A stretch of 64,000 nt of DNA from positions 1 through 64,000 of the forward strand of contig NZ_JAALJI010000001.1 in NCBI RefSeq assembly GCF_011064595.1, read 5' to 3'. Every line of letters starts with the position of its first letter. Positions within the stretch are counted from its first letter, which is position 1. Below, in pieces: positions 1-64,000 of this stretch. Below the pieces are notes generated by a model. That model made no database searches. It had not been told where the DNA came from and saw only the letters and a program-made list of their open reading frames with translations. A program made the translations under genes and the position numbers. The DNA comes from Paludisphaera soli (lineage in GTDB: Bacteria; Planctomycetota; Planctomycetia; Isosphaerales; Isosphaeraceae).

Positions 1-11
1 CTCCCAGGCAT
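1..11 (-). CDS. start of a phage-module gene running off the window (partial)
   Basis: An ATG on the minus strand at 11-9 opens a frame (Met-Pro-Gly) that leaves the window at once. A good Shine-Dalgarno sequence, GAGAGGAC, lies at 26-19, seven bases ahead. It would be the next gene after the small CDS ending at 72. Nothing can be said about its product. Confidence 0.3.
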
Positions 12-71
12 GCGAGACGTCCTCTCGTGGCGAAGATCGACCGTCGCGACCGCTCGACCCGACCGCGCGGA

Positions 72-272
72 TCAACCCAGCAGGCCCATCGCCTTCAGGT
101 CGTTGATCAGCCCGTTGAGGAGCTGGGTCGTGTTCTCGGAAAGGTTCCGGAGGTTTTCGTAGGCGGCCCGCAGGCCGTTGAGGTCGGCCGCCTGGGCGTA
201 AGGCGAGCTCCCCTGCCCCGAGGGGATGCCGGCGAAGGTGCCCGATATGGGGCTGGACGTATAGCCGGACAG
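72..272 (-). CDS. small phage-module protein with non-standard (CTG) start, or readthrough extension
   Basis: This 66-codon frame has almost pure G/C third positions, so it looks genuinely coding, yet it contains no ATG, GTG or TTG near its beginning. The best start is CTG at 272-270, nine bases after a GAGGA Shine-Dalgarno sequence that overlaps the stop codon of the preceding gene. The frame is the same as that of the 285-644 gene, so readthrough of the TGA at 287-285 would give one longer protein instead. The C-terminal half is a predicted amphipathic helix rich in Asn and Leu (AAYENLRNLSENTTQLL). It lies downstream of the capsid gene. The function is unknown; a head-completion or tail protein is possible by position only. 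Confidence 0.45.
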   Translation of the reverse strand: MSGYTSSPISGTFAGIPSGQGSSPYAQAADLNGLRAAYENLRNLSENTTQLLNGLINDLKAMGLLG

Positions 273-284
273 GGGCCAGGGTCC

Positions 285-644
285 TCAAGCCCGCTTGCGC
301 CGCGAGGCCGCGGCCGTCTGGGGCTGGAGGGGGTACGACGGGGGCGGCTCGGGGGCAGAGGCGGCCTCGGGGGGCCCCTCCACCGACTCGACCGCCTCGC
401 GGACGGCCAGGTCGATCCCCTCGACGGCCGCGGCCAGGGCGTCGCGGACCGCCCGGACGTGCTCCAGGAGCTCGCGACGGCTCCCGGCCTCCAGGGCGGG
501 GTACTGCCCCAGGGCGTCCTGCACCTGCTTGTAATGCCAGAGGCCCCGGCCCTGGCCGAGGTGCCGGAGGCCCCGGCCCTCGGCCGCGCGCTCGATGTAG
601 GGCCACAGGCCGGGGAACGTGAAGGTCGATCGCATGTTCATAAC
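285..644 (-). CDS. small phage-module protein of unknown function
   Basis: A 119-residue protein encoded 107 bases after the major capsid gene. I chose the ATG at 644 (MNMRSTFTFPG), because the 15 codons ahead of it are Arg/Pro-rich and look like out-of-frame sequence; ATG 638 is equally possible. The N-terminal part has a short aromatic segment (LWPYIERA, LWHYKQVQDALGQYP), the middle is a predicted helix rich in Ala, Glu and Arg, and the tail is Pro/Ala-rich and basic, ending in RRKRA. No family is recognised. Its place directly after the capsid gene would suit a head-tail connector or decoration protein, but that is inference. The stop is TGA, and the same frame reopens at once (see the entry at 72-272). 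Confidence 0.6.
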   Translation of the reverse strand, partial: VMNMRSTFTFPGLWPYIERAAEGRGLRHLGQGRGLWHYKQVQDALGQYPALEAGSRRELLEHVRAVRDALAAAVEGIDLAVREAVESVEGPPEAASAPEPPPSYPLQPQTAAASRRKRA

Positions 645-750
645 GGCTCGCGTCGAGGGTCGGGCGGGGCCGCCCCGGCGCCGGCTCACGGCCGGCGGCT
701 CGGGGCGGCCCCCGGGGGGGGCTCGGGGGCTCCGGGCGACCGATCGGCGG

Positions 751-1893
751 TCAGGCGGCCGAGAAGGCCGTGATGCCGGAGACCCAGGCGTGATGGGCCT
801 CGTTGTCGATCTCGACGGCGCCTTCCAGGATGATGTCGCCCTCGAAGGCGTCGCCCCGCGAGCCGCGCGGCTTGTCGATCATCGACCGCTTGAGCCGGAT
901 GCGGGACTCCTGGGCCGACAGGCAGACCGCGGTGCCGGGCCGGAGCAGCGGGGCCGGCACGATCGAGATGCCGGAGAGGAACGGGGCCTCGAACAGGTCG
1001 ATGGGCGTGCCGAAGACGTTGCTGCCGGCGTTGACCCGCATCGCCGCGTGGCCCCAGACGGCGAACGCCGAGAGGAAGTCGGTGCTGACCAGCAGGAGGC
1101 TCGGGTTGCCGCCGCCGTTGAAGCACGCCTGGATCGTGTCGCGGATCAGGTCGGAGGGCTTGTAGGCGGCGGCGTTCGTGGGCGCCGTCACCTTGTTGGT
1201 GGCCAGGATCGACTGGATGCCCTTCATGAGCGGGCGGCTCGTCGGCGAGGTCAGGCCCACGCCCTTGCCGTAGTAGACGGCCGACTCGAAGTCGTCCATC
1301 ACGTGCTGCATCGCCAGCATGCGGTCGCGGTCGAGCGGCGTGGCGAAGGCCGAGCCGTAGCCCGAGTCGGCCTGCAGGGCGCCGCCCACCTGGTAGGCGT
1401 GCTGCACGGTCTGGCAGTACTGGGTGGTGGCCTGCGGGATGCGGCTGAGGCCCGAGACGTTGGTCTCGGCGCCGGTCCGCGTGTTGCTGACCAGGAAGAT
1501 CGGCTGGGCGTCGGCGTGGCCGGCGGCCGTGGTGCCGGCGTAGCCGCGGGCGACCGTCAGGGTGTTGGCGGCCGCGTCGACGGCCGTCACCAGCAGGTAC
1601 TCCTGCTCGATCTGGACGACGTCGCCAGAGTCGAAGACCGAGGCGTCGGCCGCGATCAGCGTGGTCGCGCCGGCCGAGAGGGCCCCGCCGTTGTTCAGGG
1701 CGATCGACCGCGGGCGGTAGTTGTCGTTGACGATCAGGAAGTGGGGCGAGCCGACCGGCAGCTTCGGCAGCCGCGAGGTCAGCGGGGTGCGGTTGACGAA
1801 CCAGTTGATCGCCACGCCGAACACGTCGTTCGGGAGGACGCCGGCGTTGAGCGCGGAGAACTGGGTCAGCGGGCCGTTCTCGTACAGGGGCAT
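751..1893 (-). CDS. phage major capsid protein, SU10/DUF5309 type
   Basis: A 380-residue virion shell protein. It resembles the DUF5309 (phage SU10-type) major capsid family: an N-terminal arm, a beta-rich insertion of about residues 55-130 (ALSAGATTLIAADASVF, then VVQIEQEYLLVTAV), and a helix-turn segment with DRDRMLAMQHVMDDFESAVYYGKG followed by a RPLMKGIQSIL motif that is typical of the family. The C-terminal half has the expected alternating strands and ends in a EIDNEAHHAWVSG-like segment. The start ATG at 1893 has a GGAG ten bases upstream. It follows the scaffold gene by 119 bases, the usual scaffold-capsid order. No delta-domain fusion or truncation is seen. Confidence 0.85.
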   Translation of the reverse strand: MPLYENGPLTQFSALNAGVLPNDVFGVAINWFVNRTPLTSRLPKLPVGSPHFLIVNDNYRPRSIALNNGGALSAGATTLIAADASVFDSGDVVQIEQEYLLVTAVDAAANTLTVARGYAGTTAAGHADAQPIFLVSNTRTGAETNVSGLSRIPQATTQYCQTVQHAYQVGGALQADSGYGSAFATPLDRDRMLAMQHVMDDFESAVYYGKGVGLTSPTSRPLMKGIQSILATNKVTAPTNAAAYKPSDLIRDTIQACFNGGGNPSLLLVSTDFLSAFAVWGHAAMRVNAGSNVFGTPIDLFEAPFLSGISIVPAPLLRPGTAVCLSAQESRIRLKRSMIDKPRGSRGDAFEGDIILEGAVEIDNEAHHAWVSGITAFSAA

Positions 1894-2012
1894 TTAGGTC
1901 GACTCCGGTTGGGATCCGTCGGGATGGAGCGGCGGCCGACGCGGCCGGGCGTCCGGGGGGGAGGGGCGATTCGAGGCGGGGCTCGCCCCGGCTCGGCGCG
2001 GTTCGGTTCGGC

Positions 2013-2687
2013 TCAGGCCAGCGGGTGCAGGCCGAACGACTGGTACTGGTTCTGCCGGTCTTTCCACTGGTTGACGATCGCCTCCAGCGATCCCGGCTGC
2101 GCGCCCCGGGGCGCCGTGTAGGGGCGGCTGGCGTCGCCGCCGGCCCCCCCGCGAGACGTCGGGGCGAAGAAGATCGCGAACTGCGGCGATTCCAGCCGCT
2201 CGCGGAGGGCCTCGGAGGCCGGCCGGCCGGAGGCCCGCTCGCGCACCGTCAGGGCGCCGGAAGCCTCGCGGACCGTCTCGAACTCGTCCTGCAGGAGCCG
2301 ACGGACCATCGCGGCGGCGGCCGAACGCTGCTCGGCCGTCTCCCCGACGAACGTCCGCCCCTGGCAGGCCTCGGCGATGGCCGCCGACTTCCGCTCGCCG
2401 TACACCTGCTGCTCCAGCAGGGTGTATCGCGAGACGGCCTCGGCGTGCTTCTGCTCCCAGGCCTTCCGCTGCTGTTCGAGGGCCTCCTCGATCTGCCCCT
2501 TCTCGGCCAGCGCCCGCAGCCGTTCCTTCTCCTTCATCTCCAGCGTCGCCTCCTGCAGGCGCTGGTACTCCTTCAGCTGGGACTCCAGGGCCCGCAGGCG
2601 CTGGTGCTCCTCGGCCGTCAACGGCGCCGACGATTCGGCCGCCGCGCCGGCGCCGGGCTTCACTTCGACGTTCGTGTGATCGTTCAC
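2013..2687 (-). CDS. putative phage capsid scaffold protein
   Basis: A 224-residue protein whose residues about 25-100 form a strongly charged coiled coil (LKEYQRLQEATLEMKEKERL), as in phage scaffolds that shape the procapsid and are then removed. The C-terminal part contains a conserved-looking helix (VRRLLQDEFETVREA) and a Gly/Pro-rich tail. I chose GTG at 2687 because it sits seven bases behind a GAGG Shine-Dalgarno sequence; an ATG five codons upstream lacks one. The position between portal and major capsid genes is the standard place for a scaffold. The family assignment rests on coiled-coil character and gene order rather than on a specific motif. Confidence 0.7.
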   Translation of the reverse strand: MNDHTNVEVKPGAGAAAESSAPLTAEEHQRLRALESQLKEYQRLQEATLEMKEKERLRALAEKGQIEEALEQQRKAWEQKHAEAVSRYTLLEQQVYGERKSAAIAEACQGRTFVGETAEQRSAAAAMVRRLLQDEFETVREASGALTVRERASGRPASEALRERLESPQFAIFFAPTSRGGAGGDASRPYTAPRGAQPGSLEAIVNQWKDRQNQYQSFGLHPLA

Positions 2688-2749
2688 GGAATGACCTCGC
2701 ACGGGGACGGGATGGGCCGGCGTCGCGGGGGGGCGGTACGGGGGGCCCC

Positions 2750-3115
2750 TCAGGGCTCGCCCCGGCCCCCCGCGACGCCGAGCCCGAGGTAAACGTCGAT
2801 CTCGGCGTCGAAGACGCCGTAGTCGCCGTCGTCAAGGCCCGGCAGCATGACTCGGACGAGCTTGCCGAGCATCTCGCTCTCGGTCAGCGGCGCGTTGCCG
2901 GCCGCCGCCAGGATGGCCTGGAACTGGCCCATCGTGCGGGCCAGCTCCTCGCCGGTGAACAGGTCGAACGAGCTGGGATACTGGATCCGGACCGCTTCCC
3001 GATCCTCGGGCGAAGTCTCGCCCCCGCCCTGGACCAGGAGGGCCAGGTCCGCGAGGCGACGCTCAGCCTGGCCGAGCGTCGAGGCGACCTTGCTCAGAAG
3101 GTCGTTCCCCGCCGC
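2750..3115 (-). pseudogene. C-terminal part of the portal protein, cut off by an in-frame TAG
   Basis: After the TAG at 3118-3116 the portal frame stays open for about 120 more codons with normal G/C third positions and no frameshift. The translation begins AAGNDLLSKVAST, continues with LGQAERRLADLALLV and IQYPSSFDLFTGEELA, and ends after a LVRVMLPGLDDGDY segment and a short Gly-rich tail. A helix followed by a YPSSFD(L)-type strand is what I expect at the C-terminal end of portals of this size. The first ATG after the TAG (2932) would leave only 60 residues, and no ribosome-binding site precedes the region, so independent translation is unlikely. Either the gene carries a nonsense mutation (CAG to TAG would do it) or the amber codon is read through. 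Confidence 0.7.
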
Positions 3116-4363
3116 CTAGTCGATCCGCTTCGACACGCCGCTCTGGGCGACCGTCGAGCCGCCCGTCCCGGCGGAGCCCGCCGGCTTGAGCAGCAGGGCG
3201 GCGCGGTCGGCGGCGTCGCGTAGGTCGGCCTTGTTCAGCCGCAGCGAGTCGGCACCCTCCTTCGGGAACTGGACGACGTCGAACCCCTCGTAGGTCGCGG
3301 CGCCCCCCTGGGTGTTCTTCTTCTTCGGCAGCAGCCAGTTCGGGCCGATGGGCACGGCGCCGTCCGCCTTGACGTAGTCCTCCGGGCCCTGCAGGAGCGG
3401 GTGGGCCTGGGTGGTGTCGCTCAGGATCAGCTCGCTGTCCCGGTTGTAGAACTCGCGCTGGATCTCGGCGATGCTCTCGTATCGGGGGAGGCCGATGTTG
3501 CGGCATCGGGGCCGGCGGCGGTCGAACACGCGGACGATCGGGACCCTGCCGTAGCCGTGGTCCACGGGGCCCTTGACGACCTCGCCCTTCTCGTCGAAGA
3601 GCGTCCACGACCGCTCGTCCCAGTGCCGCCACGACGAGCGGCCCTCGTCGTGGACCTCGCGGACGAGGCACTCCAGGTAGCGGCCGGAGCGGTCGAGCCG
3701 CCACCAGACCATGTTCTCCGGCAGGATGTACGAGGCGACGCAGGCGTCGAGCCCCAGGCGGATCTCGTCGGCCCGCGTGCGGACCGGCTCGTCGTCGGGG
3801 GCCGCCGGCCGATCGACCATGAGGTCGAGCTGGCCCAGGACCAGCAGCAGCGGGGCTACCGAGTTGGACATGAAGTCGTCGATCGAGGAGCCCCGGCCGT
3901 CGACGTCTCGCCACCAGGCCGTCAGCCGCTCGGGCCCGCTCCGCTTGACCTCGCGGCTGTAGATGCGGGCCAGGTGGGCCTCGACGGCCTCGGAGACGAA
4001 GGTCGGCACGGGGGTCCGCGCCCGCCGCAGCTCGTAGTCGTCGTCGGTCGCCTGGTGGGCGGGATCGGTCCCGATCGGCCTCCCGTTCGCGGGATAAGAG
4101 CCGGATTCGAGGGCCGAGGGATACTCCCGCTTGTGGCGGACGAGGTTCCGGACCGGCATCCCGTGCGGGTCGTACCCGTACACGGCCGTCCGGTAGGCCT
4201 CGCCCCCCTCCCAGGAGTCGAGCAGCCATCGCCAGGGGAGCTGATTCGCGAGCCACTCGGGATGGGGGTGGTCGAGCCGCCGGCCGTCCGGCAGGGCGAG
4301 CCGCGGCATGCCGGCGCCCGGCATCGGGAAGACCGACGCTCCGATCGTGTTCGATGTCAGCAT
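3116..4363 (-). CDS. phage portal protein, N-terminal 415 residues before an amber codon
   Basis: The portal forms the dodecameric ring at the capsid vertex through which DNA is packaged. Support comes from its position between TerL and scaffold genes, its size, and sequence features typical of portals: an N-terminal segment with many Trp/Tyr (HPEWLANQLPWRWLLDSW), a central helical part with YSREVKRSGPERLTAWW, a beta-rich wing with WRHWDERSWTLFDEKGE, and a stem-like helix with YESIAEIQREFYNRDSEL. It starts at ATG 4363, ten bases after GGAAG. The frame stops at TAG 3118-3116, yet coding continues in frame to 2750 (separate entry); read together the product would be about 537 residues. All the other intact genes checked in this module stop with TGA or TAA, so the single TAG stands out. 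Confidence 0.85.
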   Translation of the reverse strand: MLTSNTIGASVFPMPGAGMPRLALPDGRRLDHPHPEWLANQLPWRWLLDSWEGGEAYRTAVYGYDPHGMPVRNLVRHKREYPSALESGSYPANGRPIGTDPAHQATDDDYELRRARTPVPTFVSEAVEAHLARIYSREVKRSGPERLTAWWRDVDGRGSSIDDFMSNSVAPLLLVLGQLDLMVDRPAAPDDEPVRTRADEIRLGLDACVASYILPENMVWWRLDRSGRYLECLVREVHDEGRSSWRHWDERSWTLFDEKGEVVKGPVDHGYGRVPIVRVFDRRRPRCRNIGLPRYESIAEIQREFYNRDSELILSDTTQAHPLLQGPEDYVKADGAVPIGPNWLLPKKKNTQGGAATYEGFDVVQFPKEGADSLRLNKADLRDAADRAALLLKPAGSAGTGGSTVAQSGVSKRID

Positions 4364-4418
4364 CTTGGTGGTGTCTTCCGCTGGTATGAAGGAGGGGGGA
4401 AAGGGGGGCCGGGGACGC

Positions 4419-5999
4419 TCAGAACACGCGGCCGGCCTTCGCCCGGCGGAGCGGGGGCTCCTCGGGCGACGCCCCGTCGGGGAGGGCCACGCTCAGCCCG
4501 CCGCGGAGCGCGTCGATCAGGTCTTCCCACGGATGCTGCGGGTCGGCCGGGTAGTCCATCCACTGTCCCGAGCGCCGCGCCCGGGCGTAGCTCTGGAAGG
4601 CCGCGATCAGTCGCGTGCATCGCGGATGGATCGCCATCCGGGCCGAGCCGTCGGCCGACCTCACGAGGCTCTCGATCAGGTTCAGCCCCTCCAGCACGCA
4701 GCCGGGGTAGCGCGGCCAGGGCTCGAGGCCCGTCTCGCCGACCAGGCCGCAGCGGCGGTATTCCGAGACGACCGTCGGCCCGACCGGGTTGCGGGCTCCC
4801 CCCGCCGAGTCGGTCGAGACGTGGCGGAGCGCCGAGCCGCACATCCGGTCGAGCATCGCCACGACCTCCAGGGCGCACGCCTCGGCCGAGCGGCCCTCCG
4901 CCAGGTAGTCGGCGAAGACGTGGATCCGGGCCGGCTCGGGGACGGGCGCCCAGGCCCAGCCGGGCCGGACCTGGAAGAAGACGGCACCGGTGAAGACGCC
5001 CGAGTCGATCGCGACGTGCACCGGCAGCGACGGGTCGAAGTCGGCGTCGTCGCGGACGTTCTCCGACTCGTCGAAGTCCTTGAACCAGACGCCGTCGGCC
5101 TTGGGGCCCCGGCAGAGGTAGTCGCTCGCGAAGACGCGGGGGGAGACCCCCCGGACCTTCTGGATCAGGGCGTCGATCCCGTAGTGCCCGTCGCTCCGCT
5201 TGGCCTTGGGGCGGCCCTTCGGGTCGGCGTCGCGGTCCTCGTGGCACCACGGCATCAGCGGACATTCGGGGCACTTCTCCAGCCGCCGGCCGCTCCGCTC
5301 GGGGGGGCAGCGCTCGAGCACTTCGAAGATGCAGTAGGTGTGGATGGGGAAGGCGCCGGCGTGGGCCTGCTCCACAAGGCCGGCCATCGGGCCGGCGGGG
5401 CGGTGCCAGGTTGACGTCATCAGCACGCTCGCCTTCACCCCCCGGAGGTCCATCGCCATGCCGAGGGCCGACTCGCGGATCTCCGGGTCGATCTCGTCCA
5501 CCTCGTCGAGCTTGAGGCTGGCGACGTGGGGGCCGCGGACGCTGGTGGGACTGGCGGCGAGGATCGCCACCCGCGAGCCGTTGACGTAGGTCGCCTCGGT
5601 CTTCAGCAGCCTCCGGACCGAGTCCCGGTCGCCCCCCAGGACGCCCGCGCCCTCGAAGACGGTGGCCTGCAGGGCCCGGTAGATCTGCTCGGACTGGGCC
5701 CGCGAGCCCCCGAGGACGTGGGTCTCGTGGCGGGGGTGGAACCGGCTGGCCAGGTGCGTGTCGAGCGCCGAGAGGAACGACTTGCCGCTGCCCCGAGGCC
5801 CGTGCCAGAGGGCGAGCGAGGGGCGGTCCAGGACCTGGTCGGCGAACATGTCGAACGGGGCCGAATGCCCCTGGCAGACGGGACGCGCCGGGATCCGGAC
5901 GCCGGCGAAGCCGCGCACCCAGTCCCGCAGCTCGGCCCTGGTCTTGGGCCTGCGGTCACGAACGGCCTTGAGCACTCGAGCGATCCTTGACGGGTCCAC
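4419..5999 (-). CDS. phage terminase large subunit (packaging ATPase/nuclease)
   Basis: The 526-residue motor that cuts concatemeric phage DNA and pumps it into the procapsid. The ATPase domain shows Walker A GPRGSGKS at about residues 66-73 and Walker B LKLDEVDEID at about 160-169, followed by a motif III-like SVLMTST. The C-terminal RNase H-like nuclease domain has the acidic residue in VAIDSG (about 327), an Asp in STDSAGG, and a late Asp in DLIDALR (about 493). Between the two lies a cysteine cluster (CPPE then EKCPECPLMPWC, about 228-252) that could bind zinc or an iron-sulfur cluster. It starts at GTG 5999, six bases after GGAGG, and overlaps the preceding gene by 44 bases, which suggests translational coupling. 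Confidence 0.92.
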   Translation of the reverse strand: MDPSRIARVLKAVRDRRPKTRAELRDWVRGFAGVRIPARPVCQGHSAPFDMFADQVLDRPSLALWHGPRGSGKSFLSALDTHLASRFHPRHETHVLGGSRAQSEQIYRALQATVFEGAGVLGGDRDSVRRLLKTEATYVNGSRVAILAASPTSVRGPHVASLKLDEVDEIDPEIRESALGMAMDLRGVKASVLMTSTWHRPAGPMAGLVEQAHAGAFPIHTYCIFEVLERCPPERSGRRLEKCPECPLMPWCHEDRDADPKGRPKAKRSDGHYGIDALIQKVRGVSPRVFASDYLCRGPKADGVWFKDFDESENVRDDADFDPSLPVHVAIDSGVFTGAVFFQVRPGWAWAPVPEPARIHVFADYLAEGRSAEACALEVVAMLDRMCGSALRHVSTDSAGGARNPVGPTVVSEYRRCGLVGETGLEPWPRYPGCVLEGLNLIESLVRSADGSARMAIHPRCTRLIAAFQSYARARRSGQWMDYPADPQHPWEDLIDALRGGLSVALPDGASPEEPPLRRAKAGRVF

Positions 6000-6294
6000 G
6001 GACGGCCTCCAAAACCCTGCGGGCGGTCTCGTCGTCGATCGGCGTCGCCGCCTCCTCGGCCGCGGGGGCGGCCGGGGCGAGGCGGCGGGACAGCACGGCC
6101 CAGGCGCGGAGGTCTCCCCTGACGGCCGCTGCGATCAGGGCCTCGGCCGCGCGTTCGGCCCAGGTCCGGGAGGGGTCGTCGCTGGGGGCGGCCAGCCGCT
6201 CTCGGAGCCGCTGGTCCAGCCCCGGGGCCGGGGGGTCGTCGGCCTCGACCGGGGGATGAGGGCCGAGGGATTTGGTCGCGACGCCGTCGCCCAT
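5956..6294 (-). CDS. putative small terminase subunit
   Basis: A 112-residue protein immediately upstream of, and overlapping by 44 bases, the large terminase gene. I chose ATG 6294 (MGDGVATKSL) because the frame further upstream is Arg/Pro-rich non-coding-type sequence. The centre is helical (TWAERAAEALIAAAVRGDL, then RAWAVLSRRL) and is followed by an acidic segment (IDDETARRVLEAV). Small terminases recognise packaging-start DNA and are poorly conserved, so position is the main evidence. The helical core resembles proteins annotated upstream of TerL in other phages of this type, but no HTH motif is clear. Confidence 0.6.
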   Translation of the reverse strand: MGDGVATKSLGPHPPVEADDPPAPGLDQRLRERLAAPSDDPSRTWAERAAEALIAAAVRGDLRAWAVLSRRLAPAAPAAEEAATPIDDETARRVLEAVRGPVKDRSSAQGRS

Positions 6295-6335
6295 GATCGA
6301 GGTTTCCCGAGGAGGAGGAGGGCCGTCACGGCCGC

Positions 6336-6623
6336 TCAGCGGACCGCGGGCAGCCGGGTCAGGATCTGTTCCAGCTTGTCCAGGAGTTCGCCGTGGAGGC
6401 GACGCTCGGCGTCCCGCCGCTCGCGGTCGCGCTCCATCTCGGCCGCGAGGGGGCCGGGCTCGGCCTGCCGCCGGTCGAACGCCAGGAGCTCGCGTCGCTG
6501 CGACTGGGAGAGCGCCAGGATCACCGCACCTGCGAGGCAGAGCGTGGCGATCAGGGCCGGGAGCCGGCTCCACCGACTCGTCGCCCACTCTCCGAACGGT
6601 TCCAAGACATTCTTAATCGTCAT
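6336..6623 (-). CDS. small single-pass membrane protein, possible holin or i-spanin
   Basis: A 95-residue protein with one predicted membrane helix (LPALIATLCLAGAVILAL, about residues 21-38) followed by a charged, helical C-terminal domain rich in Arg and Glu (AEMERDRERRDAERRL). This layout, an N-terminal anchor plus a periplasmic coiled coil, is that of inner-membrane spanins, but holins and phage accessory proteins can look alike. The start codon overlaps the end of the upstream gene by 11 bases. It belongs to a run of small membrane-protein genes between the peptidase and the terminase genes, which suggests a lysis cassette. The specific role is inference. Confidence 0.6.
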   Translation of the reverse strand: MTIKNVLEPFGEWATSRWSRLPALIATLCLAGAVILALSQSQRRELLAFDRRQAEPGPLAAEMERDRERRDAERRLHGELLDKLEQILTRLPAVR

Positions 6624-6972
6624 TGCGTGGATCCGGGAATGGTCTGATGTCGGGGGCGGGGGGAAGGGCGCCGTCCGCCGCGCGGGCGGCCCTGATCCAG
6701 CCCAGCACCGCCTCGACGACCTCAGCCGCGTGGTCGGTCCGGGCCTGGATCCGAAGCTTCGCCAGTTCGTGCTCGCGCTGCTTCTGCCGGTCCTGCCAGA
6801 AGTCCTTCGTGAACGCCGAGATCGCGGCGATCAGGCCGGCGCCCCCCAGGAGGAACGAGCCGGCCCCGACCGTCGGGTCCGCCGAGACGGACTCCGCGAC
6901 CAGGGCCGTGCTCGTCGCCAGGAGCCCCCCGGCGTAGGCGAGATTCTGGGAGACGTACGGGAAGTAGCTCAT
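6613..6972 (-). CDS. small membrane protein of the putative lysis cassette
   Basis: A 119-residue protein with a weakly hydrophobic N-terminal stretch (YAGGLLATSTALVAES) and a stronger predicted membrane helix (SFLLGGAGLIAAISAF, about 39-54), then a charged helical region (DRQKQREHELAKLRIQ) and a Pro-rich tail. It uses TAA as stop and overlaps the next gene by 11 bases, so the two are probably translated together. Holin-like by size and context; no family motif is recognised. Confidence 0.6.
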   Translation of the reverse strand: MSYFPYVSQNLAYAGGLLATSTALVAESVSADPTVGAGSFLLGGAGLIAAISAFTKDFWQDRQKQREHELAKLRIQARTDHAAEVVEAVLGWIRAARAADGALPPAPDIRPFPDPRNDD

Positions 6973-7036
6973 GACGTAAACCCATCCTTCTCGGGGGGGC
7001 GCCCGCTCGATGGGCGGGAGATCCCGGGCGAGGCGG

Positions 7037-7252
7037 TCAATCGCGTTCGGGCTTGGCGGCGGAAGCCGCGTGCAGCCCGACCGCGCTGGCGCCGCTGAAG
7101 AGCACCAGCATCGCCTCGAAGATCGTCTCCAGCCCCTGGTCGTAGTGCTTCGATAGGATCATTCCGATCCCGGAGGCGACGGCGGCGGCCACCGACGCAT
7201 ACGTCTTGTAGTTGCGCAAAACTTTGAGGATAAGCACAATCGTCGTGTTCAT
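7037..7252 (-). CDS. 71-residue holin-like membrane protein
   Basis: A very small protein with two predicted membrane segments (TYASVAAAVASGIGMIL, then TIFEAMLVLFSGASAVGL) joined by a short polar loop (SKHYDQG), and a Lys/Arg/Asp tail. This is the class II holin layout. ATG 7252 sits eight bases after AAGG. The larger open frame around it reads as Arg/Pro-rich nonsense upstream of this ATG. It lies between the papain-like peptidase and further small membrane proteins, which supports a lysis function, but phage holins share little sequence and this remains a context call. Confidence 0.6.
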   Translation of the reverse strand: MNTTIVLILKVLRNYKTYASVAAAVASGIGMILSKHYDQGLETIFEAMLVLFSGASAVGLHAASAAKPERD

Positions 7253-7274
7253 CTTCGTCGGCCTTTCGTCGCGG

Positions 7275-7352
7275 TCAGTAGGGGGGGAGGCATTCCCAGA
7301 TCGATTCGGACGCCACCAGCCAGGCGGCGGCGACGGCCAGGGCCGCCAGCAG
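7275..7352 (-). CDS. possible tiny transmembrane peptide with CTG start
   Basis: A frame ending at TGA 7277-7275 encodes one hydrophobic helix (LLAALAVAAAWLVAS) followed by ESIWECLPPY, with strong G/C third positions. It has no ATG, GTG or TTG start outside the upstream peptidase gene. A CTG seven bases after GAGGA would give 25 residues. The evidence is thin: it could equally be a chance open frame in GC-rich DNA. Confidence 0.25.
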   Translation of the reverse strand: MLAALAVAAAWLVASESIWECLPPY

Positions 7353-7452
7353 GATGCGGTCCTCGGGGCCGATCGCCGCGGCCCTCGCCGCGATCGCCGC
7401 CGGCGGAGGGTGCGGCGGGTCGCGGCGGAGTCGCGGCCGGGGCGGGTGGCGG

Positions 7453-8352
7453 TCAGGCGGCGCGATGGTAGCTCCAGTACTCCGGGAGCGCTCGGGTGAC
7501 GAACTCGGGGGCCCTGGCCATCGCCCAGGAATCCCCCTGAGCGAGGATCCTCTCGACCGTCGCCCGGTCGGCCCAGAAGCTGTAGCTCGGCTGATCCAGG
7601 GCGAGCGGGCCGGTCGGCTGGTCGGGGCCCCAACTCTGCAGGATGCAGGCGCCGGGGCGGTCGAACCGGACCCCACCGATCAGCATGCAGTGGCCCCACG
7701 TCCCCTGGGCCGCGCAGAAGCCGTCGCGGTCCCTGGCGGTCGTGAACCCCTGGTTCGAGCAGATGGAGACCGGGTAGCCGTTCCGCATGGCCGCGACCAG
7801 CTCGCCCCAGGTCGAGGCCCGGGCGGCCGAGCCGAGCCGCAGCGAGGCGGCCTTGGCCTTGAGCTCGGCGGGGGCGCCGTGGTGGCCCCAGGACCTGGCC
7901 CGATCGCCGCTGTAGTCGCCGCCGCCGCCCAGCATCTCGCGGCTGACGACGCCGATGGTGGACATCGCCGAGATCGCCGCCGAGCCGTAGGAGCCGTCGC
8001 CGCGGCCGAGGATCCCCGCCACTTCGCGGGACGCCGCGTAGATGAACTCGGTCGACGTTTCGCGGTACTCCGAGGCCTCGCCCAGGGCGATCTCGACGCA
8101 CTGGAGCAAGTCGAGCCCGTGGCCGTGGCCGTGGCCCACGCAGTCGCCGATCTGTTGCGCCGGATAGGCCGGATAGCGGCCGAGGACGTCCCGGAAGGCC
8201 CTGTACAGGAGGATGGGGGCGCCGCCCCGGTCCCCGGCCATCAGGCCGGGGGCGGCCGACGAGAAGGTGGGGCGCCGGGCGGCGAAGCTCCGCTGGACCT
8301 CGTCGGCGCCCAGCCATCCGTCGACGGCGTGATCATGCGTCGATTCGCTCAT
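7453..8352 (-). CDS. papain-like (C1 family) cysteine peptidase of the phage module
   Basis: A 299-residue protein with the signature of papain-fold peptidases: a nucleophile region QQIGDCVGHGHGHG (Gln of the oxyanion hole and Cys about residues 66-71), a His in TWGHCMLIGG (about 218-227) and the third active-site region in LQSWGPD (about 237-243), where the usual Asn is not obvious. There is no signal peptide. It sits beside holin-like genes, so it may cut peptide cross-links or cell-envelope protein during lysis; maturation of the phage head is an alternative. The start ATG has GAGAG nearby. Just upstream of that ribosome-binding site, at 8365-8375, is a run of 11 identical bases (C on the coding strand). 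Confidence 0.75.
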   Translation of the reverse strand: MSESTHDHAVDGWLGADEVQRSFAARRPTFSSAAPGLMAGDRGGAPILLYRAFRDVLGRYPAYPAQQIGDCVGHGHGHGLDLLQCVEIALGEASEYRETSTEFIYAASREVAGILGRGDGSYGSAAISAMSTIGVVSREMLGGGGDYSGDRARSWGHHGAPAELKAKAASLRLGSAARASTWGELVAAMRNGYPVSICSNQGFTTARDRDGFCAAQGTWGHCMLIGGVRFDRPGACILQSWGPDQPTGPLALDQPSYSFWADRATVERILAQGDSWAMARAPEFVTRALPEYWSYHRAA

Positions 8353-8397
8353 TGGATCTCTCGCGGGGGGGGGGGATGGGGGCCGCGGGGGTCGGGC

Positions 8398-8856
8398 TCA
8401 CTCGGCCTCGGAGAGGCCGGCCGCGAACGCCCGCCAGATGGCGGCGAGGGCCACCTTGTCGGCCCGCGAGACCTCGGCGTCGGGCTTCCCCTCGGGGACC
8501 GCGGCGGCGAAGGACCGGGCGACGACGCGATCGAACAGGGCGGTGCGGCCCGCGGCCCAAGTCTCGGCCACCAGCGAGAGCGACTCGTTGACGCCCCGTC
8601 CGGACTCCAACGCGTCGGCCCCTTGTCGCCAGGCCTCGGCGTAGACGGCCCCGAGGGCCTTCGGATAGGCCCGGCCGATCGACTCCATGGCATGGGCCGA
8701 CTCCGGCCCGGTCGACGCGTCGCGGCGGTTCGTCCAGGCGACGCCCGCCGCGGCGGAGACCGCGGCGACGACGAGCGTCGGCCCCCAACGCCTCGCGAGG
8801 AGGGCCGTCGTCGAGAGGGCGGCTTCGAAGGGCATGCGGATTCCCTGCAGCGACAT
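8398..8856 (-). CDS. membrane-anchored protein of unknown function
   Basis: A 152-residue protein with an N-terminal predicted membrane helix (WGPTLVVAAVSAAAGVAW, about residues 24-41) and a helical remainder rich in Ala and Glu with several Trp residues (YAEAWRQGADAL, ALAAIWRAFAAGL). The frame ends 45 bases before the peptidase gene and is probably co-transcribed with it. No family is recognised. The Ala-rich helical domain could be a structural or lysis-associated component, but nothing in the sequence decides this. Confidence 0.6.
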   Translation of the reverse strand: MSLQGIRMPFEAALSTTALLARRWGPTLVVAAVSAAAGVAWTNRRDASTGPESAHAMESIGRAYPKALGAVYAEAWRQGADALESGRGVNESLSLVAETWAAGRTALFDRVVARSFAAAVPEGKPDAEVSRADKVALAAIWRAFAAGLSEAE

Positions 8857-8960
8857 GGCGGATCACCCCGATTGCTTTGGCGAGTCTCACGACGGACGCA
8901 CGAAGGGGGGGCCGGCGTCGCCGTCGTCGGCGCCGGGCGTGCCGGAGCGGAAAGGGACCG

Positions 8961-9530
8961 TCAGGGGCGGAGCGAGGCGAACCGCCGGGCCCGCCGCTCA
9001 CGCCTCGTCTCGGATGCGGGCGAGGCCGCGACCTCCTCGCGGAGGCCCCGGCCGGCGGGCGTCGGCGCGGCCGACTCGGGCTCGGGGGCTGGGTCGGTCG
9101 CCGGGTCGCGTTTCATGGCCGGGTGGCCGTCGACGCCCGATTGCGAGCAGACCATGCAGCAGAAGAGGGAACCGGGGCGGATCGGCCCGCGATGCGGGCA
9201 TTCCGAGGCCGGCGTGAACGCGCCGATCGGGAACAAGGGGACGAGCTCCAGCCACCAGGGCGTCCTGATGCCGGCCGATCCCGGCGAAGACCCTTCGAGG
9301 CCGTCGCCGTCCCGCATCGGCAGGATGTCCGCGGCGGTCTCTTCCTGAGGGTGGGAGGCTTCCTGCTCGCGAAGCCTGGCCAACGCCCGCCTCACGAGTT
9401 GGACGCTCACGCCGGCTCCCCCGGCGATCGCCGAGGTCGATTTCCCTTCCTGGTGGAGCCGAAGCCACTCCTGGTCGCGGACCTCGCGGGCCACCCCGTT
9501 GACCCGTCTCTTTCTCGTCGCGTTTCCCAT
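8961..9530 (-). CDS. helix-turn-helix protein with a cysteine-rich zinc-binding-type motif
   Basis: A 189-residue protein. Residues about 18-55 form a helix-turn-helix (LRLHQEGKSTSAIAGGAGV, then QLVRRALARL) of the kind found in recombinase/resolvase and terminase-associated DNA-binding proteins. Residues about 108-131 hold a cysteine cluster (ECPHRG, then LFCCMVCSQSG) suited to binding a metal. The tail is disordered and Pro/Glu-rich. ATG 9530 lies eight bases after GGAGA, and a promoter is visible at 9582-9610. It is the first gene of the phage module, so it could be its regulator. From memory, similar HTH/CxxC proteins recur in planctomycete genomes, but this was not checked. Confidence 0.7.
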   Translation of the reverse strand: MGNATRKRRVNGVAREVRDQEWLRLHQEGKSTSAIAGGAGVSVQLVRRALARLREQEASHPQEETAADILPMRDGDGLEGSSPGSAGIRTPWWLELVPLFPIGAFTPASECPHRGPIRPGSLFCCMVCSQSGVDGHPAMKRDPATDPAPEPESAAPTPAGRGLREEVAASPASETRRERRARRFASLRP

Positions 9531-9581
9531 GACGTCATCTCCCGGCCCGCCCGGCCCTCGGTCGACGTCTACCTAAGTTGT

Positions 9582-9610
9582 GCTATACAAAACGAAATGC
9601 GGAAAGGCAA
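9582..9610 (-). promoter_or_regulatory. sigma70-type promoter for the phage-module HTH gene
   Basis: On the minus strand TTGCCT (9610-9605) and TATAGC (9587-9582) are separated by exactly 17 bases, about 50 bases ahead of the HTH gene start. A small inverted repeat, TTGT-N5-ACAA at 9578-9590, overlaps the -10 element and could be a repressor site. Called by eye. Confidence 0.45.
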
Positions 9611-9741
9611 CTCGACCGACGAATTCGGGAGAATTGCGCAAGTCTCTGTGAGACCGAGCTTAACGATCCGGGAAAATGTCCAGTCTGGGAAACTTGAGGC
9701 GGTGCGTGGGGAGTCGGATGCACAATGAGGATGTGGAACGC

Positions 9742-9766
9742 GGGGGTTTCGAGGCTCGAATCCCCC
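9742..9766. repeat. 25-bp inverted repeat between phage module and uvrA
   Basis: GGGGG-T-TTCGAG, a central G, then CTCGAA-T-CCCCC: eleven paired positions around 9754 with a single T/T mismatch. It lies 127 bases past the uvrA stop codon. It could be a transcription-terminator hairpin, although no U-tract follows on either strand, or a protein-binding or attachment site at the phage-module edge. It looks superficially like a tRNA T-arm, but no tRNA surrounds it. Confidence 0.55.
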
Positions 9767-9892
9767 CGAATGGACGAGATCGACACGAAGACGCCCGCCC
9801 GGCCCTCGCTCGACCTCGCGAACGTCGTCAGGATTTTTGTCAGGAACGCAAGCGCGGCGCGAGGCCGCGTCGTCGGCGCGGCCGGGGTCGGC

Positions 9893-12800
9893 TCAGAGCT
9901 CGGCGGCCGTCTTCAGGCGGGGGAGCCGGGCCCAGCGGGCCAGTGAGGCCGCGGCCTGGGCGAGGAACTCCTCGAAGGCCGGCGTCTGGAAGTCGGCCAG
10001 GGAGTGGCCCGTGATGGTGACTTCCTGGAGCCCGGACGCCCCGGAGACCTTGAGCCGGGGGGCGTCGGAGAGGACGGGGGTCGGGCCGTCGTGGAACGGG
10101 ATGAGGCCGAGCCTGGCGGCCAGCGACTTCTCCTGGAACGTGTTGCGCGGGACCCGGAATCGCAGGGTGACGACCCACTCGCTGCCGGTCGTCGCCTGGA
10201 AGAAGGCGACTTCGGATTCGCCGTCGGGCCCGACGACGCCGATGCGGACCGCCCCGCGCTGGTTCCAATCGGTCGGCCCGAGAGATTCGCCGCCGAGCGC
10301 CTCCAGGCGGTCGACGACGTGCCCCAGGATCCGGCCGTCCCAGCGCACGGGACGGCCGTTGCGCGAGGTCCGATCCTCCAGGTGCCACTTCCGGCCGTCG
10401 CGCTCCCAGGGGGCGAGGGCCGCGCCGACCTCGGCCGTCGCCGTCGCGCGGCCGCCGGACTTGGGTTTCGGGGCCTTCCCCTTCCCGGGCTCGGCGAGGC
10501 GGGCGGCCTTGGCCTCGGCGGCGGCCTTCTTGGCGGCCTCCTTGGGGTCGAAGCGGGGACGCTCGGCGAACGGGCCGTCGGCGAGCAAGCTGCGGAGGAA
10601 GCGGGGGGTGTGGCCGCGATCGCAGGCGGCGATCGATTCCGGCGGACCTTCGACGACGATCTCGCCGCCCCCCCGGCCCGCCTCGGGGCCCAGGTCGATC
10701 ACCCAATCGGACGTCTTGATCACGTCCAGGTTGTGCTCGATCACGACCACGGTGTTCCCCAGGTCGGCCAGGCGGTGGACGACGTCGAGCAGCTTGCGGA
10801 CGTCGTCGACGTGCAGGCCGGTGGTCGGCTCGTCGAGGATGTAGAGCGTCTTGCCGGTGTCGGGCCGGGACAGCTCCGAAGCCAGCTTGACGCGCTGGGC
10901 CTCGCCGCCGGAGAGGGTCGGGGCGGACTGGCCGAGCGGCAGGTAGCCCAGGCCGACGTCGTGCAGCGTCCGGAGGATCCGCTTGATCCTGGGGACCTTG
11001 TCGAACAGCTCCAGGGCCTCGTCGACCGACATGTCGAGCACGTCGGCGATCGTCTTTCCGCGGAAGGTCACGGCGAGGACCTCGGGCGTGAAGCGGCGGC
11101 CCTTGCACGAGTCGCAGACGACCCAGACGTCGGGGAGGAAGTGCATCTCGATGCGCTTCTGGCCGGCCCCCTCGCAGGCCTCGCAGCGCCCGCCCGGCAT
11201 GTTGAAGCTGAACCGGCGGGCGGTGTAGCCGCGGACCTTGGCCTCGGGGAGCTTCGCGAACAGCTCGCGGATCAGGTCGAACGTCCCCGAGTAGGTGGCG
11301 GCCGTGGAGTTCGGGGTGCCGCCGAGCGGGGACTGGTCCACGCGGATGACCTTGTCGATCTGCTCCAGGCCGAGGATCGCCTCGACGGCCCCGGGCGAGA
11401 CCTGCGCGCGGTGGAGGGTCCGGGCGGCCGTCTTCCACAGCACGTCTTCCACCAGCGTGCTCTTGCCGGAGCCCGAGACGCCCGTCACCACCGTCACCAC
11501 GCCGAGCGGGATCCGGACGTCCAGGTCCTTCAGGTTGTTGTGCCGGGCCCCCTTGATCAGGAGCGCGGGGACGCCGGAATCGGAGCCCGCCGGGCGGCGG
11601 TTGGTCGGGATCGGGATCGCCTTCGTCCCGCCGAGATACGCGCCCGTGAGCGACTTCGGGTCGGCGGCGACCTGGGCGGGGGGGCCGCTGGCGGTGACCT
11701 CGCCGCCGAACCGCCCGGAGCCGGGGCCGAAGTCGACGAGGGCGTCGGCCGCCTCGATGATCTCGCGGTCGTGCTCGACCAGGACGACGGTGTTCCCCAG
11801 GTCGCGGAGCCGCCGAAGCGCGCCCAGCAGGCGGCCGTTGTCGCGGGGGTGGAGGCCGATCGTCGGCTCGTCCAGGACGTACAGGACCCCCGTCAGGCCG
11901 CTGCCGATCTGGCTGGCCAGCCGGATGCGCTGGCTCTCGCCGCCCGAGAGGGTCGGCGTGCTCCGCCCCAGCGAGAGGTAGTCGAGCCCGACCTCGACCA
12001 GGAACGAGAGCCGCTCGCGGACCTCGCGGACGAGGTCGCCGGCGATGTGGCGCTTCTCGTCGTTCAGGTCGAGCTTCTCGAAGAAGTCGAGGGCCAGGCC
12101 CAGGGGCATCCGGCTGATCTGGTCGAGCGTCTGGCCCTCGAACCGGACGGCCGCGGCGTCGTCGCGAAGCCTGGCCCCCACGCACGCCGCGCACGGGACG
12201 TCGTCGACGAGCCCCTGGAGCTTCCAGCGATACTGGAACGAGACGCGGCCGGCCTCCTCGATCGCCGGGAAGAGGCCCTTGAACTGGAACGAGAAGCCGG
12301 GGGCGTCGCCCTCGCCGGGCAGCTCGTACCAGACGTCGGTCCGGCCGTGGAGGATCGTCCGGCGGTGGCGGGCCTCCAGGCCGTCGAAGGGCGCGTCGAG
12401 GTCGATCCCCTCGGCCCGGGCGACCGCTTCGATCATCCGCCCGAAGGCCCGATTCTCGCGGACGTCGGGCCAGACGGCGACCGCCTTGTCCCGCAGCGAC
12501 CGCGACGGGTCGGGGATGAGGACCGCCGGGTTCGCCCCCTGCTGGACGCCCAGGCCTTCGCAGACCGGGCACCAGCCGAGCGGGCTGTTGAACGAGAAGT
12601 GGTGCGGCGACAGCTCCTCGAAGCTCCGCCCGCACTGGTCGCAGGAACGATGCTGGCTGAAGCGGTCGACGGGCCATTTCGCCTCGACGAGGTCGTCGAC
12701 GACCCGGGCGACCAGCACCACCCCCTTGCCCAGGTCGAGGGCCGACTCCACCGCGTCGGCCAGCCGGGCGCGCGTCGAGCGGCGGACGACGGCGCGGTCG

Positions 12801-15800
12801 ACGACGACCTCGACCTGATGCTTGCGGCGGCGGCTCAGCTTGGGGGGGGCGTCCAGCTCGATCGTCCGGCCGTCGACCCGGGCCCGGGCGAAGCCGGAGG
12901 CCTTCAGGGTGAGCCACAGGTCGTCGTACGACTCGTTGTCGCGGCGGTCGACCGGCGCCATGACGTGGACGCGCGAGCCTTCGGGGAGCTGGAGGATCTT
13001 CTCGATGATCTCGTCGGACGTCTGCGAGCCGATGATGATCCCGCACGAGGGGCAATACGGATGGCCCAGCCGCGCGACCAGGATGCGGAGGTAGTCGTGG
13101 ATCTCTGTGACGGTGCCGACGGTCGACCGCGGGCTCTTGCTGGTGGTCTTCTGCTCGATGCTCACGGCCGGCGAGAGGCCGGTGATCTTGTCGACCCGGG
13201 GCTTGGGGAGCGGGGCCAGGAACTGGCGGGCGTAGCTGGAGAGGCTCTCGACGTACCGCCGCTGGCCCTCGGCGTAGAGCGTGTCGATCGCCAGCGAGCT
13301 CTTGCCCGAGCCGCTGGGCCCGCTGCAGACCGTCATCTTGTTGCGCGGGATGTCCAGGTCCACGCCCTTCAGGTTGTGCTGGCGGGCGCCCCGCACCGAG
13401 ATCAGGTCCAGCCCCTCCTCGGACGACCGGGCCTTCCCCTTCCCCTTCGCCCCCTTCGCGGCCTTCGGCCGGCCGACGCGTCGCTTCGGGTCGGGCTTGA
13501 GGACTCGCTCCAAGGCGCGGCCGGTGTGGCTCTCGGCGACCCGGGCGACGGCCTCGGGCGGCCCTTCGGCCACGACCACGCCGCCGCCGGAGCCCCCCTC
13601 GGGGCCGAGGTCGATGAGCCAGTCGGCCGTCTTGACGACGTCCAAGTTGTGCTCGACGACCACGACGGTGTTGCCGCGAGCCTTGAAGCCGTGCAGGACG
13701 TTCAGGAGCTTGCGGACGTCCTCGAAGTGGAGCCCGGTGGTCGGCTCGTCGAGGATGTAGAGGGTCTTGCCCGTCCCCCGCCGGACCAGCTCGCGGGCCA
13801 GCTTGATGCGCTGGGCCTCGCCGCCCGAGAGGGTCGGCGAGGCCTGGCCGAGCTTCAGATAGTCGAGCCCGACGTCGTGCAGGGTCTGGAGCATGGCCGC
13901 GATCTTGGGGACGTTCGCGAAGTGTTCCAGGGCCTCCTGCACGTCCATGTCCAGCACGTCGCTGATGCTCTTGCCCTTGTAGCGGACGTGGAGCGTCTCG
14001 CGGGTGAACCGGCGGCCTTCGCAGACCGGGCAGACGACCCAGACGTCGGCCAGGAAGTCCATCTCCAGCTTGTTCGAGCCGTTCCCCTCGCAGGCCTCGC
14101 AGCGCCCGCCCGAGACGTTGAAGCTGAACCGGCCGGGCTGGTAGCCCCGCGCCCGGGAGTCGGGCAGCTTCGTGTAGAGGTCGCGGATCAGGTCCCAAAG
14201 CTTGATGTAGGTAGCGGCGTTGGAGCGGGGCGTGCGGCCGATGGGGGACTGGTCGATGTCGATGACCTTGTCGAGCTGGTCCATCCCCTCGATCGCGTCG
14301 TGCTCGCCGGGGACGGACTGCGCTCCGTTCAGGTCGCGGGCGAGGGCGTCTCGCAGGATGTCGCTGACGAGCGAGCTCTTGCCCGAGCCCGACACGCCGG
14401 TGACGCAGACGAACAGGCCGAGCGGGAAGGCGACGTCGATCCCCCGCAGGTTGTTCTGCCTCGCCCCGCGGATCACCAGCTCGCGGCCGTCGGGCGCCTT
14501 CCGCTCCTTGGGGATCTCGATCCGCGCCTTGCCCGAAAGGTAGGCCCCGGTCAGGCTGTCCTTGGCCTTCTCCAGGGCCTTGAGGTCCCCCTGGGCGACG
14601 ACCTCGCCCCCCTTCACGCCGGGGCCGGGGCCGAAGTCGACGAGCCAGTCGGCCGCGCGCATGGTGTCCTCGTCGTGCTCGACGACGATGACGGTGTTGC
14701 CCACGTCCCGGAGCTTCTGGAGCGCCGAGATCAGGCTGTCGTTGTCGCGGGCGTGGAGGCCGATCGAGGGCTCGTCGAGGATGTAGAGCACCCCCACCAG
14801 CCCCGCGCCCACCTGGCTCGCCAGCCGGATGCGCTGGGCCTCGCCGCCGGAGAGGGTCGGGGCCGAGCGGTCGAGGCTGAGGTAGTGGAGGCCGACGTCG
14901 AGCAGGAAGCCGAGCCGGCCCCGGATCTCCTTGAGCAGCTCCTCGGCGATCGTCCGCGAGATCGGGTCCAGGGCGGTCGGCGTCGGGCCGTCGCCTTCCC
15001 TCGCGGCCGAGGGGTCGGCCAGGGCGTCGAAGAAGCCCTTGATGCGGCCGATGGGCCGGGACGAGAGCTCGACGAGCGTCGCCCCGCCGACCCGCACGGC
15101 CCGCGCGCGGGCGTTGAGCCGGGCGCCCTTGCACTCCGGGCAGGCCATGCTCCGCATGTAAGGTTCGAGCAGGGCGCGGGTGGGCGCGCCTCCCGAATTC
15201 TTGTAGCGATCGAGCAGCTCGGCGGCCACGCCCGGCCACTTCTCGGGGTGGGCCCAGGTCTTCCCCTTGGTCTTCCAGTGGCAGACGATGGTGCGGTCGC
15301 CGGCGCCGTGGAGCCAGACCTGCCGCCACTTCTCGTCGAGCTTGCTCCAGGGGCCCTTGAGCATCGTCCCGGCGGCCGGGCCGTCGGGGTCGGCCTCGAA
15401 ATTCTTGGCAACGGCCTCGAACAGGTGCTTGCGCCACTTGCCGACCTCCTTCACCGGGCCGAGCGGGGCGATGGCCCCGTCCCAGACCGAGAGCGAGTGG
15501 TCGGGGATCAGCAGCTCGGGGTCGAAGTCGTGGCGGACGCCCAGGCCGTCGCAGGCCGGGCACATCCCCTGGGGGCTGTTGAAGCTGAAGAGCTGGGGGC
15601 TGGGCGGATCGAACCCGATCCCGCAGTGGACGCACGCGTAATGCGCCGAGAGGACCAGGTCGGGGCGGCCCTCGATCGCCACCACCAGGGTCCCCTCCCC
15701 CATCTTGAGGGCCTGCTCGACCGCCTCGGCCAGCCGGCCTCGGGCGTTCTCGGCCGCGGTCGCCTTGAGGCGGTCGACCACGACCTCGATGTCGTGCTTG

Positions 15801-16393
15801 ATCTGGCGGTCGAGCCGGAGGTCGTCGGAGAGCGCGTAGACCTGGCCGTCGACCCGGGCGCGGACGTAGCCGGCCTTGGCGAGGTCCACGAACAGGTCCT
15901 TGTACTCCCCCTTCTGGCCCCGCACCACGGGGGCCAGCACGCTGAACGCCGTCCCGGTCGGGAGGTCCAGGATGCGGGCGACGATCTGCTCGCGGGTCTG
16001 GGCGGCGACCGGCCGGTCGCAGCGGGGGCAGTGGCCCTGGCCGACCCTGGCGAACAGGACGCGCAGGTAGTCGTTGATTTCGGTGATGGTGCCGACGGTC
16101 GACCGCGGGTTGCGGCCGCCGGTCTTCTGCTGGATCGAGATCGACGGCGAGAGCCCCTCGATCCGATCGACGTCGGGCTTGGGCATCTGGCCGAGGAACT
16201 GGCGGGCGTAGCTGGAGAGGCTCTCGACGTACCGCCGCTGGCCCTCGGCGTAGAGCGTGTCGAACGCCAGCGAGCTCTTGCCCGAGCCGGACACCCCCGT
16301 CAGGCAGATCAGCCGACCTCGCGGCAGGGTCAGCGACACGTCCCGGAGGTTGTGCTCGCGAGCCCCCCGGATCACCACGTCCGATGCCGCCAT
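9893..16393 (-). CDS. uvrA: tandem double-length UvrA (excinuclease ABC subunit A) with C-terminal extension
   Basis: UvrA recognises bulky DNA damage and loads UvrB in nucleotide-excision repair. This 2,166-residue protein contains two complete UvrA units in one chain. Four ABC ATPase domains show Walker A motifs GVSGSGKSS (about residue 34), a second GVSGSGKSS, GPSGSGKSS (start of unit two) and GVSGSGKST, each with a LSGGEAQRI/V or LSGGESQRI signature. Both units carry the zinc modules (CPRC/CVHC...CPAC/CEAC...CPVC, and CPSC/CDQC...CPVC/CEAC...CDSC). A Lys-rich linker at about 960-995 separates them. Residues about 1930-2166 form an extra Lys/Ala-rich linker and a folded-looking domain not found in ordinary UvrA (about 940 residues). 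I chose ATG 16393 because a promoter places transcription start near 16444; ATG 16438 is an alternative. Confidence 0.95.
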   Translation of the reverse strand: MAASDVVIRGAREHNLRDVSLTLPRGRLICLTGVSGSGKSSLAFDTLYAEGQRRYVESLSSYARQFLGQMPKPDVDRIEGLSPSISIQQKTGGRNPRSTVGTITEINDYLRVLFARVGQGHCPRCDRPVAAQTREQIVARILDLPTGTAFSVLAPVVRGQKGEYKDLFVDLAKAGYVRARVDGQVYALSDDLRLDRQIKHDIEVVVDRLKATAAENARGRLAEAVEQALKMGEGTLVVAIEGRPDLVLSAHYACVHCGIGFDPPSPQLFSFNSPQGMCPACDGLGVRHDFDPELLIPDHSLSVWDGAIAPLGPVKEVGKWRKHLFEAVAKNFEADPDGPAAGTMLKGPWSKLDEKWRQVWLHGAGDRTIVCHWKTKGKTWAHPEKWPGVAAELLDRYKNSGGAPTRALLEPYMRSMACPECKGARLNARARAVRVGGATLVELSSRPIGRIKGFFDALADPSAAREGDGPTPTALDPISRTIAEELLKEIRGRLGFLLDVGLHYLSLDRSAPTLSGGEAQRIRLASQVGAGLVGVLYILDEPSIGLHARDNDSLISALQKLRDVGNTVIVVEHDEDTMRAADWLVDFGPGPGVKGGEVVAQGDLKALEKAKDSLTGAYLSGKARIEIPKERKAPDGRELVIRGARQNNLRGIDVAFPLGLFVCVTGVSGSGKSSLVSDILRDALARDLNGAQSVPGEHDAIEGMDQLDKVIDIDQSPIGRTPRSNAATYIKLWDLIRDLYTKLPDSRARGYQPGRFSFNVSGGRCEACEGNGSNKLEMDFLADVWVVCPVCEGRRFTRETLHVRYKGKSISDVLDMDVQEALEHFANVPKIAAMLQTLHDVGLDYLKLGQASPTLSGGEAQRIKLARELVRRGTGKTLYILDEPTTGLHFEDVRKLLNVLHGFKARGNTVVVVEHNLDVVKTADWLIDLGPEGGSGGGVVVAEGPPEAVARVAESHTGRALERVLKPDPKRRVGRPKAAKGAKGKGKARSSEEGLDLISVRGARQHNLKGVDLDIPRNKMTVCSGPSGSGKSSLAIDTLYAEGQRRYVESLSSYARQFLAPLPKPRVDKITGLSPAVSIEQKTTSKSPRSTVGTVTEIHDYLRILVARLGHPYCPSCGIIIGSQTSDEIIEKILQLPEGSRVHVMAPVDRRDNESYDDLWLTLKASGFARARVDGRTIELDAPPKLSRRRKHQVEVVVDRAVVRRSTRARLADAVESALDLGKGVVLVARVVDDLVEAKWPVDRFSQHRSCDQCGRSFEELSPHHFSFNSPLGWCPVCEGLGVQQGANPAVLIPDPSRSLRDKAVAVWPDVRENRAFGRMIEAVARAEGIDLDAPFDGLEARHRRTILHGRTDVWYELPGEGDAPGFSFQFKGLFPAIEEAGRVSFQYRWKLQGLVDDVPCAACVGARLRDDAAAVRFEGQTLDQISRMPLGLALDFFEKLDLNDEKRHIAGDLVREVRERLSFLVEVGLDYLSLGRSTPTLSGGESQRIRLASQIGSGLTGVLYVLDEPTIGLHPRDNGRLLGALRRLRDLGNTVVLVEHDREIIEAADALVDFGPGSGRFGGEVTASGPPAQVAADPKSLTGAYLGGTKAIPIPTNRRPAGSDSGVPALLIKGARHNNLKDLDVRIPLGVVTVVTGVSGSGKSTLVEDVLWKTAARTLHRAQVSPGAVEAILGLEQIDKVIRVDQSPLGGTPNSTAATYSGTFDLIRELFAKLPEAKVRGYTARRFSFNMPGGRCEACEGAGQKRIEMHFLPDVWVVCDSCKGRRFTPEVLAVTFRGKTIADVLDMSVDEALELFDKVPRIKRILRTLHDVGLGYLPLGQSAPTLSGGEAQRVKLASELSRPDTGKTLYILDEPTTGLHVDDVRKLLDVVHRLADLGNTVVVIEHNLDVIKTSDWVIDLGPEAGRGGGEIVVEGPPESIAACDRGHTPRFLRSLLADGPFAERPRFDPKEAAKKAAAEAKAARLAEPGKGKAPKPKSGGRATATAEVGAALAPWERDGRKWHLEDRTSRNGRPVRWDGRILGHVVDRLEALGGESLGPTDWNQRGAVRIGVVGPDGESEVAFFQATTGSEWVVTLRFRVPRNTFQEKSLAARLGLIPFHDGPTPVLSDAPRLKVSGASGLQEVTITGHSLADFQTPAFEEFLAQAAASLARWARLPRLKTAAEL

Positions 16394-16881
16394 CCCTGGA
16401 AAGCCCCCCTGCCCCGCCTCCCGGAATCCTGAACCCATCTCAAGGAAGGTACTATACACGCGTCCGCTTCGGCCTGTCCAGCAGACGGTCGATTTCTCGC
16501 GACGACGCGGCCTGCGGGGGTCGTATCGATCACGCGCTTCGGCCGCCGTCCACGGTCCGTCCACCGCGTCGGTCGGCAGCTGTGGACGCTTCTAAGCTTT
16601 GTGGTTCAAGGGTTTGCGATTGATTTCTCCGGTTTGTCCATGGTTGTCTCCGGGAAGATCGGATCAAAGGGGTGGAGAGATCGGGGGATATGGACTCGTC
16701 CCGTCGTCGTTCCCCAGGAGCAGGAAGGGCCCGGGGACGGTGGACACCGTGGCCGCCCCGGCGACGGCCGCGCGGCGGGGGCTGCGGCCCGGTATCGCGG
16801 GCCCGGCCGGACGGTTACGATGGCCCTCGCGTCGCGCGGCGGTCGTCGACGAGTCCTCGGCACCTTGGGCTTCGAACAGCG
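16394..16881. other. divergent intergenic region upstream of uvrA
   Basis: About 490 bases between uvrA (minus) and the small membrane protein gene at 16882 (plus). It contains the uvrA promoter near 16450-16480. The remainder shows no convincing gene; short open frames on both strands have poor composition. Confidence 0.6.
16451..16480 (-). promoter_or_regulatory. sigma70-type promoter of uvrA
   Basis: On the minus strand TGGACA (16480-16475) and TATAGT (16456-16451) lie 18 bases apart, each one base from consensus. Transcription would begin near 16444, leaving a leader of about 50 bases to the chosen uvrA start at 16393. No SOS-type operator was recognised beside it. Confidence 0.6.
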
Positions 16882-17220
16882 ATGAAACCTCGCGCGGCGG
16901 CCTTGCTCCTCACGCTGGCGTTCAGCCTCGTCGGGATCGTGGGCGACTACTTTCTGAAGCTGGCGAGCCAGGAGGAACGCCCCCTGCGGTCGCGATGGTT
17001 CCTGCTCGGCTTCGCGCTTTACGCCTCGACGGCCTTCGGCTGGGTCTTCGCGATGGGCCGGCTGAAGCTGGCGACGATCGGCGCGGTGTATTCGGTGTCG
17101 ATGATCGTGATGCTCACGGCGGTCGGGATCGTGGGCTTCCGCGAGATCCCGAGCGTCCCGGAGGTCGTCGGGCTGGTGCTCGCCCTGGCCTCGCTCGTGT
17201 TGCTGATGCGGTTCGCCTGA
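16882..17220 (+). CDS. small four-helix membrane protein, DMT/SMR-like
   Basis: A 112-residue protein with four predicted membrane helices, opening MKPRAAALLLTLAFSLVG and closing with VGLVLALASLVLLMRF. The size and topology match small multidrug-resistance-type or single-repeat EamA members of the drug/metabolite transporter superfamily, which work as dimers in the inner membrane. An internal segment (ATIGAVYSVSMIVMLTAVG) resembles the third helix of that family. The conserved membrane Glu of EmrE in helix one is not obvious; an Asp (GDYFLK) is nearby. The sulfatase gene follows after 35 bases on the same strand, so the two may be co-transcribed, but substrate and link are unknown. Confidence 0.7.
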   Translation: MKPRAAALLLTLAFSLVGIVGDYFLKLASQEERPLRSRWFLLGFALYASTAFGWVFAMGRLKLATIGAVYSVSMIVMLTAVGIVGFREIPSVPEVVGLVLALASLVLLMRFA

Positions 17221-17255
17221 CGGGCGGCCGGCTCTTGTCGATGGAGGGGGTGGAT

Positions 17256-18560
17256 ATGTCGCGTCGGGCGATGCTGGCGGCCGTGGTGATGGTGGCGGGG
17301 GCCTCGTCGGTGACGGCCAAGCCGCCGAACGTGGTGCTGATCATCTCGGACGACCACGCCTGGGGCGACTACTCGTTCATGGGGCATCCGCACATCCGCA
17401 CGCCCCGGATCGACCGGCTGGCGGCGGAGGGGACGACGTTCCGTCGCGGGTATGTGCCGTCCAGCCTCTGCTCGCCGAGCCTGGCGTCGATCCTGACTGG
17501 GCTCTACGCCCATCAGCACAAGCTGACCAGCAACGACCCCCCCGGCACGGCGGGCCGCCACGCCCAGATCCCCAAAGATCCGGTCCTTCGGGAAGGCCGG
17601 CGGCGGATGGTCGGCTTCATCGAGGACGCCCCGACGCTGCCGAAGCTGCTCGCCGCGCGCGGGTACGACTCGTTCCAGGCGGGGAAGTGGTGGGGCGGGA
17701 ACTTCCGCTCCGGCGGCTTCACCGAGGGGATGACCCTGGGCGACCCGGCCCACGGAGGCCGGCACGGCGACGAGGGCCTTTCCATCGGCCGCAAGACCAT
17801 GAAGCCCGTCCTCGACTTCGTCGACCGCTCCGTCGACGCCGACCGCCCGTTCCTGCTCTGGTACGCCCCGATGATGCCCCACCAGCCGCACGACCCGCCC
17901 GAGCGGCTGCTGGCGAAGTATCGCGACAAGACGCCGAGCCTCCACGTCGCCAGGTACTGGGCGATGATCGAGTGGTTCGACGAGACCTGCGGCCAGTTGC
18001 TGGACCACCTCGACGCGCGGAAGATCGCCGACGACACGATCGTCGTCTACCTGGCCGACAACGGCTGGATCCAGGAGCCTGACTCCCCCGGCTTCGCCCC
18101 TCGCTCCAAGCGCTCGCAGTACGACGGCGGCCTGCGGACGCCGATCATCGTGCGGTGGCCCGGCAAGGCCCGCCTGGGGATGGTCGACACGCCGGTCAGC
18201 TCGATCGACGTCGCCCCCACGATCCTCAAGGCCCTGGGCGCCGAGCCGACGCCCGAGATGCAGGGCGTGAACCTGCTCGACGCCGAGGCCGTCGCGAAGC
18301 GGGAGGCCGTCTTCGGCGAGATCTTCCTCCACGATGCCGTCGACCTCGACCGGCCGGCCGCCAGCCTCTGCCAGCGCTGGGCCGAGGCCGGCGACTGGAA
18401 GCTGATCGTCCCCGACCCCCGCAATTCGCCCGACGGCGTGGTCGAGCTTTACGACGTGGCGAAGGACCCGTACGAGCGCCGGAACCTGGCCGAGAGCGAG
18501 CCCGGGAAGGTCGCCGAGATCCGCCGCCTGCTCGACGCCTGGTGGGATCCGGAGGGCTGA
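17256..18560 (+). CDS. secreted type I sulfatase with atypical active-site motif
   Basis: A 434-residue sulfatase, probably exported: the start MSRRAMLAAVVMVAGASSVTA is a signal peptide. Metal-binding Asp residues are in LIISDDHAWGDYS, and the calcium-site region DNGWIQE appears further on. The motif in which Cys is converted to formylglycine reads LCSPSLASILTG instead of C-x-P-x-R-x-x-x-x-T-G, so the usual Arg is Leu. I recall related planctomycete and Bacteroidetes sequences with C-x-P-S-L-A, so this may be a subfamily feature and not an inactivation. ATG 17256 is preceded by GGAGG at good spacing; ATG 17241 is a weaker alternative. Likely substrate: sulfated polysaccharide, unproven. Confidence 0.88.
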   Translation: MSRRAMLAAVVMVAGASSVTAKPPNVVLIISDDHAWGDYSFMGHPHIRTPRIDRLAAEGTTFRRGYVPSSLCSPSLASILTGLYAHQHKLTSNDPPGTAGRHAQIPKDPVLREGRRRMVGFIEDAPTLPKLLAARGYDSFQAGKWWGGNFRSGGFTEGMTLGDPAHGGRHGDEGLSIGRKTMKPVLDFVDRSVDADRPFLLWYAPMMPHQPHDPPERLLAKYRDKTPSLHVARYWAMIEWFDETCGQLLDHLDARKIADDTIVVYLADNGWIQEPDSPGFAPRSKRSQYDGGLRTPIIVRWPGKARLGMVDTPVSSIDVAPTILKALGAEPTPEMQGVNLLDAEAVAKREAVFGEIFLHDAVDLDRPAASLCQRWAEAGDWKLIVPDPRNSPDGVVELYDVAKDPYERRNLAESEPGKVAEIRRLLDAWWDPEG

Positions 18561-18588
18561 CGCCGGGCTCCGGAGGTCCGGGTCGAGG

Positions 18589-19311
18589 TCAGGCCGGCGG
18601 CCGCTCGCCCCGGGCGATCCACCAGGGAATGGCCTGGATCGCCCCGACGGGCCCCGGGACCGCGACGCAGGGCAGCTCGCCCGCCTTGAATAGGCCGCCG
18701 GTGAAGTAGTCGCCGGGGATCATGACGTGGAAGGCGAAGACCTCGCAGCCGTCGGTCAGGCTCATGGGGAGGCATAGGCGCCGAGATTCGACGTAGCCTT
18801 CGTCGGAGAGCCAGCGCGCCGCGGCCTTCTCCTCGGGCGTCTCGACGACCTCGGGCGAGAGGAACGAGAGCTTGACCGCCAGATCCAGCCAATATTCGGC
18901 GTCCTGGCGGGCCCGGGGCTGGAACGACCCGATCACCATCCCCGGCGCGACCGTGCCGGGGACCGAGGTCAGGGCGCTGTTGACCATCAGCGGGTGGGTC
19001 GTGATCGGCCTGGCGGCCTTCGCGACGGCGATCAAGCCCTTGCGCACCCGCTTCTTGTGGGTCAGGATCCGGTAGAGGTGGTACAGCGCGATCGGGATGC
19101 CGATGGTCGTCGCGGCGCTGATCACCCCCATCACGATGTGGTACCAGGGCCGCCCGGCGAGCTTCCGGAGCGTCGGCTTGAACGCGGTAGATTCGAGGAA
19201 CCGCAGGTAGTCTTCCAGGATCTTCGCGTCGCTGGGCCTGGGATTCATGGGGTGGTTCGCGTCGTGGTCGCGGGCGAGGAACAGCCGTGCGGACGATGAG
19301 AGTCGATTCAT
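18589..19311 (-). CDS. hypothetical protein with one membrane segment
   Basis: A 240-residue protein, convergent with the sulfatase. It has a predicted membrane helix (IVMGVISAATTIGIPIALYHLY, about 59-80) followed by a basic loop (RILTHKKRVRKG) and a mixed alpha/beta domain with AEYWLDLAVKLSFL, ARWLSDEGYVESRRL and a beta-rich end (DGCEVFAFHVMIPGDYF, then GELPCVAVPGPVG). No family is recognised. Neither the ATG at 19311 nor the one at 19248 (MNPRPSDAKI) has a convincing Shine-Dalgarno sequence; the latter begins a better-looking N terminus, giving 219 residues. Confidence 0.65.
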   Translation of the reverse strand: MNRLSSSARLFLARDHDANHPMNPRPSDAKILEDYLRFLESTAFKPTLRKLAGRPWYHIVMGVISAATTIGIPIALYHLYRILTHKKRVRKGLIAVAKAARPITTHPLMVNSALTSVPGTVAPGMVIGSFQPRARQDAEYWLDLAVKLSFLSPEVVETPEEKAAARWLSDEGYVESRRLCLPMSLTDGCEVFAFHVMIPGDYFTGGLFKAGELPCVAVPGPVGAIQAIPWWIARGERPPA

Positions 19312-19355
19312 CTCCGGGCGGCAAGGGGGAGGTCCCGGCCGCCCGTCGACCGACC

Positions 19356-20189
19356 TCAGGCGGGATCGGCGGTCCCGGCGGCCTTGCGGGGACGCAGGCG
19401 GAGCCCCAGGGCCGAGGCGGCGGCGAAGACGAGCCAGGCGGCGGGCTCGGGGACGGGGGCCGGCTGGGCGTCGTCGGCGAGGCCCTGGGCGCTGTGCACT
19501 GGCTCGTCTCGCATGGGGCCTTCGAGCACCTGCGCGGCGACCCGGGTCGGGGGGATGATGACTGGCTTCGGCGGGTCGGGGTTGAAGGCCTTCTTGAAGG
19601 CGTCGGCGATCTGGTCGTTGATCTTCTTCACGGCGTCGGCGCTGGAGTCGTACCAGCCGCCGACGGTGTCGCCGAACGACTTGCCGCCGGGGCCTCCCTG
19701 GACGCCGGGCCGCCAGTACTGGGTCGAGCCGTCGCCGGCGAAGCTGGAGGCCGCGGCGGCGCTGACGAGGAACGACTGGCGGGGCCCGAGGACGGCCACG
19801 CGGTCGGATGCGGCGAGCTGGGCGTCGAGGGCGCGGAGCGCCAGGGCGTCCAGCCGGAGCGGACCCGCCCCGCCCGGGCCGGGGGTCACGGCGACGGTCG
19901 GCACCCCTTCGGGGACCTGGGATCGGCCGGGCAGGCGATAGGCGACGTAGGTCGGCGTCGTTCTCTCGGGGAAGCCGCCCCCCGAACGCGGGATGGCGAT
20001 CCGGCGGCCCTCCTGATCGAGCACGACGGCCCGCCGGGCGTCGGCGCTCAGGGTGTAGCCCGCGCCGGGCCGCACCGGGGCGGCGGTGGTCGGGGCGGCG
20101 GGGCCGCAGAGTCCGACGCCCATCCCCAAAAGGACCGCCCTCGTCGACGTCTTCCAGGCCGCGCGGCGGCGATTGCGTGCGTTGATCAC
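19356..20189 (-). CDS. secreted protein with PEP-CTERM sorting signal
   Basis: A 277-residue exported protein. The N terminus is a signal peptide (basic NARNRRRAAWK, then hydrophobic STRAVLLGMGVGLCG), and the C terminus is a PEP-CTERM signal: VPEPAAWLVFAAASALG followed by RLRPRK. Such proteins are processed by an exosortase and end up in the envelope or extracellular matrix. The middle has no recognised domain; it is Ala/Gly/Pro-rich with a helical stretch (SSADAVKKINDQIADAFKKA). I chose GTG 20189 because a strong GGAGGAAGGA lies just upstream, while the first in-frame ATGs are either far upstream in poor sequence or inside the signal peptide. No exosortase gene is in the window. Confidence 0.75.
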   Translation of the reverse strand: MINARNRRRAAWKTSTRAVLLGMGVGLCGPAAPTTAAPVRPGAGYTLSADARRAVVLDQEGRRIAIPRSGGGFPERTTPTYVAYRLPGRSQVPEGVPTVAVTPGPGGAGPLRLDALALRALDAQLAASDRVAVLGPRQSFLVSAAAASSFAGDGSTQYWRPGVQGGPGGKSFGDTVGGWYDSSADAVKKINDQIADAFKKAFNPDPPKPVIIPPTRVAAQVLEGPMRDEPVHSAQGLADDAQPAPVPEPAAWLVFAAASALGLRLRPRKAAGTADPA

Positions 20190-20490
20190 GAGATCCGTCC
20201 TTCCTCCCGCCCCGGGGGACGAGGAGCCAAATCCATGGCGAGTCGGCGATGAGTCGAGGCGTCGAGGGGCCGTTCGAGAGGGGGATCGGACAGGTGACGT
20301 CGACGTGGGCGTAGCGTTCGCGGGGCGTTCTAGCACGATCCCCTCAAGTCGGGCAAGCCGAAAACCGATCGCGCCCGCGCGAGGGCTCGTCCCTTGAAGG
20401 CGAGGCCGCCGCCGCGAAGAATGGCACCGTGCGACCCCGCCGAGGGGCCGACGCAGCCCCAGATTCATCACGCGACGGAGGACCGAGGAT
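20190..20490. other. divergent intergenic region
   Basis: About 300 bases between the PEP-CTERM gene (minus) and the receiver-like gene (plus). Apart from the two ribosome-binding sites at its edges I see no gene, repeat or clear promoter. Confidence 0.5.
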
Positions 20491-20886
20491 ATGGCGAAGA
20501 CGGGCGGCGAACCCCCGAAGATCCTGGACGTGGGCCAGTGCGATTACGATCACCGCCGGATCGCCGGCTTCCTGGCCGACCGCTTCGGCGCGAAGGTCGA
20601 CCGGGCCCACGGGCTCGACGACGCGCGCGGGCTCCTGGAGAAGGAACGGTACGGGCTCGTCCTCGTCAACCGCCTGCTCGACGCCGACCAGTTCCCGGGC
20701 GTGGACGTGATCCGTTCCCTCAAGGACCACTCCGACCCGGGCGTCTCGGGCGTGCCGATCATGATGGTCAGCAACTTCGCCGACGCCCAGCAGGCCGCCG
20801 TCGAGGCCGGTGCCGAGCCCGGCTTCGGCAAGGCCGAACTCGACAAGGAGGCCACCGTCGAGCGCCTGTCCGCCCTGCTGAACTGA
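20491..20886 (+). CDS. degenerate response-regulator receiver domain protein
   Basis: A 131-residue single-domain protein with the CheY-like alternating strand/helix pattern: KILDVGQCDYDHRRIAGFL, YGLVLVNRLLDADQF, VSGVPIMMVSNFADA, AEPGFGKAEL. The acidic pocket is partly kept (Asp in ILDVG and CDYD) and the conserved Lys is in GFGK, but the strand-3 position that should carry the phosphorylated Asp reads LVNRLLD, with Asn in its place, so normal phosphorylation is doubtful. It probably acts as a pseudo-receiver or protein-interaction module. ATG 20491 follows GGAGGA by eight bases. No partner kinase gene is adjacent. Confidence 0.75.
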   Translation: MAKTGGEPPKILDVGQCDYDHRRIAGFLADRFGAKVDRAHGLDDARGLLEKERYGLVLVNRLLDADQFPGVDVIRSLKDHSDPGVSGVPIMMVSNFADAQQAAVEAGAEPGFGKAELDKEATVERLSALLN

Positions 20887-20937
20887 CCGACCGATCCGAG
20901 AGCCGCCGCCCGAGCCCCCTTGCGACCGGGGGGCGGC

Positions 20938-21684
20938 TCAGGCCTCGGCCGAGACCGTCCGCCGGATCGAGACGCGCTCGCGATCCCGGAAGTCGGGATC
21001 GGGGGGCGTCGCCGGGGCGACGACGCGGAACAAGAACGCGACGTGAGCGGCGGTGCCGGCCAGCACGAACAGGTGGAAAACCTCGTGCGAGCCGAGTCCG
21101 GGGACGATCTCCGGGGCCCTGGTCAGGTTCACGACCGCCCCCACGCTGTACAGGGCCCCGCCGACCGGCAGCATGCGGAGCGTCCGCGCGCTGTGCCGAC
21201 GGCGGATGTCCACGTAGCAGATGGCCATCCCCCACCCCAGGCCCAGGTAAATGCTCGTCGCCAGCCAAGTCGGGAACGGCCGCCCCAGGGCGATGGTCGT
21301 CCCGCAGGCGATCGAGACCCCCCACACCAGGACCATGGCGATCCGCCGGGGCATCGGACGCATCAGCGCCCAGGCGGCCGGCGTGAACGTCCCCGCGATC
21401 AGCAGGAAGATCCCCACCAGGTCGAGCCTGCGCAGCAGTTCGATCGTGAACTCGGTCGCGGGCGGGCCGTGGTACGCCGCGCTTGCCGCGTAGCAGACGG
21501 CCATCCCGAATCCGAAAACCGCCAGCGAGGCCGCCTTCCCGTCCCGGAAGGATCGCTCGGCCGGGGTGTACGCGGGCGTCCCCAGCGCCTTGCGGATCAG
21601 GAGCCAGGTCGTCGGCAAGGCCGCGGCCAGGCCCAGCAGGTGGGTCCAGGTGCTGATGGGATCTCGCAAGGCGAACGCCGGCAT
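20938..21684 (-). CDS. hemolysin III / PAQR family membrane protein
   Basis: A 248-residue integral membrane protein with about seven predicted helices. Family markers are an early His (STWTHLLGLAAALP), a His in CYAASAAYHGPP after helix two, and the C-terminal HEVFHLFVLAGTAAH, whose His residues are zinc ligands in adiponectin-receptor-like proteins. The bacterial members (HlyIII/YqfA) are linked to membrane lipid homeostasis; haemolytic activity is not established for most of them. I chose ATG 21684 (MPAFALRDP) because the upstream extension reads as Arg/Ser/Thr-rich sequence belonging to another frame. Confidence 0.88.
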   Translation of the reverse strand: MPAFALRDPISTWTHLLGLAAALPTTWLLIRKALGTPAYTPAERSFRDGKAASLAVFGFGMAVCYAASAAYHGPPATEFTIELLRRLDLVGIFLLIAGTFTPAAWALMRPMPRRIAMVLVWGVSIACGTTIALGRPFPTWLATSIYLGLGWGMAICYVDIRRRHSARTLRMLPVGGALYSVGAVVNLTRAPEIVPGLGSHEVFHLFVLAGTAAHVAFLFRVVAPATPPDPDFRDRERVSIRRTVSAEA

Positions 21685-21787
21685 GGACTCTCCCGTTCGG
21701 GCGACAGCTCTCGAAATCCGAGGACCCGCGTCGTCCGACTTTTCGGCCGACAGGCGGGCTCGACTTGACTCGTTCCGGGTGGGCCGA

Positions 21788-23329
21788 TCACTCGGCGGAA
21801 GGGAGGTCGACAGGCGAGGGGCCGTCGACCACGCGGCCGAGTCGGTCGAATCGCGATCCGTGGCATGGGCAGTCCCAGGTCTTGTCGTCGTCGTTCCAGG
21901 CGACGAGGCAGCCCAGGTGCGGGCAGACGGCCGACATCTCGTGGAGCGTCCCCTTCTCGTCGCGATAGGCGGCGACCTTGGAGGCCCCGCGGCGGATGAC
22001 GGCGCCGCCACCGAACGGGATCTCTCCCGCGTCGGACACGTCGCCGCCGGTCAGCCAGTCGGCGTACTGCCGGGCGACGTTCGCATTCTCCTTGAGGAAG
22101 TCGCTGGCGCTGCCGAGGGGCTTGCGCGAGGGGTCGTAGAGCTTCGCCCAGGGGTTCTCCCGGCCCAGGATCAGGTCCGTAATGATCAGGCCGGCGATCG
22201 TGCCGTGGGTCATCCCCATGCCCGAGTCGCCGGTGGCGATGTAGACCTGGTCCTCGTCCAGCGGGTTCTTCCCCAGGAAGCCCAGGCCGTCGATCGTCTC
22301 CTGGACCTGCCCCGTCCAGCGGAACTCCACGTCCCGCATCATCGGGAACCGCTCGCGGGCCCAGGCCTCCAGCCGGGCGTACCGCGCCTCGTAGTCGTCG
22401 GCCTGGCCGGTCTTGTGATCCTCGCCCCCGACGATCAGGAGGTCGTCGTCGACGTGGGCCGGGTCGTCGCCCAGGTCCTGGATGCGGACGTAGTGGTACG
22501 GGTCCATCGTGTCCCAGTAGAGGGCCTTGGGGATCACCCCCCGGGGCACCTTCGCGGCGATCACGTACGAGAGATACGGCGCCTGCTTGGTGTGGATGGC
22601 GTAGCGGTCGTTGATGGGCGAGTTGGTCGCGACCACGACCGCCGCGGCGGCGACGGCCCGGCCGTCCTTGGTCTCCACCCTGGTCGGAGGCCCCCCGTCG
22701 ACGGCGGTGACGTGGGTGCCGTTGAAGATCCGCCCGCCGAGCTTCTCGAAGGCCCGGGCCAGGCCGTCCAGGTACTTGAGCGGGTGGAACTGCCCCTGAT
22801 CCGGGAAGCGGAGGCAGGGACCGGAGTCGAACGGCGCCGACGGGACGTCCGGGAGCCGCTCCACCCGCGAGAGCCCGGCCCGATGGGCCGCGGCCTCTTC
22901 CTTCGCCAGCAGGTCGCCGGGGTCGTCCGGGGCCAGGAGCAGGTAGCCGTCCAGTCGGGCGAACTCGCAGTCGATCGCCTCGTCGCGGACGATCTGAGCG
23001 ATCCTCTCGATGGCCGCGGTGTGGCTCTCGGCCGCCAGCCGGGCACCCTCGACGCCGTGGATCCGCTCGATCTCGACGTAGCGGTCGTCGATCGCGTTCG
23101 AGAGGTGCGCGGTGGTCCGCTGGGTCTCCCCGCCGCCGATCGGCCCGTCGTCCAGCACGACCACCGACTTGCCCTCGCGGGCCAGCATGTAAGCGGTCGA
23201 CATGCCCGCGATGCCCGCGCCGACGACGCAGACGTCGACCTCCAAGTCCTCGCCGAGCGGCTTCCGCACGGGGATCGCCTCGTCGGCCGTCCAGCTGGTC
23301 CGCTTCCGCCCCGCTTCATCGCGTTCCAT
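21788..23329 (-). CDS. FAD-dependent oxidoreductase with C-terminal Rieske domain
   Basis: A 513-residue cytoplasmic flavoprotein of the DAO (glycine/D-amino-acid oxidase-like) superfamily. The N-terminal dinucleotide motif VCVVGAGIAGMSTAYML lies at about residues 33-49, the second FAD contact is near VYIATGDSGMGMTHG (about 363-377), and the C terminus carries a Rieske [2Fe-2S] domain with ligands in CPHLGC (about 470) and CPCHGS (about 485). Rieske-tailed DAO proteins are common in bacteria, and their substrates are mostly unknown. The gene stands alone, 103 bases before the HlyIII gene on the same strand. No electron-transfer partner gene is adjacent. Confidence 0.92.
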   Translation of the reverse strand: MERDEAGRKRTSWTADEAIPVRKPLGEDLEVDVCVVGAGIAGMSTAYMLAREGKSVVVLDDGPIGGGETQRTTAHLSNAIDDRYVEIERIHGVEGARLAAESHTAAIERIAQIVRDEAIDCEFARLDGYLLLAPDDPGDLLAKEEAAAHRAGLSRVERLPDVPSAPFDSGPCLRFPDQGQFHPLKYLDGLARAFEKLGGRIFNGTHVTAVDGGPPTRVETKDGRAVAAAAVVVATNSPINDRYAIHTKQAPYLSYVIAAKVPRGVIPKALYWDTMDPYHYVRIQDLGDDPAHVDDDLLIVGGEDHKTGQADDYEARYARLEAWARERFPMMRDVEFRWTGQVQETIDGLGFLGKNPLDEDQVYIATGDSGMGMTHGTIAGLIITDLILGRENPWAKLYDPSRKPLGSASDFLKENANVARQYADWLTGGDVSDAGEIPFGGGAVIRRGASKVAAYRDEKGTLHEMSAVCPHLGCLVAWNDDDKTWDCPCHGSRFDRLGRVVDGPSPVDLPSAE

Positions 23330-23471
23330 GGCCCCGCCCCCCCTCGCCCTCGCCGGATGTTCTCCGTTCGGTCGTCACGTTCCATCCCGATACTCATGCA
23401 TCTCGCGGGCCGCGACGCCGAGTTCCCCGCGGGCCCGCCGGCCTTCTCGGGCCGCGCAGGCCCGGAAGGCT

Positions 23472-23912
23472 TCACACCGGGGCGGGAGGAGGCTCCGCGA
23501 TCCCTCGGCTCCAGGCCCAGAATCCCGGCGTCATCAATTCCCCGAGATTCCCATCGAGGTCGCGGAAGTACAGACTGACTGCACCTCCGGGCCAGTCGAC
23601 CGCCCCCTCCAGGATCGCCTCGGATTCCAGCCGCCCGCGCCAGGCCTCGACTTCCTCGGCGGCGATCGAGAAGGCGAAATGGCAGCGCCCGGAACCGCCG
23701 TGGGCCGGGATCGTCCCTCCCGGCGTCTCGAAGGGGCGATCCGTGTCGCCTCGACGGAAGAGCAGGAGGACGCCCTTCCCCGCGATTTCCAACGCGACCA
23801 GACGTTCGGATTGCAGCAATGGGAGGAATCCGAAGACGCGACGGTAGAAATCCGCCGACCGCGCAGGATCGGCGACGTAGAGGGCGGTTTCCAGGATGCC
23901 GTCGATTCTCAT
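23472..23912 (-). CDS. glyoxalase/VOC-fold protein
   Basis: A 146-residue protein of the vicinal-oxygen-chelate superfamily (glyoxalase I, dioxygenases, antibiotic-binding proteins). The paired beta-alpha-beta-beta-beta modules are visible: [20 protein letters not shown] with the typical D-x-x-x-S-x-x-F-Y-R pattern, FGFLPL, then [18 protein letters not shown] and the final [16 protein letters not shown] with the usual D-P/D-G-N-x-x-E-L motif. His in RCHFAF and Glu in LGELM are likely metal ligands. ATG 23912 follows GGGAGGG. The substrate is unknown. It is divergent from the exonuclease gene. Confidence 0.88.
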
Positions 23913-24019
23913 GGCCACCCTCCCAGGTCCGAACCGGACGGGCCTTCGCGTCGTCAAGAACTCCATCGTACCGGACTTCGCTCGGGGAGGCCTTCGGGGC
24001 GCCAGGAGGACGTGCTGAG

Positions 24020-24598
24020 ATGATCGAAATCTACGTCAGCACCGACGTCGAGACGGACGGGCCGATCCCGGGGCCGCACTCGATGCTCTCGTTCGGCTCG
24101 GCGGCCTACACGGCGGACAAGCGGCTGCTCGCCACCTTCGAGGCGAACCTGGAGACGCTCCTCGGGGCCGAGGGTCACCCCGACACGATGCGATGGTGGG
24201 AGACCCAGCCCGAGGCCTGGGCCGAGTGCCGCCGCGACCTCCGCCCCCCCGCCGAGGCGATGCCCGAGTACCTGGCCTGGGTGAAGGCCCTGCCCGGCAA
24301 GCCGGTCTTCGTCGGCTATCCGGCGGGCTTCGACTTCCTGTTCATGACGTGGTACCTGCACCGATTCGCCGGCTCGTCGCCGTTCTCGTTCGCGGCGCTC
24401 GACGTCAAGACGTTCGCCATGGCCACGCTGGGGACCGAGTTCCGCGCCACGGCCAAGCGGACCATGCCGAAGGCCTGGTTCGACCCCCTGCCCCACACCC
24501 ACAAGGCGCTGGACGACGCCATTGAGCAGGGCGCCCTGTTCTGCAACATGCTGGCCGAGAACCGGGCGATACCCAGGCCGCCGCGCGGCGGCCGGTAG
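24020..24598 (+). CDS. DEDDh-type 3'-5' exonuclease domain protein
   Basis: A 192-residue single-domain protein with exonuclease motifs of the DEDD superfamily: Exo I as STDVETDGP (Asp-x-Glu, residues about 8-11), Exo II as [16 protein letters not shown] and Exo III as [13 protein letters not shown], where His and the following Asp give the DEDDh subtype. Such proteins trim DNA or RNA 3' ends, as in the epsilon subunit or RNase T. Start ATG 24020 has AGGAGGA nearby. It is convergent with the DUF421 gene, with only 13 bases between the stops. The true substrate is unknown. Confidence 0.85.
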
Positions 24599-24611
24599 TC
24601 GGGACGCGGGC

Positions 24612-25058
24612 TCAGGAATCGGCGGGGATGATCGAGATCTCGCCGTTCCGCTCCAGGATCGCGTACTTGATCCGGTCGAGCGACTCCAGCCCCTGATGGC
24701 GCCGGGCCGCGTCCAGGATATCCTCCAGGTCGACCCGGGCCCAGGCCATGTGATCCTCCACCGGGCGGCCCGACTCCACGAGGATCGTGGGCAGGCCGTC
24801 GACCAGGCGGTCGAGCGGCTTCCAGATCCGCTTGGCGGCGGCCAGCGACAGGTCCATGCCCAGCAGCGTCAACACGACGATCGCGGCCGTGGTCAGCGAG
24901 GTGTCGTCCCCGACCATGGCGTTCTGGGTGACCTCGCTCATGATCAGCAGCAGGACGAAGTCGAACGGCCGCATCTCCCCGAGCGTCCGCCGGCCCGCGG
25001 CCCGCACCACGAACAGTAGGAACAGGTAGGTCGCGGCCGCGCGGAGGATCGAGTTCAT
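24612..25058 (-). CDS. DUF421 (YetF-like) membrane protein
   Basis: A 148-residue protein with an N-terminal membrane part of about three helices (ATYLFLLFVVRAAG, FDFVLLLIMSEVTQNAMV, LTTAAIVVLTLLGMDL) containing the typical GRRTLGEMRPFDFV motif, and a C-terminal soluble domain with PTILVESGRPVEDHM and ending in DRIKYAILERNGEISII. This is the DUF421/YetF architecture; members include spore-germinant and envelope proteins whose activity is unknown. The following gene on the same strand encodes a single-pass membrane protein in reading order just upstream (25109-25603), separated by 50 bases, probably a pair. Confidence 0.9.
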   Translation of the reverse strand: MNSILRAAATYLFLLFVVRAAGRRTLGEMRPFDFVLLLIMSEVTQNAMVGDDTSLTTAAIVVLTLLGMDLSLAAAKRIWKPLDRLVDGLPTILVESGRPVEDHMAWARVDLEDILDAARRHQGLESLDRIKYAILERNGEISIIPADS

Positions 25059-25108
25059 GTCGAGGGCTCGGGGGGGCGTGGGTGGGGTCGGTTCGCGGGC
25101 CGGGAGGC

Positions 25109-25603
25109 TCAGGGGTAGACGAACTGCGCGAGCGAGAGCATCGGCCCCCCCTCCACGCCGAGCTGGATCCTCGCGAGGCCCGGCGCCTTCGGCCGGATCT
25201 CCAGGGTCAGGACGACCGGGGCCGCGCCGCCGACCGCGTCGAACGTGAAGGTCGCCCCGTCGGGGTCGAGCCGCGTGGACGCGCGGTAGGGGTCGAGTCC
25301 CTCGACGTCGTAGGCCCGGAGGAAGTCTTCCCCGAGCCGGAGCCGCAGCCGGCCGTCGGTCCCCGGCGCCGCCGCGATCTCGACCTCGGTCGGCGACTCC
25401 ATCCGGCCGAACCGCTCGTAGGAGACGTGGAGCCGCCCTTCCTCGTCGCGGGCCTCGGCGTTCGACAGCGGCCCCTTCCCGAAGCCGCCGACGGCCGCGA
25501 ACGCCAGCACGGCCGCGATCAGGGCCCAGGATCGGCGCTGCCAGGCCCAGAGCCGCCGCTGGAACGCGGGGTCGTCGTCGATCTCCAATCCCTTCGCAGG
25601 CAT
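25109..25603 (-). CDS. single-pass membrane protein paired with the DUF421 gene
   Basis: A 164-residue protein: a short cytoplasmic segment with FQRRLWAWQRRSW, one membrane helix (ALIAAVLAFAAVGGFG, about 27-42) and a beta-rich exported domain (LHVSYERFGRMESPTEVEI, LRLRLGEDFLRAYDV, VVLTLEIRPKAPGLARI). I chose ATG 25603 (MPAKGLEIDDD), which starts right after the GH116 gene; the longer frame upstream is an Arg-rich antisense-type read. Small membrane proteins of this layout with a W-x-x-Q-R-R motif are often found beside DUF421 genes, from memory. The function is unknown. Confidence 0.75.
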   Translation of the reverse strand: MPAKGLEIDDDPAFQRRLWAWQRRSWALIAAVLAFAAVGGFGKGPLSNAEARDEEGRLHVSYERFGRMESPTEVEIAAAPGTDGRLRLRLGEDFLRAYDVEGLDPYRASTRLDPDGATFTFDAVGGAAPVVLTLEIRPKAPGLARIQLGVEGGPMLSLAQFVYP

Positions 25604-25641
25604 GCTGGCCGCCGATCTTTGGCTCGCGGGAGAGGGGTGGA

Positions 25642-28600
25642 TCAGGCGACGCGGATCGCGAGCTTCCGCCCCGGTTCGAGGACGACCTCGGCCGGGAGCG
25701 TCAGGTCGACCATCCCCGCGGTCGCGCTCGGCCCGGCGACCACGCCCGCCAGCGGCTCGCCCCCCAGGGTCGCCTCCACTTGCAAATCCCTCGCCGGACG
25801 GCCGACCGCCAGGCCCAGGGTCCGGATCGCGAGCCGGCCGTGACGCACGTCGACCGTGGCGGCGAGCGCCTCGCCTTCCCGACGCTGCGAGAACGTCCCC
25901 CAGCCTTCGGCCGCCGTGAACGGGGCCCGGAAGTCGTCCGGGGAGAGGCGCGGGGCGAAGGCCAGGCGGCGGCCCGGCCCGTGGTACTCGAAGCCGCACG
26001 CCGCCAGGAAGACGCCGTAGCTCGCCATCGACCGCGCGTAATGGTCGCCGCATTCCACCTCGTTCCAGGGGTTGCGGCGCGAGGCGTCGTAGCGGTCGTG
26101 CACCGCCCGGGCGATCGCCAGGCCCTGCTCCGTCATCCCTTCCCAGATCATGTGCCCGGCGACCTGGTACTCGAAGCCGTTCATGCACTCGTTGAAATAC
26201 ATGGCCGACCACCCGCCGGACGGGTCGTCGATCGGCGGCCGGGGGCTTTTCGGGAAGGTGACCATCAGGAGCCCCGCCTCGCCGGGCATGGCGTACCATC
26301 GGCCCGCCTTGTAGGCCTCGCGGTACGGGCCCACGTCGGGCGTGAAGTTGTACTCCCAGAGCGAGGCGAGCGCCCGCCTCACGCGGGACTCGTCGAGGAT
26401 CCGACCCAGGCCGACCTGGAAGGCCCAGTGCTGGCCGAAGACCTGGTCGATCTCGCAGCCGTCGTAGGAGCCGACGGCCTTCGCGTGGGCCGGGTCCGGT
26501 CGCTGGACGAAGTAGCCGAAGTCCTCGTTCCAGAGGAGCCTCGCGAGGTTCGCGGCGCCCTTCTCGGCGAGGGCCCGGCAGCGGTCCGCGAAGGCCGCGT
26601 CGCCCCGCTCGCGGGCCATCGCTTCGCCGGCCCTGAGCGCCGCGAGGTAGAGCGAGGAGAGCCAGGGGACCTCGCCGTACCACGAGGCGTCGAGCGTGTT
26701 GTGCTGGCCGCCATCGAGGACGCCGTCGCCGTCGGAGTCGTGCTCGATCAGGAACATGAGCGACCGCTTGATCCGGGGCCAGAGCCGGGCCAGGAAGGCC
26801 CCATCGGCCGAGGTTTGGTGCTCGCGGTAGGCCCGCAGGATGTTCCCCGCCTGGCCGTCGATCGCCGGGCCGACGGGCTCCTCGCCGCGATGGCTGATCG
26901 CGCCGGTCTCCGGGTTGAAGCCGACCCCCTCGGCGTAGTCGACGCGCTCGCGGAGGATCCGCTCCAGCTCGGGGAAAAGCCGGCCGACGGCCTGCGCATA
27001 GTGCCAGACGTGGGTGCACGTCCCGGCGCAGCAGCCCACGCCCTCCCAGCCGTAGAAGCGGCCGTCGCCGAAGCGATGGCAGGTCGAGCTGGCCAGGATC
27101 GACGTATTCGCAAACGTGCGGTCGAGGAACCAGTACGGCAGGGTCGAGTCGTACCAGACGTCTCGCCACAGCCGCGTGACGCGGTCCAGGCGCTCCCAGT
27201 CCCCGGCGACGGCCCGAGCGACGGCGAGGGTGTCGGGGAACCGGCTCGCGTAATGCCGCCCCAGGTCCTTCGGCAGCCGGGTGTCGGGGAGCGAGAGGTT
27301 GCCGAAGTGCCACGAGACGACGAAGGTGGCCGAACGCTCCTCGCCAGGCTGCAAGGTCATCGCCCGGACGATCGCCCCCGCGAGCTTCGAGCCGAACGGC
27401 GCGCGGGGCTCGGGCGGGGGCCCGAACAGGCCGTCCGCGGGGCTTCCCGAGGGGGTCGCGGGCTGGGCCCGATCGCCGTCCGTCGGCCCCAGCAGCGCGA
27501 GCGCCATCGTGCCGAAGTCGCGACGCTTCGCGACGGGGCCGTGGCCGGCGCGGGGGGCGTCCTCCTGGACGAACTGGTCGGCGTCGACGTGCCCCCAGTC
27601 GCCGGAATGGGCGTCCACGATCTCGATGCGCGCGGCCTTGCCGGCGTATCGGCGGACGTCGAACGACCGCCAAGTCATCCCGTCCGACCGGGTTCCGGTC
27701 GCGGAATGGACGACGCGGCCGTCCACCTTCAGGTTCACGCACGTCCGATCGCGGTCATCCCCGCCGCCGATCAGGAAGTTGACGTAGTCGCGCTCGATCG
27801 GGAAGGGCGGCGAGGTCAGCCGGCCGGTCAGGGCGTCGGTCCCCGTCCAGGTGTTGACGAGTCCCTTCCCCTCGTACCCCTTGAGGAACTGGCCGGGCCC
27901 CTGCCCCGCGCTCGGGCGGTCGCCGAAGGCCTCGCCCTCGGCGGTCCAGCCGCCGTAATCGGGCCCCTCGAAGTCGGCGATCAGGATCGGCGGCCGGTCC
28001 GCGGGGGGCTTCTCGGGCGCGGCCTCGGCCCTGCAGACGACGGCCAGGAGCCCGGGCTCGCGGACGGCCTCGTTGACGAGCGTCCCCTCGCCGGGTTCGC
28101 CCGTCGCGTGGCAGACGGCGTTCTGGAGCCAGCCGCCCAGCTCGATCTCGACGACCTCGGAGGACGTATTCCTGACGGTGTACGTCAGCGTGGTCGCCGG
28201 CAAGCTGGAGGCGTCCGCGTCGAGCGGGATGAACGGCGAGAAGGCTTCGAGCGTCACGTGTACGGGGACGCCGGGGTCCTCATAGGTGACGACTCCGATG
28301 GGGTACTCGCCCCGGAATCGGACGTCGGCGAAGCCCTTGCGGTCCAGCGTATGGACCTGCACCGCACCGCCCTTCTTGACGCCGATCGCGAAGCCCTGAT
28401 CCACGGGCGACGCCGGCCGCATGGGCTTCGCGTAGTGGGCCTCGTTCGTGCGGATCGTCTCGTTGAAGACGTCCCAGTGCCATAGCGCGCCGTCGCCCCC
28501 CAGGTAGACCTGGCCCGCGCAGAGGCCGCCGATCGGCATGCCGATGAGGTCGAGGTCGGGCCCCCGGTAGACGGTCGGCCGGCCGCGTTCGAACAGGGAG

Positions 28601-28815
28601 CGGACCCATCGCGGGTCGAGCTTCTTGTCGGCCGGGACGAGCCGTCGGAACTCCTCGCCTTCGAACGGGCCGGCCATGGCCCGTTCGGGCCTCCCGCCGG
28701 CGAGCATCGCCCCCGCCCCCAGCCCCACGACCTGGATGAACCGCCGTCGGCTCGGCCCGCAGCACCCGGAATCGGGCCGGCACCCGTCGTCCCGCCCCCC
28801 CACCTCGTTCGCCAT
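25642..28815 (-). CDS. exported GH116-family glycoside hydrolase (GBA2-like) with beta-sandwich insertion
   Basis: A 1,057-residue enzyme resembling GH116 beta-glucosidases/glucosylceramidases (DUF608). It starts with a Tat-type signal (CGPSRRRFIQVVGLGAGAML). The N-terminal GH116 domain has IGMPIGGLCAGQVYLGGDGALW; the catalytic (alpha/alpha)6 domain runs from about residue 590 with GCCAGTCTHVWHYAQAVGRLFP, DGGQHNTLDASWYGEVPW and the EIDQVFGQHWAFQ segment that probably holds the acid/base Asp. Between the halves, about residues 270-415, a beta-sandwich insertion (IADFEGPDYGGW to VDADQFVQ) resembles the C-terminal module of GH32 enzymes. Probable substrates are beta-glucosides outside the cytoplasm; the specificity is not readable. 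Confidence 0.88.
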   Translation of the reverse strand: MANEVGGRDDGCRPDSGCCGPSRRRFIQVVGLGAGAMLAGGRPERAMAGPFEGEEFRRLVPADKKLDPRWVRSLFERGRPTVYRGPDLDLIGMPIGGLCAGQVYLGGDGALWHWDVFNETIRTNEAHYAKPMRPASPVDQGFAIGVKKGGAVQVHTLDRKGFADVRFRGEYPIGVVTYEDPGVPVHVTLEAFSPFIPLDADASSLPATTLTYTVRNTSSEVVEIELGGWLQNAVCHATGEPGEGTLVNEAVREPGLLAVVCRAEAAPEKPPADRPPILIADFEGPDYGGWTAEGEAFGDRPSAGQGPGQFLKGYEGKGLVNTWTGTDALTGRLTSPPFPIERDYVNFLIGGGDDRDRTCVNLKVDGRVVHSATGTRSDGMTWRSFDVRRYAGKAARIEIVDAHSGDWGHVDADQFVQEDAPRAGHGPVAKRRDFGTMALALLGPTDGDRAQPATPSGSPADGLFGPPPEPRAPFGSKLAGAIVRAMTLQPGEERSATFVVSWHFGNLSLPDTRLPKDLGRHYASRFPDTLAVARAVAGDWERLDRVTRLWRDVWYDSTLPYWFLDRTFANTSILASSTCHRFGDGRFYGWEGVGCCAGTCTHVWHYAQAVGRLFPELERILRERVDYAEGVGFNPETGAISHRGEEPVGPAIDGQAGNILRAYREHQTSADGAFLARLWPRIKRSLMFLIEHDSDGDGVLDGGQHNTLDASWYGEVPWLSSLYLAALRAGEAMARERGDAAFADRCRALAEKGAANLARLLWNEDFGYFVQRPDPAHAKAVGSYDGCEIDQVFGQHWAFQVGLGRILDESRVRRALASLWEYNFTPDVGPYREAYKAGRWYAMPGEAGLLMVTFPKSPRPPIDDPSGGWSAMYFNECMNGFEYQVAGHMIWEGMTEQGLAIARAVHDRYDASRRNPWNEVECGDHYARSMASYGVFLAACGFEYHGPGRRLAFAPRLSPDDFRAPFTAAEGWGTFSQRREGEALAATVDVRHGRLAIRTLGLAVGRPARDLQVEATLGGEPLAGVVAGPSATAGMVDLTLPAEVVLEPGRKLAIRVA

Positions 28816-28897
28816 CGCTCGGCTCCTGCTCCGGATCGGAATCCGCCTCGCACGCCGCCGAGCTTATCCCGATCGAAGGGGGGCCGCCAGGGAGTCG

Positions 28898-30718
28898 CTA
28901 CGGGAAGACCCGGACGCCCGTCGACGTGTTGAGGTCGAGCATGTCCTGCCGCAGCTCGATCAGCGCGTTCCGATACTGCTGCACCACGTCGTCGAAATCC
29001 TGCTGCTCGCCGAGGAAGTCGCCGGCCTTGGAGGGGTCGGCCTGGAACGAGCGGAAGGCGGCGTCGCGGGCCTTCCGGGCGGCGGGGAGGCCGTTACGCT
29101 CCAACTCCCGCACCGCGTCGATGGTGTCGCGCAGGTCCTGGGCCTGGTCCTCCACCTCGCGGGTGACCTGGTATTCGAGGGCCTGCGCCTCGGTCTGCGT
29201 CTGCGCCACGTTCCATTCCGCCCGCTTGATGTTCCCCTGGTTGCGGTTGAACAGCGGCAGCGCGACGTTCACGCCGAAGCCGTACGACGTGGCGCTCTTG
29301 ACCCCTTCGTAGGACCCGTTCTGGAAGGTGTAGGGCTGATAGACCGCGTAGACGTCGGAATAGCGGTTGGCCCGCGCCAGCCGGACGTCGGCCTGCGCGC
29401 GCTGGAGTCCCAGGCGATAGGCGGCCAGGTCGGGACGGTTCTCCAGGGCCGTGCGGACGAGCCAGGCGTCTTCGGGGACCGGGGCGACCTCGCGGAGCCG
29501 ACCCCGGAGCTTGAGGCCGCGGGCCTCCTCGCCCGACAGGAAGAGGAGCTGCGCGAGCGTCCGGTGCGTCCGGGTCGACGCCCGTTCCGATTGCTTGAGC
29601 TGGAAGTCGGCCTGGCTGCGGCGGCTCTTCAACTCGGCGACGGCCTCGTCGAGAGCCTCGCGATCCTCCCCCTCGGCGGCGTCGCGGCGGGCCTCGGCGG
29701 CGGCCAGGATCGCGGCGACGCCGGCGCGGTAGGCCTCGCTGTAGCGGACCGTCTCGCGCGCCGCGAGCGCGTTGACGTAGGCCGCGTAGAGCTGGTCGAC
29801 CAGGCGGCGCAGCTCGTCCTGGAGCTGCGCCTCCGTGACCTTCCGGGCCTTCGTCGCCACGTCGAGGCGAGCGAGGCGTTTGCGGCTGACGTCGATCGGG
29901 ACCGACACGTTGACGTCGTACTGCGGCAGCCCGCCGCCGCCGGGACGCTCCTGGGTGTACTTGCCGTAGGGGACCCCTTGCGCGTCGGCGTAGAGGATCG
30001 GGTTGCTGCGCAGGCCGGCGGTGAGCACGTCGGCGTCGGCTTTGGGGATCTCGTAGCGTAGGGCGGCGACGTTGAGGTTGCCCTTCAACAGGCGGTCCAC
30101 TGCGGCGTCGAGGGTCAGGCCGTCCTCGGGACCTGGGTCGTCGGGCTGGGCGGGGATGTCGAGCCTGGGATGCCTGGCGAGCGTCCGCTCGTCGAACTCG
30201 GGCGGACGGACGTCCGAACGGTCGCGCACGAGCCGGTTCTCCGTCGGGTCGCGCGGCCGCCCGGCCGACGAGCCGCCGGGACGGACGTCCGGCACGGCCG
30301 CCCGGCCGATCCGGCCTCCGAGCACGCCGGGAGCCTGGTCGCCGGGCGAGGCGTCGCCCAGGTTGGCGCCCGAGGCCCCGATCGGCGGCGGCAGGAGCGA
30401 TTCGTTCGGGTCGCCGGGGCTCCCCCGGGTCAGGTCGCTCCGGAACCCCCCCGCGGTGCCGGCGGACCGTCCCGCTCCCCCCTCCATCCCGCCGAACTTC
30501 TCCGGTTCGCCCGGCTCGCCGCCGTCCAGGGGCTCCAGCGTGGAGCCGCGCGAGCCTTCCTCGACGCCCCCCGTGGACGGCGTGCCGCCGGAATCCATGC
30601 TTTGGGCGAGGCCGTCCGCGGCCGAGGCGGCGAGAATCAGCACGAGGGCACCCAGGTGCCGCGCGAGCCGCCAGAGCGTGTCGCCCGCCCTTCGCGTGCC
30701 GGTCGTCGTTTGCGACAT
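28898..30718 (-). CDS. TolC-like outer-membrane efflux protein with long disordered N terminus
   Basis: A 606-residue exported protein. The start MSQTTTGTRRAGDTLWRLARHLGALVLIL is a signal peptide; residues about 40-190 are Gly/Pro/Asp-rich low complexity, and from about 195 the two outer-membrane-efflux (OEP) repeats follow: GLTLDAAVDRLLKGN, LRSNPILYADAQG, DVNVSVPIDVSRKRLARLD, and in the second half ALENRPDLAAYRLG, YGFGVNVALPLFNRNQG and the final YRNALIELRQDMLDLN. This family forms outer-membrane channels of export pumps. The partner pump and periplasmic adaptor genes are not beside it. ATG 30718 is preceded by AGGAAGGGG. The N-terminal extension is unusually long for TolC proteins. Confidence 0.88.
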   Translation of the reverse strand: MSQTTTGTRRAGDTLWRLARHLGALVLILAASAADGLAQSMDSGGTPSTGGVEEGSRGSTLEPLDGGEPGEPEKFGGMEGGAGRSAGTAGGFRSDLTRGSPGDPNESLLPPPIGASGANLGDASPGDQAPGVLGGRIGRAAVPDVRPGGSSAGRPRDPTENRLVRDRSDVRPPEFDERTLARHPRLDIPAQPDDPGPEDGLTLDAAVDRLLKGNLNVAALRYEIPKADADVLTAGLRSNPILYADAQGVPYGKYTQERPGGGGLPQYDVNVSVPIDVSRKRLARLDVATKARKVTEAQLQDELRRLVDQLYAAYVNALAARETVRYSEAYRAGVAAILAAAEARRDAAEGEDREALDEAVAELKSRRSQADFQLKQSERASTRTHRTLAQLLFLSGEEARGLKLRGRLREVAPVPEDAWLVRTALENRPDLAAYRLGLQRAQADVRLARANRYSDVYAVYQPYTFQNGSYEGVKSATSYGFGVNVALPLFNRNQGNIKRAEWNVAQTQTEAQALEYQVTREVEDQAQDLRDTIDAVRELERNGLPAARKARDAAFRSFQADPSKAGDFLGEQQDFDDVVQQYRNALIELRQDMLDLNTSTGVRVFP

Positions 30719-30908
30719 CTGGCCCCTTCCTACTGCCGGAGAATCCAGGCCCCTCGTCAGGTATCGGCGGGGTGGGTCGTCCTGGTCGAGCGGAACAGGG
30801 GGAGCGTGCGGATTTCGACTCCCGGCGCGGGGATTGCTATCTTGCCGTCGGGCGGTCAGGTCGACGCAGTTTGCGCAGGCCCGCCCGCACGACCCGTGGA
30901 CCCGGCCG

Positions 30909-31382
30909 ATGCCCAAGCCCCGCGAGAGCTTCGATCACGACTCCTACCCCTGGAAGCCCGGCGTCGACTACCGCGAGACCCCAGAGGCCTACCGCGTCGG
31001 CAAGGGGGAGCAAGGCGTGCTCATCTGCGAGCCTTACAAGTCCGAGATCGTCGCCCACTGGCGCTTCAAGACGCCCGACGAGGCCCGCGAGAGCAGCCGG
31101 GCGATCACCACGATGTTCCGCGACTATCTCGATCGCGGCGACTTCGTCGGCGCCGACATGGCCCGCAAGTTCCTCCAGATGGGCTACACCCGCGCCCGGC
31201 GCTACGCCAACTATCGGGGGGGCCGCAAGTACGACAAGGGCGACGGCCATCCGCTCGAACGCGGCACCGGCGACCCGATCAAGGCGGAAAGCGCGGCCGT
31301 CTTCCACGAGGCCTGGAAGGCGGCCGAGGCCGACCCCGACTACGCCGCCCGCAAGACGTCCTGGAAGCGCGAGCGGGGCTGA
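30909..31382 (+). CDS. DUF4385 family protein
   Basis: A 157-residue cytoplasmic protein, probably DUF4385, a family found in bacteria and large viruses. Features are the opening SFDHDSYPWKPGVDYRETP, KGEQGVLICEPYKSEI, HWRFKTPDEARESS, FVGADMARKFLQMG-YTRARRYANYRGG and the end of the frame with EADPDYAARKTSWKRERG. The many Tyr, Trp and Arg residues and the short conserved blocks are those of the family; no activity is established for it. The gene is convergent with the DUF1559 gene (21 bases between stops) and divergent from the TolC gene. Confidence 0.85.
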   Translation: MPKPRESFDHDSYPWKPGVDYRETPEAYRVGKGEQGVLICEPYKSEIVAHWRFKTPDEARESSRAITTMFRDYLDRGDFVGADMARKFLQMGYTRARRYANYRGGRKYDKGDGHPLERGTGDPIKAESAAVFHEAWKAAEADPDYAARKTSWKRERG

Positions 31383-31403
31383 ATCGGGGTCGGCCGGGTC
31401 GGA

Positions 31404-32378
31404 TTACTCGGCGTCGGCGCTGATGATCTCGGCCCCCTTGCGGGAGAGGTAGGCCGCGAAGACGCGGAGGTCCATGGTCTCCTTCAGGAAGCGGACCGAG
31501 CCGTCGACCATCAGGAAGTTCGCCCCGCCGGCATGGTAGGAGTGGAACTCCTGGCCGTAGTCGCAGCCGAGCTGGCCCCGGCGGTCGCTGTTGCCCAGGA
31601 CCAGGCAAGAGGCGAACGTCCCGGAGGGCGACGAGCTGTAGCGGGCGTTGAGCGGGGCGCTCTGGTCGAAGAAGTTCTTGTGGCCCATCCAGAGGCCGTG
31701 CAAGGCGTTGGGCGCCTCGCCGAGTACGGCGGTGTACGTCGTACCGTCGGGGATGTCGACCAGGGTGACGTTCGGCTCGGTGCGATGCATGATCACGCCC
31801 CGACCCTCGCCGGTCGACGACCCGTAATTATTCTGACAATTGGACGCGGGATAGCAACGCAGGGCGCGTTCGCCCCAGTTGCCGCCGTAATCGTTGCGCC
31901 CCATGAGCGGCGAGTTGACGTTGTCGCCGTTGGGCTTCCCCACGTCGCCGGCGGGATTCGACGGGCAGAGGAACGTCGCCAGCCGCACCTGGCTGGCGGT
32001 CAGGTTCTCGTCCTGCACGTACCACTTCGTCTGATTGATCGCGTTGAAGAGCGGCGCCTGCTCCATGTAGGGGAGGATCGCCGCCCCCCAGCTCAGGATC
32101 CGCTGCTCATGGCCGGCGGGAAAGTTGATCACGGCCGCCGAGACGAGGCCGCCGGGCCCCCCCTTCGGCAAGACGTTGGAGACGCCGATGTAGTTGTGCA
32201 TCGCCAGGCCCAACTGCTTCAGATTGTTGCGGCACTGGACGCGCCTCGCGGCCTCGCGGGCCGATTGCACGGCCGGCAGCAGAAGCGCGATCAGGACGGC
32301 GATGACAGCGATCACGACGAGGAGTTCGATCAGCGTGAACCCCCGGCGCGAGGGGCGCGGGAATCGGAGGGGAGACAT
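31404..32378 (-). CDS. DUF1559 pseudopilin-like protein under a cobalamin riboswitch
   Basis: A 324-residue protein of the planctomycete-expanded DUF1559 family. Its N terminus is a type IV prepilin/type II secretion signal (RRGFTLIELLVVIAVIAVLIALLLPAVQ, cleaved after Gly, Phe as first mature residue), followed by the conserved EAARRVQCRNNLKQLGLAMHNY helix. The globular part contains MEQAPLFNAIN, FLCPSNP and the C-terminal FHSYHAGGANFLMVDGSVRF motif. Such proteins are thought to form pseudopili or be anchored in the envelope. ATG 32378 follows AAAGG. About 140 bases upstream lies a complete cobalamin riboswitch (32516-32693), so vitamin B12 probably represses the gene. Confidence 0.92.
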   Translation of the reverse strand: MSPLRFPRPSRRGFTLIELLVVIAVIAVLIALLLPAVQSAREAARRVQCRNNLKQLGLAMHNYIGVSNVLPKGGPGGLVSAAVINFPAGHEQRILSWGAAILPYMEQAPLFNAINQTKWYVQDENLTASQVRLATFLCPSNPAGDVGKPNGDNVNSPLMGRNDYGGNWGERALRCYPASNCQNNYGSSTGEGRGVIMHRTEPNVTLVDIPDGTTYTAVLGEAPNALHGLWMGHKNFFDQSAPLNARYSSSPSGTFASCLVLGNSDRRGQLGCDYGQEFHSYHAGGANFLMVDGSVRFLKETMDLRVFAAYLSRKGAEIISADAE

Positions 32379-32765
32379 CGGAGAGACCTTTGGAGCGAGC
32401 CGGTTCGGGCTGGGTGGGTCGGCGCGGGGGCCGCGTTCCGGCGGGCTCGATGCAGGCGGGGACCTGACGTCGGGGCACGCGCGGACGCTCGCGGCCGGGG
32501 CGTCTCGACGTCGCTTCGACGGGCAGGTCTTCTGGCTCTCGGCTCGTAGCGGCCCTCGGACGACCTTCCCGCCTGGTGGCAGTGGTCGCAGCGTCCGAAG
32601 CCTGGCCGATCACAGCGGCGGCCCCGCGCCGGATTCGCACCGGCTTCCCTATTCTCCCCCCCGCGGCGCGAAGCCGGGGGCGGCACCCGTCGATCTCCTC
32701 TCAAACTAACCGAAACCGGCCGATCCGACAAGTCGCGTCGCGAGCCCTGGCGCGGCCCCCCGGAT
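32379..32765. other. intergenic region containing the riboswitch and DUF1559 leader
   Basis: The 387 bases between the surface-protein gene and the DUF1559 gene consist of the riboswitch and an expression-platform spacer of about 140 bases that is rich in G/C runs. No gene is seen. Confidence 0.7.
32516..32693 (-). promoter_or_regulatory. cobalamin (B12) riboswitch
   Basis: Read on the minus strand, the segment has the core of the cobalamin riboswitch: GGGAAGCCGGTGCGAATCC, GCGGGGCCGCCGCTGTGA, a central CCACTGCC, GGCGGGAAGG and the 3' B12 box AGCCAGAAGACCTGCC (32537-32522). The outer stem P1 is perfect over 8 bases (TCGACGGG at 32693-32686 with CCCGTCGA at 32523-32516). It lies in the leader of the DUF1559 gene, 137 bases ahead of its start. 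No obvious terminator hairpin is seen in the spacer, so control may be at translation. The class is clear; the regulated gene is inferred from position. Confidence 0.92.
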
Positions 32766-35700
32766 TCAAGATCCGTAGATGTTCACGCTGTACAGGGAAT
32801 AATTCTTCGTGGCGTTGGTCCGGGTCATGAAGATTCGCAAGAACCGTCCCCGCGCCCGGAGGTTCCCCAGATCGGCCGCCCCCCCGGACGTCGCGCCGAG
32901 GACCGACCGGACGGTCGTCCAGGTCTCGCCGTCGTCGCTCGTTTGAATGGCGTAATCGACGGCGAACGCGGCCTCCCAGGTCAGCCGGACGCGGTCGATC
33001 ACGCGGGCCGAGCCCAGGTCGATGCTCAGCCAGGCGACCTGGTCCGGCCGCGTCCACTGGCCGCTCGACCATCGCGTTGTCGGATCGCCATCGACCGCCG
33101 CGGCCGGGGCGTGGGCCGGCCCCTCGTCGCTCGACGAGGTCGCGGGCCGGCCGCTCGCCAGGTCCAGGGCGTCCTCCAGTTGGGAAGTCACGAGGCGGAT
33201 CTCGGCGATCTGGATGATCGGGTCGCCGTTGCTGACGATGGCGTCGAGCCGGTAGATGCGGAACGCCGCCGGGTCGGCGATCGCGTAGGTCCGGCTGGCG
33301 AGGTTCGCGACCACGGCCTCATTGGTGCGCACGTCGAGGACGGCCCACGTCACGCCGTCGTTGGAGCCCTTGAGGATCCAGGACCTGGGGGCGCGGCCGG
33401 GGAAGCTCGCCGTGTCGCTGGCGCTGGTGATCGTGTATTGCACGACGACCTGCGCGGCGCCGCCGGCGAACTCGTGCTGGATCCAGCTCTGGCCGGAGAA
33501 GTCGAGCCACTTCGTCCGGGGGTCGTCGTCGAACGCGTGCAGCCGACTCTCGCCCGCCCCGGCGTTGTCGCCCCGCGCCGAGACCGCGGCCGGCGCCGAC
33601 AGCGTCGCGACGTCCACGCGGACGGCCAGTCGGGCCGAGGCGTAGAGCCCGCTCATCACCGCCCGCGACGACGTCCCGTCCGTGTAGTAGACGTCGATGA
33701 CGAGCGAGCGGCCCGACTCGTCCTGATACGGCTGGATGTAGAGATCGGCCTTCGCCCCGTTCCTCACGAGCACGGCGCGATCCGTGCCGGGGGCCCCCTG
33801 GTATCGCCATTCGCCGCCCCCCTCGCCGGTGACGACGACCCTGGCGATCGTCTTGCCGGCGGGAAGGCCGGCCAGCGTGATGTGGACGTCCTGGAAGCCA
33901 TCGGGGCCGGACGAGTTCGGGCCCGAGCCGATGAAGTCGCGGCCGTCCTGCCCCTTCGACGCGGCCGTGAGGGCCGCGTTCGTCGGCAGGCTCAGGAGCA
34001 GGTCGTCGGCCGCCGCGCCGTTGAGGACGGCGGCGAGGACCCGCATCGAGGCGGTCGCCGCGCCGTCGGCCGGATTCCGGCCCCGGTTGTTTCGCGCGCT
34101 CAGGACGATCTCGCCCGGCGTGAGCCACGGGTAATTTGCGAGCGTGTAGGCGGGCTCGTTGCGGCCGGGGTCGCCCGCCGCGCCGATCGTCACGGCGGGG
34201 CGGGAGGCGTGCGACCAGAGGATTTCGTTGTCCGAGAAGTCACCCGTCAGGTAGGTCCGCCCCGCGCTCGCCTTGGCGGCCCATCGGTTGTGCGCGACGA
34301 AGAGCGTCGCGGCCGAATCGACGAATGTGTTGCCGACGACCATGAGCCCGAAGACCGGGAGCCGCGACCAGCCCCAGGGCGCGGGATGGCGGCCCTCGAA
34401 GGCCGCCTCGCTGGAGCCGGCCTCGATCCGCAGCGCGGAGCCGCCGAGGAACGTGTTCCCCTCGATCCGCTGGCCCCAGTGGTTGCCGCTGATCACCACG
34501 GCCACGTTCCCCGCGCTCATGCCGCGGAGGTCGATCGTGTTGCCGCGATAGGTCTGGTCGACGAACCCCCGGCCGACGGCGATGGCGAAATCACCCGCCG
34601 GGAGCGGCGCGTCCAGCAGGTATCGCGTGGTGCCGAGCGCCTGGGCGATCATCCGCCACTGGCCGGCGTAGGGCCCGGTCAGGATCGAGACCACGTCGCC
34701 CGCGCGCGGGGCGGGCCCGCGCAGGTGGGGGACCTGCACGATCCATCGGTCGGGCGAGACCGCCGACGGCGCGCCCTCGAATCGCGGCTGGTACGTCTCG
34801 GTGAGGATGATCTCCGGGTTGTTGCCGTACCCGTCCGGCACGCCCGAGGTCGGCGTGCCGATCCCGCCGTCGATCCGGTTCCCCTCGATCGTGTTGCCGA
34901 TCCCCTGCCCCGAATCCGAGTTGCCGAGGACGAGGAAGCGCTGGGTGATCCCCCCCGGGGCTTCCACCCAGGCGTGGTTCCCGCGGATCTCCAGGTCGAA
35001 GCTCCGATGCGCGTTCAGGAAGGTGGGGGAGATGGTTCCCGCGAGCGCGCCGCGGTAGTCGTTGCCGAGGACCCGCCAGGGGGCGGCGCCGAGGTGGATC
35101 CAGCCCCCGCGCAGGACGTTGTTCGCGATCAGGCCCGTGTCGCCGTCTTCGAAGTTCATGAGCGGGACGGCCAGCTCGTAGACGCCCGCGACGGCCGCCG
35201 CCGGAGCGGTGATGCTGAGGTTCGTGAACGCCAGGTCGACGTCGGCCGTCCCCAGCCCCGCCTGGATCACGTTCCGCGACGACGACTTCCAGTCGGCCGT
35301 CGTACCGGCGAATCGGATCGCGAAGCCGTCGAGCGCGACATGGCCCGACCGGACCTGGATCGCCCCCGTCGCCGAACCCCAGGGGGAGCCCGCGGCGGCC
35401 GACGGGACGAACTCCAGCACCGCGCCGGGATCGGCCGTGATCCGCACGGGGCTGTTGATGTTCAGTGGGCGGTTCAGCGAGTAGACGCCGGCGCGGAGAT
35501 GGATCAGCGGGGCCCCGGAGTCGATCGCCGCGAGCAGTCCGGCGGCGTCGACGACCGCCCGGGCCGTCGCCCCGACGCGAGGGTCGACGGCCAGGCGGCC
35601 GAGGTCCGATGGGGCCGCCGCGAGCCGCGAGACGGCCTGGGAGCCGTCGTCGAACGTCAGGACCAGCGTGAGCGTCGACCCCGACTCGTCGCGGACCGGG

Positions 35701-36839
35701 GGGAAGTCGAAGACGCCGGCGATCGCGTCGAACCGCATCGCCGCCGGGTTCGAGAGGCCGGTGTACGGGGCCGACGCGCCCGGCTTGAGGAACAGCCACG
35801 CCGCGCCGTGGCGGTTGGTCAGCACGGCCGACCGGATCGAGCCGAACGCCTGCGGGGCCCCCAGCGCGGCGAGGCTCGCGGCGTCGATCGCGACGTGCGA
35901 GAGCCCGGGATGCTGGGCGTCCTGCGGCCGGCTCGCGGCGCCGAATGTCGGCAAGTTCGACTCGGCCACGGCCGGAGCGCGGAGCGCCGGATTGACGGCG
36001 CCGGCCAGGATCACCACCGTGTCGCTCTTGCCGCTGCGGTTGGTGTACGAGCGGTAGTCGGGGTTCCAGTGGTCGTAGAAGACCTGGATCGTCAGCGGCA
36101 CGTTCGCGAGGTTCACGTCCGACGAGAAGTACAGGTCGGCCGTCGTCCCCAGCGTCGAACTCGTCCCGGTCCGATCGAGCAACTCGACGTTCCAGCGGCC
36201 GTCGGCGTTCACCCCCGATTCCCAGGAGCGTGGCGGGTTGGTCGCGGCGGTGACGCGGACGTAGCCGGAGGCCCCGGCCGAGAGGCTGGCGATTGCGATG
36301 TGGACGTCCTGGAATCCGTCCGGCCCCACGGCGATCGTCGCGCCGGTCCAGTCGCGGCCGTCCTGCCCCAGGAACGCGGCGGCGATCTCCCGGCCCGGCG
36401 TCCGCAGGTTCGGATCGACGGCGGAGGTGGAGACGACCTGGGTCTGAGCGACGGAGCCGTCGGCGTAGGTGACGCGGACGGCCTGATACAGGGTCCCGGC
36501 CGCGTCGGCGAAGTAGGGCTCCAGGAACAGGTCGCCGGCAGACGGGTCGGCGGGGTCGGCCCGGAAGACGGCGTTCTTGGCCCCGGCGGGGCTCCAGCCC
36601 CAGGCCCCGCCGCCGTAGCGTTCGACGTCCACGCGGGCGACCGCCGCGCCGGTGAGGCCGGCCAGTCGGAAGTGGATGTCCTGGTAGTCGTTGGGAGCCT
36701 GCTGGACTAGGGTCCCCTCGGTGCCGACGAAGTCGCGGCCGTCCTGGCCGAGCCAGAAGGCCGAGAGCGACGGCAGCCATCTCGGCTCCAGCACGCCGAC
36801 CCGAGGCCTCAACGCCCTCCGCCTGCCTCGCTCGCCCAT
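32766..36839 (-). CDS. 1,357-residue surface protein: beta-helix with discoidin (F5/8-C) domains and repeated modules
   Basis: A large extracellular protein. The N terminus has the planctomycete-type motif RVGVLEPRWLPSLSA instead of a classical signal peptide. A module beginning GQDGRD appears three times (about residues 30, 155 and 958: GQDGRDFVG, GQDGRDWTG, GQDGRDFIG), each followed by DGFQDVHI or DYQDIHF and a Ala/Gly-Leu-rich strand. Residues about 440-880 form a right-handed parallel beta-helix of the pectate-lyase type (HLRAGVYSLNRP, GNHAWVEAPGG, IEGNRIDGG, ISGNHWGQRIEGN). Two discoidin domains occupy about 1085-1215 and 1222-1357 (DGDPTTRWSSGQW, DDGETWTTVRS). Such proteins bind or modify polysaccharides; a catalytic site cannot be pointed to. 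ATG 36839 has GAGAGGG upstream. Confidence 0.85.
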   Translation of the reverse strand: MGERGRRRALRPRVGVLEPRWLPSLSAFWLGQDGRDFVGTEGTLVQQAPNDYQDIHFRLAGLTGAAVARVDVERYGGGAWGWSPAGAKNAVFRADPADPSAGDLFLEPYFADAAGTLYQAVRVTYADGSVAQTQVVSTSAVDPNLRTPGREIAAAFLGQDGRDWTGATIAVGPDGFQDVHIAIASLSAGASGYVRVTAATNPPRSWESGVNADGRWNVELLDRTGTSSTLGTTADLYFSSDVNLANVPLTIQVFYDHWNPDYRSYTNRSGKSDTVVILAGAVNPALRAPAVAESNLPTFGAASRPQDAQHPGLSHVAIDAASLAALGAPQAFGSIRSAVLTNRHGAAWLFLKPGASAPYTGLSNPAAMRFDAIAGVFDFPPVRDESGSTLTLVLTFDDGSQAVSRLAAAPSDLGRLAVDPRVGATARAVVDAAGLLAAIDSGAPLIHLRAGVYSLNRPLNINSPVRITADPGAVLEFVPSAAAGSPWGSATGAIQVRSGHVALDGFAIRFAGTTADWKSSSRNVIQAGLGTADVDLAFTNLSITAPAAAVAGVYELAVPLMNFEDGDTGLIANNVLRGGWIHLGAAPWRVLGNDYRGALAGTISPTFLNAHRSFDLEIRGNHAWVEAPGGITQRFLVLGNSDSGQGIGNTIEGNRIDGGIGTPTSGVPDGYGNNPEIILTETYQPRFEGAPSAVSPDRWIVQVPHLRGPAPRAGDVVSILTGPYAGQWRMIAQALGTTRYLLDAPLPAGDFAIAVGRGFVDQTYRGNTIDLRGMSAGNVAVVISGNHWGQRIEGNTFLGGSALRIEAGSSEAAFEGRHPAPWGWSRLPVFGLMVVGNTFVDSAATLFVAHNRWAAKASAGRTYLTGDFSDNEILWSHASRPAVTIGAAGDPGRNEPAYTLANYPWLTPGEIVLSARNNRGRNPADGAATASMRVLAAVLNGAAADDLLLSLPTNAALTAASKGQDGRDFIGSGPNSSGPDGFQDVHITLAGLPAGKTIARVVVTGEGGGEWRYQGAPGTDRAVLVRNGAKADLYIQPYQDESGRSLVIDVYYTDGTSSRAVMSGLYASARLAVRVDVATLSAPAAVSARGDNAGAGESRLHAFDDDPRTKWLDFSGQSWIQHEFAGGAAQVVVQYTITSASDTASFPGRAPRSWILKGSNDGVTWAVLDVRTNEAVVANLASRTYAIADPAAFRIYRLDAIVSNGDPIIQIAEIRLVTSQLEDALDLASGRPATSSSDEGPAHAPAAAVDGDPTTRWSSGQWTRPDQVAWLSIDLGSARVIDRVRLTWEAAFAVDYAIQTSDDGETWTTVRSVLGATSGGAADLGNLRARGRFLRIFMTRTNATKNYSLYSVNIYGS

Positions 36840-36932
36840 GACCGTCGGACCCTCTCGCGATGCGGGATCGAATGAGGAGTGGGTCGGTCGTCCCTGCCGG
36901 GAGCCCGAGACCCCTCCCCCCTCCAGCAGCCT

Positions 36933-36944
36933 AGAACGCGTTCT
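36933..36944. promoter_or_regulatory. palindromic operator candidate AGAACGCGTTCT
   Basis: A perfect 12-base palindrome, AGAACGCGTTCT, centred in a divergent promoter region. The half-site spacing (GAAC-GC-GTTC) does not fit the known Gram-positive-type LexA box, which has four bases between GAAC and GTTC. It could be an operator for either flanking gene. The regulator is unknown. Confidence 0.35.
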
Positions 36945-36963
36945 CCTAAGGAGTCCGTTTTCA

Positions 36964-36992
36964 GCCCGCCGCCTCGACTGGGGGCGGCGGGC
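36964..36992 (+). repeat. GC-rich stem-loop in the monooxygenase leader
   Basis: GCCCGCCGCC (36964-36973) pairs perfectly with GGCGGCGGGC (36983-36992) around a nine-base loop. Both neighbouring genes begin nearby and none end here, so it is not a terminator for a gene in this window. It may act in the mRNA leader of the gene at 37149. Confidence 0.45.
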
Positions 36993-37148
36993 GCGGGTGT
37001 CCCCAATGCGGGGGATGTCTTCTTAAGCCGCGTGCGTTTGCGGGAATTCCACGAGGGGGGTCTGCCCCGTGGCGTGCGGGCGTGGAGTATGACAAAGTGT
37101 AAGGAGGCCCCGTCGCGGGAGCCTGATGGACGGGCGAGGGCGTTGAGC

Positions 37149-38882
37149 ATGGCCGGGTGGATCGATCGCGAGGTTGAGGTGCTCGTGGCAGGCGCGGGGC
37201 CGTCGGGCCTGACGCTGGCCTGCGAGCTGCGGCGTCGCGGCGTCCCCTGCCTGGTGATCGACGAGGGCGAAGGCCCGTCGCCCCTCCGCGAGTCGCGCGC
37301 GCTGGCGATCTACGCGGCGACGCTGGAGACCTTTCACCGCATGGGCCTGGCCGATCGCCTTCGCGCCGAGGGGCGGGCGGTCCACGGGATGGCCGTCTAC
37401 CGGGGGGCCTCGCGGATCGTGGACCTGCGGCTGTCGTTCTCGCCCGACGATACGCGGTTCCCGTACGTCCTGGTCCTGCCCCAATCCCGCACCGAGCGGA
37501 TCCTGCTGGAGCGGCTGGAGGAACTGGGCGGCGGCGTGGAGCGGCGGACGCGGCTCTCGTCGTTCAAGGCCGACCTCGACGGCGCGACCGCGATCCTGAA
37601 GGACGGCTCGAATCGCGAGACGCACGTCCGGGCCCGCTGGCTGATCGGCTGCGACGGCGCCCGCAGCGCGGTCCGCCACGGGCTGGGGCTCACGTTCGGG
37701 GGGGGCGAGTATCCCGAACGCTTCCTACTGGCCGACGTCGCCCTGGATTGGCCGCTCTCGGACGACGAGCTGGCGATCGTGCTGACGTCCGAGGGAGCGA
37801 TGGTCGCCGTCCCGCTCCCCGAGGAGGGACGTTGGCGGCTCATCGACGCGACCGGCCGGGCCGAGGCCGATTCGCCCGAGGTGATCGTCGAACGTCTGGG
37901 GGAGCTCGCCGGCCCGGTCTCCGGCCTGGGCGGGAAGTTGGGTGAGTCGTCGTGGACGTCGTCGTTCGTCATCCACCGCCGCGTGGTGGACCGCTACCGC
38001 GCCGGGCGATGCTTCGTGGTGGGCGACGCGGCCCACCTGCACAGCCCGGCGGGGGGCCAGGGGATGAACACCGGGGTGCAGGACGCGGAGAACCTGGCCT
38101 GGAAGCTGGCGATGACGATCCGCGGGGAAGGGCCGGAATCACTCCTGGAATCGTTTGACGCCGAACGCCGCCCGGTCGGCGAGCGGGTCCTCCGGGGGAC
38201 CGACTGGCTCATGCGGCTGATCGCCGCCAGGAACCCCCTGGCCCGCCTGGCCCGCGACGCCGCCCTCGCCTCGCTGGGGCGCGTCGAGGCGGTCCGCCGG
38301 CGGCTCACCCGCGAGCTGGCCGAGTTGAACGTCGCCTATCGGGACAGCCCGATCGTCGTCGAAGGCCGCCCCGGCCGGTTCATCGCGACGGCCCAGGAAG
38401 GGGCGACCGGCTACAACGCCAGCCAGTCGTTCCTGCGCGGGCCGAGGGCCGGCGACCGGATGCCCGACGTCCTGCTCGCCCAGTCCGACCCGACGACCGG
38501 CCTGCCGATGCGGCTCTCCGACGTCGTCTTCCGCCAGGACGAGGGCCGGGACGCGGCGGCCGGCCGTCACGTCCTGCTGGTCTTCCAGGGGACCAAGCCC
38601 GAGTCGGGGGCCTTCCGCGTGGACTTCCTGGCCGAGGACTACATCACGCCGCATCTCGCCGGCCGCATCCGGCCGATCCTCGTCGAGCCCCGGGTCCCCA
38701 TCGAGGACTCCCCCGCCTGGATCGGGGAACGCCTGCCGGACCCCGCCAACACCCTGCACCGCCGCTTCGGCGCCGAGGGCGCCTGCCTTTACCTCGTGCG
38801 TCCCGACGGCTTCATCGGCTTCCGCGCCCGGCCGCTGGACCCGATGGCCTTCCGCGACTACCTCAAACGCCTCTTCGTCTGA
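37149..38882 (+). CDS. FAD-dependent aromatic-type monooxygenase (PheA/TfdB-like)
   Basis: A 577-residue flavoprotein hydroxylase. It has the three hallmarks of class A FAD monooxygenases: GAGPSGLTLACEL (dinucleotide fold, about residues 14-26), the DG motif in WLIGCDGARSAVRHG (about 165-178) and the GD motif in RCFVVGDAAHLHSPAGGQGMN (about 290). The C-terminal domain (about 430-577) has a thioredoxin-like fold as in phenol hydroxylases (VRPDGFIGFRARPLD). Substrates of homologues are phenols or polyketides; which one here is unknown. I chose ATG 37149, which follows GAGGG by eight bases; ATG 37089 is a longer alternative. The next small gene may be co-transcribed. Confidence 0.9.
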   Translation: MAGWIDREVEVLVAGAGPSGLTLACELRRRGVPCLVIDEGEGPSPLRESRALAIYAATLETFHRMGLADRLRAEGRAVHGMAVYRGASRIVDLRLSFSPDDTRFPYVLVLPQSRTERILLERLEELGGGVERRTRLSSFKADLDGATAILKDGSNRETHVRARWLIGCDGARSAVRHGLGLTFGGGEYPERFLLADVALDWPLSDDELAIVLTSEGAMVAVPLPEEGRWRLIDATGRAEADSPEVIVERLGELAGPVSGLGGKLGESSWTSSFVIHRRVVDRYRAGRCFVVGDAAHLHSPAGGQGMNTGVQDAENLAWKLAMTIRGEGPESLLESFDAERRPVGERVLRGTDWLMRLIAARNPLARLARDAALASLGRVEAVRRRLTRELAELNVAYRDSPIVVEGRPGRFIATAQEGATGYNASQSFLRGPRAGDRMPDVLLAQSDPTTGLPMRLSDVVFRQDEGRDAAAGRHVLLVFQGTKPESGAFRVDFLAEDYITPHLAGRIRPILVEPRVPIEDSPAWIGERLPDPANTLHRRFGAEGACLYLVRPDGFIGFRARPLDPMAFRDYLKRLFV

Positions 38883-38912
38883 AACCCCAAGCAGTAAGCA
38901 AGGAGATCGACC

Positions 38913-39164
38913 ATGGCCGGCATCGGCAAGTTCAAGCTCAGCGACGCCCTCGGCAAGCCCGAGGGCTCGACCTCGAAGTCCGTGAAGCCCGGTTCCCGGG
39001 CGAAGGACCAGACCAAGGCCACCGCCGCCGAGCAGGCGCGCGAGGCCCTCGAAGCCGCCCAGGCCAAGAACGCCGAGGCGTCTTTCCGCGGCCACATGGT
39101 CGAGATCGGCCGCGGCAACCAGCAGGCGGGCCGCCAGCAAGGGGGCGGGCGTCGGGGCGTCTGA
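38913..39164 (+). CDS. small basic protein of unknown function
   Basis: An 83-residue hydrophilic protein rich in Lys, Ala, Gln and Gly. It is mostly disordered in appearance (SKSVKPGSRAKDQTK) with a predicted Ala/Glu helix (AAEQAREALEAAQAKNAEA) and a Gly/Arg tail (QQGGGRRGV). It has a strong AAGGAGA ribosome-binding site and begins 30 bases after the monooxygenase stop, so the two may form an operon. No homologue family is recognised; the basic composition would suit nucleic-acid binding, which is conjecture. Confidence 0.6.
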   Translation: MAGIGKFKLSDALGKPEGSTSKSVKPGSRAKDQTKATAAEQAREALEAAQAKNAEASFRGHMVEIGRGNQQAGRQQGGGRRGV

Positions 39165-39548
39165 GCCCGCGGCCTCGTCACGCCGACGCGATCGCCCCTC
39201 GCCCTGACTTACCGGGCGAGGCGGGCGACGCCTCGGCGAGGAGAGATGAAGCGAGGGCGGCGCCGCCAGAGGTGTCGGTTCCCTGCCGCGGCTTCCGCGG
39301 TCCAGTCCGTAGGGATCGACGGCCGGTCGCCTTCGCGTCCGGCCCCCTTCCTCCCGATACACCCGGCGGACGCCGCCGCCCGCCTCGTCGTCTTTGCAGA
39401 TGCGCCAGAATCATCCAGGCGGCGCATCCTGCTGAAGCTGTGTATTGTGAAATCTTCGGTCAGGATAACCCCGATCCCGATCGAGATCAAGCGTCGGTTC
39501 GCGCGATTCTTGGAAATTTGTTTGAGAAGTCGCCGGGAGGATTTCGGC
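39165..39548. other. convergent intergenic region
   Basis: About 380 bases between two convergent genes. It contains one stem-loop (39197-39221) just after the small basic-protein gene and a second GC-rich repeat segment; the remainder, including an A/T-richer part near 39,420-39,530, shows no convincing gene. Confidence 0.5.
39197..39221 (+). terminator. stem-loop, possible terminator after the small basic-protein gene
   Basis: CCTCGCCC (39197-39204) pairs with GGGCGAGG (39214-39221) around a nine-base loop, 33 bases after the stop codon of the gene ending at 39164. No U-tract follows, so efficient intrinsic termination is uncertain. Confidence 0.4.
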
Positions 39549-39881
39549 TCAGAGCGAGGCCTCGATCCGGCGTCGGAGCGCGCCCACGAAGGGGCGGAGT
39601 TTGCGAAGTCCCAGGCGGTCGATCTCGTTCTCGAGATCGGCGACCTCGGCGCGGAGGGATCGGAGCGTCTCCGGAGCCGTGCCCGCGTGCTTCAGGACGT
39701 GGTGGGCGCGGAGGGTGGACCGACGCAGAGAGTCCGCGATGTCGCCGGCCGAGGGGGACGCCACGGGCTCGAACTCTTCGGTGGGGGCGTCGACGAAGGT
39801 GGGCCGGATCGATTGCGGTTGGATGTGCGGCCCGTCGGCGGCGATCCGCCTGGGGCGTCTGGTCGGGACAGGGGTCAACAT
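39549..39881 (-). CDS. small hypothetical protein with coiled-coil end
   Basis: A 110-residue protein. Residues 1-45 are basic and Pro-rich (MLTPVPTRRPRRIAADG); the C-terminal half forms helices (TLRSLRAEVADLENEIDRL) typical of a short coiled coil, ending in RPFVGALRRRIEASL. I chose ATG 39881, which has AAGGA upstream; the frame can be extended to 40037 but the added residues look non-coding. No family is recognised. Confidence 0.6.
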   Translation of the reverse strand: MLTPVPTRRPRRIAADGPHIQPQSIRPTFVDAPTEEFEPVASPSAGDIADSLRRSTLRAHHVLKHAGTAPETLRSLRAEVADLENEIDRLGLRKLRPFVGALRRRIEASL

Positions 39882-40393
39882 GGAGACGTCCTTGAGTTGA
39901 GAGATCGTGATCGCGTGCGCGGCTTTCAGGGTCGTCGTCGCAGGTTGCAGTTGTCGAGAAGTCGTCCCGGGCGACGCCGGTTTCCCTTTCTCACGTTCCG
40001 CGATCCGGGAGTCGCTGGCGATCATCCCTACTACCATCTAGGCCGCGAACCCCGGCCCGTCCAATGGGGGGCGATTCGGTCATGCCGACAAGACGCTCCC
40101 GGGACGCGGAATGTTCGCCCGGATATTCGCCGATCGACCCCGATGCTTGCCGAAAACCGTCCCGTCGGGGCGGAATTCGGCTCGCGCCCTCCCGTCTCGT
40201 CGTGCGACCGGCGGCTTGGTTCTCGGCTCAGGTGTGCAGTATATCGGCGGCCCCGGCATTGTCCATGACGTTTTGTACACTTCTTGGGTGAGGTGGTTTC
40301 CGGGGGTCCGGGGATATGGTAGCCTCAGCCTTCGAAGCGTTTCCGCACGTCGCGGGACGCGCGATCGGATGCCGCCTGGAAGGAGCGATTCGC
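39882..40393. other. divergent intergenic region upstream of the FKBP gene
   Basis: About 510 bases between the small coiled-coil gene (minus) and the FKBP gene (plus), A/T-richer than average. I see no convincing gene, and the promoter-like hexamers near 40,240-40,300 do not have good spacing. Confidence 0.5.
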
Positions 40394-40858
40394 TTGAAGA
40401 CCGCCGACATGCTGGCCCGGGTGTTGCTTTCCGCGGCGCTGGCCGGGTTCGTGACGCTGGGCCTTTCGGCCCCGGCGACGGCTCAGGACGGGACCAAGGA
40501 GAAGAAGATGACCAAGACCGAGAGCGGGCTGGAGTATCGCGACACCAAGGAAGGCGACGGCCCGACGCCCAAGAAGGGCCAGTCCTGCCAGATGCACTAC
40601 ACCGGTTGGCTCTGGGAGGACGGCAAGAAGGGGAAGAAGTTCGACAGCTCGGTCGACCGGGGCGAGCCGTTCGAGTTCACCCTGGGCGTCGGCCAGGTCA
40701 TCAAGGGTTGGGACGAGGGGGTCTCGACGATGAAGGTGGGGACCAAGCGCGAGCTGCTGATCCCGGCCTCGCTCGGCTACGGTGCCCGCGGCGCCGGCGG
40801 CGTGATCCCTCCCAACGCCACCCTGCTGTTCGAGGTCGAGCTGCTCGGCGCCCGCTGA
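40394..40858 (+). CDS. exported FKBP-type peptidyl-prolyl isomerase
   Basis: A 154-residue isomerase that speeds proline isomerisation during folding of exported proteins. A signal peptide (LARVLLSAALAGFVTLGLSAPATAQ) is followed by an FKBP domain with the characteristic GQSCQMHYTGWLWEDGKKG, KFDSSVDRGEPFEF, VIKGWDEGVSTMKVGTKR, LIPASLGYGARG and IPPNATLLFEVELL blocks, which line the active site. I chose TTG 40394: a clear AAGGAG lies at the right distance, whereas the ATG at 40409 has no ribosome-binding site and would clip only five residues. The gene is convergent with the histidine-kinase gene. Confidence 0.9.
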   Translation: MKTADMLARVLLSAALAGFVTLGLSAPATAQDGTKEKKMTKTESGLEYRDTKEGDGPTPKKGQSCQMHYTGWLWEDGKKGKKFDSSVDRGEPFEFTLGVGQVIKGWDEGVSTMKVGTKRELLIPASLGYGARGAGGVIPPNATLLFEVELLGAR

Positions 40859-40923
40859 GTCGGCCCCTCGCGAGTCGGAGCCCTTCGCCGTCGACCTCCC
40901 TCGGCGGCGGCGGAGGCTTCGCG

Positions 40924-41655
40924 TCAGGACGGCCCGGTCGGCTCCGAAGGGGGCCGGGTGAGCCGGACCAGCGTCCCCCGGCCGAGGGGGGCGTCGATCG
41001 AGAAGGCCCCGCGGTGCCGCCGCCAGATGCTCCGCGCCAGCGGGAGGCCCAGGCCGGGATGGTCGGGCTTGCTGCCGAAGAAGGGCTCCAGCGCCTGTTC
41101 CAGCACGTCGGCCGTCATCCCCGGCCCGTCGTCGGCGACGTCCAGCTCCAGCCAACCCCGGTTGTCGAGCCGGGTCGAGACCGTGACGACCCCCCCCCGC
41201 CCGGCCGCCGCCAGGGCTTCGAAGGCGTTGTCGATCAGGCAGTCGAGCATGACCAGCAGCCTCGGGGCGTCGCCGGAGAAGACGGCCCGCGCCGTGAGGT
41301 CGCCGACGAGCGCCACGCGCCGGGGGGCGTCGCCGCGACGGGCCTCGAGACGCTCGGCGATCAGGGAGTCGAGGTCCACCATCTCGGGCTCGGACGCCGA
41401 CAGCCGTCGGCTGTACTCGGCGAGCCGACGAGCCAGGGCGGAACCCCCGAGCGCCGCGTTGATGATCGCGTCGGCGCGGGTCGCCACCTGGTCTTGCGGC
41501 AGCTTGCGATACTTCAGCATCTCCGCCTGGCTGACGATCGCGCTGAAGTGGTTGATCACGCTGTGGACCACCGACGACGCCACGTGCCCCAGGATGTTGG
41601 TCGGGGCGTCGCGGGCGATCGGGATTCGCGAGGCGTTCGAGGTCGTGTCCGGCAT
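40924..41655 (-). CDS. soluble sensor histidine kinase (last gene of the MoxR operon)
   Basis: A 243-residue kinase without membrane segments or a sensor domain. It shows an H-box-like helix (NILGHVASSVVHSVINHFSAIV; the phosphorylated His is probably that in SVVHSV), an N box in LDCLIDNAFEALAAAG, G1 in DVADDGPGM, an F-type motif (LEPFFGSKPDHPG) and G2 in GLGLPLARSIWRRHRG. The C terminus is FTF-type beta strands as in HATPase_c. It is the 3'-most gene of the minus-strand cluster, 68 bases after the NPCBM gene. No response regulator is next to it; the receiver-like protein at 20491 is too far and lacks the phospho-Asp. Its signal is unknown. Confidence 0.82.
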   Translation of the reverse strand: MPDTTSNASRIPIARDAPTNILGHVASSVVHSVINHFSAIVSQAEMLKYRKLPQDQVATRADAIINAALGGSALARRLAEYSRRLSASEPEMVDLDSLIAERLEARRGDAPRRVALVGDLTARAVFSGDAPRLLVMLDCLIDNAFEALAAAGRGGVVTVSTRLDNRGWLELDVADDGPGMTADVLEQALEPFFGSKPDHPGLGLPLARSIWRRHRGAFSIDAPLGRGTLVRLTRPPSEPTGPS

Positions 41656-41723
41656 GGTTCGGGACGCTCGCGGCTGGGGGAGGGTTCGTCGCGGGGGCCG
41701 CCTGGCGGAGCGGGGCGGTTCGG

Positions 41724-42944
41724 TCAGGGACGGCGGATGATCCGGGCCTCCACCCAGTCGGCGAGGTCGCGGACGTCGCCGCGGTCGCCGAACTCGGTGG
41801 CCAGGATCAAGAGTTTCGTTCCTTCCAGGTCGACGTCGACCGCGACGGGGGGGTCGCGGAACGTCAGCGGATCGCTCGCGAATCGGGGCTTGCCGTCGGT
41901 CAGGACCCGGAAGACCACGCTCCCCAGCGGGCCGGCGCGTTCGTCCACGCCCACGGACGCCTGGAACCGCAGGTCGCCGGGCTGCACCTTGTAGGCGAGC
42001 AGCGTGCGGCTCTGGGTCCCGAGGCCCCGTTCATAGGTGCGGCCTCCCAGGCGGAGGGGCCGGCCCTCGACGCTGGCGTCGGCCTGGAACGGCCGCACCA
42101 GGTCGAAGTACGGGACGTAGCTCTTGCCGTCGACCGGGCGCTCCGACAGGTAGGCGACGGCCGGCGTGCGGGGCGCGATCGAGACCACGTCCGCCAGCGG
42201 GGCGTCGAAGCTCGCGCCGAACCGCGAGGTCCCCGAGACCCGCCCGCGCTCCAGCTTCACCCCGGTCAGCCCGAGGCGTGAACCGTCGATCAAGCCGATC
42301 TCCAGGTAGGGGCCCTCGGGCTTCGGGTAGACGACCAGGGCCGGGTCGAAGCCGACGGCCGCGACGCCGTCGCGCGGCAGCTCGCGGGGGGTCCCCTGGA
42401 CCTGAACCCGCACCGCGCGATCGTCCATGCCGAGGAACGAGCCGGTCAGCCGGTCGCCGTTGGCGAGCCAGACGACCTCGCTGGTCCGGGGCTCGGTCCG
42501 GATCGCCCGGACGAGGCGGTCGAAGGCGTCCGGGTCGCTCGGCGGCGACAGGATCAGCCCGAGCGCGGCGTCCAGCGGGGGCGTCGCCTTGCCGATCGCG
42601 GCCGCCTGGACCTCGAACGTCGCGTCGGTGGCCGCGCCGAGCAAGGCCCGGGCGATCCGATCGCCGTCCGGGAGGACGACGTAGGCCCCTTCGCCGATCT
42701 CCGTCGACGCCTCGCGCGAGAGGCGGACCAGCTCGGTCGTCGCCATCTCCTTCGCGGGGCCGTCGGCAGGCGCGACGGCGATGCGGTCGACGGCCAGGGC
42801 CGTGATCCGGCCGGAGGGGCCGGGGCCGGTCGTGGTCAGAAACTCGAACGTCGGCTCGGCGACGTCGGCCCCCGCCCCGGCGAGGGCCGCCACGGCGACG
42901 AGGGCCGCGGCGAGGCGAAATTTGCGGATCTCGTGCTGGTGCAT
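41724..42944 (-). CDS. exported NPCBM-domain protein
   Basis: A 406-residue exported protein: signal peptide MHQHEIRKFRLAAALVAVAALAGAGA, a middle part with beta strands (RDGVAAVGFDPALVVYP, SSRLGLTG-like), and a C-terminal NPCBM domain (novel putative carbohydrate-binding, about residues 265-400) with RPLRLGGRTYERGLGTQSRTLLAYKV, FQASVGVDERAGPLGSVVFRV, DPPVAVDVDLEGTKLLIL and DLADWVEARII. NPCBM domains are usually at the ends of glycosidases and surface proteins and are thought to bind sugars. It lies between the cyclase-fold and histidine-kinase genes (36 and 68 bases), apparently in one transcript. Its ligand is unknown. Confidence 0.8.
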   Translation of the reverse strand: MHQHEIRKFRLAAALVAVAALAGAGADVAEPTFEFLTTTGPGPSGRITALAVDRIAVAPADGPAKEMATTELVRLSREASTEIGEGAYVVLPDGDRIARALLGAATDATFEVQAAAIGKATPPLDAALGLILSPPSDPDAFDRLVRAIRTEPRTSEVVWLANGDRLTGSFLGMDDRAVRVQVQGTPRELPRDGVAAVGFDPALVVYPKPEGPYLEIGLIDGSRLGLTGVKLERGRVSGTSRFGASFDAPLADVVSIAPRTPAVAYLSERPVDGKSYVPYFDLVRPFQADASVEGRPLRLGGRTYERGLGTQSRTLLAYKVQPGDLRFQASVGVDERAGPLGSVVFRVLTDGKPRFASDPLTFRDPPVAVDVDLEGTKLLILATEFGDRGDVRDLADWVEARIIRRP

Positions 42945-42980
42945 GATGGGGTCCGGTCCCGGTCGGTCGGCCTCGCGCCT

Positions 42981-44156
42981 TCAGCGCTGGAAGATCGGCA
43001 GGAAGTTGTTGGGCATCTGGAGGATGATGAGCGCCATGGCGGTGCCGTATTCGTTGCAGATGCTGTCGTTCCAGTATCCGGCGGCCGACTGGCGATGCAC
43101 CAGCTCGTTGCGGATGGCGGGGAACCACTCGTTCCAGTCGGCGCCGCCGCGGATCCACATGGCCTGGGCGGCGTAGTAGTGGCCGTAGAAGTAGTGGCTG
43201 TAGCGGCTCCCCAGCTTGATCTCGCGCATGAACTGCTTCAGGTAAGCGATCCCCTCGGCGACCTCCTTGTCGTCGTAGACCCCGGCGCTCTGCAGGGCGA
43301 CGACGCCGGCGGCCGACCGGGGGAAGGCGCTGGCGCCCCCCTGGAGCATGTAGCGGAAGCCGCCGTCGGGGTTCTGGGCCTGCTTCACGTACTTGATGCA
43401 GGCGTCGACCGTCTCCTTGGGGATGTACAGCCCGGCGTTCCGCGCGGCGCGGAGGGCGTTGATCTCGCAGATGGTGACGGAGACGTCGGCGTCGTTCCGG
43501 ACCGGCTGGTAGCGCCAGCCCCCCTCGTTGTTCTGGGTGTCGATGATCAGGCGGATGGCCTTCTGGAGCTTCTCGCGGATCTCGGCCCGGCGGGTCATGC
43601 CGTAGGCTTCGGCCAGGAAGAGGGCCCCGAAGCCGTGCGAGTACATCGGCCCGTGGGTCGACGCCGCGGCCACGGCGATGAAGCCGGCCGGCGACGTGTT
43701 CGCCATGACGTACGCCAGCGCCTTGTCCACCTGCGCGCCGTAGGGGCCGCGGCCGGGGCTGGAGCCGCCGGCCATGAACGCCAGGCCGGCGAGGCTGGTG
43801 ACGGCGATGTTGCCGCGATAGGTCCCGCTGCCGAACGAGCCGTCCGGCTGCTGCGAGCGCGCCAGCCAGGCCAGGCCGTTCTGGATCGCGCGGTCGGCCT
43901 CGGGCGTCAGCATCTCGCCCGTCCCCTCGGGCACGTCGCCGCGTACGGCGTCGCCGAACACGCCGACCGACTTGGCCTTCTCCGGCTTCGGCGCGTCGGC
44001 CGCCGGCTCGGCCTTGGGCGGGGCGGCCTGCTCGGCTTTCGGGGCTTCGCCCTTGGGCGCCTCGGCCTTCGGGGCCTCCTGGGCCGCGACCGCGGCGGCG
44101 ACGAGGGCGAAGGCCGAGGCGGCGACGAGGGCCGGGATGCGGAGGCGTCGGATCAT
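42981..44156 (-). CDS. exported prenyltransferase/squalene-cyclase-fold protein
   Basis: A 391-residue exported protein. After the signal peptide (IRRLRIPALVAASAFALVAAAVA) comes an Ala/Pro/Lys-rich linker (EAPKAEAPKGEAPKAE). Residues about 80-391 form alpha/alpha-toroid repeats of the terpene cyclase and prenyltransferase fold: AIQNGLAWLARSQQPDGSFG, AIRLIIDTQNNEGGWRYQPV, ACIKYVKQAQNPDGGFRYML. Each repeat has the QW-type Q-x-x-D/E-G-x-F/W pattern, but the DXDD motif of squalene-hopene cyclases is missing, so terpene cyclisation is not supported. Such toroids in planctomycetes are common exported proteins of unknown role. It starts 4 bases after the preceding gene stop, so translation is coupled. 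Confidence 0.8.
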   Translation of the reverse strand: MIRRLRIPALVAASAFALVAAAVAAQEAPKAEAPKGEAPKAEQAAPPKAEPAADAPKPEKAKSVGVFGDAVRGDVPEGTGEMLTPEADRAIQNGLAWLARSQQPDGSFGSGTYRGNIAVTSLAGLAFMAGGSSPGRGPYGAQVDKALAYVMANTSPAGFIAVAAASTHGPMYSHGFGALFLAEAYGMTRRAEIREKLQKAIRLIIDTQNNEGGWRYQPVRNDADVSVTICEINALRAARNAGLYIPKETVDACIKYVKQAQNPDGGFRYMLQGGASAFPRSAAGVVALQSAGVYDDKEVAEGIAYLKQFMREIKLGSRYSHYFYGHYYAAQAMWIRGGADWNEWFPAIRNELVHRQSAAGYWNDSICNEYGTAMALIILQMPNNFLPIFQR

Positions 44157-44160
44157 CGGT

Positions 44161-45192
44161 TCATTCCCCCCGGTTGAGCTTGCCGCGCGAGACCGACAGG
44201 TAGTAGCGTCGGATCAGCTCCTCCCTCATGGGGAGCGAGTCTTCCTTGGCGACGTTCTCCATCTCCTGCCGAAGCTCGGGCGGGAGGTGGCCCCAGGCGT
44301 CCTTGCCGCCGGCCAGCGAGCGCCGGTCGGTGGGCGTGCGTGGCCGCTGGTTGGGGGCCCCGTCGGGGTTGTTCCCCGGCTGCTCGCCCGGCTGCTCGCC
44401 CGGCTTGCCCCCCGGCTGCTGGGTCTGACGCTGCATCATCCGCGACTGCTGCTGGCTCTCCTGGCGGATCTTCTCGATGAGCGTCTCCATCCGCTTGACG
44501 AGCTGCTGCTGCTTGCCGCGGGTCTCCTCGCCGGTGTCGGGCTCGCCGAGCCGCTTCTCGACGTCGCGCATCTCCTTGATCAGCTCGCCCATCGGGCCCG
44601 AGCCTTCGCCCTGCTCCTGGTCGCGGCTATTGCGCTTGCGGCGGCGGCCGGACAGCTCCTCAAGCTCCTCGTCCAGGGCCTTTTCCTTGTCGGTCAGGCG
44701 CGGCTGGCGATCGCGGCCCTCGCCGGGGCCCTGGTCTTTTTGCTGGTCCTTGTCGTCGCCGCCGGGCCCCTGGTCTTGATCCTTCTCGTCGCCGCCGGGG
44801 CCGCCGGGGGGCTTGCGCTCGTCCTTGGCGGCGGGCTCGTCGGTGGTCTCGCCGAGGGATTCGAGCAGCGCGTCGAGGTCCTTGTCCTTGGAGTCCAGCT
44901 CGGCGGGCTTCGCGTCATCTTTGGCTCCCTCGCCTGGCTTCTTCGCGCCCGAGGGCTCCTGGGGCTTCGACGCCGCGTCGTCGGCGGGCTTCTCGGCGTC
45001 GTCGGGCTTCGCCGGGGCGGGCTTCTCCTCCCCCTTCTTGGCGTCGTCCACCTCCTTGATGAGGGCGTCGAGCGCGGCGTCGTCGGAGGCGTCCTGGGCG
45101 CGCGAGGGGGTCGGGGCCGCGGCGATCAGGGCGAGCGACGCGACCAGCGCGGCGAGGCTCGAAGAGGCTCGGGTGGCGTGTGGGATTCGCAT
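44161..45192 (-). CDS. exported charged coiled-coil protein of the MoxR operon
   Basis: A 343-residue protein with a signal peptide (SSSLAALVASLALIAAAPTPSRA). The centre is strongly acidic and Lys/Pro/Gly-rich (DDAKKGEEKPAPAKP, PGGDEKDQDQGPGGDD), followed by coiled-coil helices (DKEKALDEELEELSG, LVKRMETLIEKIRQESQQQ), a Pro-Gly-Gln stretch (GGKPGEQPGEQPG) and a conserved-looking C-terminal block (GHLPPELRQEMENV, MREELIRRYYLSVSRGKLNRG). The latter resembles the end of planctomycete proteins in similar clusters. ATG 45192 follows the DUF4175-like gene by only four bases. Its role may be structural in the envelope. Confidence 0.7.
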   Translation of the reverse strand: MRIPHATRASSSLAALVASLALIAAAPTPSRAQDASDDAALDALIKEVDDAKKGEEKPAPAKPDDAEKPADDAASKPQEPSGAKKPGEGAKDDAKPAELDSKDKDLDALLESLGETTDEPAAKDERKPPGGPGGDEKDQDQGPGGDDKDQQKDQGPGEGRDRQPRLTDKEKALDEELEELSGRRRKRNSRDQEQGEGSGPMGELIKEMRDVEKRLGEPDTGEETRGKQQQLVKRMETLIEKIRQESQQQSRMMQRQTQQPGGKPGEQPGEQPGNNPDGAPNQRPRTPTDRRSLAGGKDAWGHLPPELRQEMENVAKEDSLPMREELIRRYYLSVSRGKLNRGE

Positions 45193-45196
45193 TCGT

Positions 45197-48100
45197 TCAT
45201 TCCTCTCCGTCGTCGCGGCGGGGTCGGGACATGTCGCGGACGATGTCGGCCAGGGCACCCTGGTCGGCGGCGAGTCGGTCGGCCTCGGCGGCCTGGTCGG
45301 GCGTGAGTTCCTTGCGCCGGCGTTTCAGCTCGTCGAGGGACTCGGTGCGGTCGTTGATCTCTTCTTGGAGGGCCTTGATCATCTTGACCTGGGCCGTGGG
45401 CGGGATGCCGTCTCCGCCCCCGCCGCCTCCGCCACCGCCCCCTCCACCGCCGCCGCCCCCCTGACCGCCGTTCTTGCCGTCGTCCTTCTTGAGGGCGTCC
45501 ATGAGCTGCTCGAACCGCTTCGCGGCGGCGCGGGCGGCGTCGAGGGTGTCCTGGTCGGTCTTGAGGGCTCCGAGGCCCGCGGCGGCGGAGTCCATGTCGT
45601 CGGAGGCCCGGCGGAGGGTCAGGGCGAAGACGGGGGCCCCGTCGAGACGCTTGACGAGGTCGCCGGTCTCGTCCTTCAGGCCCGACTGGACCTGGCCGAG
45701 GTTGCGAACCCCCACCCGCTGGCCGCGGGTCAGGTCGCCGGCGTCGCGGCGGATCTTGTCGAACCCCTCGGCGTCGCCGACGAGCTTCGCCTGGCGCTCG
45801 CCCAGCGACTTGAGCTGATCGCCCATCCGGGCGAGTTGCTCGTTGGCGAGCTTCTCCTCGGCGTCGCGACGGGTCTGTTCCAGCTCGTCCTGGGCGTCGT
45901 TGAGGTCGGCCAGGGCTTCCTCCTCCTCGCCTCCGGCCTGCTCGGCGTCGTCGGCGTCCATCTGCTCCTGGGCCTTGCTCATGCGCGAGGAGGCGCGGCC
46001 GCCGGCCTTCGAGGCGGCGTCGGCGTTGAGCTTGGCGAGCTTCTGGAGCTGCTTCTTCAGCTCTTCCTGGATCTGCGCCTGCTCCTTGCCCAGCTTCTGC
46101 AGCTCCTCCTTGCGCTTCTGCGCGTCGGCGATGTTCTTGGCGTCGCGGGTGGCCTTGAGGTTCTGGGCCTGGCGGGCGCGGAGGTCGCGGAGGTCGGACT
46201 CGGCCTTCTTCAGTTCCTTCACCAGGCGGGCCAGCTCACGCTCGCGGCGGTTCTGCACCAGGTCGACCAGCTCTTTGAGGTCCTGCTTGGCGGCCTCCTG
46301 GCCGGCCCTCGCCTGGCCCATCTGGTTCTTCTCGACCCCCCTGGCGGCCTCCTCCATCTTGGCGGCCGTCTGGGCGTCCCGGCTGGCCTGGGCGGCCTCG
46401 CGCAAGGCCGAGGCGGCCAGCGGGTCGGACTGGTCCAGCCTCGCGGCCATCTGGTCCATCTTCTCCTGGAGGTCCTGCAGGCCCTTGGCCAGCTCCTGCT
46501 GGCGCGAGGCCTGGTTCGCCAGGTCGGCCTTCTGCTCGGGCGAGAGGTCGGCCTGGTCCTTGCCGGCCAGGTCGGGCTTGGCCGCGGCGTCGGCCGCCTG
46601 CTTGATCGCCTCCTCCTGCTTCTTCAGGATGTCCTGCGCGTCCTTGACGACCCCGCGGTAGGTCTCGAACTCGCCGAGGTCGTCGAGCATCTTCTGCAGC
46701 TCGTCGGCGACGGCCTTCTGGTTCTCCCCGGCCTGCGCGAGCGACTCCCGGGCGGCCTGCCGCGCGGGCTGATCCCCGGCGGCCTTGGGCTCGGCGTCCT
46801 CGCCGGCCTTGGCTTGCGCGTCTTGACCGGCCTGGGCCTTCGCTGCGTCTCCGGCTTTGGCTTGCGCGTCTTGACCGGCCTGGGCCTTCGCCGCGTCTCC
46901 GGCCTTGGCTTGCGCGTCTTGACCGGCCTGGGCCTTCGCCGCGTCTCCGGCCTTGGCCTGGGCGTCTTGACCGGCCTTGGCTTGGGCGTCTTGACCCGCC
47001 TGCGCCTTGGCGGCTTCTCCAGCCTTGGCCTGCGCGTCTTGACCGGCTTGGGCCTTGGCGGCCTCGCCGGCCTCCGCCTTGGCGGCGTCTCCGGCCTTGG
47101 CCTGCGCGGCGTCGTCGTCGGCCGGCTGGGGCTGGCCCTTGGGGTCGCCCTGGCCCTGGTCCTTGGCGGCGTCGAGGTGCTTGCGGGCGCGGGTGAGGGC
47201 CTGCTCGGCGGCGCCGAGGTTCTTCTCGCGCAGCTGGTCGAGCTGCGCGAGCATGCGTTCCATCTGCTCTTTGGCGGGCTCGTTATCGAGCTTGAAGTTC
47301 TGGAGGTCGTCGAGCAGCCGGCGGAGGTTGCGTTCCAGGCCGTCCTCGCGGTTGTTGAGGCGGCCGGCGACCTGGCGCTGGACGAGGCCGGCGTTGTCCA
47401 GGTTCTCGCGCTGGGGCTTCGTCAGGGAGCCGGCCTGGTCGAGCGCGCGTTCGGCGTCGGCGACGGGGGCGGCGGCCTGCTTCTGCATGGCGAGGGTTCG
47501 GGCGATCTCCTCGCGGAGGGCGCGGCGGGCCTCGTCGAACTGCCGCGAGGCCTCCTCCTTGGCGACGATCCGCAGGCGAAGCTCGCGGCTCTTGCCCAGG
47601 TTGGGGCCGCCGATGGCGTCGAAGTCGCGGGCGTCGGCGTGGTAGGTGACGATCGCGCCCGGCGGCAGGGCCAGCGGGGCGAGGTCCCAGTCGTGGCGGA
47701 TCGACTGGTGCTTGACCATGGCTGCGGCCGAGGCCGCGGCGGTCCCGGCCGAGCCGGCGCCGACGCTGGCCGCGTCGGCCTCGGGCGAGGGGGCGGACCA
47801 GAGCGGCAGGGCCACCGCGTCGTGGGGCTCGGAGTCGCCGCTGGCGACCTGGAAGAGCATCCGGGCCGAGTGAATCCCGTAGTCGTCGTCCACGTCGATC
47901 GAGACCGGCACGCGGGCGTCGGGCGGGACGTCGCGGTCGGTCTTGGGCTCGACGATCGCCACCCGGGGGGCCTCGTCCTTCACCAGGCGGACGTCGTAGC
48001 GGACGGCCTCGCGGCTGGTGAAGCCTTCCTCGTCCGAGAGGGAGAACCAGAAGGTCAGGTCCCCTTCCGGGGTGAACGAGGTCGAGATCCCGGTGGCGAG

Positions 48101-49168
48101 GCCGTCGAGCGTCGCCGGGGCGGGCTCGCGTCCGTCGCTCCGGTGGACCATCGCCGAGGAGAGCGGCTTGTCGGCCGCCGCCTCGACGTCGACCCGGGTC
48201 CCCTCCAGCACCTTGAACGAGGTCAGCCCGGAGGCCAGCGCCTGCGCCGGCTGGCCGGTGTACGCCGGCGGGGTCAGCCGGACGGTGGTCCGGGTGAGGG
48301 CCGGCGGCGGCACCACGCGCACGGCCACGTCGCGGATCGACGAGGAGTCGTCGCCGCCGGCGACGGAGAACGTGAACGGCCGGTCCACCGTCTCGATCCG
48401 GCCCCGGAACTCGCCCCCCTCGACGGCGGCCAGGGGCTCGGCGACGGTCTCGCCGTCGGGGTAGCGGTAGACGGCCTGGACGACGTCGGGGACGCGGTCC
48501 CCCTCCCGGACGCGGACGACCAGGCTGAAGGCGTCGCCCCGCGCGAGCTTGAGCGTGGTCCCCGCCGGGTCCAGGGCCAGGTGCGTGCGCTGGGGCCAGC
48601 GGTCGCCGCCGAACGGGGCGAACAGCCGGCGCGCCGCGATCCGGGCGGAGCCGGGGTCGAGCACGACGGCCGACGCCGCCACCAGGATCGCGGCGGCGGC
48701 CAGGGTCGCCGCGCGGACCATCGGCCGGGTGTCGACGGCCTCGCGGAAGTCGAGCGTCTCGACCTCCTTCATGGCCTTCTGGATCGTCGCCTCGCGTAAG
48801 GCCGGGGAGCCGAACGCCGGGTCGTCGGCCGGCAGCCTCAGGAACTGCACGGTGCTCGCCAGGCGGTCTTCCAGGCCCGGCCAGCGCTCCTCGATCCGCA
48901 TGGCGACGTCGAGGTCCTGGAACGGGACCAGGGCCGGCCGGACGACGCGCAGCCAGGCGGTCCAGCCGACGGCCCCGGCGATCGCGACGAGGGCGGCCAG
49001 CCGGACCGTCGGGTCGAGATGGAACGCCCAGTCGGCCAGGCAGGCCGCCAGGATCAAGGGCACCGCCACCGCCAGCACCCGGCTCGCCCCGAACGCCAGC
49101 AGGAGCCGGCGGACGCGGTTGCGGAGCGAGGCCAGGCGTGTTTCCAGTCGCGTGCGAGACCGGCTCAT
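45197..49168 (-). CDS. DUF4175-like membrane protein with long coiled coil and tandem repeats
   Basis: A 1,323-residue protein. Two N-terminal membrane helices (VLAVAVPLILAACLADWAFH, LAALVAIAGAVGWTAWL) and a third near residue 150 lead into beta-rich domains (RTTVRLTPPAYTGQPAQAL, about 285-300; VRYDVRLVKDEAPRVAIVEP) and then, from about 530, a very long coiled coil. Within it three near-perfect 48-base repeats encode a 16-residue amphipathic unit (KAQAGQDAQAKAGDAA-type, 46805-46948, with degenerate copies to about 47,100). A run of 16 glycines (45413-45460) lies near the end. The layout is that of DUF4175-type proteins encoded beside MoxR/VWA genes. The coiled coil could span the periplasm, but function is unknown. 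Confidence 0.8.
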   Translation of the reverse strand: MSRSRTRLETRLASLRNRVRRLLLAFGASRVLAVAVPLILAACLADWAFHLDPTVRLAALVAIAGAVGWTAWLRVVRPALVPFQDLDVAMRIEERWPGLEDRLASTVQFLRLPADDPAFGSPALREATIQKAMKEVETLDFREAVDTRPMVRAATLAAAAILVAASAVVLDPGSARIAARRLFAPFGGDRWPQRTHLALDPAGTTLKLARGDAFSLVVRVREGDRVPDVVQAVYRYPDGETVAEPLAAVEGGEFRGRIETVDRPFTFSVAGGDDSSSIRDVAVRVVPPPALTRTTVRLTPPAYTGQPAQALASGLTSFKVLEGTRVDVEAAADKPLSSAMVHRSDGREPAPATLDGLATGISTSFTPEGDLTFWFSLSDEEGFTSREAVRYDVRLVKDEAPRVAIVEPKTDRDVPPDARVPVSIDVDDDYGIHSARMLFQVASGDSEPHDAVALPLWSAPSPEADAASVGAGSAGTAAASAAAMVKHQSIRHDWDLAPLALPPGAIVTYHADARDFDAIGGPNLGKSRELRLRIVAKEEASRQFDEARRALREEIARTLAMQKQAAAPVADAERALDQAGSLTKPQRENLDNAGLVQRQVAGRLNNREDGLERNLRRLLDDLQNFKLDNEPAKEQMERMLAQLDQLREKNLGAAEQALTRARKHLDAAKDQGQGDPKGQPQPADDDAAQAKAGDAAKAEAGEAAKAQAGQDAQAKAGEAAKAQAGQDAQAKAGQDAQAKAGDAAKAQAGQDAQAKAGDAAKAQAGQDAQAKAGDAAKAQAGQDAQAKAGEDAEPKAAGDQPARQAARESLAQAGENQKAVADELQKMLDDLGEFETYRGVVKDAQDILKKQEEAIKQAADAAAKPDLAGKDQADLSPEQKADLANQASRQQELAKGLQDLQEKMDQMAARLDQSDPLAASALREAAQASRDAQTAAKMEEAARGVEKNQMGQARAGQEAAKQDLKELVDLVQNRRERELARLVKELKKAESDLRDLRARQAQNLKATRDAKNIADAQKRKEELQKLGKEQAQIQEELKKQLQKLAKLNADAASKAGGRASSRMSKAQEQMDADDAEQAGGEEEEALADLNDAQDELEQTRRDAEEKLANEQLARMGDQLKSLGERQAKLVGDAEGFDKIRRDAGDLTRGQRVGVRNLGQVQSGLKDETGDLVKRLDGAPVFALTLRRASDDMDSAAAGLGALKTDQDTLDAARAAAKRFEQLMDALKKDDGKNGGQGGGGGGGGGGGGGGGGDGIPPTAQVKMIKALQEEINDRTESLDELKRRRKELTPDQAAEADRLAADQGALADIVRDMSRPRRDDGEE
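45413..45460 (-). repeat. poly-glycine tract in the DUF4175-like gene
   Basis: Sixteen consecutive glycine codons (mainly GGC and GGG, one GGA) form a 48-base low-complexity stretch close to the 3' end of the gene. It would be a flexible linker in the protein and is prone to length changes. Confidence 0.8.
46805..46948 (-). repeat. three 48-bp tandem repeats encoding a 16-residue unit
   Basis: Three adjacent, almost identical 48-base copies start at 46805, 46853 and 46901 and differ by only one or two bases; degenerate copies continue to about 47,100. The repeat is an exact multiple of three and keeps the frame, so copy number can vary without breaking the gene. Confidence 0.85.
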
Positions 49169-49250
49169 CGAGACCCTCCCGAGGGCGAGCCGACGCGAGG
49201 GCGACGGCTAAGATCGGGGTCCGTAATCAGTCGACGTGGCATGCTCTTCA

Positions 49251-51716
49251 TCATACCATTCGGGCCCGTTTCCGGAGAATCCATTCCGAGGCCAGCAGCA
49301 GCAGGAAGAGCGCCAGGATCGGCCAGGAATTCCAAAGCGGGATCGGCGGGTCGGTGTCGAGGGGGACCTTGGAAGGCTTGGGGAGGCCGTCCAGGAGGCC
49401 CTCGGCGGCGACGGCGGGGTAGTAGGCGCCGGCGGTGGCGGCCGACGCCCGGCGCAGCTCGGATTCGTTCATCTGCACCTTCTCGAACTCGCCCGCGGGG
49501 GCCTCGACCCGGAAGGTCGCGGCGGGGATCGGGCCGTCCAGGACCGGGGGCGGGAGCAGCCTGGCGGTGTACTCTCCCTCGGCCGCCTGGGCCAGGACCC
49601 CCTCGAAGACGTTGCGAGCGCCCGCCGTACGCTGGAGCTTCAGCGTCCGGGACGCGCCCCCCTGGCGTTCGACCTGGACCGAGGCCGAGTCGTCGATCGG
49701 CGCCAGGCCCGGGTTGGGGAAGCGCGCGCGGATCTGGATCGGCTGGCCGCGCTCGTAGGAGCGGCGGTCGGTCTGGATCTCGGCCTGGCGCTTGCCCGCC
49801 AGCCGCGACCGGGCCAGGAAGCGGATCGTCTGGACCCAGAACCGGCCGAAGTACTTGTCGCCGGCGCGGAACCGCCAGCGCCAGGTGTCGTCGAAGGCGT
49901 GGAACATGGTCCGGCCGGAGCCGGCGAACTGGTAGAGGATCAGGGGGATCTTGCCGTCGCTGCCGGTGGCCGAGGCGTGGTCGACGAGCACCAGCGCGCC
50001 GGGCTTCTTGCGGGGCGCCTCGAAGTACCAGTAGGACTCGGGGAGGTCCTGCCAGATGCGGCCGCTCTCGGCCTCGTCGGCACCGAACCGGAAGATCGGA
50101 CTGGTGCGGCCTTCGAGCGTCAGCTCGGGGTGGAACGGCGCGACGGGCCCCCCCACGGCCGAGGGGTTGCGGGCGTCGGCCAGCTCGATCGGCAGCAGGG
50201 CCTCCAGCGGCGTCCCCCGGTACGAGAGCGGGTTGAACAGCTCGCCGGCGATGAACAGGACCCCGCCCCCCTTCTCGGTCGCGAACTCCGAGAGGTTCCG
50301 CATCTGCGCCTGGCTGAGATAGCCCGGGTCGACGTCGCCGAAGAGGACCACGTCGTACGCGAACAGCTCCTCCTGCGACGCCGGGAAGACCGGCACCGCC
50401 GAGCGGTCCTGCTCGCTGTACTCCGGGTCGGACGAGAGCAGGACGACCGACAGGTCGATGGTCTCCTCGCGCTCCAGGTAGTTCTTCAGGTAGCGGAACT
50501 CGTACCGGGGCTCGCTCTCGACGAGCAGGACCTTGAGCTTCTCCTTGCGGACCGAGACGGTGCGCTCGATGCGGTTGTTGTCGACCTGCAGCTCGCGGGG
50601 GCGGGGGTCGACCTCCAGCACGAACGACTTCTCGCCGGTCTCCTTCGGGTTGTGGACGATCTCCACCCGCGCGGGCTTGCCGTCGGGGGGCGCGTCGACC
50701 TCGACGGACTTGATCTCGACGCCCGGCCCGTCGGCCGTCGCGCCGGGGGGGCGCTCGCGGAGGCGGAGCGTGAGCTTGCGGCCCTCGAAGCCCCGCGCGG
50801 CGAGCTTGGCCTGGAACCGGACCGCGTCGTCGACGAACACCACGTCGTCGACCAGCAGGTCGGTCAGCTCCAGGTCCCGCGCCGGCTCGGCGCTGCCGAC
50901 GCCGACGGTGAACAGCGGCACGCCCTTGCGCGCGGCCAGCTCGGCGGCCTTGGTCAGCGGCTCCCCCTCGGTGGTCTGGCCGTCGCTGACGAGGATCAGG
51001 GCCGACGGCGGCGCGCCTCGCAGTTCGGTCAGGACCTGGCGGAGGCCGTCGCCCAGCCGGGTCTGCGCGCCGACCGGCTCGACGGCCCGGAGCTTGGCGA
51101 CGGCCGCGTCGACGTCCTCGGGGCGGTCGATCTCGGCGAGCAGCCGGGTGGCGTTCGAGACCAGGTAGAGCCGGACCCGGTGCTGCGTCTGGAGCGTCCG
51201 GAGCATCGCGGCGTCGTTCTGCAGGAGCAGCCCCTTGGCGACGGCCAGCCGGGTCGTCTCGTCCTCGCGGGCGCGGGGGGCCTCCTCGGGCTTCGCCGCC
51301 GCCGGCGCGCCGGGCGAGGCCTTCGCCGCGTCGGCGGCGAGCGCGGCGGCCTGGGACTGCACCTCGGGCTTCTCGTACTGGTCGGCGATCTGCTCGGACG
51401 CCGAGTCGTCGACCAGCACGGCGAGGTACGGCAGCCCGGTCCGGTCGACCGAGAGGGCGGCCTCGGAAAGCAGGAAGACGGTCAGCAGGACGAGGCCGAT
51501 GCGCAACCCCGCGAGCAGGGCCTTCATCCCGGCCGGCGCGCGGGTCTCCCGGCGATAGAGCCAGATCACGAACGCCGAGCCGCCGATCACGACGGACAGG
51601 AGCGCCCATTGCGGCCACGGCTGTTCGAACCGGATGTGCGGCGACACGGCCTCCCCGGCGCGGGGGGGGGCGACGCCCAATCGGTCGGCCAGGTACTGGA
51701 GCAGCGATTCGATCAA
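49251..51716 (-). CDS. VWA-type membrane protein with BatB/C-like layout
   Basis: An 821-residue inner-membrane protein. Two N-terminal membrane helices (WALLSVVIGGSAFVIWLY, LRIGLVLLTVFLLSEAA), a von Willebrand A-like domain with the partial metal-site sequence VLVDDSASEQ and a later SALILVSDGQTT, Ig-like beta domains (FEGRKLTLRLRERPPG, KSFVLEVDPRP), a glutamine-amidotransferase-like domain (LKVLLVESEPRYEFRYLK, VVLFGDVDPGYLSQAQMRNL) and a C-terminal membrane helix (WPILALFLLLLASEWIL). TTG 51716 is used as start, with GAGGA nine bases upstream. It follows the other VWA gene by 58 bases. Together with MoxR and DUF58 such proteins are thought to bind and unfold or assemble partners. Confidence 0.85.
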   Translation of the reverse strand: MIESLLQYLADRLGVAPPRAGEAVSPHIRFEQPWPQWALLSVVIGGSAFVIWLYRRETRAPAGMKALLAGLRIGLVLLTVFLLSEAALSVDRTGLPYLAVLVDDSASEQIADQYEKPEVQSQAAALAADAAKASPGAPAAAKPEEAPRAREDETTRLAVAKGLLLQNDAAMLRTLQTQHRVRLYLVSNATRLLAEIDRPEDVDAAVAKLRAVEPVGAQTRLGDGLRQVLTELRGAPPSALILVSDGQTTEGEPLTKAAELAARKGVPLFTVGVGSAEPARDLELTDLLVDDVVFVDDAVRFQAKLAARGFEGRKLTLRLRERPPGATADGPGVEIKSVEVDAPPDGKPARVEIVHNPKETGEKSFVLEVDPRPRELQVDNNRIERTVSVRKEKLKVLLVESEPRYEFRYLKNYLEREETIDLSVVLLSSDPEYSEQDRSAVPVFPASQEELFAYDVVLFGDVDPGYLSQAQMRNLSEFATEKGGGVLFIAGELFNPLSYRGTPLEALLPIELADARNPSAVGGPVAPFHPELTLEGRTSPIFRFGADEAESGRIWQDLPESYWYFEAPRKKPGALVLVDHASATGSDGKIPLILYQFAGSGRTMFHAFDDTWRWRFRAGDKYFGRFWVQTIRFLARSRLAGKRQAEIQTDRRSYERGQPIQIRARFPNPGLAPIDDSASVQVERQGGASRTLKLQRTAGARNVFEGVLAQAAEGEYTARLLPPPVLDGPIPAATFRVEAPAGEFEKVQMNESELRRASAATAGAYYPAVAAEGLLDGLPKPSKVPLDTDPPIPLWNSWPILALFLLLLASEWILRKRARMV

Positions 51717-51774
51717 CGCAGGCGGTCCTCGGTCGGGCGTTCGCGGTTCGGGTCAGAGTGCGGGGGCCTGGGCG

Positions 51775-53994
51775 TCACCGCGAGCCGGCCCGGCCGAACC
51801 GCCAGGCGGCGAACGACTCGATCATCAGGAGGGCCAGCACGCCGTACAGGAGCGGCCGGTGCAGCTCGCCCCGACGCCCCACCGAGGCGGCGCTGCGGGC
51901 CAGCTCGCGGCCGTTGTCCAGGAGCGTGAACTTCCAGCCCGGGAGCCGCTCGGCCAGGCCCGCGCGTTCGAGCTTGGCGGGGTCGCTCTCGGCCGGGTCG
52001 GGGTTGGCGGTGAAGGTCAGCTCGGTCGGGGCCGGCGGGCCCAGCCTCACCTGGTACGCCCCGGCGGCGTCGGTCTGTTCGAAGTGAAGCCGGGCGAGCC
52101 CCCCTTCGGCCTTGAGCTTCACGGCCGTCGCCGCCCCCCCCTTCGGGGTTACGACGGTCGCCGCCGCGCCGGCCGCGGAGCCTGGGAAGGTCTGGTCGAA
52201 CGGCCGGCCCACCTGGATCGTGCGGTCGGCCTGGCGGCCCGAGGCGGCCTCCATGATCAGGGCGGTCATGACCGGCGGGTAGCTGCGGTGCGCGGGCCAG
52301 TTCGACCAGTCGGCGTCGGCCGGGAGCGCGGCCAGGAAGGCCCGGCCCGGCCGCCTCGCCGACTCGATCACGGCCGGGTCGCCGTCGTCAAATGCGAGCG
52401 CGACCCGCGCCGTCGAGTCCTTCGGCAGGGTCAGCTTGTGGTAGCTCCAGACCTGCGTCTGGGTGAGCCCGGCGACCACGGGGTCGGCCTGGTTGCGGAA
52501 GTCGGCCAGGATCGGGTGGCGGAAGCCTAGGGGGTCGAACCGGAAGGCGGACTCCTTCTTGGCGGCGTCCCCCACGACCTCGCCGAGCGAGGCCGGCAGG
52601 ATCCCCCGGCCGTCGGCGAACAGGAGCCGGTTGTAGTTCTCGGCCGAGACCTGGTCGCCGCCGAAGACGACGACGCCCCCCCCCTGCTCCAGGAAGTCCT
52701 CCAGCGCCTTGACCTCGACCGGGCTGAACTGGGCCACGTTGCAGAGCGCCACCACGTCGTAGGAGCCCAGGTCGCGGCGGGCGAGCTGGCTCTCCGGGAC
52801 GACCTCCACCCGGATCGGGTCGGGCTCCCCCTCGGCCGACTCGCCGGGGGCGAGCGCCTGCGAGAGGAAGTCGGTCTCGGCCAGGAACGCCTCCGACTTG
52901 AAGTCGCCGTCGACCAGCAGGACGCGGACGGCCTCGCGGACGGAGGCCACCAGCAGGCGGCGGTCGTCCGGCGGCAGCGCGTCCTCGTCGATCGAGGCCT
53001 CCACCACGTGGTCCCCCGGCGCGGGGAACTGCTGGTTGAAGACGACCGGCACCACTTCGCCGACGGGCAGGTCGACCACCTGCTCGGGGCCGAGGCGGCC
53101 GTCGGTCGTGAGCCGGACGCGGACCCCCTCGGCGGCCGAGGGGCCGAAGTTCCGCACCAGGGCGGTGACGGCCACGGTCGCCCCCGGGGTGATCACCGGG
53201 GCGTCGGCCTCCAGGCCCACGACGGCCCGATTGCCCGCGCCGGCCTTCCCCAGGTCGACGACGACCGAGCGGGGCTGGCGGGCCTCGATCCTGGCGATCG
53301 ACCGCTTCAGGCCCTCGTCGCCCGAGGCCCCGTCGCCCCCCCGGGGCCGCCAGCTGGCGGCCTGCAGGTCCGAGAGGAACACCAGCTCCTTCTGCGGGAT
53401 CGACGAAGCCTCCATCACGCGGTCCACCGCCTCGAAGGTCGCCTCCAGGTCCACGCCCCCCTGCCCTTGCGTAAGCTCGTCGACCTCCTTGCGGACCTCC
53501 TCCAGGTTGGGCGACGGGTCGCCGACGACGACGCGCGGCGGGTCCCCCATCAGCACGAGGCTCACCGCGTCGCCGCGCCGGGAGTCCTTGACGAACTGCG
53601 AGGCGACCGCCTTGGCCTGGTCGAACCGGGTCGTCCCGCCGACCTTCGCCGCCATGCTCATCGAGGCGTCCAGCACGACCACCCGGTGGGTCCGCCGCCC
53701 CGGGATGACGTTGCCGAACGACTCCAGGAACGGCTTCGCCATCGCGCCGACCACCAGGGCGACCAGCAGGCAGCGGAGGGCCAGCAGCAGCCACTGCTCG
53801 ATGCGGATCCGGCGCTGGTTCTTGGCCAGGGCGGCGGCGAGGAACCTCATGGCCGCCCACCGCACCTCCCGGCGCTTCCGGCGGTTGAGCAGGTGGATCA
53901 GGATCGGGATCGACGCCGCGGCGAGCCCGTAGAGGAGCCCCGCGTTGGCGAACCCGACGGCCAGGATCGGTGCGAAGGTCGGCATGGATTCCAT
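51775..53994 (-). CDS. BatA-domain VWA membrane protein
   Basis: A 739-residue membrane protein opening with a BatA-type N terminus: GLLYGLAAASIPILIHLLNRRKRREVRWAAMRFL, a second helix (LLLALRCLLVALVVGAMAK), and a VWA domain with MIDAS-type sequence VVVLDASMSMAA (about residues 105-116) and ELVFLSDLQAAS. Ig-like beta domains (TPGATVAVTALVRNFG), a glutamine-amidotransferase-like segment (VRVLLVDGDFKSEAFLAE, VALCNVAQFSPVEVKALEDFL) and a C-terminal membrane helix (LLYGVLALLMIESFAAWRFG) follow. Planctomycete BatA proteins carry this long form. It may start at either ATG of MESM; 53994 has GGAAG five bases ahead. Located 52 bases after DUF58. Confidence 0.88.
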   Translation of the reverse strand: MESMPTFAPILAVGFANAGLLYGLAAASIPILIHLLNRRKRREVRWAAMRFLAAALAKNQRRIRIEQWLLLALRCLLVALVVGAMAKPFLESFGNVIPGRRTHRVVVLDASMSMAAKVGGTTRFDQAKAVASQFVKDSRRGDAVSLVLMGDPPRVVVGDPSPNLEEVRKEVDELTQGQGGVDLEATFEAVDRVMEASSIPQKELVFLSDLQAASWRPRGGDGASGDEGLKRSIARIEARQPRSVVVDLGKAGAGNRAVVGLEADAPVITPGATVAVTALVRNFGPSAAEGVRVRLTTDGRLGPEQVVDLPVGEVVPVVFNQQFPAPGDHVVEASIDEDALPPDDRRLLVASVREAVRVLLVDGDFKSEAFLAETDFLSQALAPGESAEGEPDPIRVEVVPESQLARRDLGSYDVVALCNVAQFSPVEVKALEDFLEQGGGVVVFGGDQVSAENYNRLLFADGRGILPASLGEVVGDAAKKESAFRFDPLGFRHPILADFRNQADPVVAGLTQTQVWSYHKLTLPKDSTARVALAFDDGDPAVIESARRPGRAFLAALPADADWSNWPAHRSYPPVMTALIMEAASGRQADRTIQVGRPFDQTFPGSAAGAAATVVTPKGGAATAVKLKAEGGLARLHFEQTDAAGAYQVRLGPPAPTELTFTANPDPAESDPAKLERAGLAERLPGWKFTLLDNGRELARSAASVGRRGELHRPLLYGVLALLMIESFAAWRFGRAGSR

Positions 53995-54046
53995 CGAGCT
54001 TCCGTTGGGTCCTTCGGGTCGTCCGTCGGGCGCCGCGGGGCCGTCC

Positions 54047-54946
54047 TCAGCGCTTCCGCGCGGCCCGCGAGGCGAGGTAGGCGGACAGGGCGACGTCGAG
54101 CGGCTGGTCGGTGCGGAGCGGCACGTAGTCGATGTCGATCATCCGGCAGCCCTTTTTCAGGGCGTCCAGGTACGCGCCGACCTCCTTGCGGTAGGCGGCG
54201 CCCAGGGCGGCCGGGTCGGCGGCCACGTCGGGGAGCCCTTCCATGCCCAGGAACAGGGTCGGGTCGCGGAACGGGAAGTCGACCTCGTCGGGGTCGAGCA
54301 CGTGGAAGACGACGACCTCGTGGCGGCGGTGGCGGAAGTGCTTGAGCCCGGCCAGCACCTTCGTCGGGTCGTCCAGCAGGTCGGAGAAGATGGCGACCAC
54401 CCCGCGCTTCTTGAACCGCTCGGAGAGGTCGTGGAGCACGGCCCCCAGGTCGGATTTGTCGCGCGCCGGGGTGACGTCCAGGAGGTGGATCACCTCTTTC
54501 AGGTGCGACGGCTGGCCCGCCGGCTTGAGGTAGCGGCGCACGGCGTCGTCGAACAGGGCCAGGCCCACCGAGTCCTGCTGCTGGAGGATCAGGTACGCGA
54601 GCGCCGCGACGACGAACTGCGCGTACTTGAACTTCGAGACCCGCCCCTCGGAGGCGTAAGACATCGACTCGCTCGTGTCCAGGAGCAGGTAGAGGAGGAG
54701 GTTGGTCTCCTCCTCGTACTGCTTCAGATAGAGCTTGTCGGTCTTGGACCAGACCTTCCAGTCGACGTGGCGGACGTCGTCGCCGGGGACGTACTCGCGG
54801 TGCTCGGCGAACTCCACCGAGAAGCCGTGGTACGGGCTGGGGTGCATGCCGGCGACGTAGCCCTCGACGAGCAGCCGGGCCTGGAGGTCCAGGCCCTCGA
54901 CGCTAGCCAACGTCTGCGGATCTAAATAGCTTTGGTAGTTTTCCAC
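54047..54946 (-). CDS. DUF58 domain protein (MoxR-associated)
   Basis: A 299-residue soluble protein with the DUF58 fold, a VWA-like domain. The hallmark sequences are [32 protein letters not shown] at the N terminus, [29 protein letters not shown] and [12 protein letters not shown], with [11 protein letters not shown] and [13 protein letters not shown] near the C terminus; the LLDTSESM segment corresponds to the MIDAS-like site. GTG 54946 is the start and overlaps the MoxR gene by 44 bases, so the two are translationally coupled. DUF58 proteins work with MoxR AAA+ ATPases as adaptors. Confidence 0.93.
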
Positions 54947-56012
54947 TCTGCTCGGCCTCGCGTTCGTCGACCGGGACGGACTTGATCAGGCGATCCACCA
55001 CGTCGTCGGGCTTGAGCCCCTCGGCCTCGGCGTTGAAGTTGGTGATGATCCGGTGGCGGAGGACCGGCTGGGCGACCGAGCGGACGTCCTCGATCGAGAC
55101 GTGGAACCGGCCGTGGAGCACGGCCCGCGCCTTGGCCGCCAAGACCAGGTACTGGCTGGCCCGGGGGCCGGCGCCCCAGCTCACGTAGTCGCGGACGAAC
55201 GTCGGCGCCTCGTCGCGGTCGCGGCGGGTCGCCCGGGTCAGCCGCACGGCGTACTTGACCACGTGGTCGGCCGCCGGCACCCGCCGGACGATCTCCTGCA
55301 GGGCCAGGATCTCGTTCGCGGAGAGGACCTTCGAGACGCCGGGGCGGGCGATGCTCGTCGTCTTGCGGACGATGTCGACCTCCTCCTCCTCGTCCGGGTA
55401 GTCGACCAGCACGTTGAACATGAAGCGGTCGAGCTGGGCCTCGGGGAGCGGGTACGTCCCCTCCTGCTCGATCGGGTTCTGGGTCGCCAGCACGAAGAAC
55501 GGGTCGGGGAGCCGGTGCCGCTCGCCCCCCACGGTCACCTGCCGCTCCTGCATGGCCTCCAGCAGCGCGGCCTGGGTCTTGGGGGGCGTCCGGTTGATCT
55601 CGTCGGCCAGGACGATGTTGGCGAAGACCGGCCCCCGCAGGAACTTGAACTGGCGGACCCCGGTGGCCTTGTCCTCCTGGATCACCTCGGTCCCCGTGAT
55701 GTCCGAGGGCATCAGGTCGGGGGTGAACTGGATCCGGTTGTAGCTCAGGTTCAGGGCGTCGGACAGCGTGTGGATCATCAGGGTCTTGGCCAGGCCGGGG
55801 ACGCCGATCAGCAGGCAGTGGCCGCGGGCGAAGATCGAGACCAGCAGCTCCTCGACCACCTTGTTCTGGCCGACGATGACCTTGGCCATCTCGGCGCGGA
55901 GGGTGTCGTAGGCGGCCTTGAGCCGCTCCACGGCCGCGATGTCTTCGTGAGCGGCCGGGACCGGCTCCTGGGTCGTCGGGCCGTCGGGCTCTCTCGGGTC
56001 GGCGTCGCTCAC
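54903..56012 (-). CDS. MoxR-type AAA+ ATPase
   Basis: A 369-residue ATPase, a chaperone-like AAA+ protein that remodels partner proteins. It has Walker [14 protein letters not shown] (about residues 71-83), the MoxR insert [20 protein letters not shown], Walker [25 protein letters not shown] and sensor 1 [26 protein letters not shown] (sensor 2 and arginine-finger regions are also typical). The N-terminal 40 residues are acidic and Pro-rich. It is the first gene of the nine-gene cluster, 87 bases after the PQQ-propeller gene, with its own likely promoter at 56074-56103. Its stop is TAG. Confidence 0.95.
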
Positions 56013-56073
56013 GCGGGGTCCTCCCTTGGTTGGTCGACTTCGGCGGCCGATCCGGTCGGTCGCCGGATCGGGT

Positions 56074-56103
56074 AGTCTATCGCGGTCGGCGGCGGGATGT
56101 CAG
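56074..56103 (-). promoter_or_regulatory. sigma70-type promoter for the MoxR operon
   Basis: On the minus strand CTGACA (56103-56098) and TAGACT (56079-56074) lie 18 bases apart. The -35 element overlaps the stop codon of the PQQ-propeller gene, so readthrough from that gene is also possible. Called by eye. Confidence 0.4.
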
Positions 56104-59100
56104 GGGGCGGCCCCGGCCGGCCGGCGGTCGCCCAGGGCCCAGAGCCCGTGCGACGTAGCGACCACCGCGCCCCGGGGGTCGAGGCGGAGGGCCACGGCGT
56201 CGATCGGCGTCGGCAGCATGAACCGCTGCACCAGCGCGCCGTCGGACTGGCGGCGGACCACCACCGGGAGCGGGCCCTCGGGCTCGTCGACCGGGGTCGA
56301 GGCCTCCGGATAGGCCACCACCGCCCGGTCGCTCAGGGCCAGCGCCCACCGCGCCGACGACGGCCCCGCCAGCGGCCGCGCCCAGAGCGCCGAACCGTCC
56401 TCCAGCGAGAGCGCCCGGAGTTGCCGGCCGCTGCTCCAGTAGAACCGCCGCTCGTCCATGGCGGAGGCCTCCGGCCGCTCGCCCAGGTCGTCCACCCCCA
56501 GCAGGGCCGACCATCGCCGCGCGCCGGTCGCCGGGTCGAGCCGGATCAGGGTCCGGCCGTCGTGGATGACCAGCAGGCGCTCGGCGTCGACCAGCGCCCG
56601 GGGGGCGCCGTTGATGGGCAGCTCGGCGCTCTCGCGGTAGTCCCAGACGAACCGGCCGCTCGCCAGCTCCAGGTTCTTGACCGTCCGGCGGTCGGTCACG
56701 ACGATCGCGTGGTCCTCGTCCAGCGCCGCGGGGACGCGCTGGAGCGACTCCCCCTCGGCCAGCGGCCGGCGCGAGACGCCCCGGCCGGTCTCCGTCTCCA
56801 GGACGACGATCTCCAGCGGCTTGCCGGTCTGGAGCACGAGCCGGTCGGGGCCGACGCCGACCAGCGGATTGATGCCGCCGCCGCGGCCCGAGAAGGCCCA
56901 GTCGATCAGGCCGGAGTCGCCGTCGAGCGCGAGCAGTTCGTCGTCGCCCCGGAGCACCAGCAGGCGGCCGCCGACGGCCTGGAACCCGTGCAGCGGGGCG
57001 TCGGGGGCCTTCGCGGCCTCGGGCGCCTCGGCCCGGGGGGCCGGCTCGCGGGCGAACGGGTCGAGCCTCGGCGCGGCCGCGGGCTCGGCGTCGGGGCCGA
57101 ACCGCCAGCGCACGGCGCCGGTCTTCGCGTCGAGCCCCACCACGCGCCGGGGAGTGGCGGCGACCAGCTTGTCCGCCAGGTAGCCGACCCACACGGCCCG
57201 GGCGCCCAGCTCGGCCGTCCAACGGGCCTCGCCGCCGGCCGGGTCGACGGCCGTCAACGCGTTCGCTCCGGCGAGGAACGTCCTGCCCGATTCGACCGCG
57301 GGGGGGACGCCCGCGGCCGTCAGCGGCCGCGCGTCCTCCGCGGCCTCGCCCGCCGCCCATCGCCAGCGGCGGGCCAGCGGCGAGGGGGACGACGGCCGGG
57401 CCCGGTCGGCCGCGATCGCGGCCAGGGGCTCGCGCGCCAGCTCGGCCGAGGCCAGCTCGGCCGCGTCCCCTTCCACGGCCGCCGCACCCGTGCCCTCGGC
57501 GATCCGCACCCCGGGGAATCGGGACTGGAGCCGCAGGTGGGCGTCGCGGGCCGAGACGAGGAACCCCTGCGCCTCGGAGGCGCGGGCGAGCCGCCAGAGC
57601 GCCCTGGCGCGGGCCTCGTCGTCGGGCGTCGCGAGGGCCAGGAGCCGCTTGTAGGCGGTCGCCGCCTCGGCCGGGCGGGCCTCGGCCTCCAGGACCTCGC
57701 CCAGGGCCAAAAGCGCGTCGGGGACGACCTCGGCGGCGGGGAAGGCCCGCGCGACCTCGGCCAGGAGCCGGGCGTCGCGGCCGACGCGGCCCTTCTCGAA
57801 CGTCTCGCGGGCCCGGCGGTCGTACTCGGCGTAGGCCCCCCGGCCCCCCTCGCGGACGACCTCGGCCAGGCGGTCGCCGACGAACAGGTCGGCCCGCACC
57901 GCGCGTCGGCCGCCGTCGGAGGAGACGGTGAGCGAGGCCAGTTGTTCGTCGGCCAGGAGCCGCTGCAGGACGCCGACCGCCTCGGCCGGACGCCTCGTTT
58001 CCGCGTAGGCGTCGGCCTGGGTCAGCCGGGCCTGGAGCCGGTCCTGGGGGGTCCGGGCGATCCGCGCCGCCGCGTCGAGCCGCTCCAGGGCCGCCTCGGG
58101 CTTCATGTCGCGTCTCAGGTCGGCGGCCAGCCGCAGCAGGAGCCGGAACTCGTGGTCGAGCGCCGCGTCGAGCAGCGGCGCGCCGTCGATGGTCTGGGCC
58201 GGCTTGGCGTGACGGGCCGCCGCCTCGTACGAGGCCAACGCCAGGTCGAGCCCGCCGGCGGCCTCGGCGGCGCGGGCCAGCCGGTAGTGCGAATCCGCGC
58301 GGTCGGGCCGCTTGGCGATCTCGTCGCGATAGCGTTCGATCAGCCGGCTGTTCTGGCAGAAGACCACCAGGGCGTCGTTCTGCGCCACCACGAGGTAGCC
58401 GTCGCCGGCGACGAGGTTGCCGCCGGTCGTGCGATAGGTCTCGGCCAGGCGGATCGGCGGCGCGGCGAGGGTCGCGGTCGCCTGGTCGAGCACGTGGATC
58501 TCGGTCCGGGTCGGCCAGTAGATCCGGCCCCCGGCGAGCAGGCCGCGGCCGAACCCCTCGCGGCCGCCGGCGTCGGGCCAGGCGTGCAGCAGGCGGCCGT
58601 CGCGGACGTCGAACAAGAGCACGCGGTCGCCCGTCGCCACCAGGCGGCCCTTGGCGACGCCCAGCAGGTGGGCGATCTTGACGTCCTCCGGGATCGACTC
58701 GGTCTTCCATCGCAGCCGGCCCGACTGGGCGTCGAAGGCGAAGATCGCCGAGGCGTCGCTGGGGGCCACGAACACCCGGCCGTCGTGGACCACCGCCGGG
58801 TTCAGGTCGCGCTCGGCCCCGGCCGGGCCCCGGCCCGTCTCGTGGCGGGGATAGGTGGCGACCCAGAGGATCGCCCCGGTCTCGGCGTCGAGCGACGCCA
58901 CGGCGCCCAGGTTCGTCTGGTAATACAGCGACGGGCCGTCGAGGGTGAGCAGGCGGCTGCCGGGGTCTCCCGAGCCGCCCCCCATCATCCCCAGGAACGC
59001 GTCGTTCTCCGAGGCGGCGGCCCCCAGGTAGCGGACCCACCGCAGCGAGCCGTCGCCCGCGTCGTAGCAGGCGACGTAGGTGGCGGTCTGCTCGCGGCGG

Positions 59101-60620
59101 TCAGTCACGGCCACGTACACGCTCCGCTCGTCGGCGACGGGCGCGCCCTCGAAGGCCACGGTCCGACCCCCCTGGTCGCCCGGCCGGTCGGGGAGGACCA
59201 GCTCGCTGGAGCGCCGCGCCCAGAGCTTCTTGTCCCCCGGCTTGTCGCGGTCGAGGGCCAGGATGTAGCTCCCCGGGCCGGCCCCGCCGCCGGCCTCGCG
59301 CATGGCCATCCTCGGCATGTTGGGGAACCCGGGGGCCGAGGGGCCCATCCGGGCGTAGATCCGGCGGCCGACGGCCGTCAGCGTGTGGCGGGGCGCCGTC
59401 CAGGCCGGCTGCCGCGCCTGGGGGATCGCGTCGGCCCCCTCGGCGTCGTACTTCCAGGCCGGCTCGATGTTCGCCGTCGCCTCCTCGCCCGAGGCGTCGG
59501 GGCGGTCGCTCAGGTTGTACGCCAGCACCTTGGAGCCGTCGGCCACCAGGACCTGGTCGCCCAGGACGATCGGGTGGTAGCCGAGCAGGCGGTCGGGGGG
59601 GAAGGTCGCCCCCTGGCTGGGGCCTCGGAATCCGGGATAGCCGCCCCGGCTCGGGGTGATCTTGTCCAGCGTCGCCCGCCATTGCAGCGAGCCCACGTCG
59701 ACCGCATCCGCCAGGACCTTGTCCCGCGTGGGCGCTCCGCCGAAAGTCGGCCAGCGCGCGTCGTTCTGCGCCGGGGGGGCCAGCGAGTCGGCCGCGATCG
59801 CCTGGGCCAGGCTGTCGGCGAGCGGTCCCTTGCGGCCGGCCAGGGCGCCCGAGGCGGCGCCGCGACGTTGGGCGAACCCCTCCACCTCCCGCGCCACCTC
59901 CTCGGCGTCTCCCATCGCCGCGCGGGCGAGAATCTTCTTGGCCTCGACCCGGGGGAGGTCGACGGAGGGGTCGGGGTGAGGGAAGTTCAGCGGGCTCTCG
60001 GGGTCGTCGGGCGCGAGCCGGCGGTACATCGCGACGGCCTCCCCGAATCGGCCGTCCTGGAACGCCAGGTCGCCCAGGAGTTCCAGCGCGTCGTCGCCCC
60101 ACGAGGTGCAGAACGCCTCGTCGACGATCCGCCGCAGCGGCGTCGGGTCGCGCCTCTCCTTCCCCTCGGCGTACCAGCGCTCGGCCTGCGAGTCGCGGCG
60201 GGCCCGATAGGCCGCCAGGGCCTCGGCGGGCAGGCCGGCCAGGGTCCGCTGGCAATACGCGCGAAGGTCGACGTAGAGCGTGAAGTCGTCCTCGCGGCCC
60301 GCGATCGCCGGGGCCGCGCCGGGCCGGCCGGGCGCGGCGGCGAGGTCGCGGGGGAGCCGGGCGACCTTATCGCCGAACTGGTCGATGACCCGCTGATAGA
60401 TGGCCACCGCCTCCGACCACTGGCCCGTCCGGGCGTGGTTGGCCGCGTTGCGGAGGAGCGATTCGGCCGCCTCGCTGGAGTCCGGGTAGAACTTCGAGGC
60501 GCTCCTCCCCGGCACCTGGCCCCGGGCCGCGGTCGCCGCCAGCGCGCAGAACAGGAAGACTCCGAGGGTTCGGGACGGAGCCGCGGCGCGGTCGCGCCGG
60601 TCGAGCCGGAACCAGGTCAT
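56100..60620 (-). CDS. exported PQQ-type beta-propeller protein with TPR-like middle
   Basis: A 1,506-residue exported protein. After the signal peptide (SRTLGVFLFCALAATAARG) comes a TPR-like segment (AESLLRNAANHARTGQW), then propeller repeats of the PQQ/quinoprotein type: DAGDGSLRWVRYLG, DAETGAILWVATYP, DAQSGRLRWKTESI, DVRDGRLLHAWP. Residues about 750-980 are helical TPR-like (DSHYRLARAAEAAGG, ALERLDAAARIARTPQ), and a second propeller follows (DPAGGEARWTAELG, DAKTGAVRWRFGPD, DPATGARRWSALLG). Each blade has the A-x-D-x-x-T/S-G-x-x-x-W pattern. It is structural: no PQQ enzyme site is seen. The role is probably protein scaffolding in the periplasm near the MoxR system. Confidence 0.85.
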   Translation of the reverse strand: MTWFRLDRRDRAAAPSRTLGVFLFCALAATAARGQVPGRSASKFYPDSSEAAESLLRNAANHARTGQWSEAVAIYQRVIDQFGDKVARLPRDLAAAPGRPGAAPAIAGREDDFTLYVDLRAYCQRTLAGLPAEALAAYRARRDSQAERWYAEGKERRDPTPLRRIVDEAFCTSWGDDALELLGDLAFQDGRFGEAVAMYRRLAPDDPESPLNFPHPDPSVDLPRVEAKKILARAAMGDAEEVAREVEGFAQRRGAASGALAGRKGPLADSLAQAIAADSLAPPAQNDARWPTFGGAPTRDKVLADAVDVGSLQWRATLDKITPSRGGYPGFRGPSQGATFPPDRLLGYHPIVLGDQVLVADGSKVLAYNLSDRPDASGEEATANIEPAWKYDAEGADAIPQARQPAWTAPRHTLTAVGRRIYARMGPSAPGFPNMPRMAMREAGGGAGPGSYILALDRDKPGDKKLWARRSSELVLPDRPGDQGGRTVAFEGAPVADERSVYVAVTDRREQTATYVACYDAGDGSLRWVRYLGAAASENDAFLGMMGGGSGDPGSRLLTLDGPSLYYQTNLGAVASLDAETGAILWVATYPRHETGRGPAGAERDLNPAVVHDGRVFVAPSDASAIFAFDAQSGRLRWKTESIPEDVKIAHLLGVAKGRLVATGDRVLLFDVRDGRLLHAWPDAGGREGFGRGLLAGGRIYWPTRTEIHVLDQATATLAAPPIRLAETYRTTGGNLVAGDGYLVVAQNDALVVFCQNSRLIERYRDEIAKRPDRADSHYRLARAAEAAGGLDLALASYEAAARHAKPAQTIDGAPLLDAALDHEFRLLLRLAADLRRDMKPEAALERLDAAARIARTPQDRLQARLTQADAYAETRRPAEAVGVLQRLLADEQLASLTVSSDGGRRAVRADLFVGDRLAEVVREGGRGAYAEYDRRARETFEKGRVGRDARLLAEVARAFPAAEVVPDALLALGEVLEAEARPAEAATAYKRLLALATPDDEARARALWRLARASEAQGFLVSARDAHLRLQSRFPGVRIAEGTGAAAVEGDAAELASAELAREPLAAIAADRARPSSPSPLARRWRWAAGEAAEDARPLTAAGVPPAVESGRTFLAGANALTAVDPAGGEARWTAELGARAVWVGYLADKLVAATPRRVVGLDAKTGAVRWRFGPDAEPAAAPRLDPFAREPAPRAEAPEAAKAPDAPLHGFQAVGGRLLVLRGDDELLALDGDSGLIDWAFSGRGGGINPLVGVGPDRLVLQTGKPLEIVVLETETGRGVSRRPLAEGESLQRVPAALDEDHAIVVTDRRTVKNLELASGRFVWDYRESAELPINGAPRALVDAERLLVIHDGRTLIRLDPATGARRWSALLGVDDLGERPEASAMDERRFYWSSGRQLRALSLEDGSALWARPLAGPSSARWALALSDRAVVAYPEASTPVDEPEGPLPVVVRRQSDGALVQRFMLPTPIDAVALRLDPRGAVVATSHGLWALGDRRPAGAAP

Positions 60621-60760
60621 CCTCGCTCCCCTCTCGCCGATCGTCGTGATCGGATTCGGATCGACAGGTCAGTCAGTCATTCGCGTCCGCTCGCCGATCG
60701 CAAGGCGCGCCTCGTCCGCCGCCCGCGGCTTGCGGGCCGGCGCCTCCCTCTTGCCCGGTT

Positions 60761-60791
60761 ATTGTACGCTGAGACTGCGCGATCTTGGCAA
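60761..60791 (-). promoter_or_regulatory. sigma70-type promoter for the PQQ-propeller gene
   Basis: On the minus strand TTGCCA (60791-60786) and TACAAT (60766-60761) are each one base from consensus, with a rather long 19-base spacer. They lie about 140 bases ahead of the start codon at 60620. Confidence 0.45.
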
Positions 60792-61165
60792 GTCCCAGCG
60801 GCAAATCCGATACCAAGCGTCCATGTCCCGCGATTCGGCGGCCGGAACGGCCGGATCCGCGCGCATCGCCCTTCTGCATCAGCGACATCTCGCGGCGAAG
60901 CGGCCTGCGGTTGCCTCGTGATTGGGCAGGACGGACGACCGCTCGGAGGCCCTCGTCGGACGCGCTCGCTCCGGTACGGGCGGGGATCGGGCGGCCCCGG
61001 GAGAAGTCGAGCATCCCCGCGCTTTCGATCAGCAGCGAGGACCCGGCCTTGTCGACGCCCGTCAGAACGCGGGCGATCCCGAACGGGACGACCGGCGCGC
61101 GAAAAGTGGAGGGGAAGGCCCACGCGAGCGGGGGGCGAGCCTTCGCGTGGGGAGGGGCGGAAGCC

Positions 61166-61192
61166 GGGAGGCGGGACGAGGGCCCGCCTCCC
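61166..61192 (-). terminator. perfect 10-bp hairpin after the cupredoxin-like gene
   Basis: GGGAGGCGGG pairs perfectly with CCCGCCTCCC around a seven-base loop, starting seven bases after the stop codon of the gene at 61200 on the minus strand. There is no U-tract, but stem length and placement suit a terminator or mRNA 3'-end stabiliser. Confidence 0.6.
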
Positions 61193-61199
61193 GCGCGGG

Positions 61200-61982
61200 T
61201 CACTTGACCTGATTCGGCTGAAGCTTGACGACCCCGAAGTCGGTGGCCGCGCCGGCCTTCACCGTCACCGGCGCACCCTTGGCCTTGCCCTCGTTGATCC
61301 ATCCGGCCTTCTCCTGCCACACGACGAGGTTCTGCGCGCCGGCGGGGACGCCCTTGATCTCGAACGAGCCGTCCTTGCCGGTCACGGCGAAGTACGGGTG
61401 GTCGAAGACCGCGATGTAGGCCGTCATCCAGGGGTGGATGTCGCAAGCGACTTGCAGGGGGCGGCGTTCGGCCTCCAGCTTGACCTCCATCGAGCCGCCG
61501 ACGCCGAGCATCTGATTCAGCGAGGCGTTGCTGAATCCGTTGTAGCGGACGTTGTGGTTGACCGGGTCGCTCGACTTGATGACCAGCGGCTGTTCCTTGT
61601 AGATCCCCTGGATGTAGGGGATGAACTCGCAGTCCTTCTGGTCCAGGACGGCCTTCGGGTGGGCCTTCATCAGGGCCTCGACCGCCGCGGGATTGCTGCC
61701 GTTGGGCTTGGCGAGGTAGACGAGGGCCCCGGCGACGCCCTTGGTCTCGGGGTCGATCTGGAGCGATTGCGACACGATCGGGCCGTTGACGCCGCAGACT
61801 TCCAGGTCCTTGGTCGCCTTGCCCTTCTCGACGAGGACCTTGGGTGTCGGGACGTCGCTGCCGGCCCACACGACGCGGCCCTTGATCGAGCCGGGCTCGT
61901 CGGCGACGGCCGGGGCGGCGGTCAGGCCCGCCGTCGCGACGGCGAGGGCGAGGCTCTTGAGGACTAGCGCTCCACGAGACAT
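61200..61982 (-). CDS. exported carboxypeptidase-regulatory/cupredoxin-like protein
   Basis: A 260-residue exported protein. Signal peptide SRGALVLKSLALAVATAGLTAAPAVA; then beta-rich sequence with SIKGRVVWAGSDVPTPKVLV, GALVYLAKPNGSN and, near the end, QVACDIHPWMTAYIAVFDHPYFAVTGKDGSFEIKGVPAG. The C-D-I-H-P-W-M segment together with SSDPVNHNVRYNG resembles the copper-site pattern (His ... Cys-x-x-His ... Met) of cupredoxin-like methylamine-utilisation proteins, and the DGSFEIKGVPAG strand is the regulatory-domain fold. It may bind copper, but that is an inference. I chose ATG 61982 because GGAGG lies eight bases upstream. Confidence 0.8.
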   Translation of the reverse strand: MSRGALVLKSLALAVATAGLTAAPAVADEPGSIKGRVVWAGSDVPTPKVLVEKGKATKDLEVCGVNGPIVSQSLQIDPETKGVAGALVYLAKPNGSNPAAVEALMKAHPKAVLDQKDCEFIPYIQGIYKEQPLVIKSSDPVNHNVRYNGFSNASLNQMLGVGGSMEVKLEAERRPLQVACDIHPWMTAYIAVFDHPYFAVTGKDGSFEIKGVPAGAQNLVVWQEKAGWINEGKAKGAPVTVKAGAATDFGVVKLQPNQVK

Positions 61983-62196
61983 GAGGGGATCCTCCATCTT
62001 CAGCGGTGAGAAGCTTGCTTATCCGCGGGCGGGATACGTCGGGGGAGGGCGACCGGGCCGGAGGGTGTCTCGGCCCGGGGGCGCGACGCGAGGCGCCGCG
62101 GCGGATGGTCGCCGTGATCCCACGATACCAGGCGGGGCGTCCCGTGTTGAGGCGCCACCCCCCCGGCGGCCGGAATGCGGGATTTGCCTGCCGCGG

Positions 62197-62418
62197 TCAC
62201 TCGGCCTTGGGGGCCTCGGGCTCGGGGGCCGGCTTGGGGGGATCGCCGGGGGCGCCCGAGGGATCGACGGGGTCGGCGGGGGTCTCCGCCGGGGCCTCGG
62301 CCGGGGCGGCGGTCCCCGGCGGGACCACGACGGCGTCGCCCACCTCGGGCGAGCCGCCGCAGCCGGGAAGGCCGACGCCGATCGAGGCGGCCAGGGCGAA
62401 GAGCTTGCGCGTGCGCAT
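62197..62418 (-). CDS. small lipoprotein with Pro/Ala-rich tail
   Basis: A 73-residue protein. The N terminus is a lipoprotein signal (MRTRKLFALAASIGVGLPGCGG), with Cys 20 as the likely lipidated residue, although Pro at -2 is unusual in a lipobox. The mature part is Ala/Pro/Glu-rich and disordered (PAEAPAETPADP). ATG 62418 follows GGAGA. It looks like a small surface lipoprotein; no function is recognised. Confidence 0.6.
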   Translation of the reverse strand: MRTRKLFALAASIGVGLPGCGGSPEVGDAVVVPPGTAAPAEAPAETPADPVDPSGAPGDPPKPAPEPEAPKAE

Positions 62419-62477
62419 GGTGTCGTCTCCGGTCAGGATCGGGTGGTGGGGAAAGCCCCCGGCCCGCCGGCGGCCCG

Positions 62478-62786
62478 TCAGCCCGACTTCCGCCGTTCGC
62501 GCGCCTGGCGTCTCGCCCGGTCGCGGCGGCCGTCGATCAGGATCATCAGGGCCGAGGCGGGCAGCATCAGCGCCAACTCGGCGGCCAGGAGCCGGGGGCC
62601 GTAGCGGTCGAGCCAGAGGGCGGCTCGCCGCGAGGCCCCGGCCTGGGGGGCGGAGCGGGCCGGGTCGAGGGCGGGCCCGGCGGCCAGGTACGCCAGGGCC
62701 GTGAGCACGAACGCGGCGCTCACGGCCAGGAGGCCCAGGTGGAAGGGGTTCGTCAGGACGTCGCCCTTGCGGGGGTGCGGGGCCAT
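62478..62786 (-). CDS. small two-helix membrane protein
   Basis: A 102-residue protein with two predicted membrane helices (FHLGLLAVSAAFVLTALAYLAAG and LLAAELALMLPASALMILI) separated by a soluble loop, ending in a basic tail (GRRDRARRQARERRKSG). It sits between ndk and the lipoprotein gene on the same strand. No family is recognised. Confidence 0.6.
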   Translation of the reverse strand: MAPHPRKGDVLTNPFHLGLLAVSAAFVLTALAYLAAGPALDPARSAPQAGASRRAALWLDRYGPRLLAAELALMLPASALMILIDGRRDRARRQARERRKSG

Positions 62787-62822
62787 GCGGCGACCCTTTC
62801 GTCCGGCCGGGGGCCGCTGCGG

Positions 62823-63278
62823 TCAGGCGCCGTCGAAGACCCACTGGGAGCCGGCGATCGCGTAGTCGACGATCTCCTCGGGCTTGAACCAGAGGGCCAT
62901 CTCGCGGGCGGCGGACTCGGGGCTGTCGCTCCCGTGGATCAGGTTGTTCTGCTTGCTGATCGAGTAGTCGCCGCGGATGGTGCCGGGGGCGGCGGCGGTC
63001 CCGTTGGTGGCGCCCAGCATGGTGCGCACGACGGCGATCGCCTCGTTCCCCTCCAGCACGCCGACGACGACCGGGCCGCCGGTGATGAAGTCGATCAGGC
63101 CGTCGAAGAAGGGCTTGCCGGCGTGCTCGCCGTAGTGCTTCTCGCCCAGGGCGCGGTCGACCTGCAGCAGCTTGAGGGCGGCGACCCGCAGCCCCTTGGC
63201 CTCGAACCGGGCGAGGATCTCGCCCACCAGCCGGCGCTGGACGCAGTCCGGCTTGAAGATGATCAGGGTCTTCTGCAT
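62823..63278 (-). CDS. ndk: nucleoside diphosphate kinase
   Basis: A 151-residue enzyme that transfers phosphate from ATP to nucleoside diphosphates through a phosphohistidine. It shows the full set of family motifs: TLIIFKPDCVQRRLVGEI, the Kpn loop region HYGEHAGKPFFDGLIDFI, GPVVVGVLEGNEAI, VVRTMLGATNG-type, GTIRGDYSISKQNNLIHGSDS with the catalytic His (about residue 115), and the helix ESAAREMALWF. Normal length. It starts at ATG 63278. Confidence 0.96.
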   Translation of the reverse strand: MQKTLIIFKPDCVQRRLVGEILARFEAKGLRVAALKLLQVDRALGEKHYGEHAGKPFFDGLIDFITGGPVVVGVLEGNEAIAVVRTMLGATNGTAAAPGTIRGDYSISKQNNLIHGSDSPESAAREMALWFKPEEIVDYAIAGSQWVFDGA

Positions 63279-63369
63279 GAGAGGGACTCGCGGCGCGTCG
63301 CGCGCCGTTTCATTAAGGGGAAACAAAGGGGTGTGCGTCGGTCGGAAACGGATTTTTCCGCGACGTAGT

Positions 63370-63843
63370 CTATTCGCCGGCGGGCGGCTCGTGCAACGCC
63401 GGGTCGACGCCCACGACCCAGGAGAGCTCCCGGTAGTCGTCGGCCTCGAGCCGCCAGACGCGGACGTCGGGGGGCTCGCACAGCAGCGAGACGATGATCC
63501 GCGGGACGGCGCCGTAGTGGTTCTCTTCGAGGTCGGTCCGGCTGGGGACGGCCTCCCATCGCGGGTGCGAGTGGTAGATGGCCAGGATCTCGGCGTCGCG
63601 GCGGCGGAGTTCGACGACGGCGTCGATGAGGTCGCGGGGGTCGGCGTCGTAGCGGGTCTCGGCGCTCGGCGCGGCGTTCCGCAGCGGGTGGAACGACGAG
63701 ACGAGTGGGGGGACGCCACCCAGCAGGCCGCAGCACTCCCGGGGGGCCTCGCGGCGGCAATGGGCGATCATGGCCTCGACGACGCCCGGGGGGATCTCCA
63801 GGGGGCCGTCGAAGCCCTCGGGGTCGAAGGCCGGTCGCGCCAC
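63370..63843 (-). CDS. JAMM/MPN+ metallopeptidase (Mov34/Mec-like)
   Basis: A 157-residue zinc peptidase of the JAMM family. The catalytic motif is complete: Glu in APRECCGLLGG (about residues 33-43), then ILAIYHSHPRWEAVPSRTDLEE with H-x-H-P-x(7)-S-x-x-D. Family members of this size (Mec in actinobacteria) remove C-terminal residues after cysteine synthesis on a ThiS/CysO-like sulfur-carrier protein. The cysteine synthase gene ends five bases upstream of its start, on the same strand, which supports that role. A carrier-protein gene is not in view. ATG 63843. Confidence 0.9.
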   Translation of the reverse strand: MARPAFDPEGFDGPLEIPPGVVEAMIAHCRREAPRECCGLLGGVPPLVSSFHPLRNAAPSAETRYDADPRDLIDAVVELRRRDAEILAIYHSHPRWEAVPSRTDLEENHYGAVPRIIVSLLCEPPDVRVWRLEADDYRELSWVVGVDPALHEPPAGE

Positions 63844-63847
63844 GGGC

Positions 63848-64000
63848 TCAGGCCTCGGGGAACAGGGGCGTCGACAGGTAGCGCTCGCCGAGGTCGGGGA
63901 GGAGGACCACGATGAGCTTGCCGGCGTACTCGGGCTTCTTCGCCAGGCTGATCGCCGCGAAGGCGGCCGCTCCGCACGAGATCCCGCAGAGCATCCCTTC
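63848..64000 (-). CDS. cysK: cysteine synthase, C-terminal end (partial)
   Basis: The last 50 codons of a PLP-dependent cysteine synthase (O-acetylserine sulfhydrylase family) lie in the window; the rest is beyond 64000. The end is diagnostic: [18 protein letters not shown], then [20 protein letters not shown]. It is adjacent to the JAMM peptidase gene. The subtype (CysK, CysM or a carrier-dependent CysM) cannot be fixed from this fragment. Confidence 0.88.

Follow-up and report, generated by a model that had tools for sequence, protein, structure and literature searches.

The window analysed here, a 64,000-nucleotide stretch of the Paludisphaera soli genome, carries on its minus strand a run of phage-type head genes beside the chromosomal gene uvrA (9893-16564), which is the same neighbour in four congeners (G002 to G005). 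With up to 2223 aa, the uvrA product is roughly double the normal size, and off-diagonal blastn matches reveal an internal duplication in the gene. The first conserved gene of the element is g1 (8398-8856), which shows genus conservation, followed by g2 (7453-8352), also conserved in the genus, which looks cysteine-peptidase-like by eye only and has no family match in Pfam, and by the small intact gene g3 (6613-6972). Then come the terminase large subunit (4419-5999; phrog_2, E 5.6e-12), the portal gene (4363-2750), the head scaffold protein (2013-2687; phrog_206, E 1.4e-8), the major capsid protein of the SU10_MCP family (751-1893; PF17236, E 3e-39; 98% identical to that of the sister species, G004) and g9, a small head-region gene of 118 aa (285-641). 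Terminase, scaffold, capsid and g9 are all intact. The run ends with the C-terminal remnant of a tail-region gene, g22 (72-263), whose product in the sister species has 263 aa.

The portal frame comprises 537 codons and a TGA stop, i.e. 538 codons when read from ATG through TGA, and is split by a single in-frame TAG at codon 416 (3118-3116, minus strand), as an earlier note on this DNA had pointed out. On the 3' side of the TAG the frame remains open for 121 codons (2750-3115), as far as the TGA at 2752-2750, and GC contents by codon position are similar on both sides (0.70/0.49/0.96 before and 0.77/0.45/0.92 after), in line with the roughly 120 in-frame codons of normal composition described previously; the next in-frame ATG call likewise starts about 61 codons past the TAG. 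Since the 121 codons match every homolog from end to end and remain conserved, the stretch is, as judged from this alignment, genuine portal sequence and not a chance open frame, which bears out the portal-like C-terminal character that had been ascribed to it. The product matches the portal family phrog_145 in a PHROG profile search (E 1.8e-38), and a Foldseek search with a low-confidence structural model (mean pLDDT 57.7) returned 16 matches with E values up to 0.001, all of them portal proteins or portal complexes; no relatives among solved portals were found by sequence search. In this model a long helix spans residues 417-445, directly past the cut.

A whole-genome search identified the portal gene in each of the six genus genomes, and its copies in the other five are 80-91% identical and uninterrupted. 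In an initial alignment with seven homologs, six have CAG at codon 416 and the seventh has CAA, and glutamine rather than a stop is found at this position in the five congeners as well as in second copies on contig C114 of P. soli and contig C15 of G003. Family members have Gln, His, Leu or Phe at this residue, and some homologs from viral contigs have Thr, Ala or Lys, but none has a stop. Portal matches were obtained in 34 of the 45 family genomes, and only the P. soli gene contains an internal stop; one apparent stop, in homolog L140, lies upstream of its start codon and was rejected as an artefact of coordinates. The portal alignment that had been proposed therefore shows relatives that read Gln without interruption and share the part past the TAG, and the possibility that related portals normally end at this position does not hold, as no relative's portal stops here. 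Carrying a premature in-frame stop that its orthologs lack, the P. soli portal is a probable pseudogene. Relatives are also encoded on 15 IMG/VR contigs. A pattern search of viral contigs returned no close strains, and a comparison of the element with 50,697 phage records gave no match.

The second portal of P. soli, on C114, is intact and 56% identical to the interrupted one. Because its element carries a tyrosine integrase (PF00589), it is regarded as a separate, prophage-like element. It lies around 85-115 kb of that contig (L019, L020). Among its genes is a long tape-measure-like one, and a tRNA-Met is located near the terminase.

Besides the TAG, the cluster differs from those of its relatives by the absence of a block of about 13 kb, with the junction at window positions 264-284. 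Alignment of 40-kb contexts showed that window segments 285-16502 and 1-263, which adjoin each other here, are collinear but about 13 kb apart in the sister species, and they are similarly separated in G002. The missing block extends from g10 to g21 and includes most of g22, the start of which is absent. Their positions, together with weak matches, identify these as connector, fibre and tail-region genes. All five relatives largely have the block, although g11 and g12 were not detected in G003 and g19 is poorly conserved. A search of the whole P. soli assembly found no orthologs of the block; the matches it gave were weak, mainly to the second element on C114 at about 66%, and relocation of the tail genes to another contig was rejected on this ground. 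The junction lies less than 300 bases from the contig end and was read from assembly sequence only, that of a 197-contig draft. Contig C139 resumes the same order after a further 1.2 kb or so; it opens with the last part of g23 and runs through g24 and g25 to the flanking glycosyltransferase. Because it continues the collinear order, the deletion is bracketed on both sides, by C1 and C139. A chimeric contig end was likewise rejected, as window positions 1-300 occur once and C139 continues the order across the gap.

The retained head genes are under purifying selection. Relative to the sister species, dN/dS is 0.049 for the capsid, 0.067 for the terminase, 0.087 for the portal and 0.157 for the scaffold, compared with 0.150 for uvrA; within the portal it is 0.079 before the TAG and 0.117 after it. 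When the seven retained genes were pooled, the P. soli branch had 98 nonsynonymous and 180 synonymous changes (98N:180S) versus 108N:309S on the sister branch (Fisher p 0.009), and the same comparison for uvrA gave no nonsynonymous excess (p 0.23); the pooled odds ratio of 1.56 is modest and not established as distinct from the 1.22 of uvrA. For the part of the portal past the TAG, the nonsynonymous excess falls short of significance (p 0.17 and 0.34), and the first 415 codons are still constrained on the P. soli branch (13N:41S). With the portal strongly constrained on either side of the TAG, it is the stop alone that marks the gene as dead. Since the head genes that remain are undamaged and still conserved, both breaks, the TAG and the deletion, appear to be recent.

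The cluster, about 25 kb long when intact, has the same fixed location in each of the six genus genomes (in the sister species, from L009:7869 to L010:12937). It is flanked on one side by uvrA, except in G001, where uvrA is inverted and lies further upstream, and on the other side by the same glycosyltransferase in all six genomes. Two genomes from another genus, one of them Aquisphaera insulae (G007), have orthologs of two genes that in P. soli lie near the element (window positions 20491-20886 and 20938-21684), and there these orthologs are located about 1 kb from it. The cluster is kept intact at one site across the genus, and probably in the other genus too. The sister species has the terminase, portal, capsid and tail set, of which P. 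soli lacks the tail part. No integrase or replication genes were recognised in the cluster with PHROG and Pfam, most of its small genes being unannotated and g13 having been scanned in part, and it contains no relative of the C114 integrase. The gene between g18 and g20 is fast-changing and comparatively short in the fixed-site elements, at about 205-348 aa (L010:6869-7714 in the sister species), where the second elements on C114 of P. soli and C15 of G003 have long tape-measure-like genes of 693 and 512 aa, respectively. The dS between P. soli and the sister species is 0.54 for the portal and 0.45 for uvrA. In FastTree gene trees, P. soli pairs with the sister species for the terminase large subunit, portal, major capsid protein and uvrA; congruence is only partial, because gt334 and the scaffold do not support this pairing. 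Given the fixed site, the lack of a recognisable integrase and the neighbours in common with a second genus, the cluster is probably not a recent prophage, and we infer that it has been inherited vertically within the genus.

Very probably, the TAG arose by a nonsense mutation, specific to this species, in the portal gene of a structural gene cluster of phage origin, and this cluster is undergoing decay in P. soli. A glutamine codon would have changed to amber in this species only, and translation would stop after residue 415; because it would end before the long conserved helix and the portal C-terminal part, no working portal is expected, and the protein needed for DNA packaging would presumably no longer be made. 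A separate deletion would have taken out the connector and tail genes, and the decay of the cluster is supported by this independent second lesion, the loss of the tail block. The intact cluster would be an old element devoid of a recognisable integrase that has presumably been passed down within the genus at a single position on the chromosome. The earlier note had suggested a decaying prophage with a CAG to TAG change, and most of this stands, given glutamine in all close relatives and the loss of about 13 kb of tail genes; the plain label of prophage is probably incomplete, because the cluster occupies the same site in six of six genomes and has no recognisable integrase. The main rival to a real nonsense change is an artefact of base calling, assembly or culture, with the portal intact in the organism. 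The TAG is a single-base event in a draft of 197 contigs, and elsewhere the gene is undamaged and still under constraint; however, with the element independently damaged by loss of the tail block, a broken portal is unsurprising, and an artefact is considered unlikely. Retention of the truncated 415-residue protein, whether it works as a shorter portal or serves some other purpose, would agree with the constraint on the first 415 codons on the P. soli branch, but the cut falls just ahead of the helix at 417-445, in a part common to all homologs, there is no relative with a portal ending here, and the sequence past the stop shows no significantly faster decay, which leaves this the least credible of the readings weighed here.

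The earlier note had also offered readthrough or recoding of the TAG, whether by a suppressor tRNA, pyrrolysine or a phage code change, which would yield a full-length portal and would fit the open and conserved frame past the TAG. It gains no support from the genome, and we consider it very improbable. The window contains no tRNA genes, and the search for a suppressor that had been proposed found no CUA anticodon with ARAGORN among the 55 Rfam tRNA matches in the genome. Release factor RF1 (prfA) is present above the cut-off, and the best matches to PylS reach 25 bits against a cut-off of 178, so that decoding by a suppressor tRNA or as pyrrolysine was rejected. Among the retained element genes only the portal has an in-frame TAG, and TAG ends genes normally, both in the C114 element and at orthologous gene ends, as in uvrA of G004, g3 of G001 and g9 of G005. 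For the same reason, the earlier observation that the other intact genes of the module stop with TGA or TAA is true but weak as evidence, as TAG serves as an ordinary stop for other genes of this genome and genus. Moreover, the TAG is not common to relatives, and the tail genes required for a particle are absent. Some unusual tRNA-like loci were encountered in the genome: a weak one of 37 bits with an odd two-base anticodon call (L055, G000:C165:68105-68177), and a low-scoring tRNA-Cys of 39 bits (L065, G000:C187:165711-165963), beside which lies a short tRNA of 73 bases, assigned to Leu with anticodon TAG, which would read CUA and not the UAG stop.

By itself the amber codon represents ordinary decay, and what merits further attention is the fixed-site cluster. 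The cluster appears to be akin to gene transfer agents and to have been passed on vertically, with P. soli having lost the element. It is conceivable, though still doubtful, that the intact cluster, a candidate gene transfer agent (GTA), is indeed one of Isosphaeraceae, and that P. soli represents a recent natural loss-of-production lineage whose relatives keep the system. In the literature searched, titles and the opening parts of abstracts contained no report of a GTA in Planctomycetes/Planctomycetota. Should the cluster prove to package host DNA, gene transfer agents would extend to a new phylum, and P. soli and its relatives would offer a natural pair of non-producer and producer for comparison.

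Among known systems, degenerate prophages of tailed phages share with this locus the order of terminase, portal, scaffold and capsid genes and the combination of a nonsense mutation with a deletion, whereas here there is no recognisable integrase or replication gene and the site is the same across the genus. Stop-codon-reassigned phages with suppressor tRNAs similarly have in-frame TAG codons within structural genes, but the P. soli cluster has a single TAG, no suppressor tRNA was found in its genome, and TAG still serves as a stop. The GTAs of α-proteobacteria, for which pseudogenization and complete loss in multiple lineages have been reported (PMC10883770), are comparable in that elements of the RcGTA type possess phage-like head and tail genes, are inherited vertically and have been pseudogenised or deleted in some lineages. 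The likeness concerns the kinds of genes and their presumed inheritance; the cluster belongs to another phylum and differs from the RcGTA type in its SU10-type capsid and phrog_145 portal.
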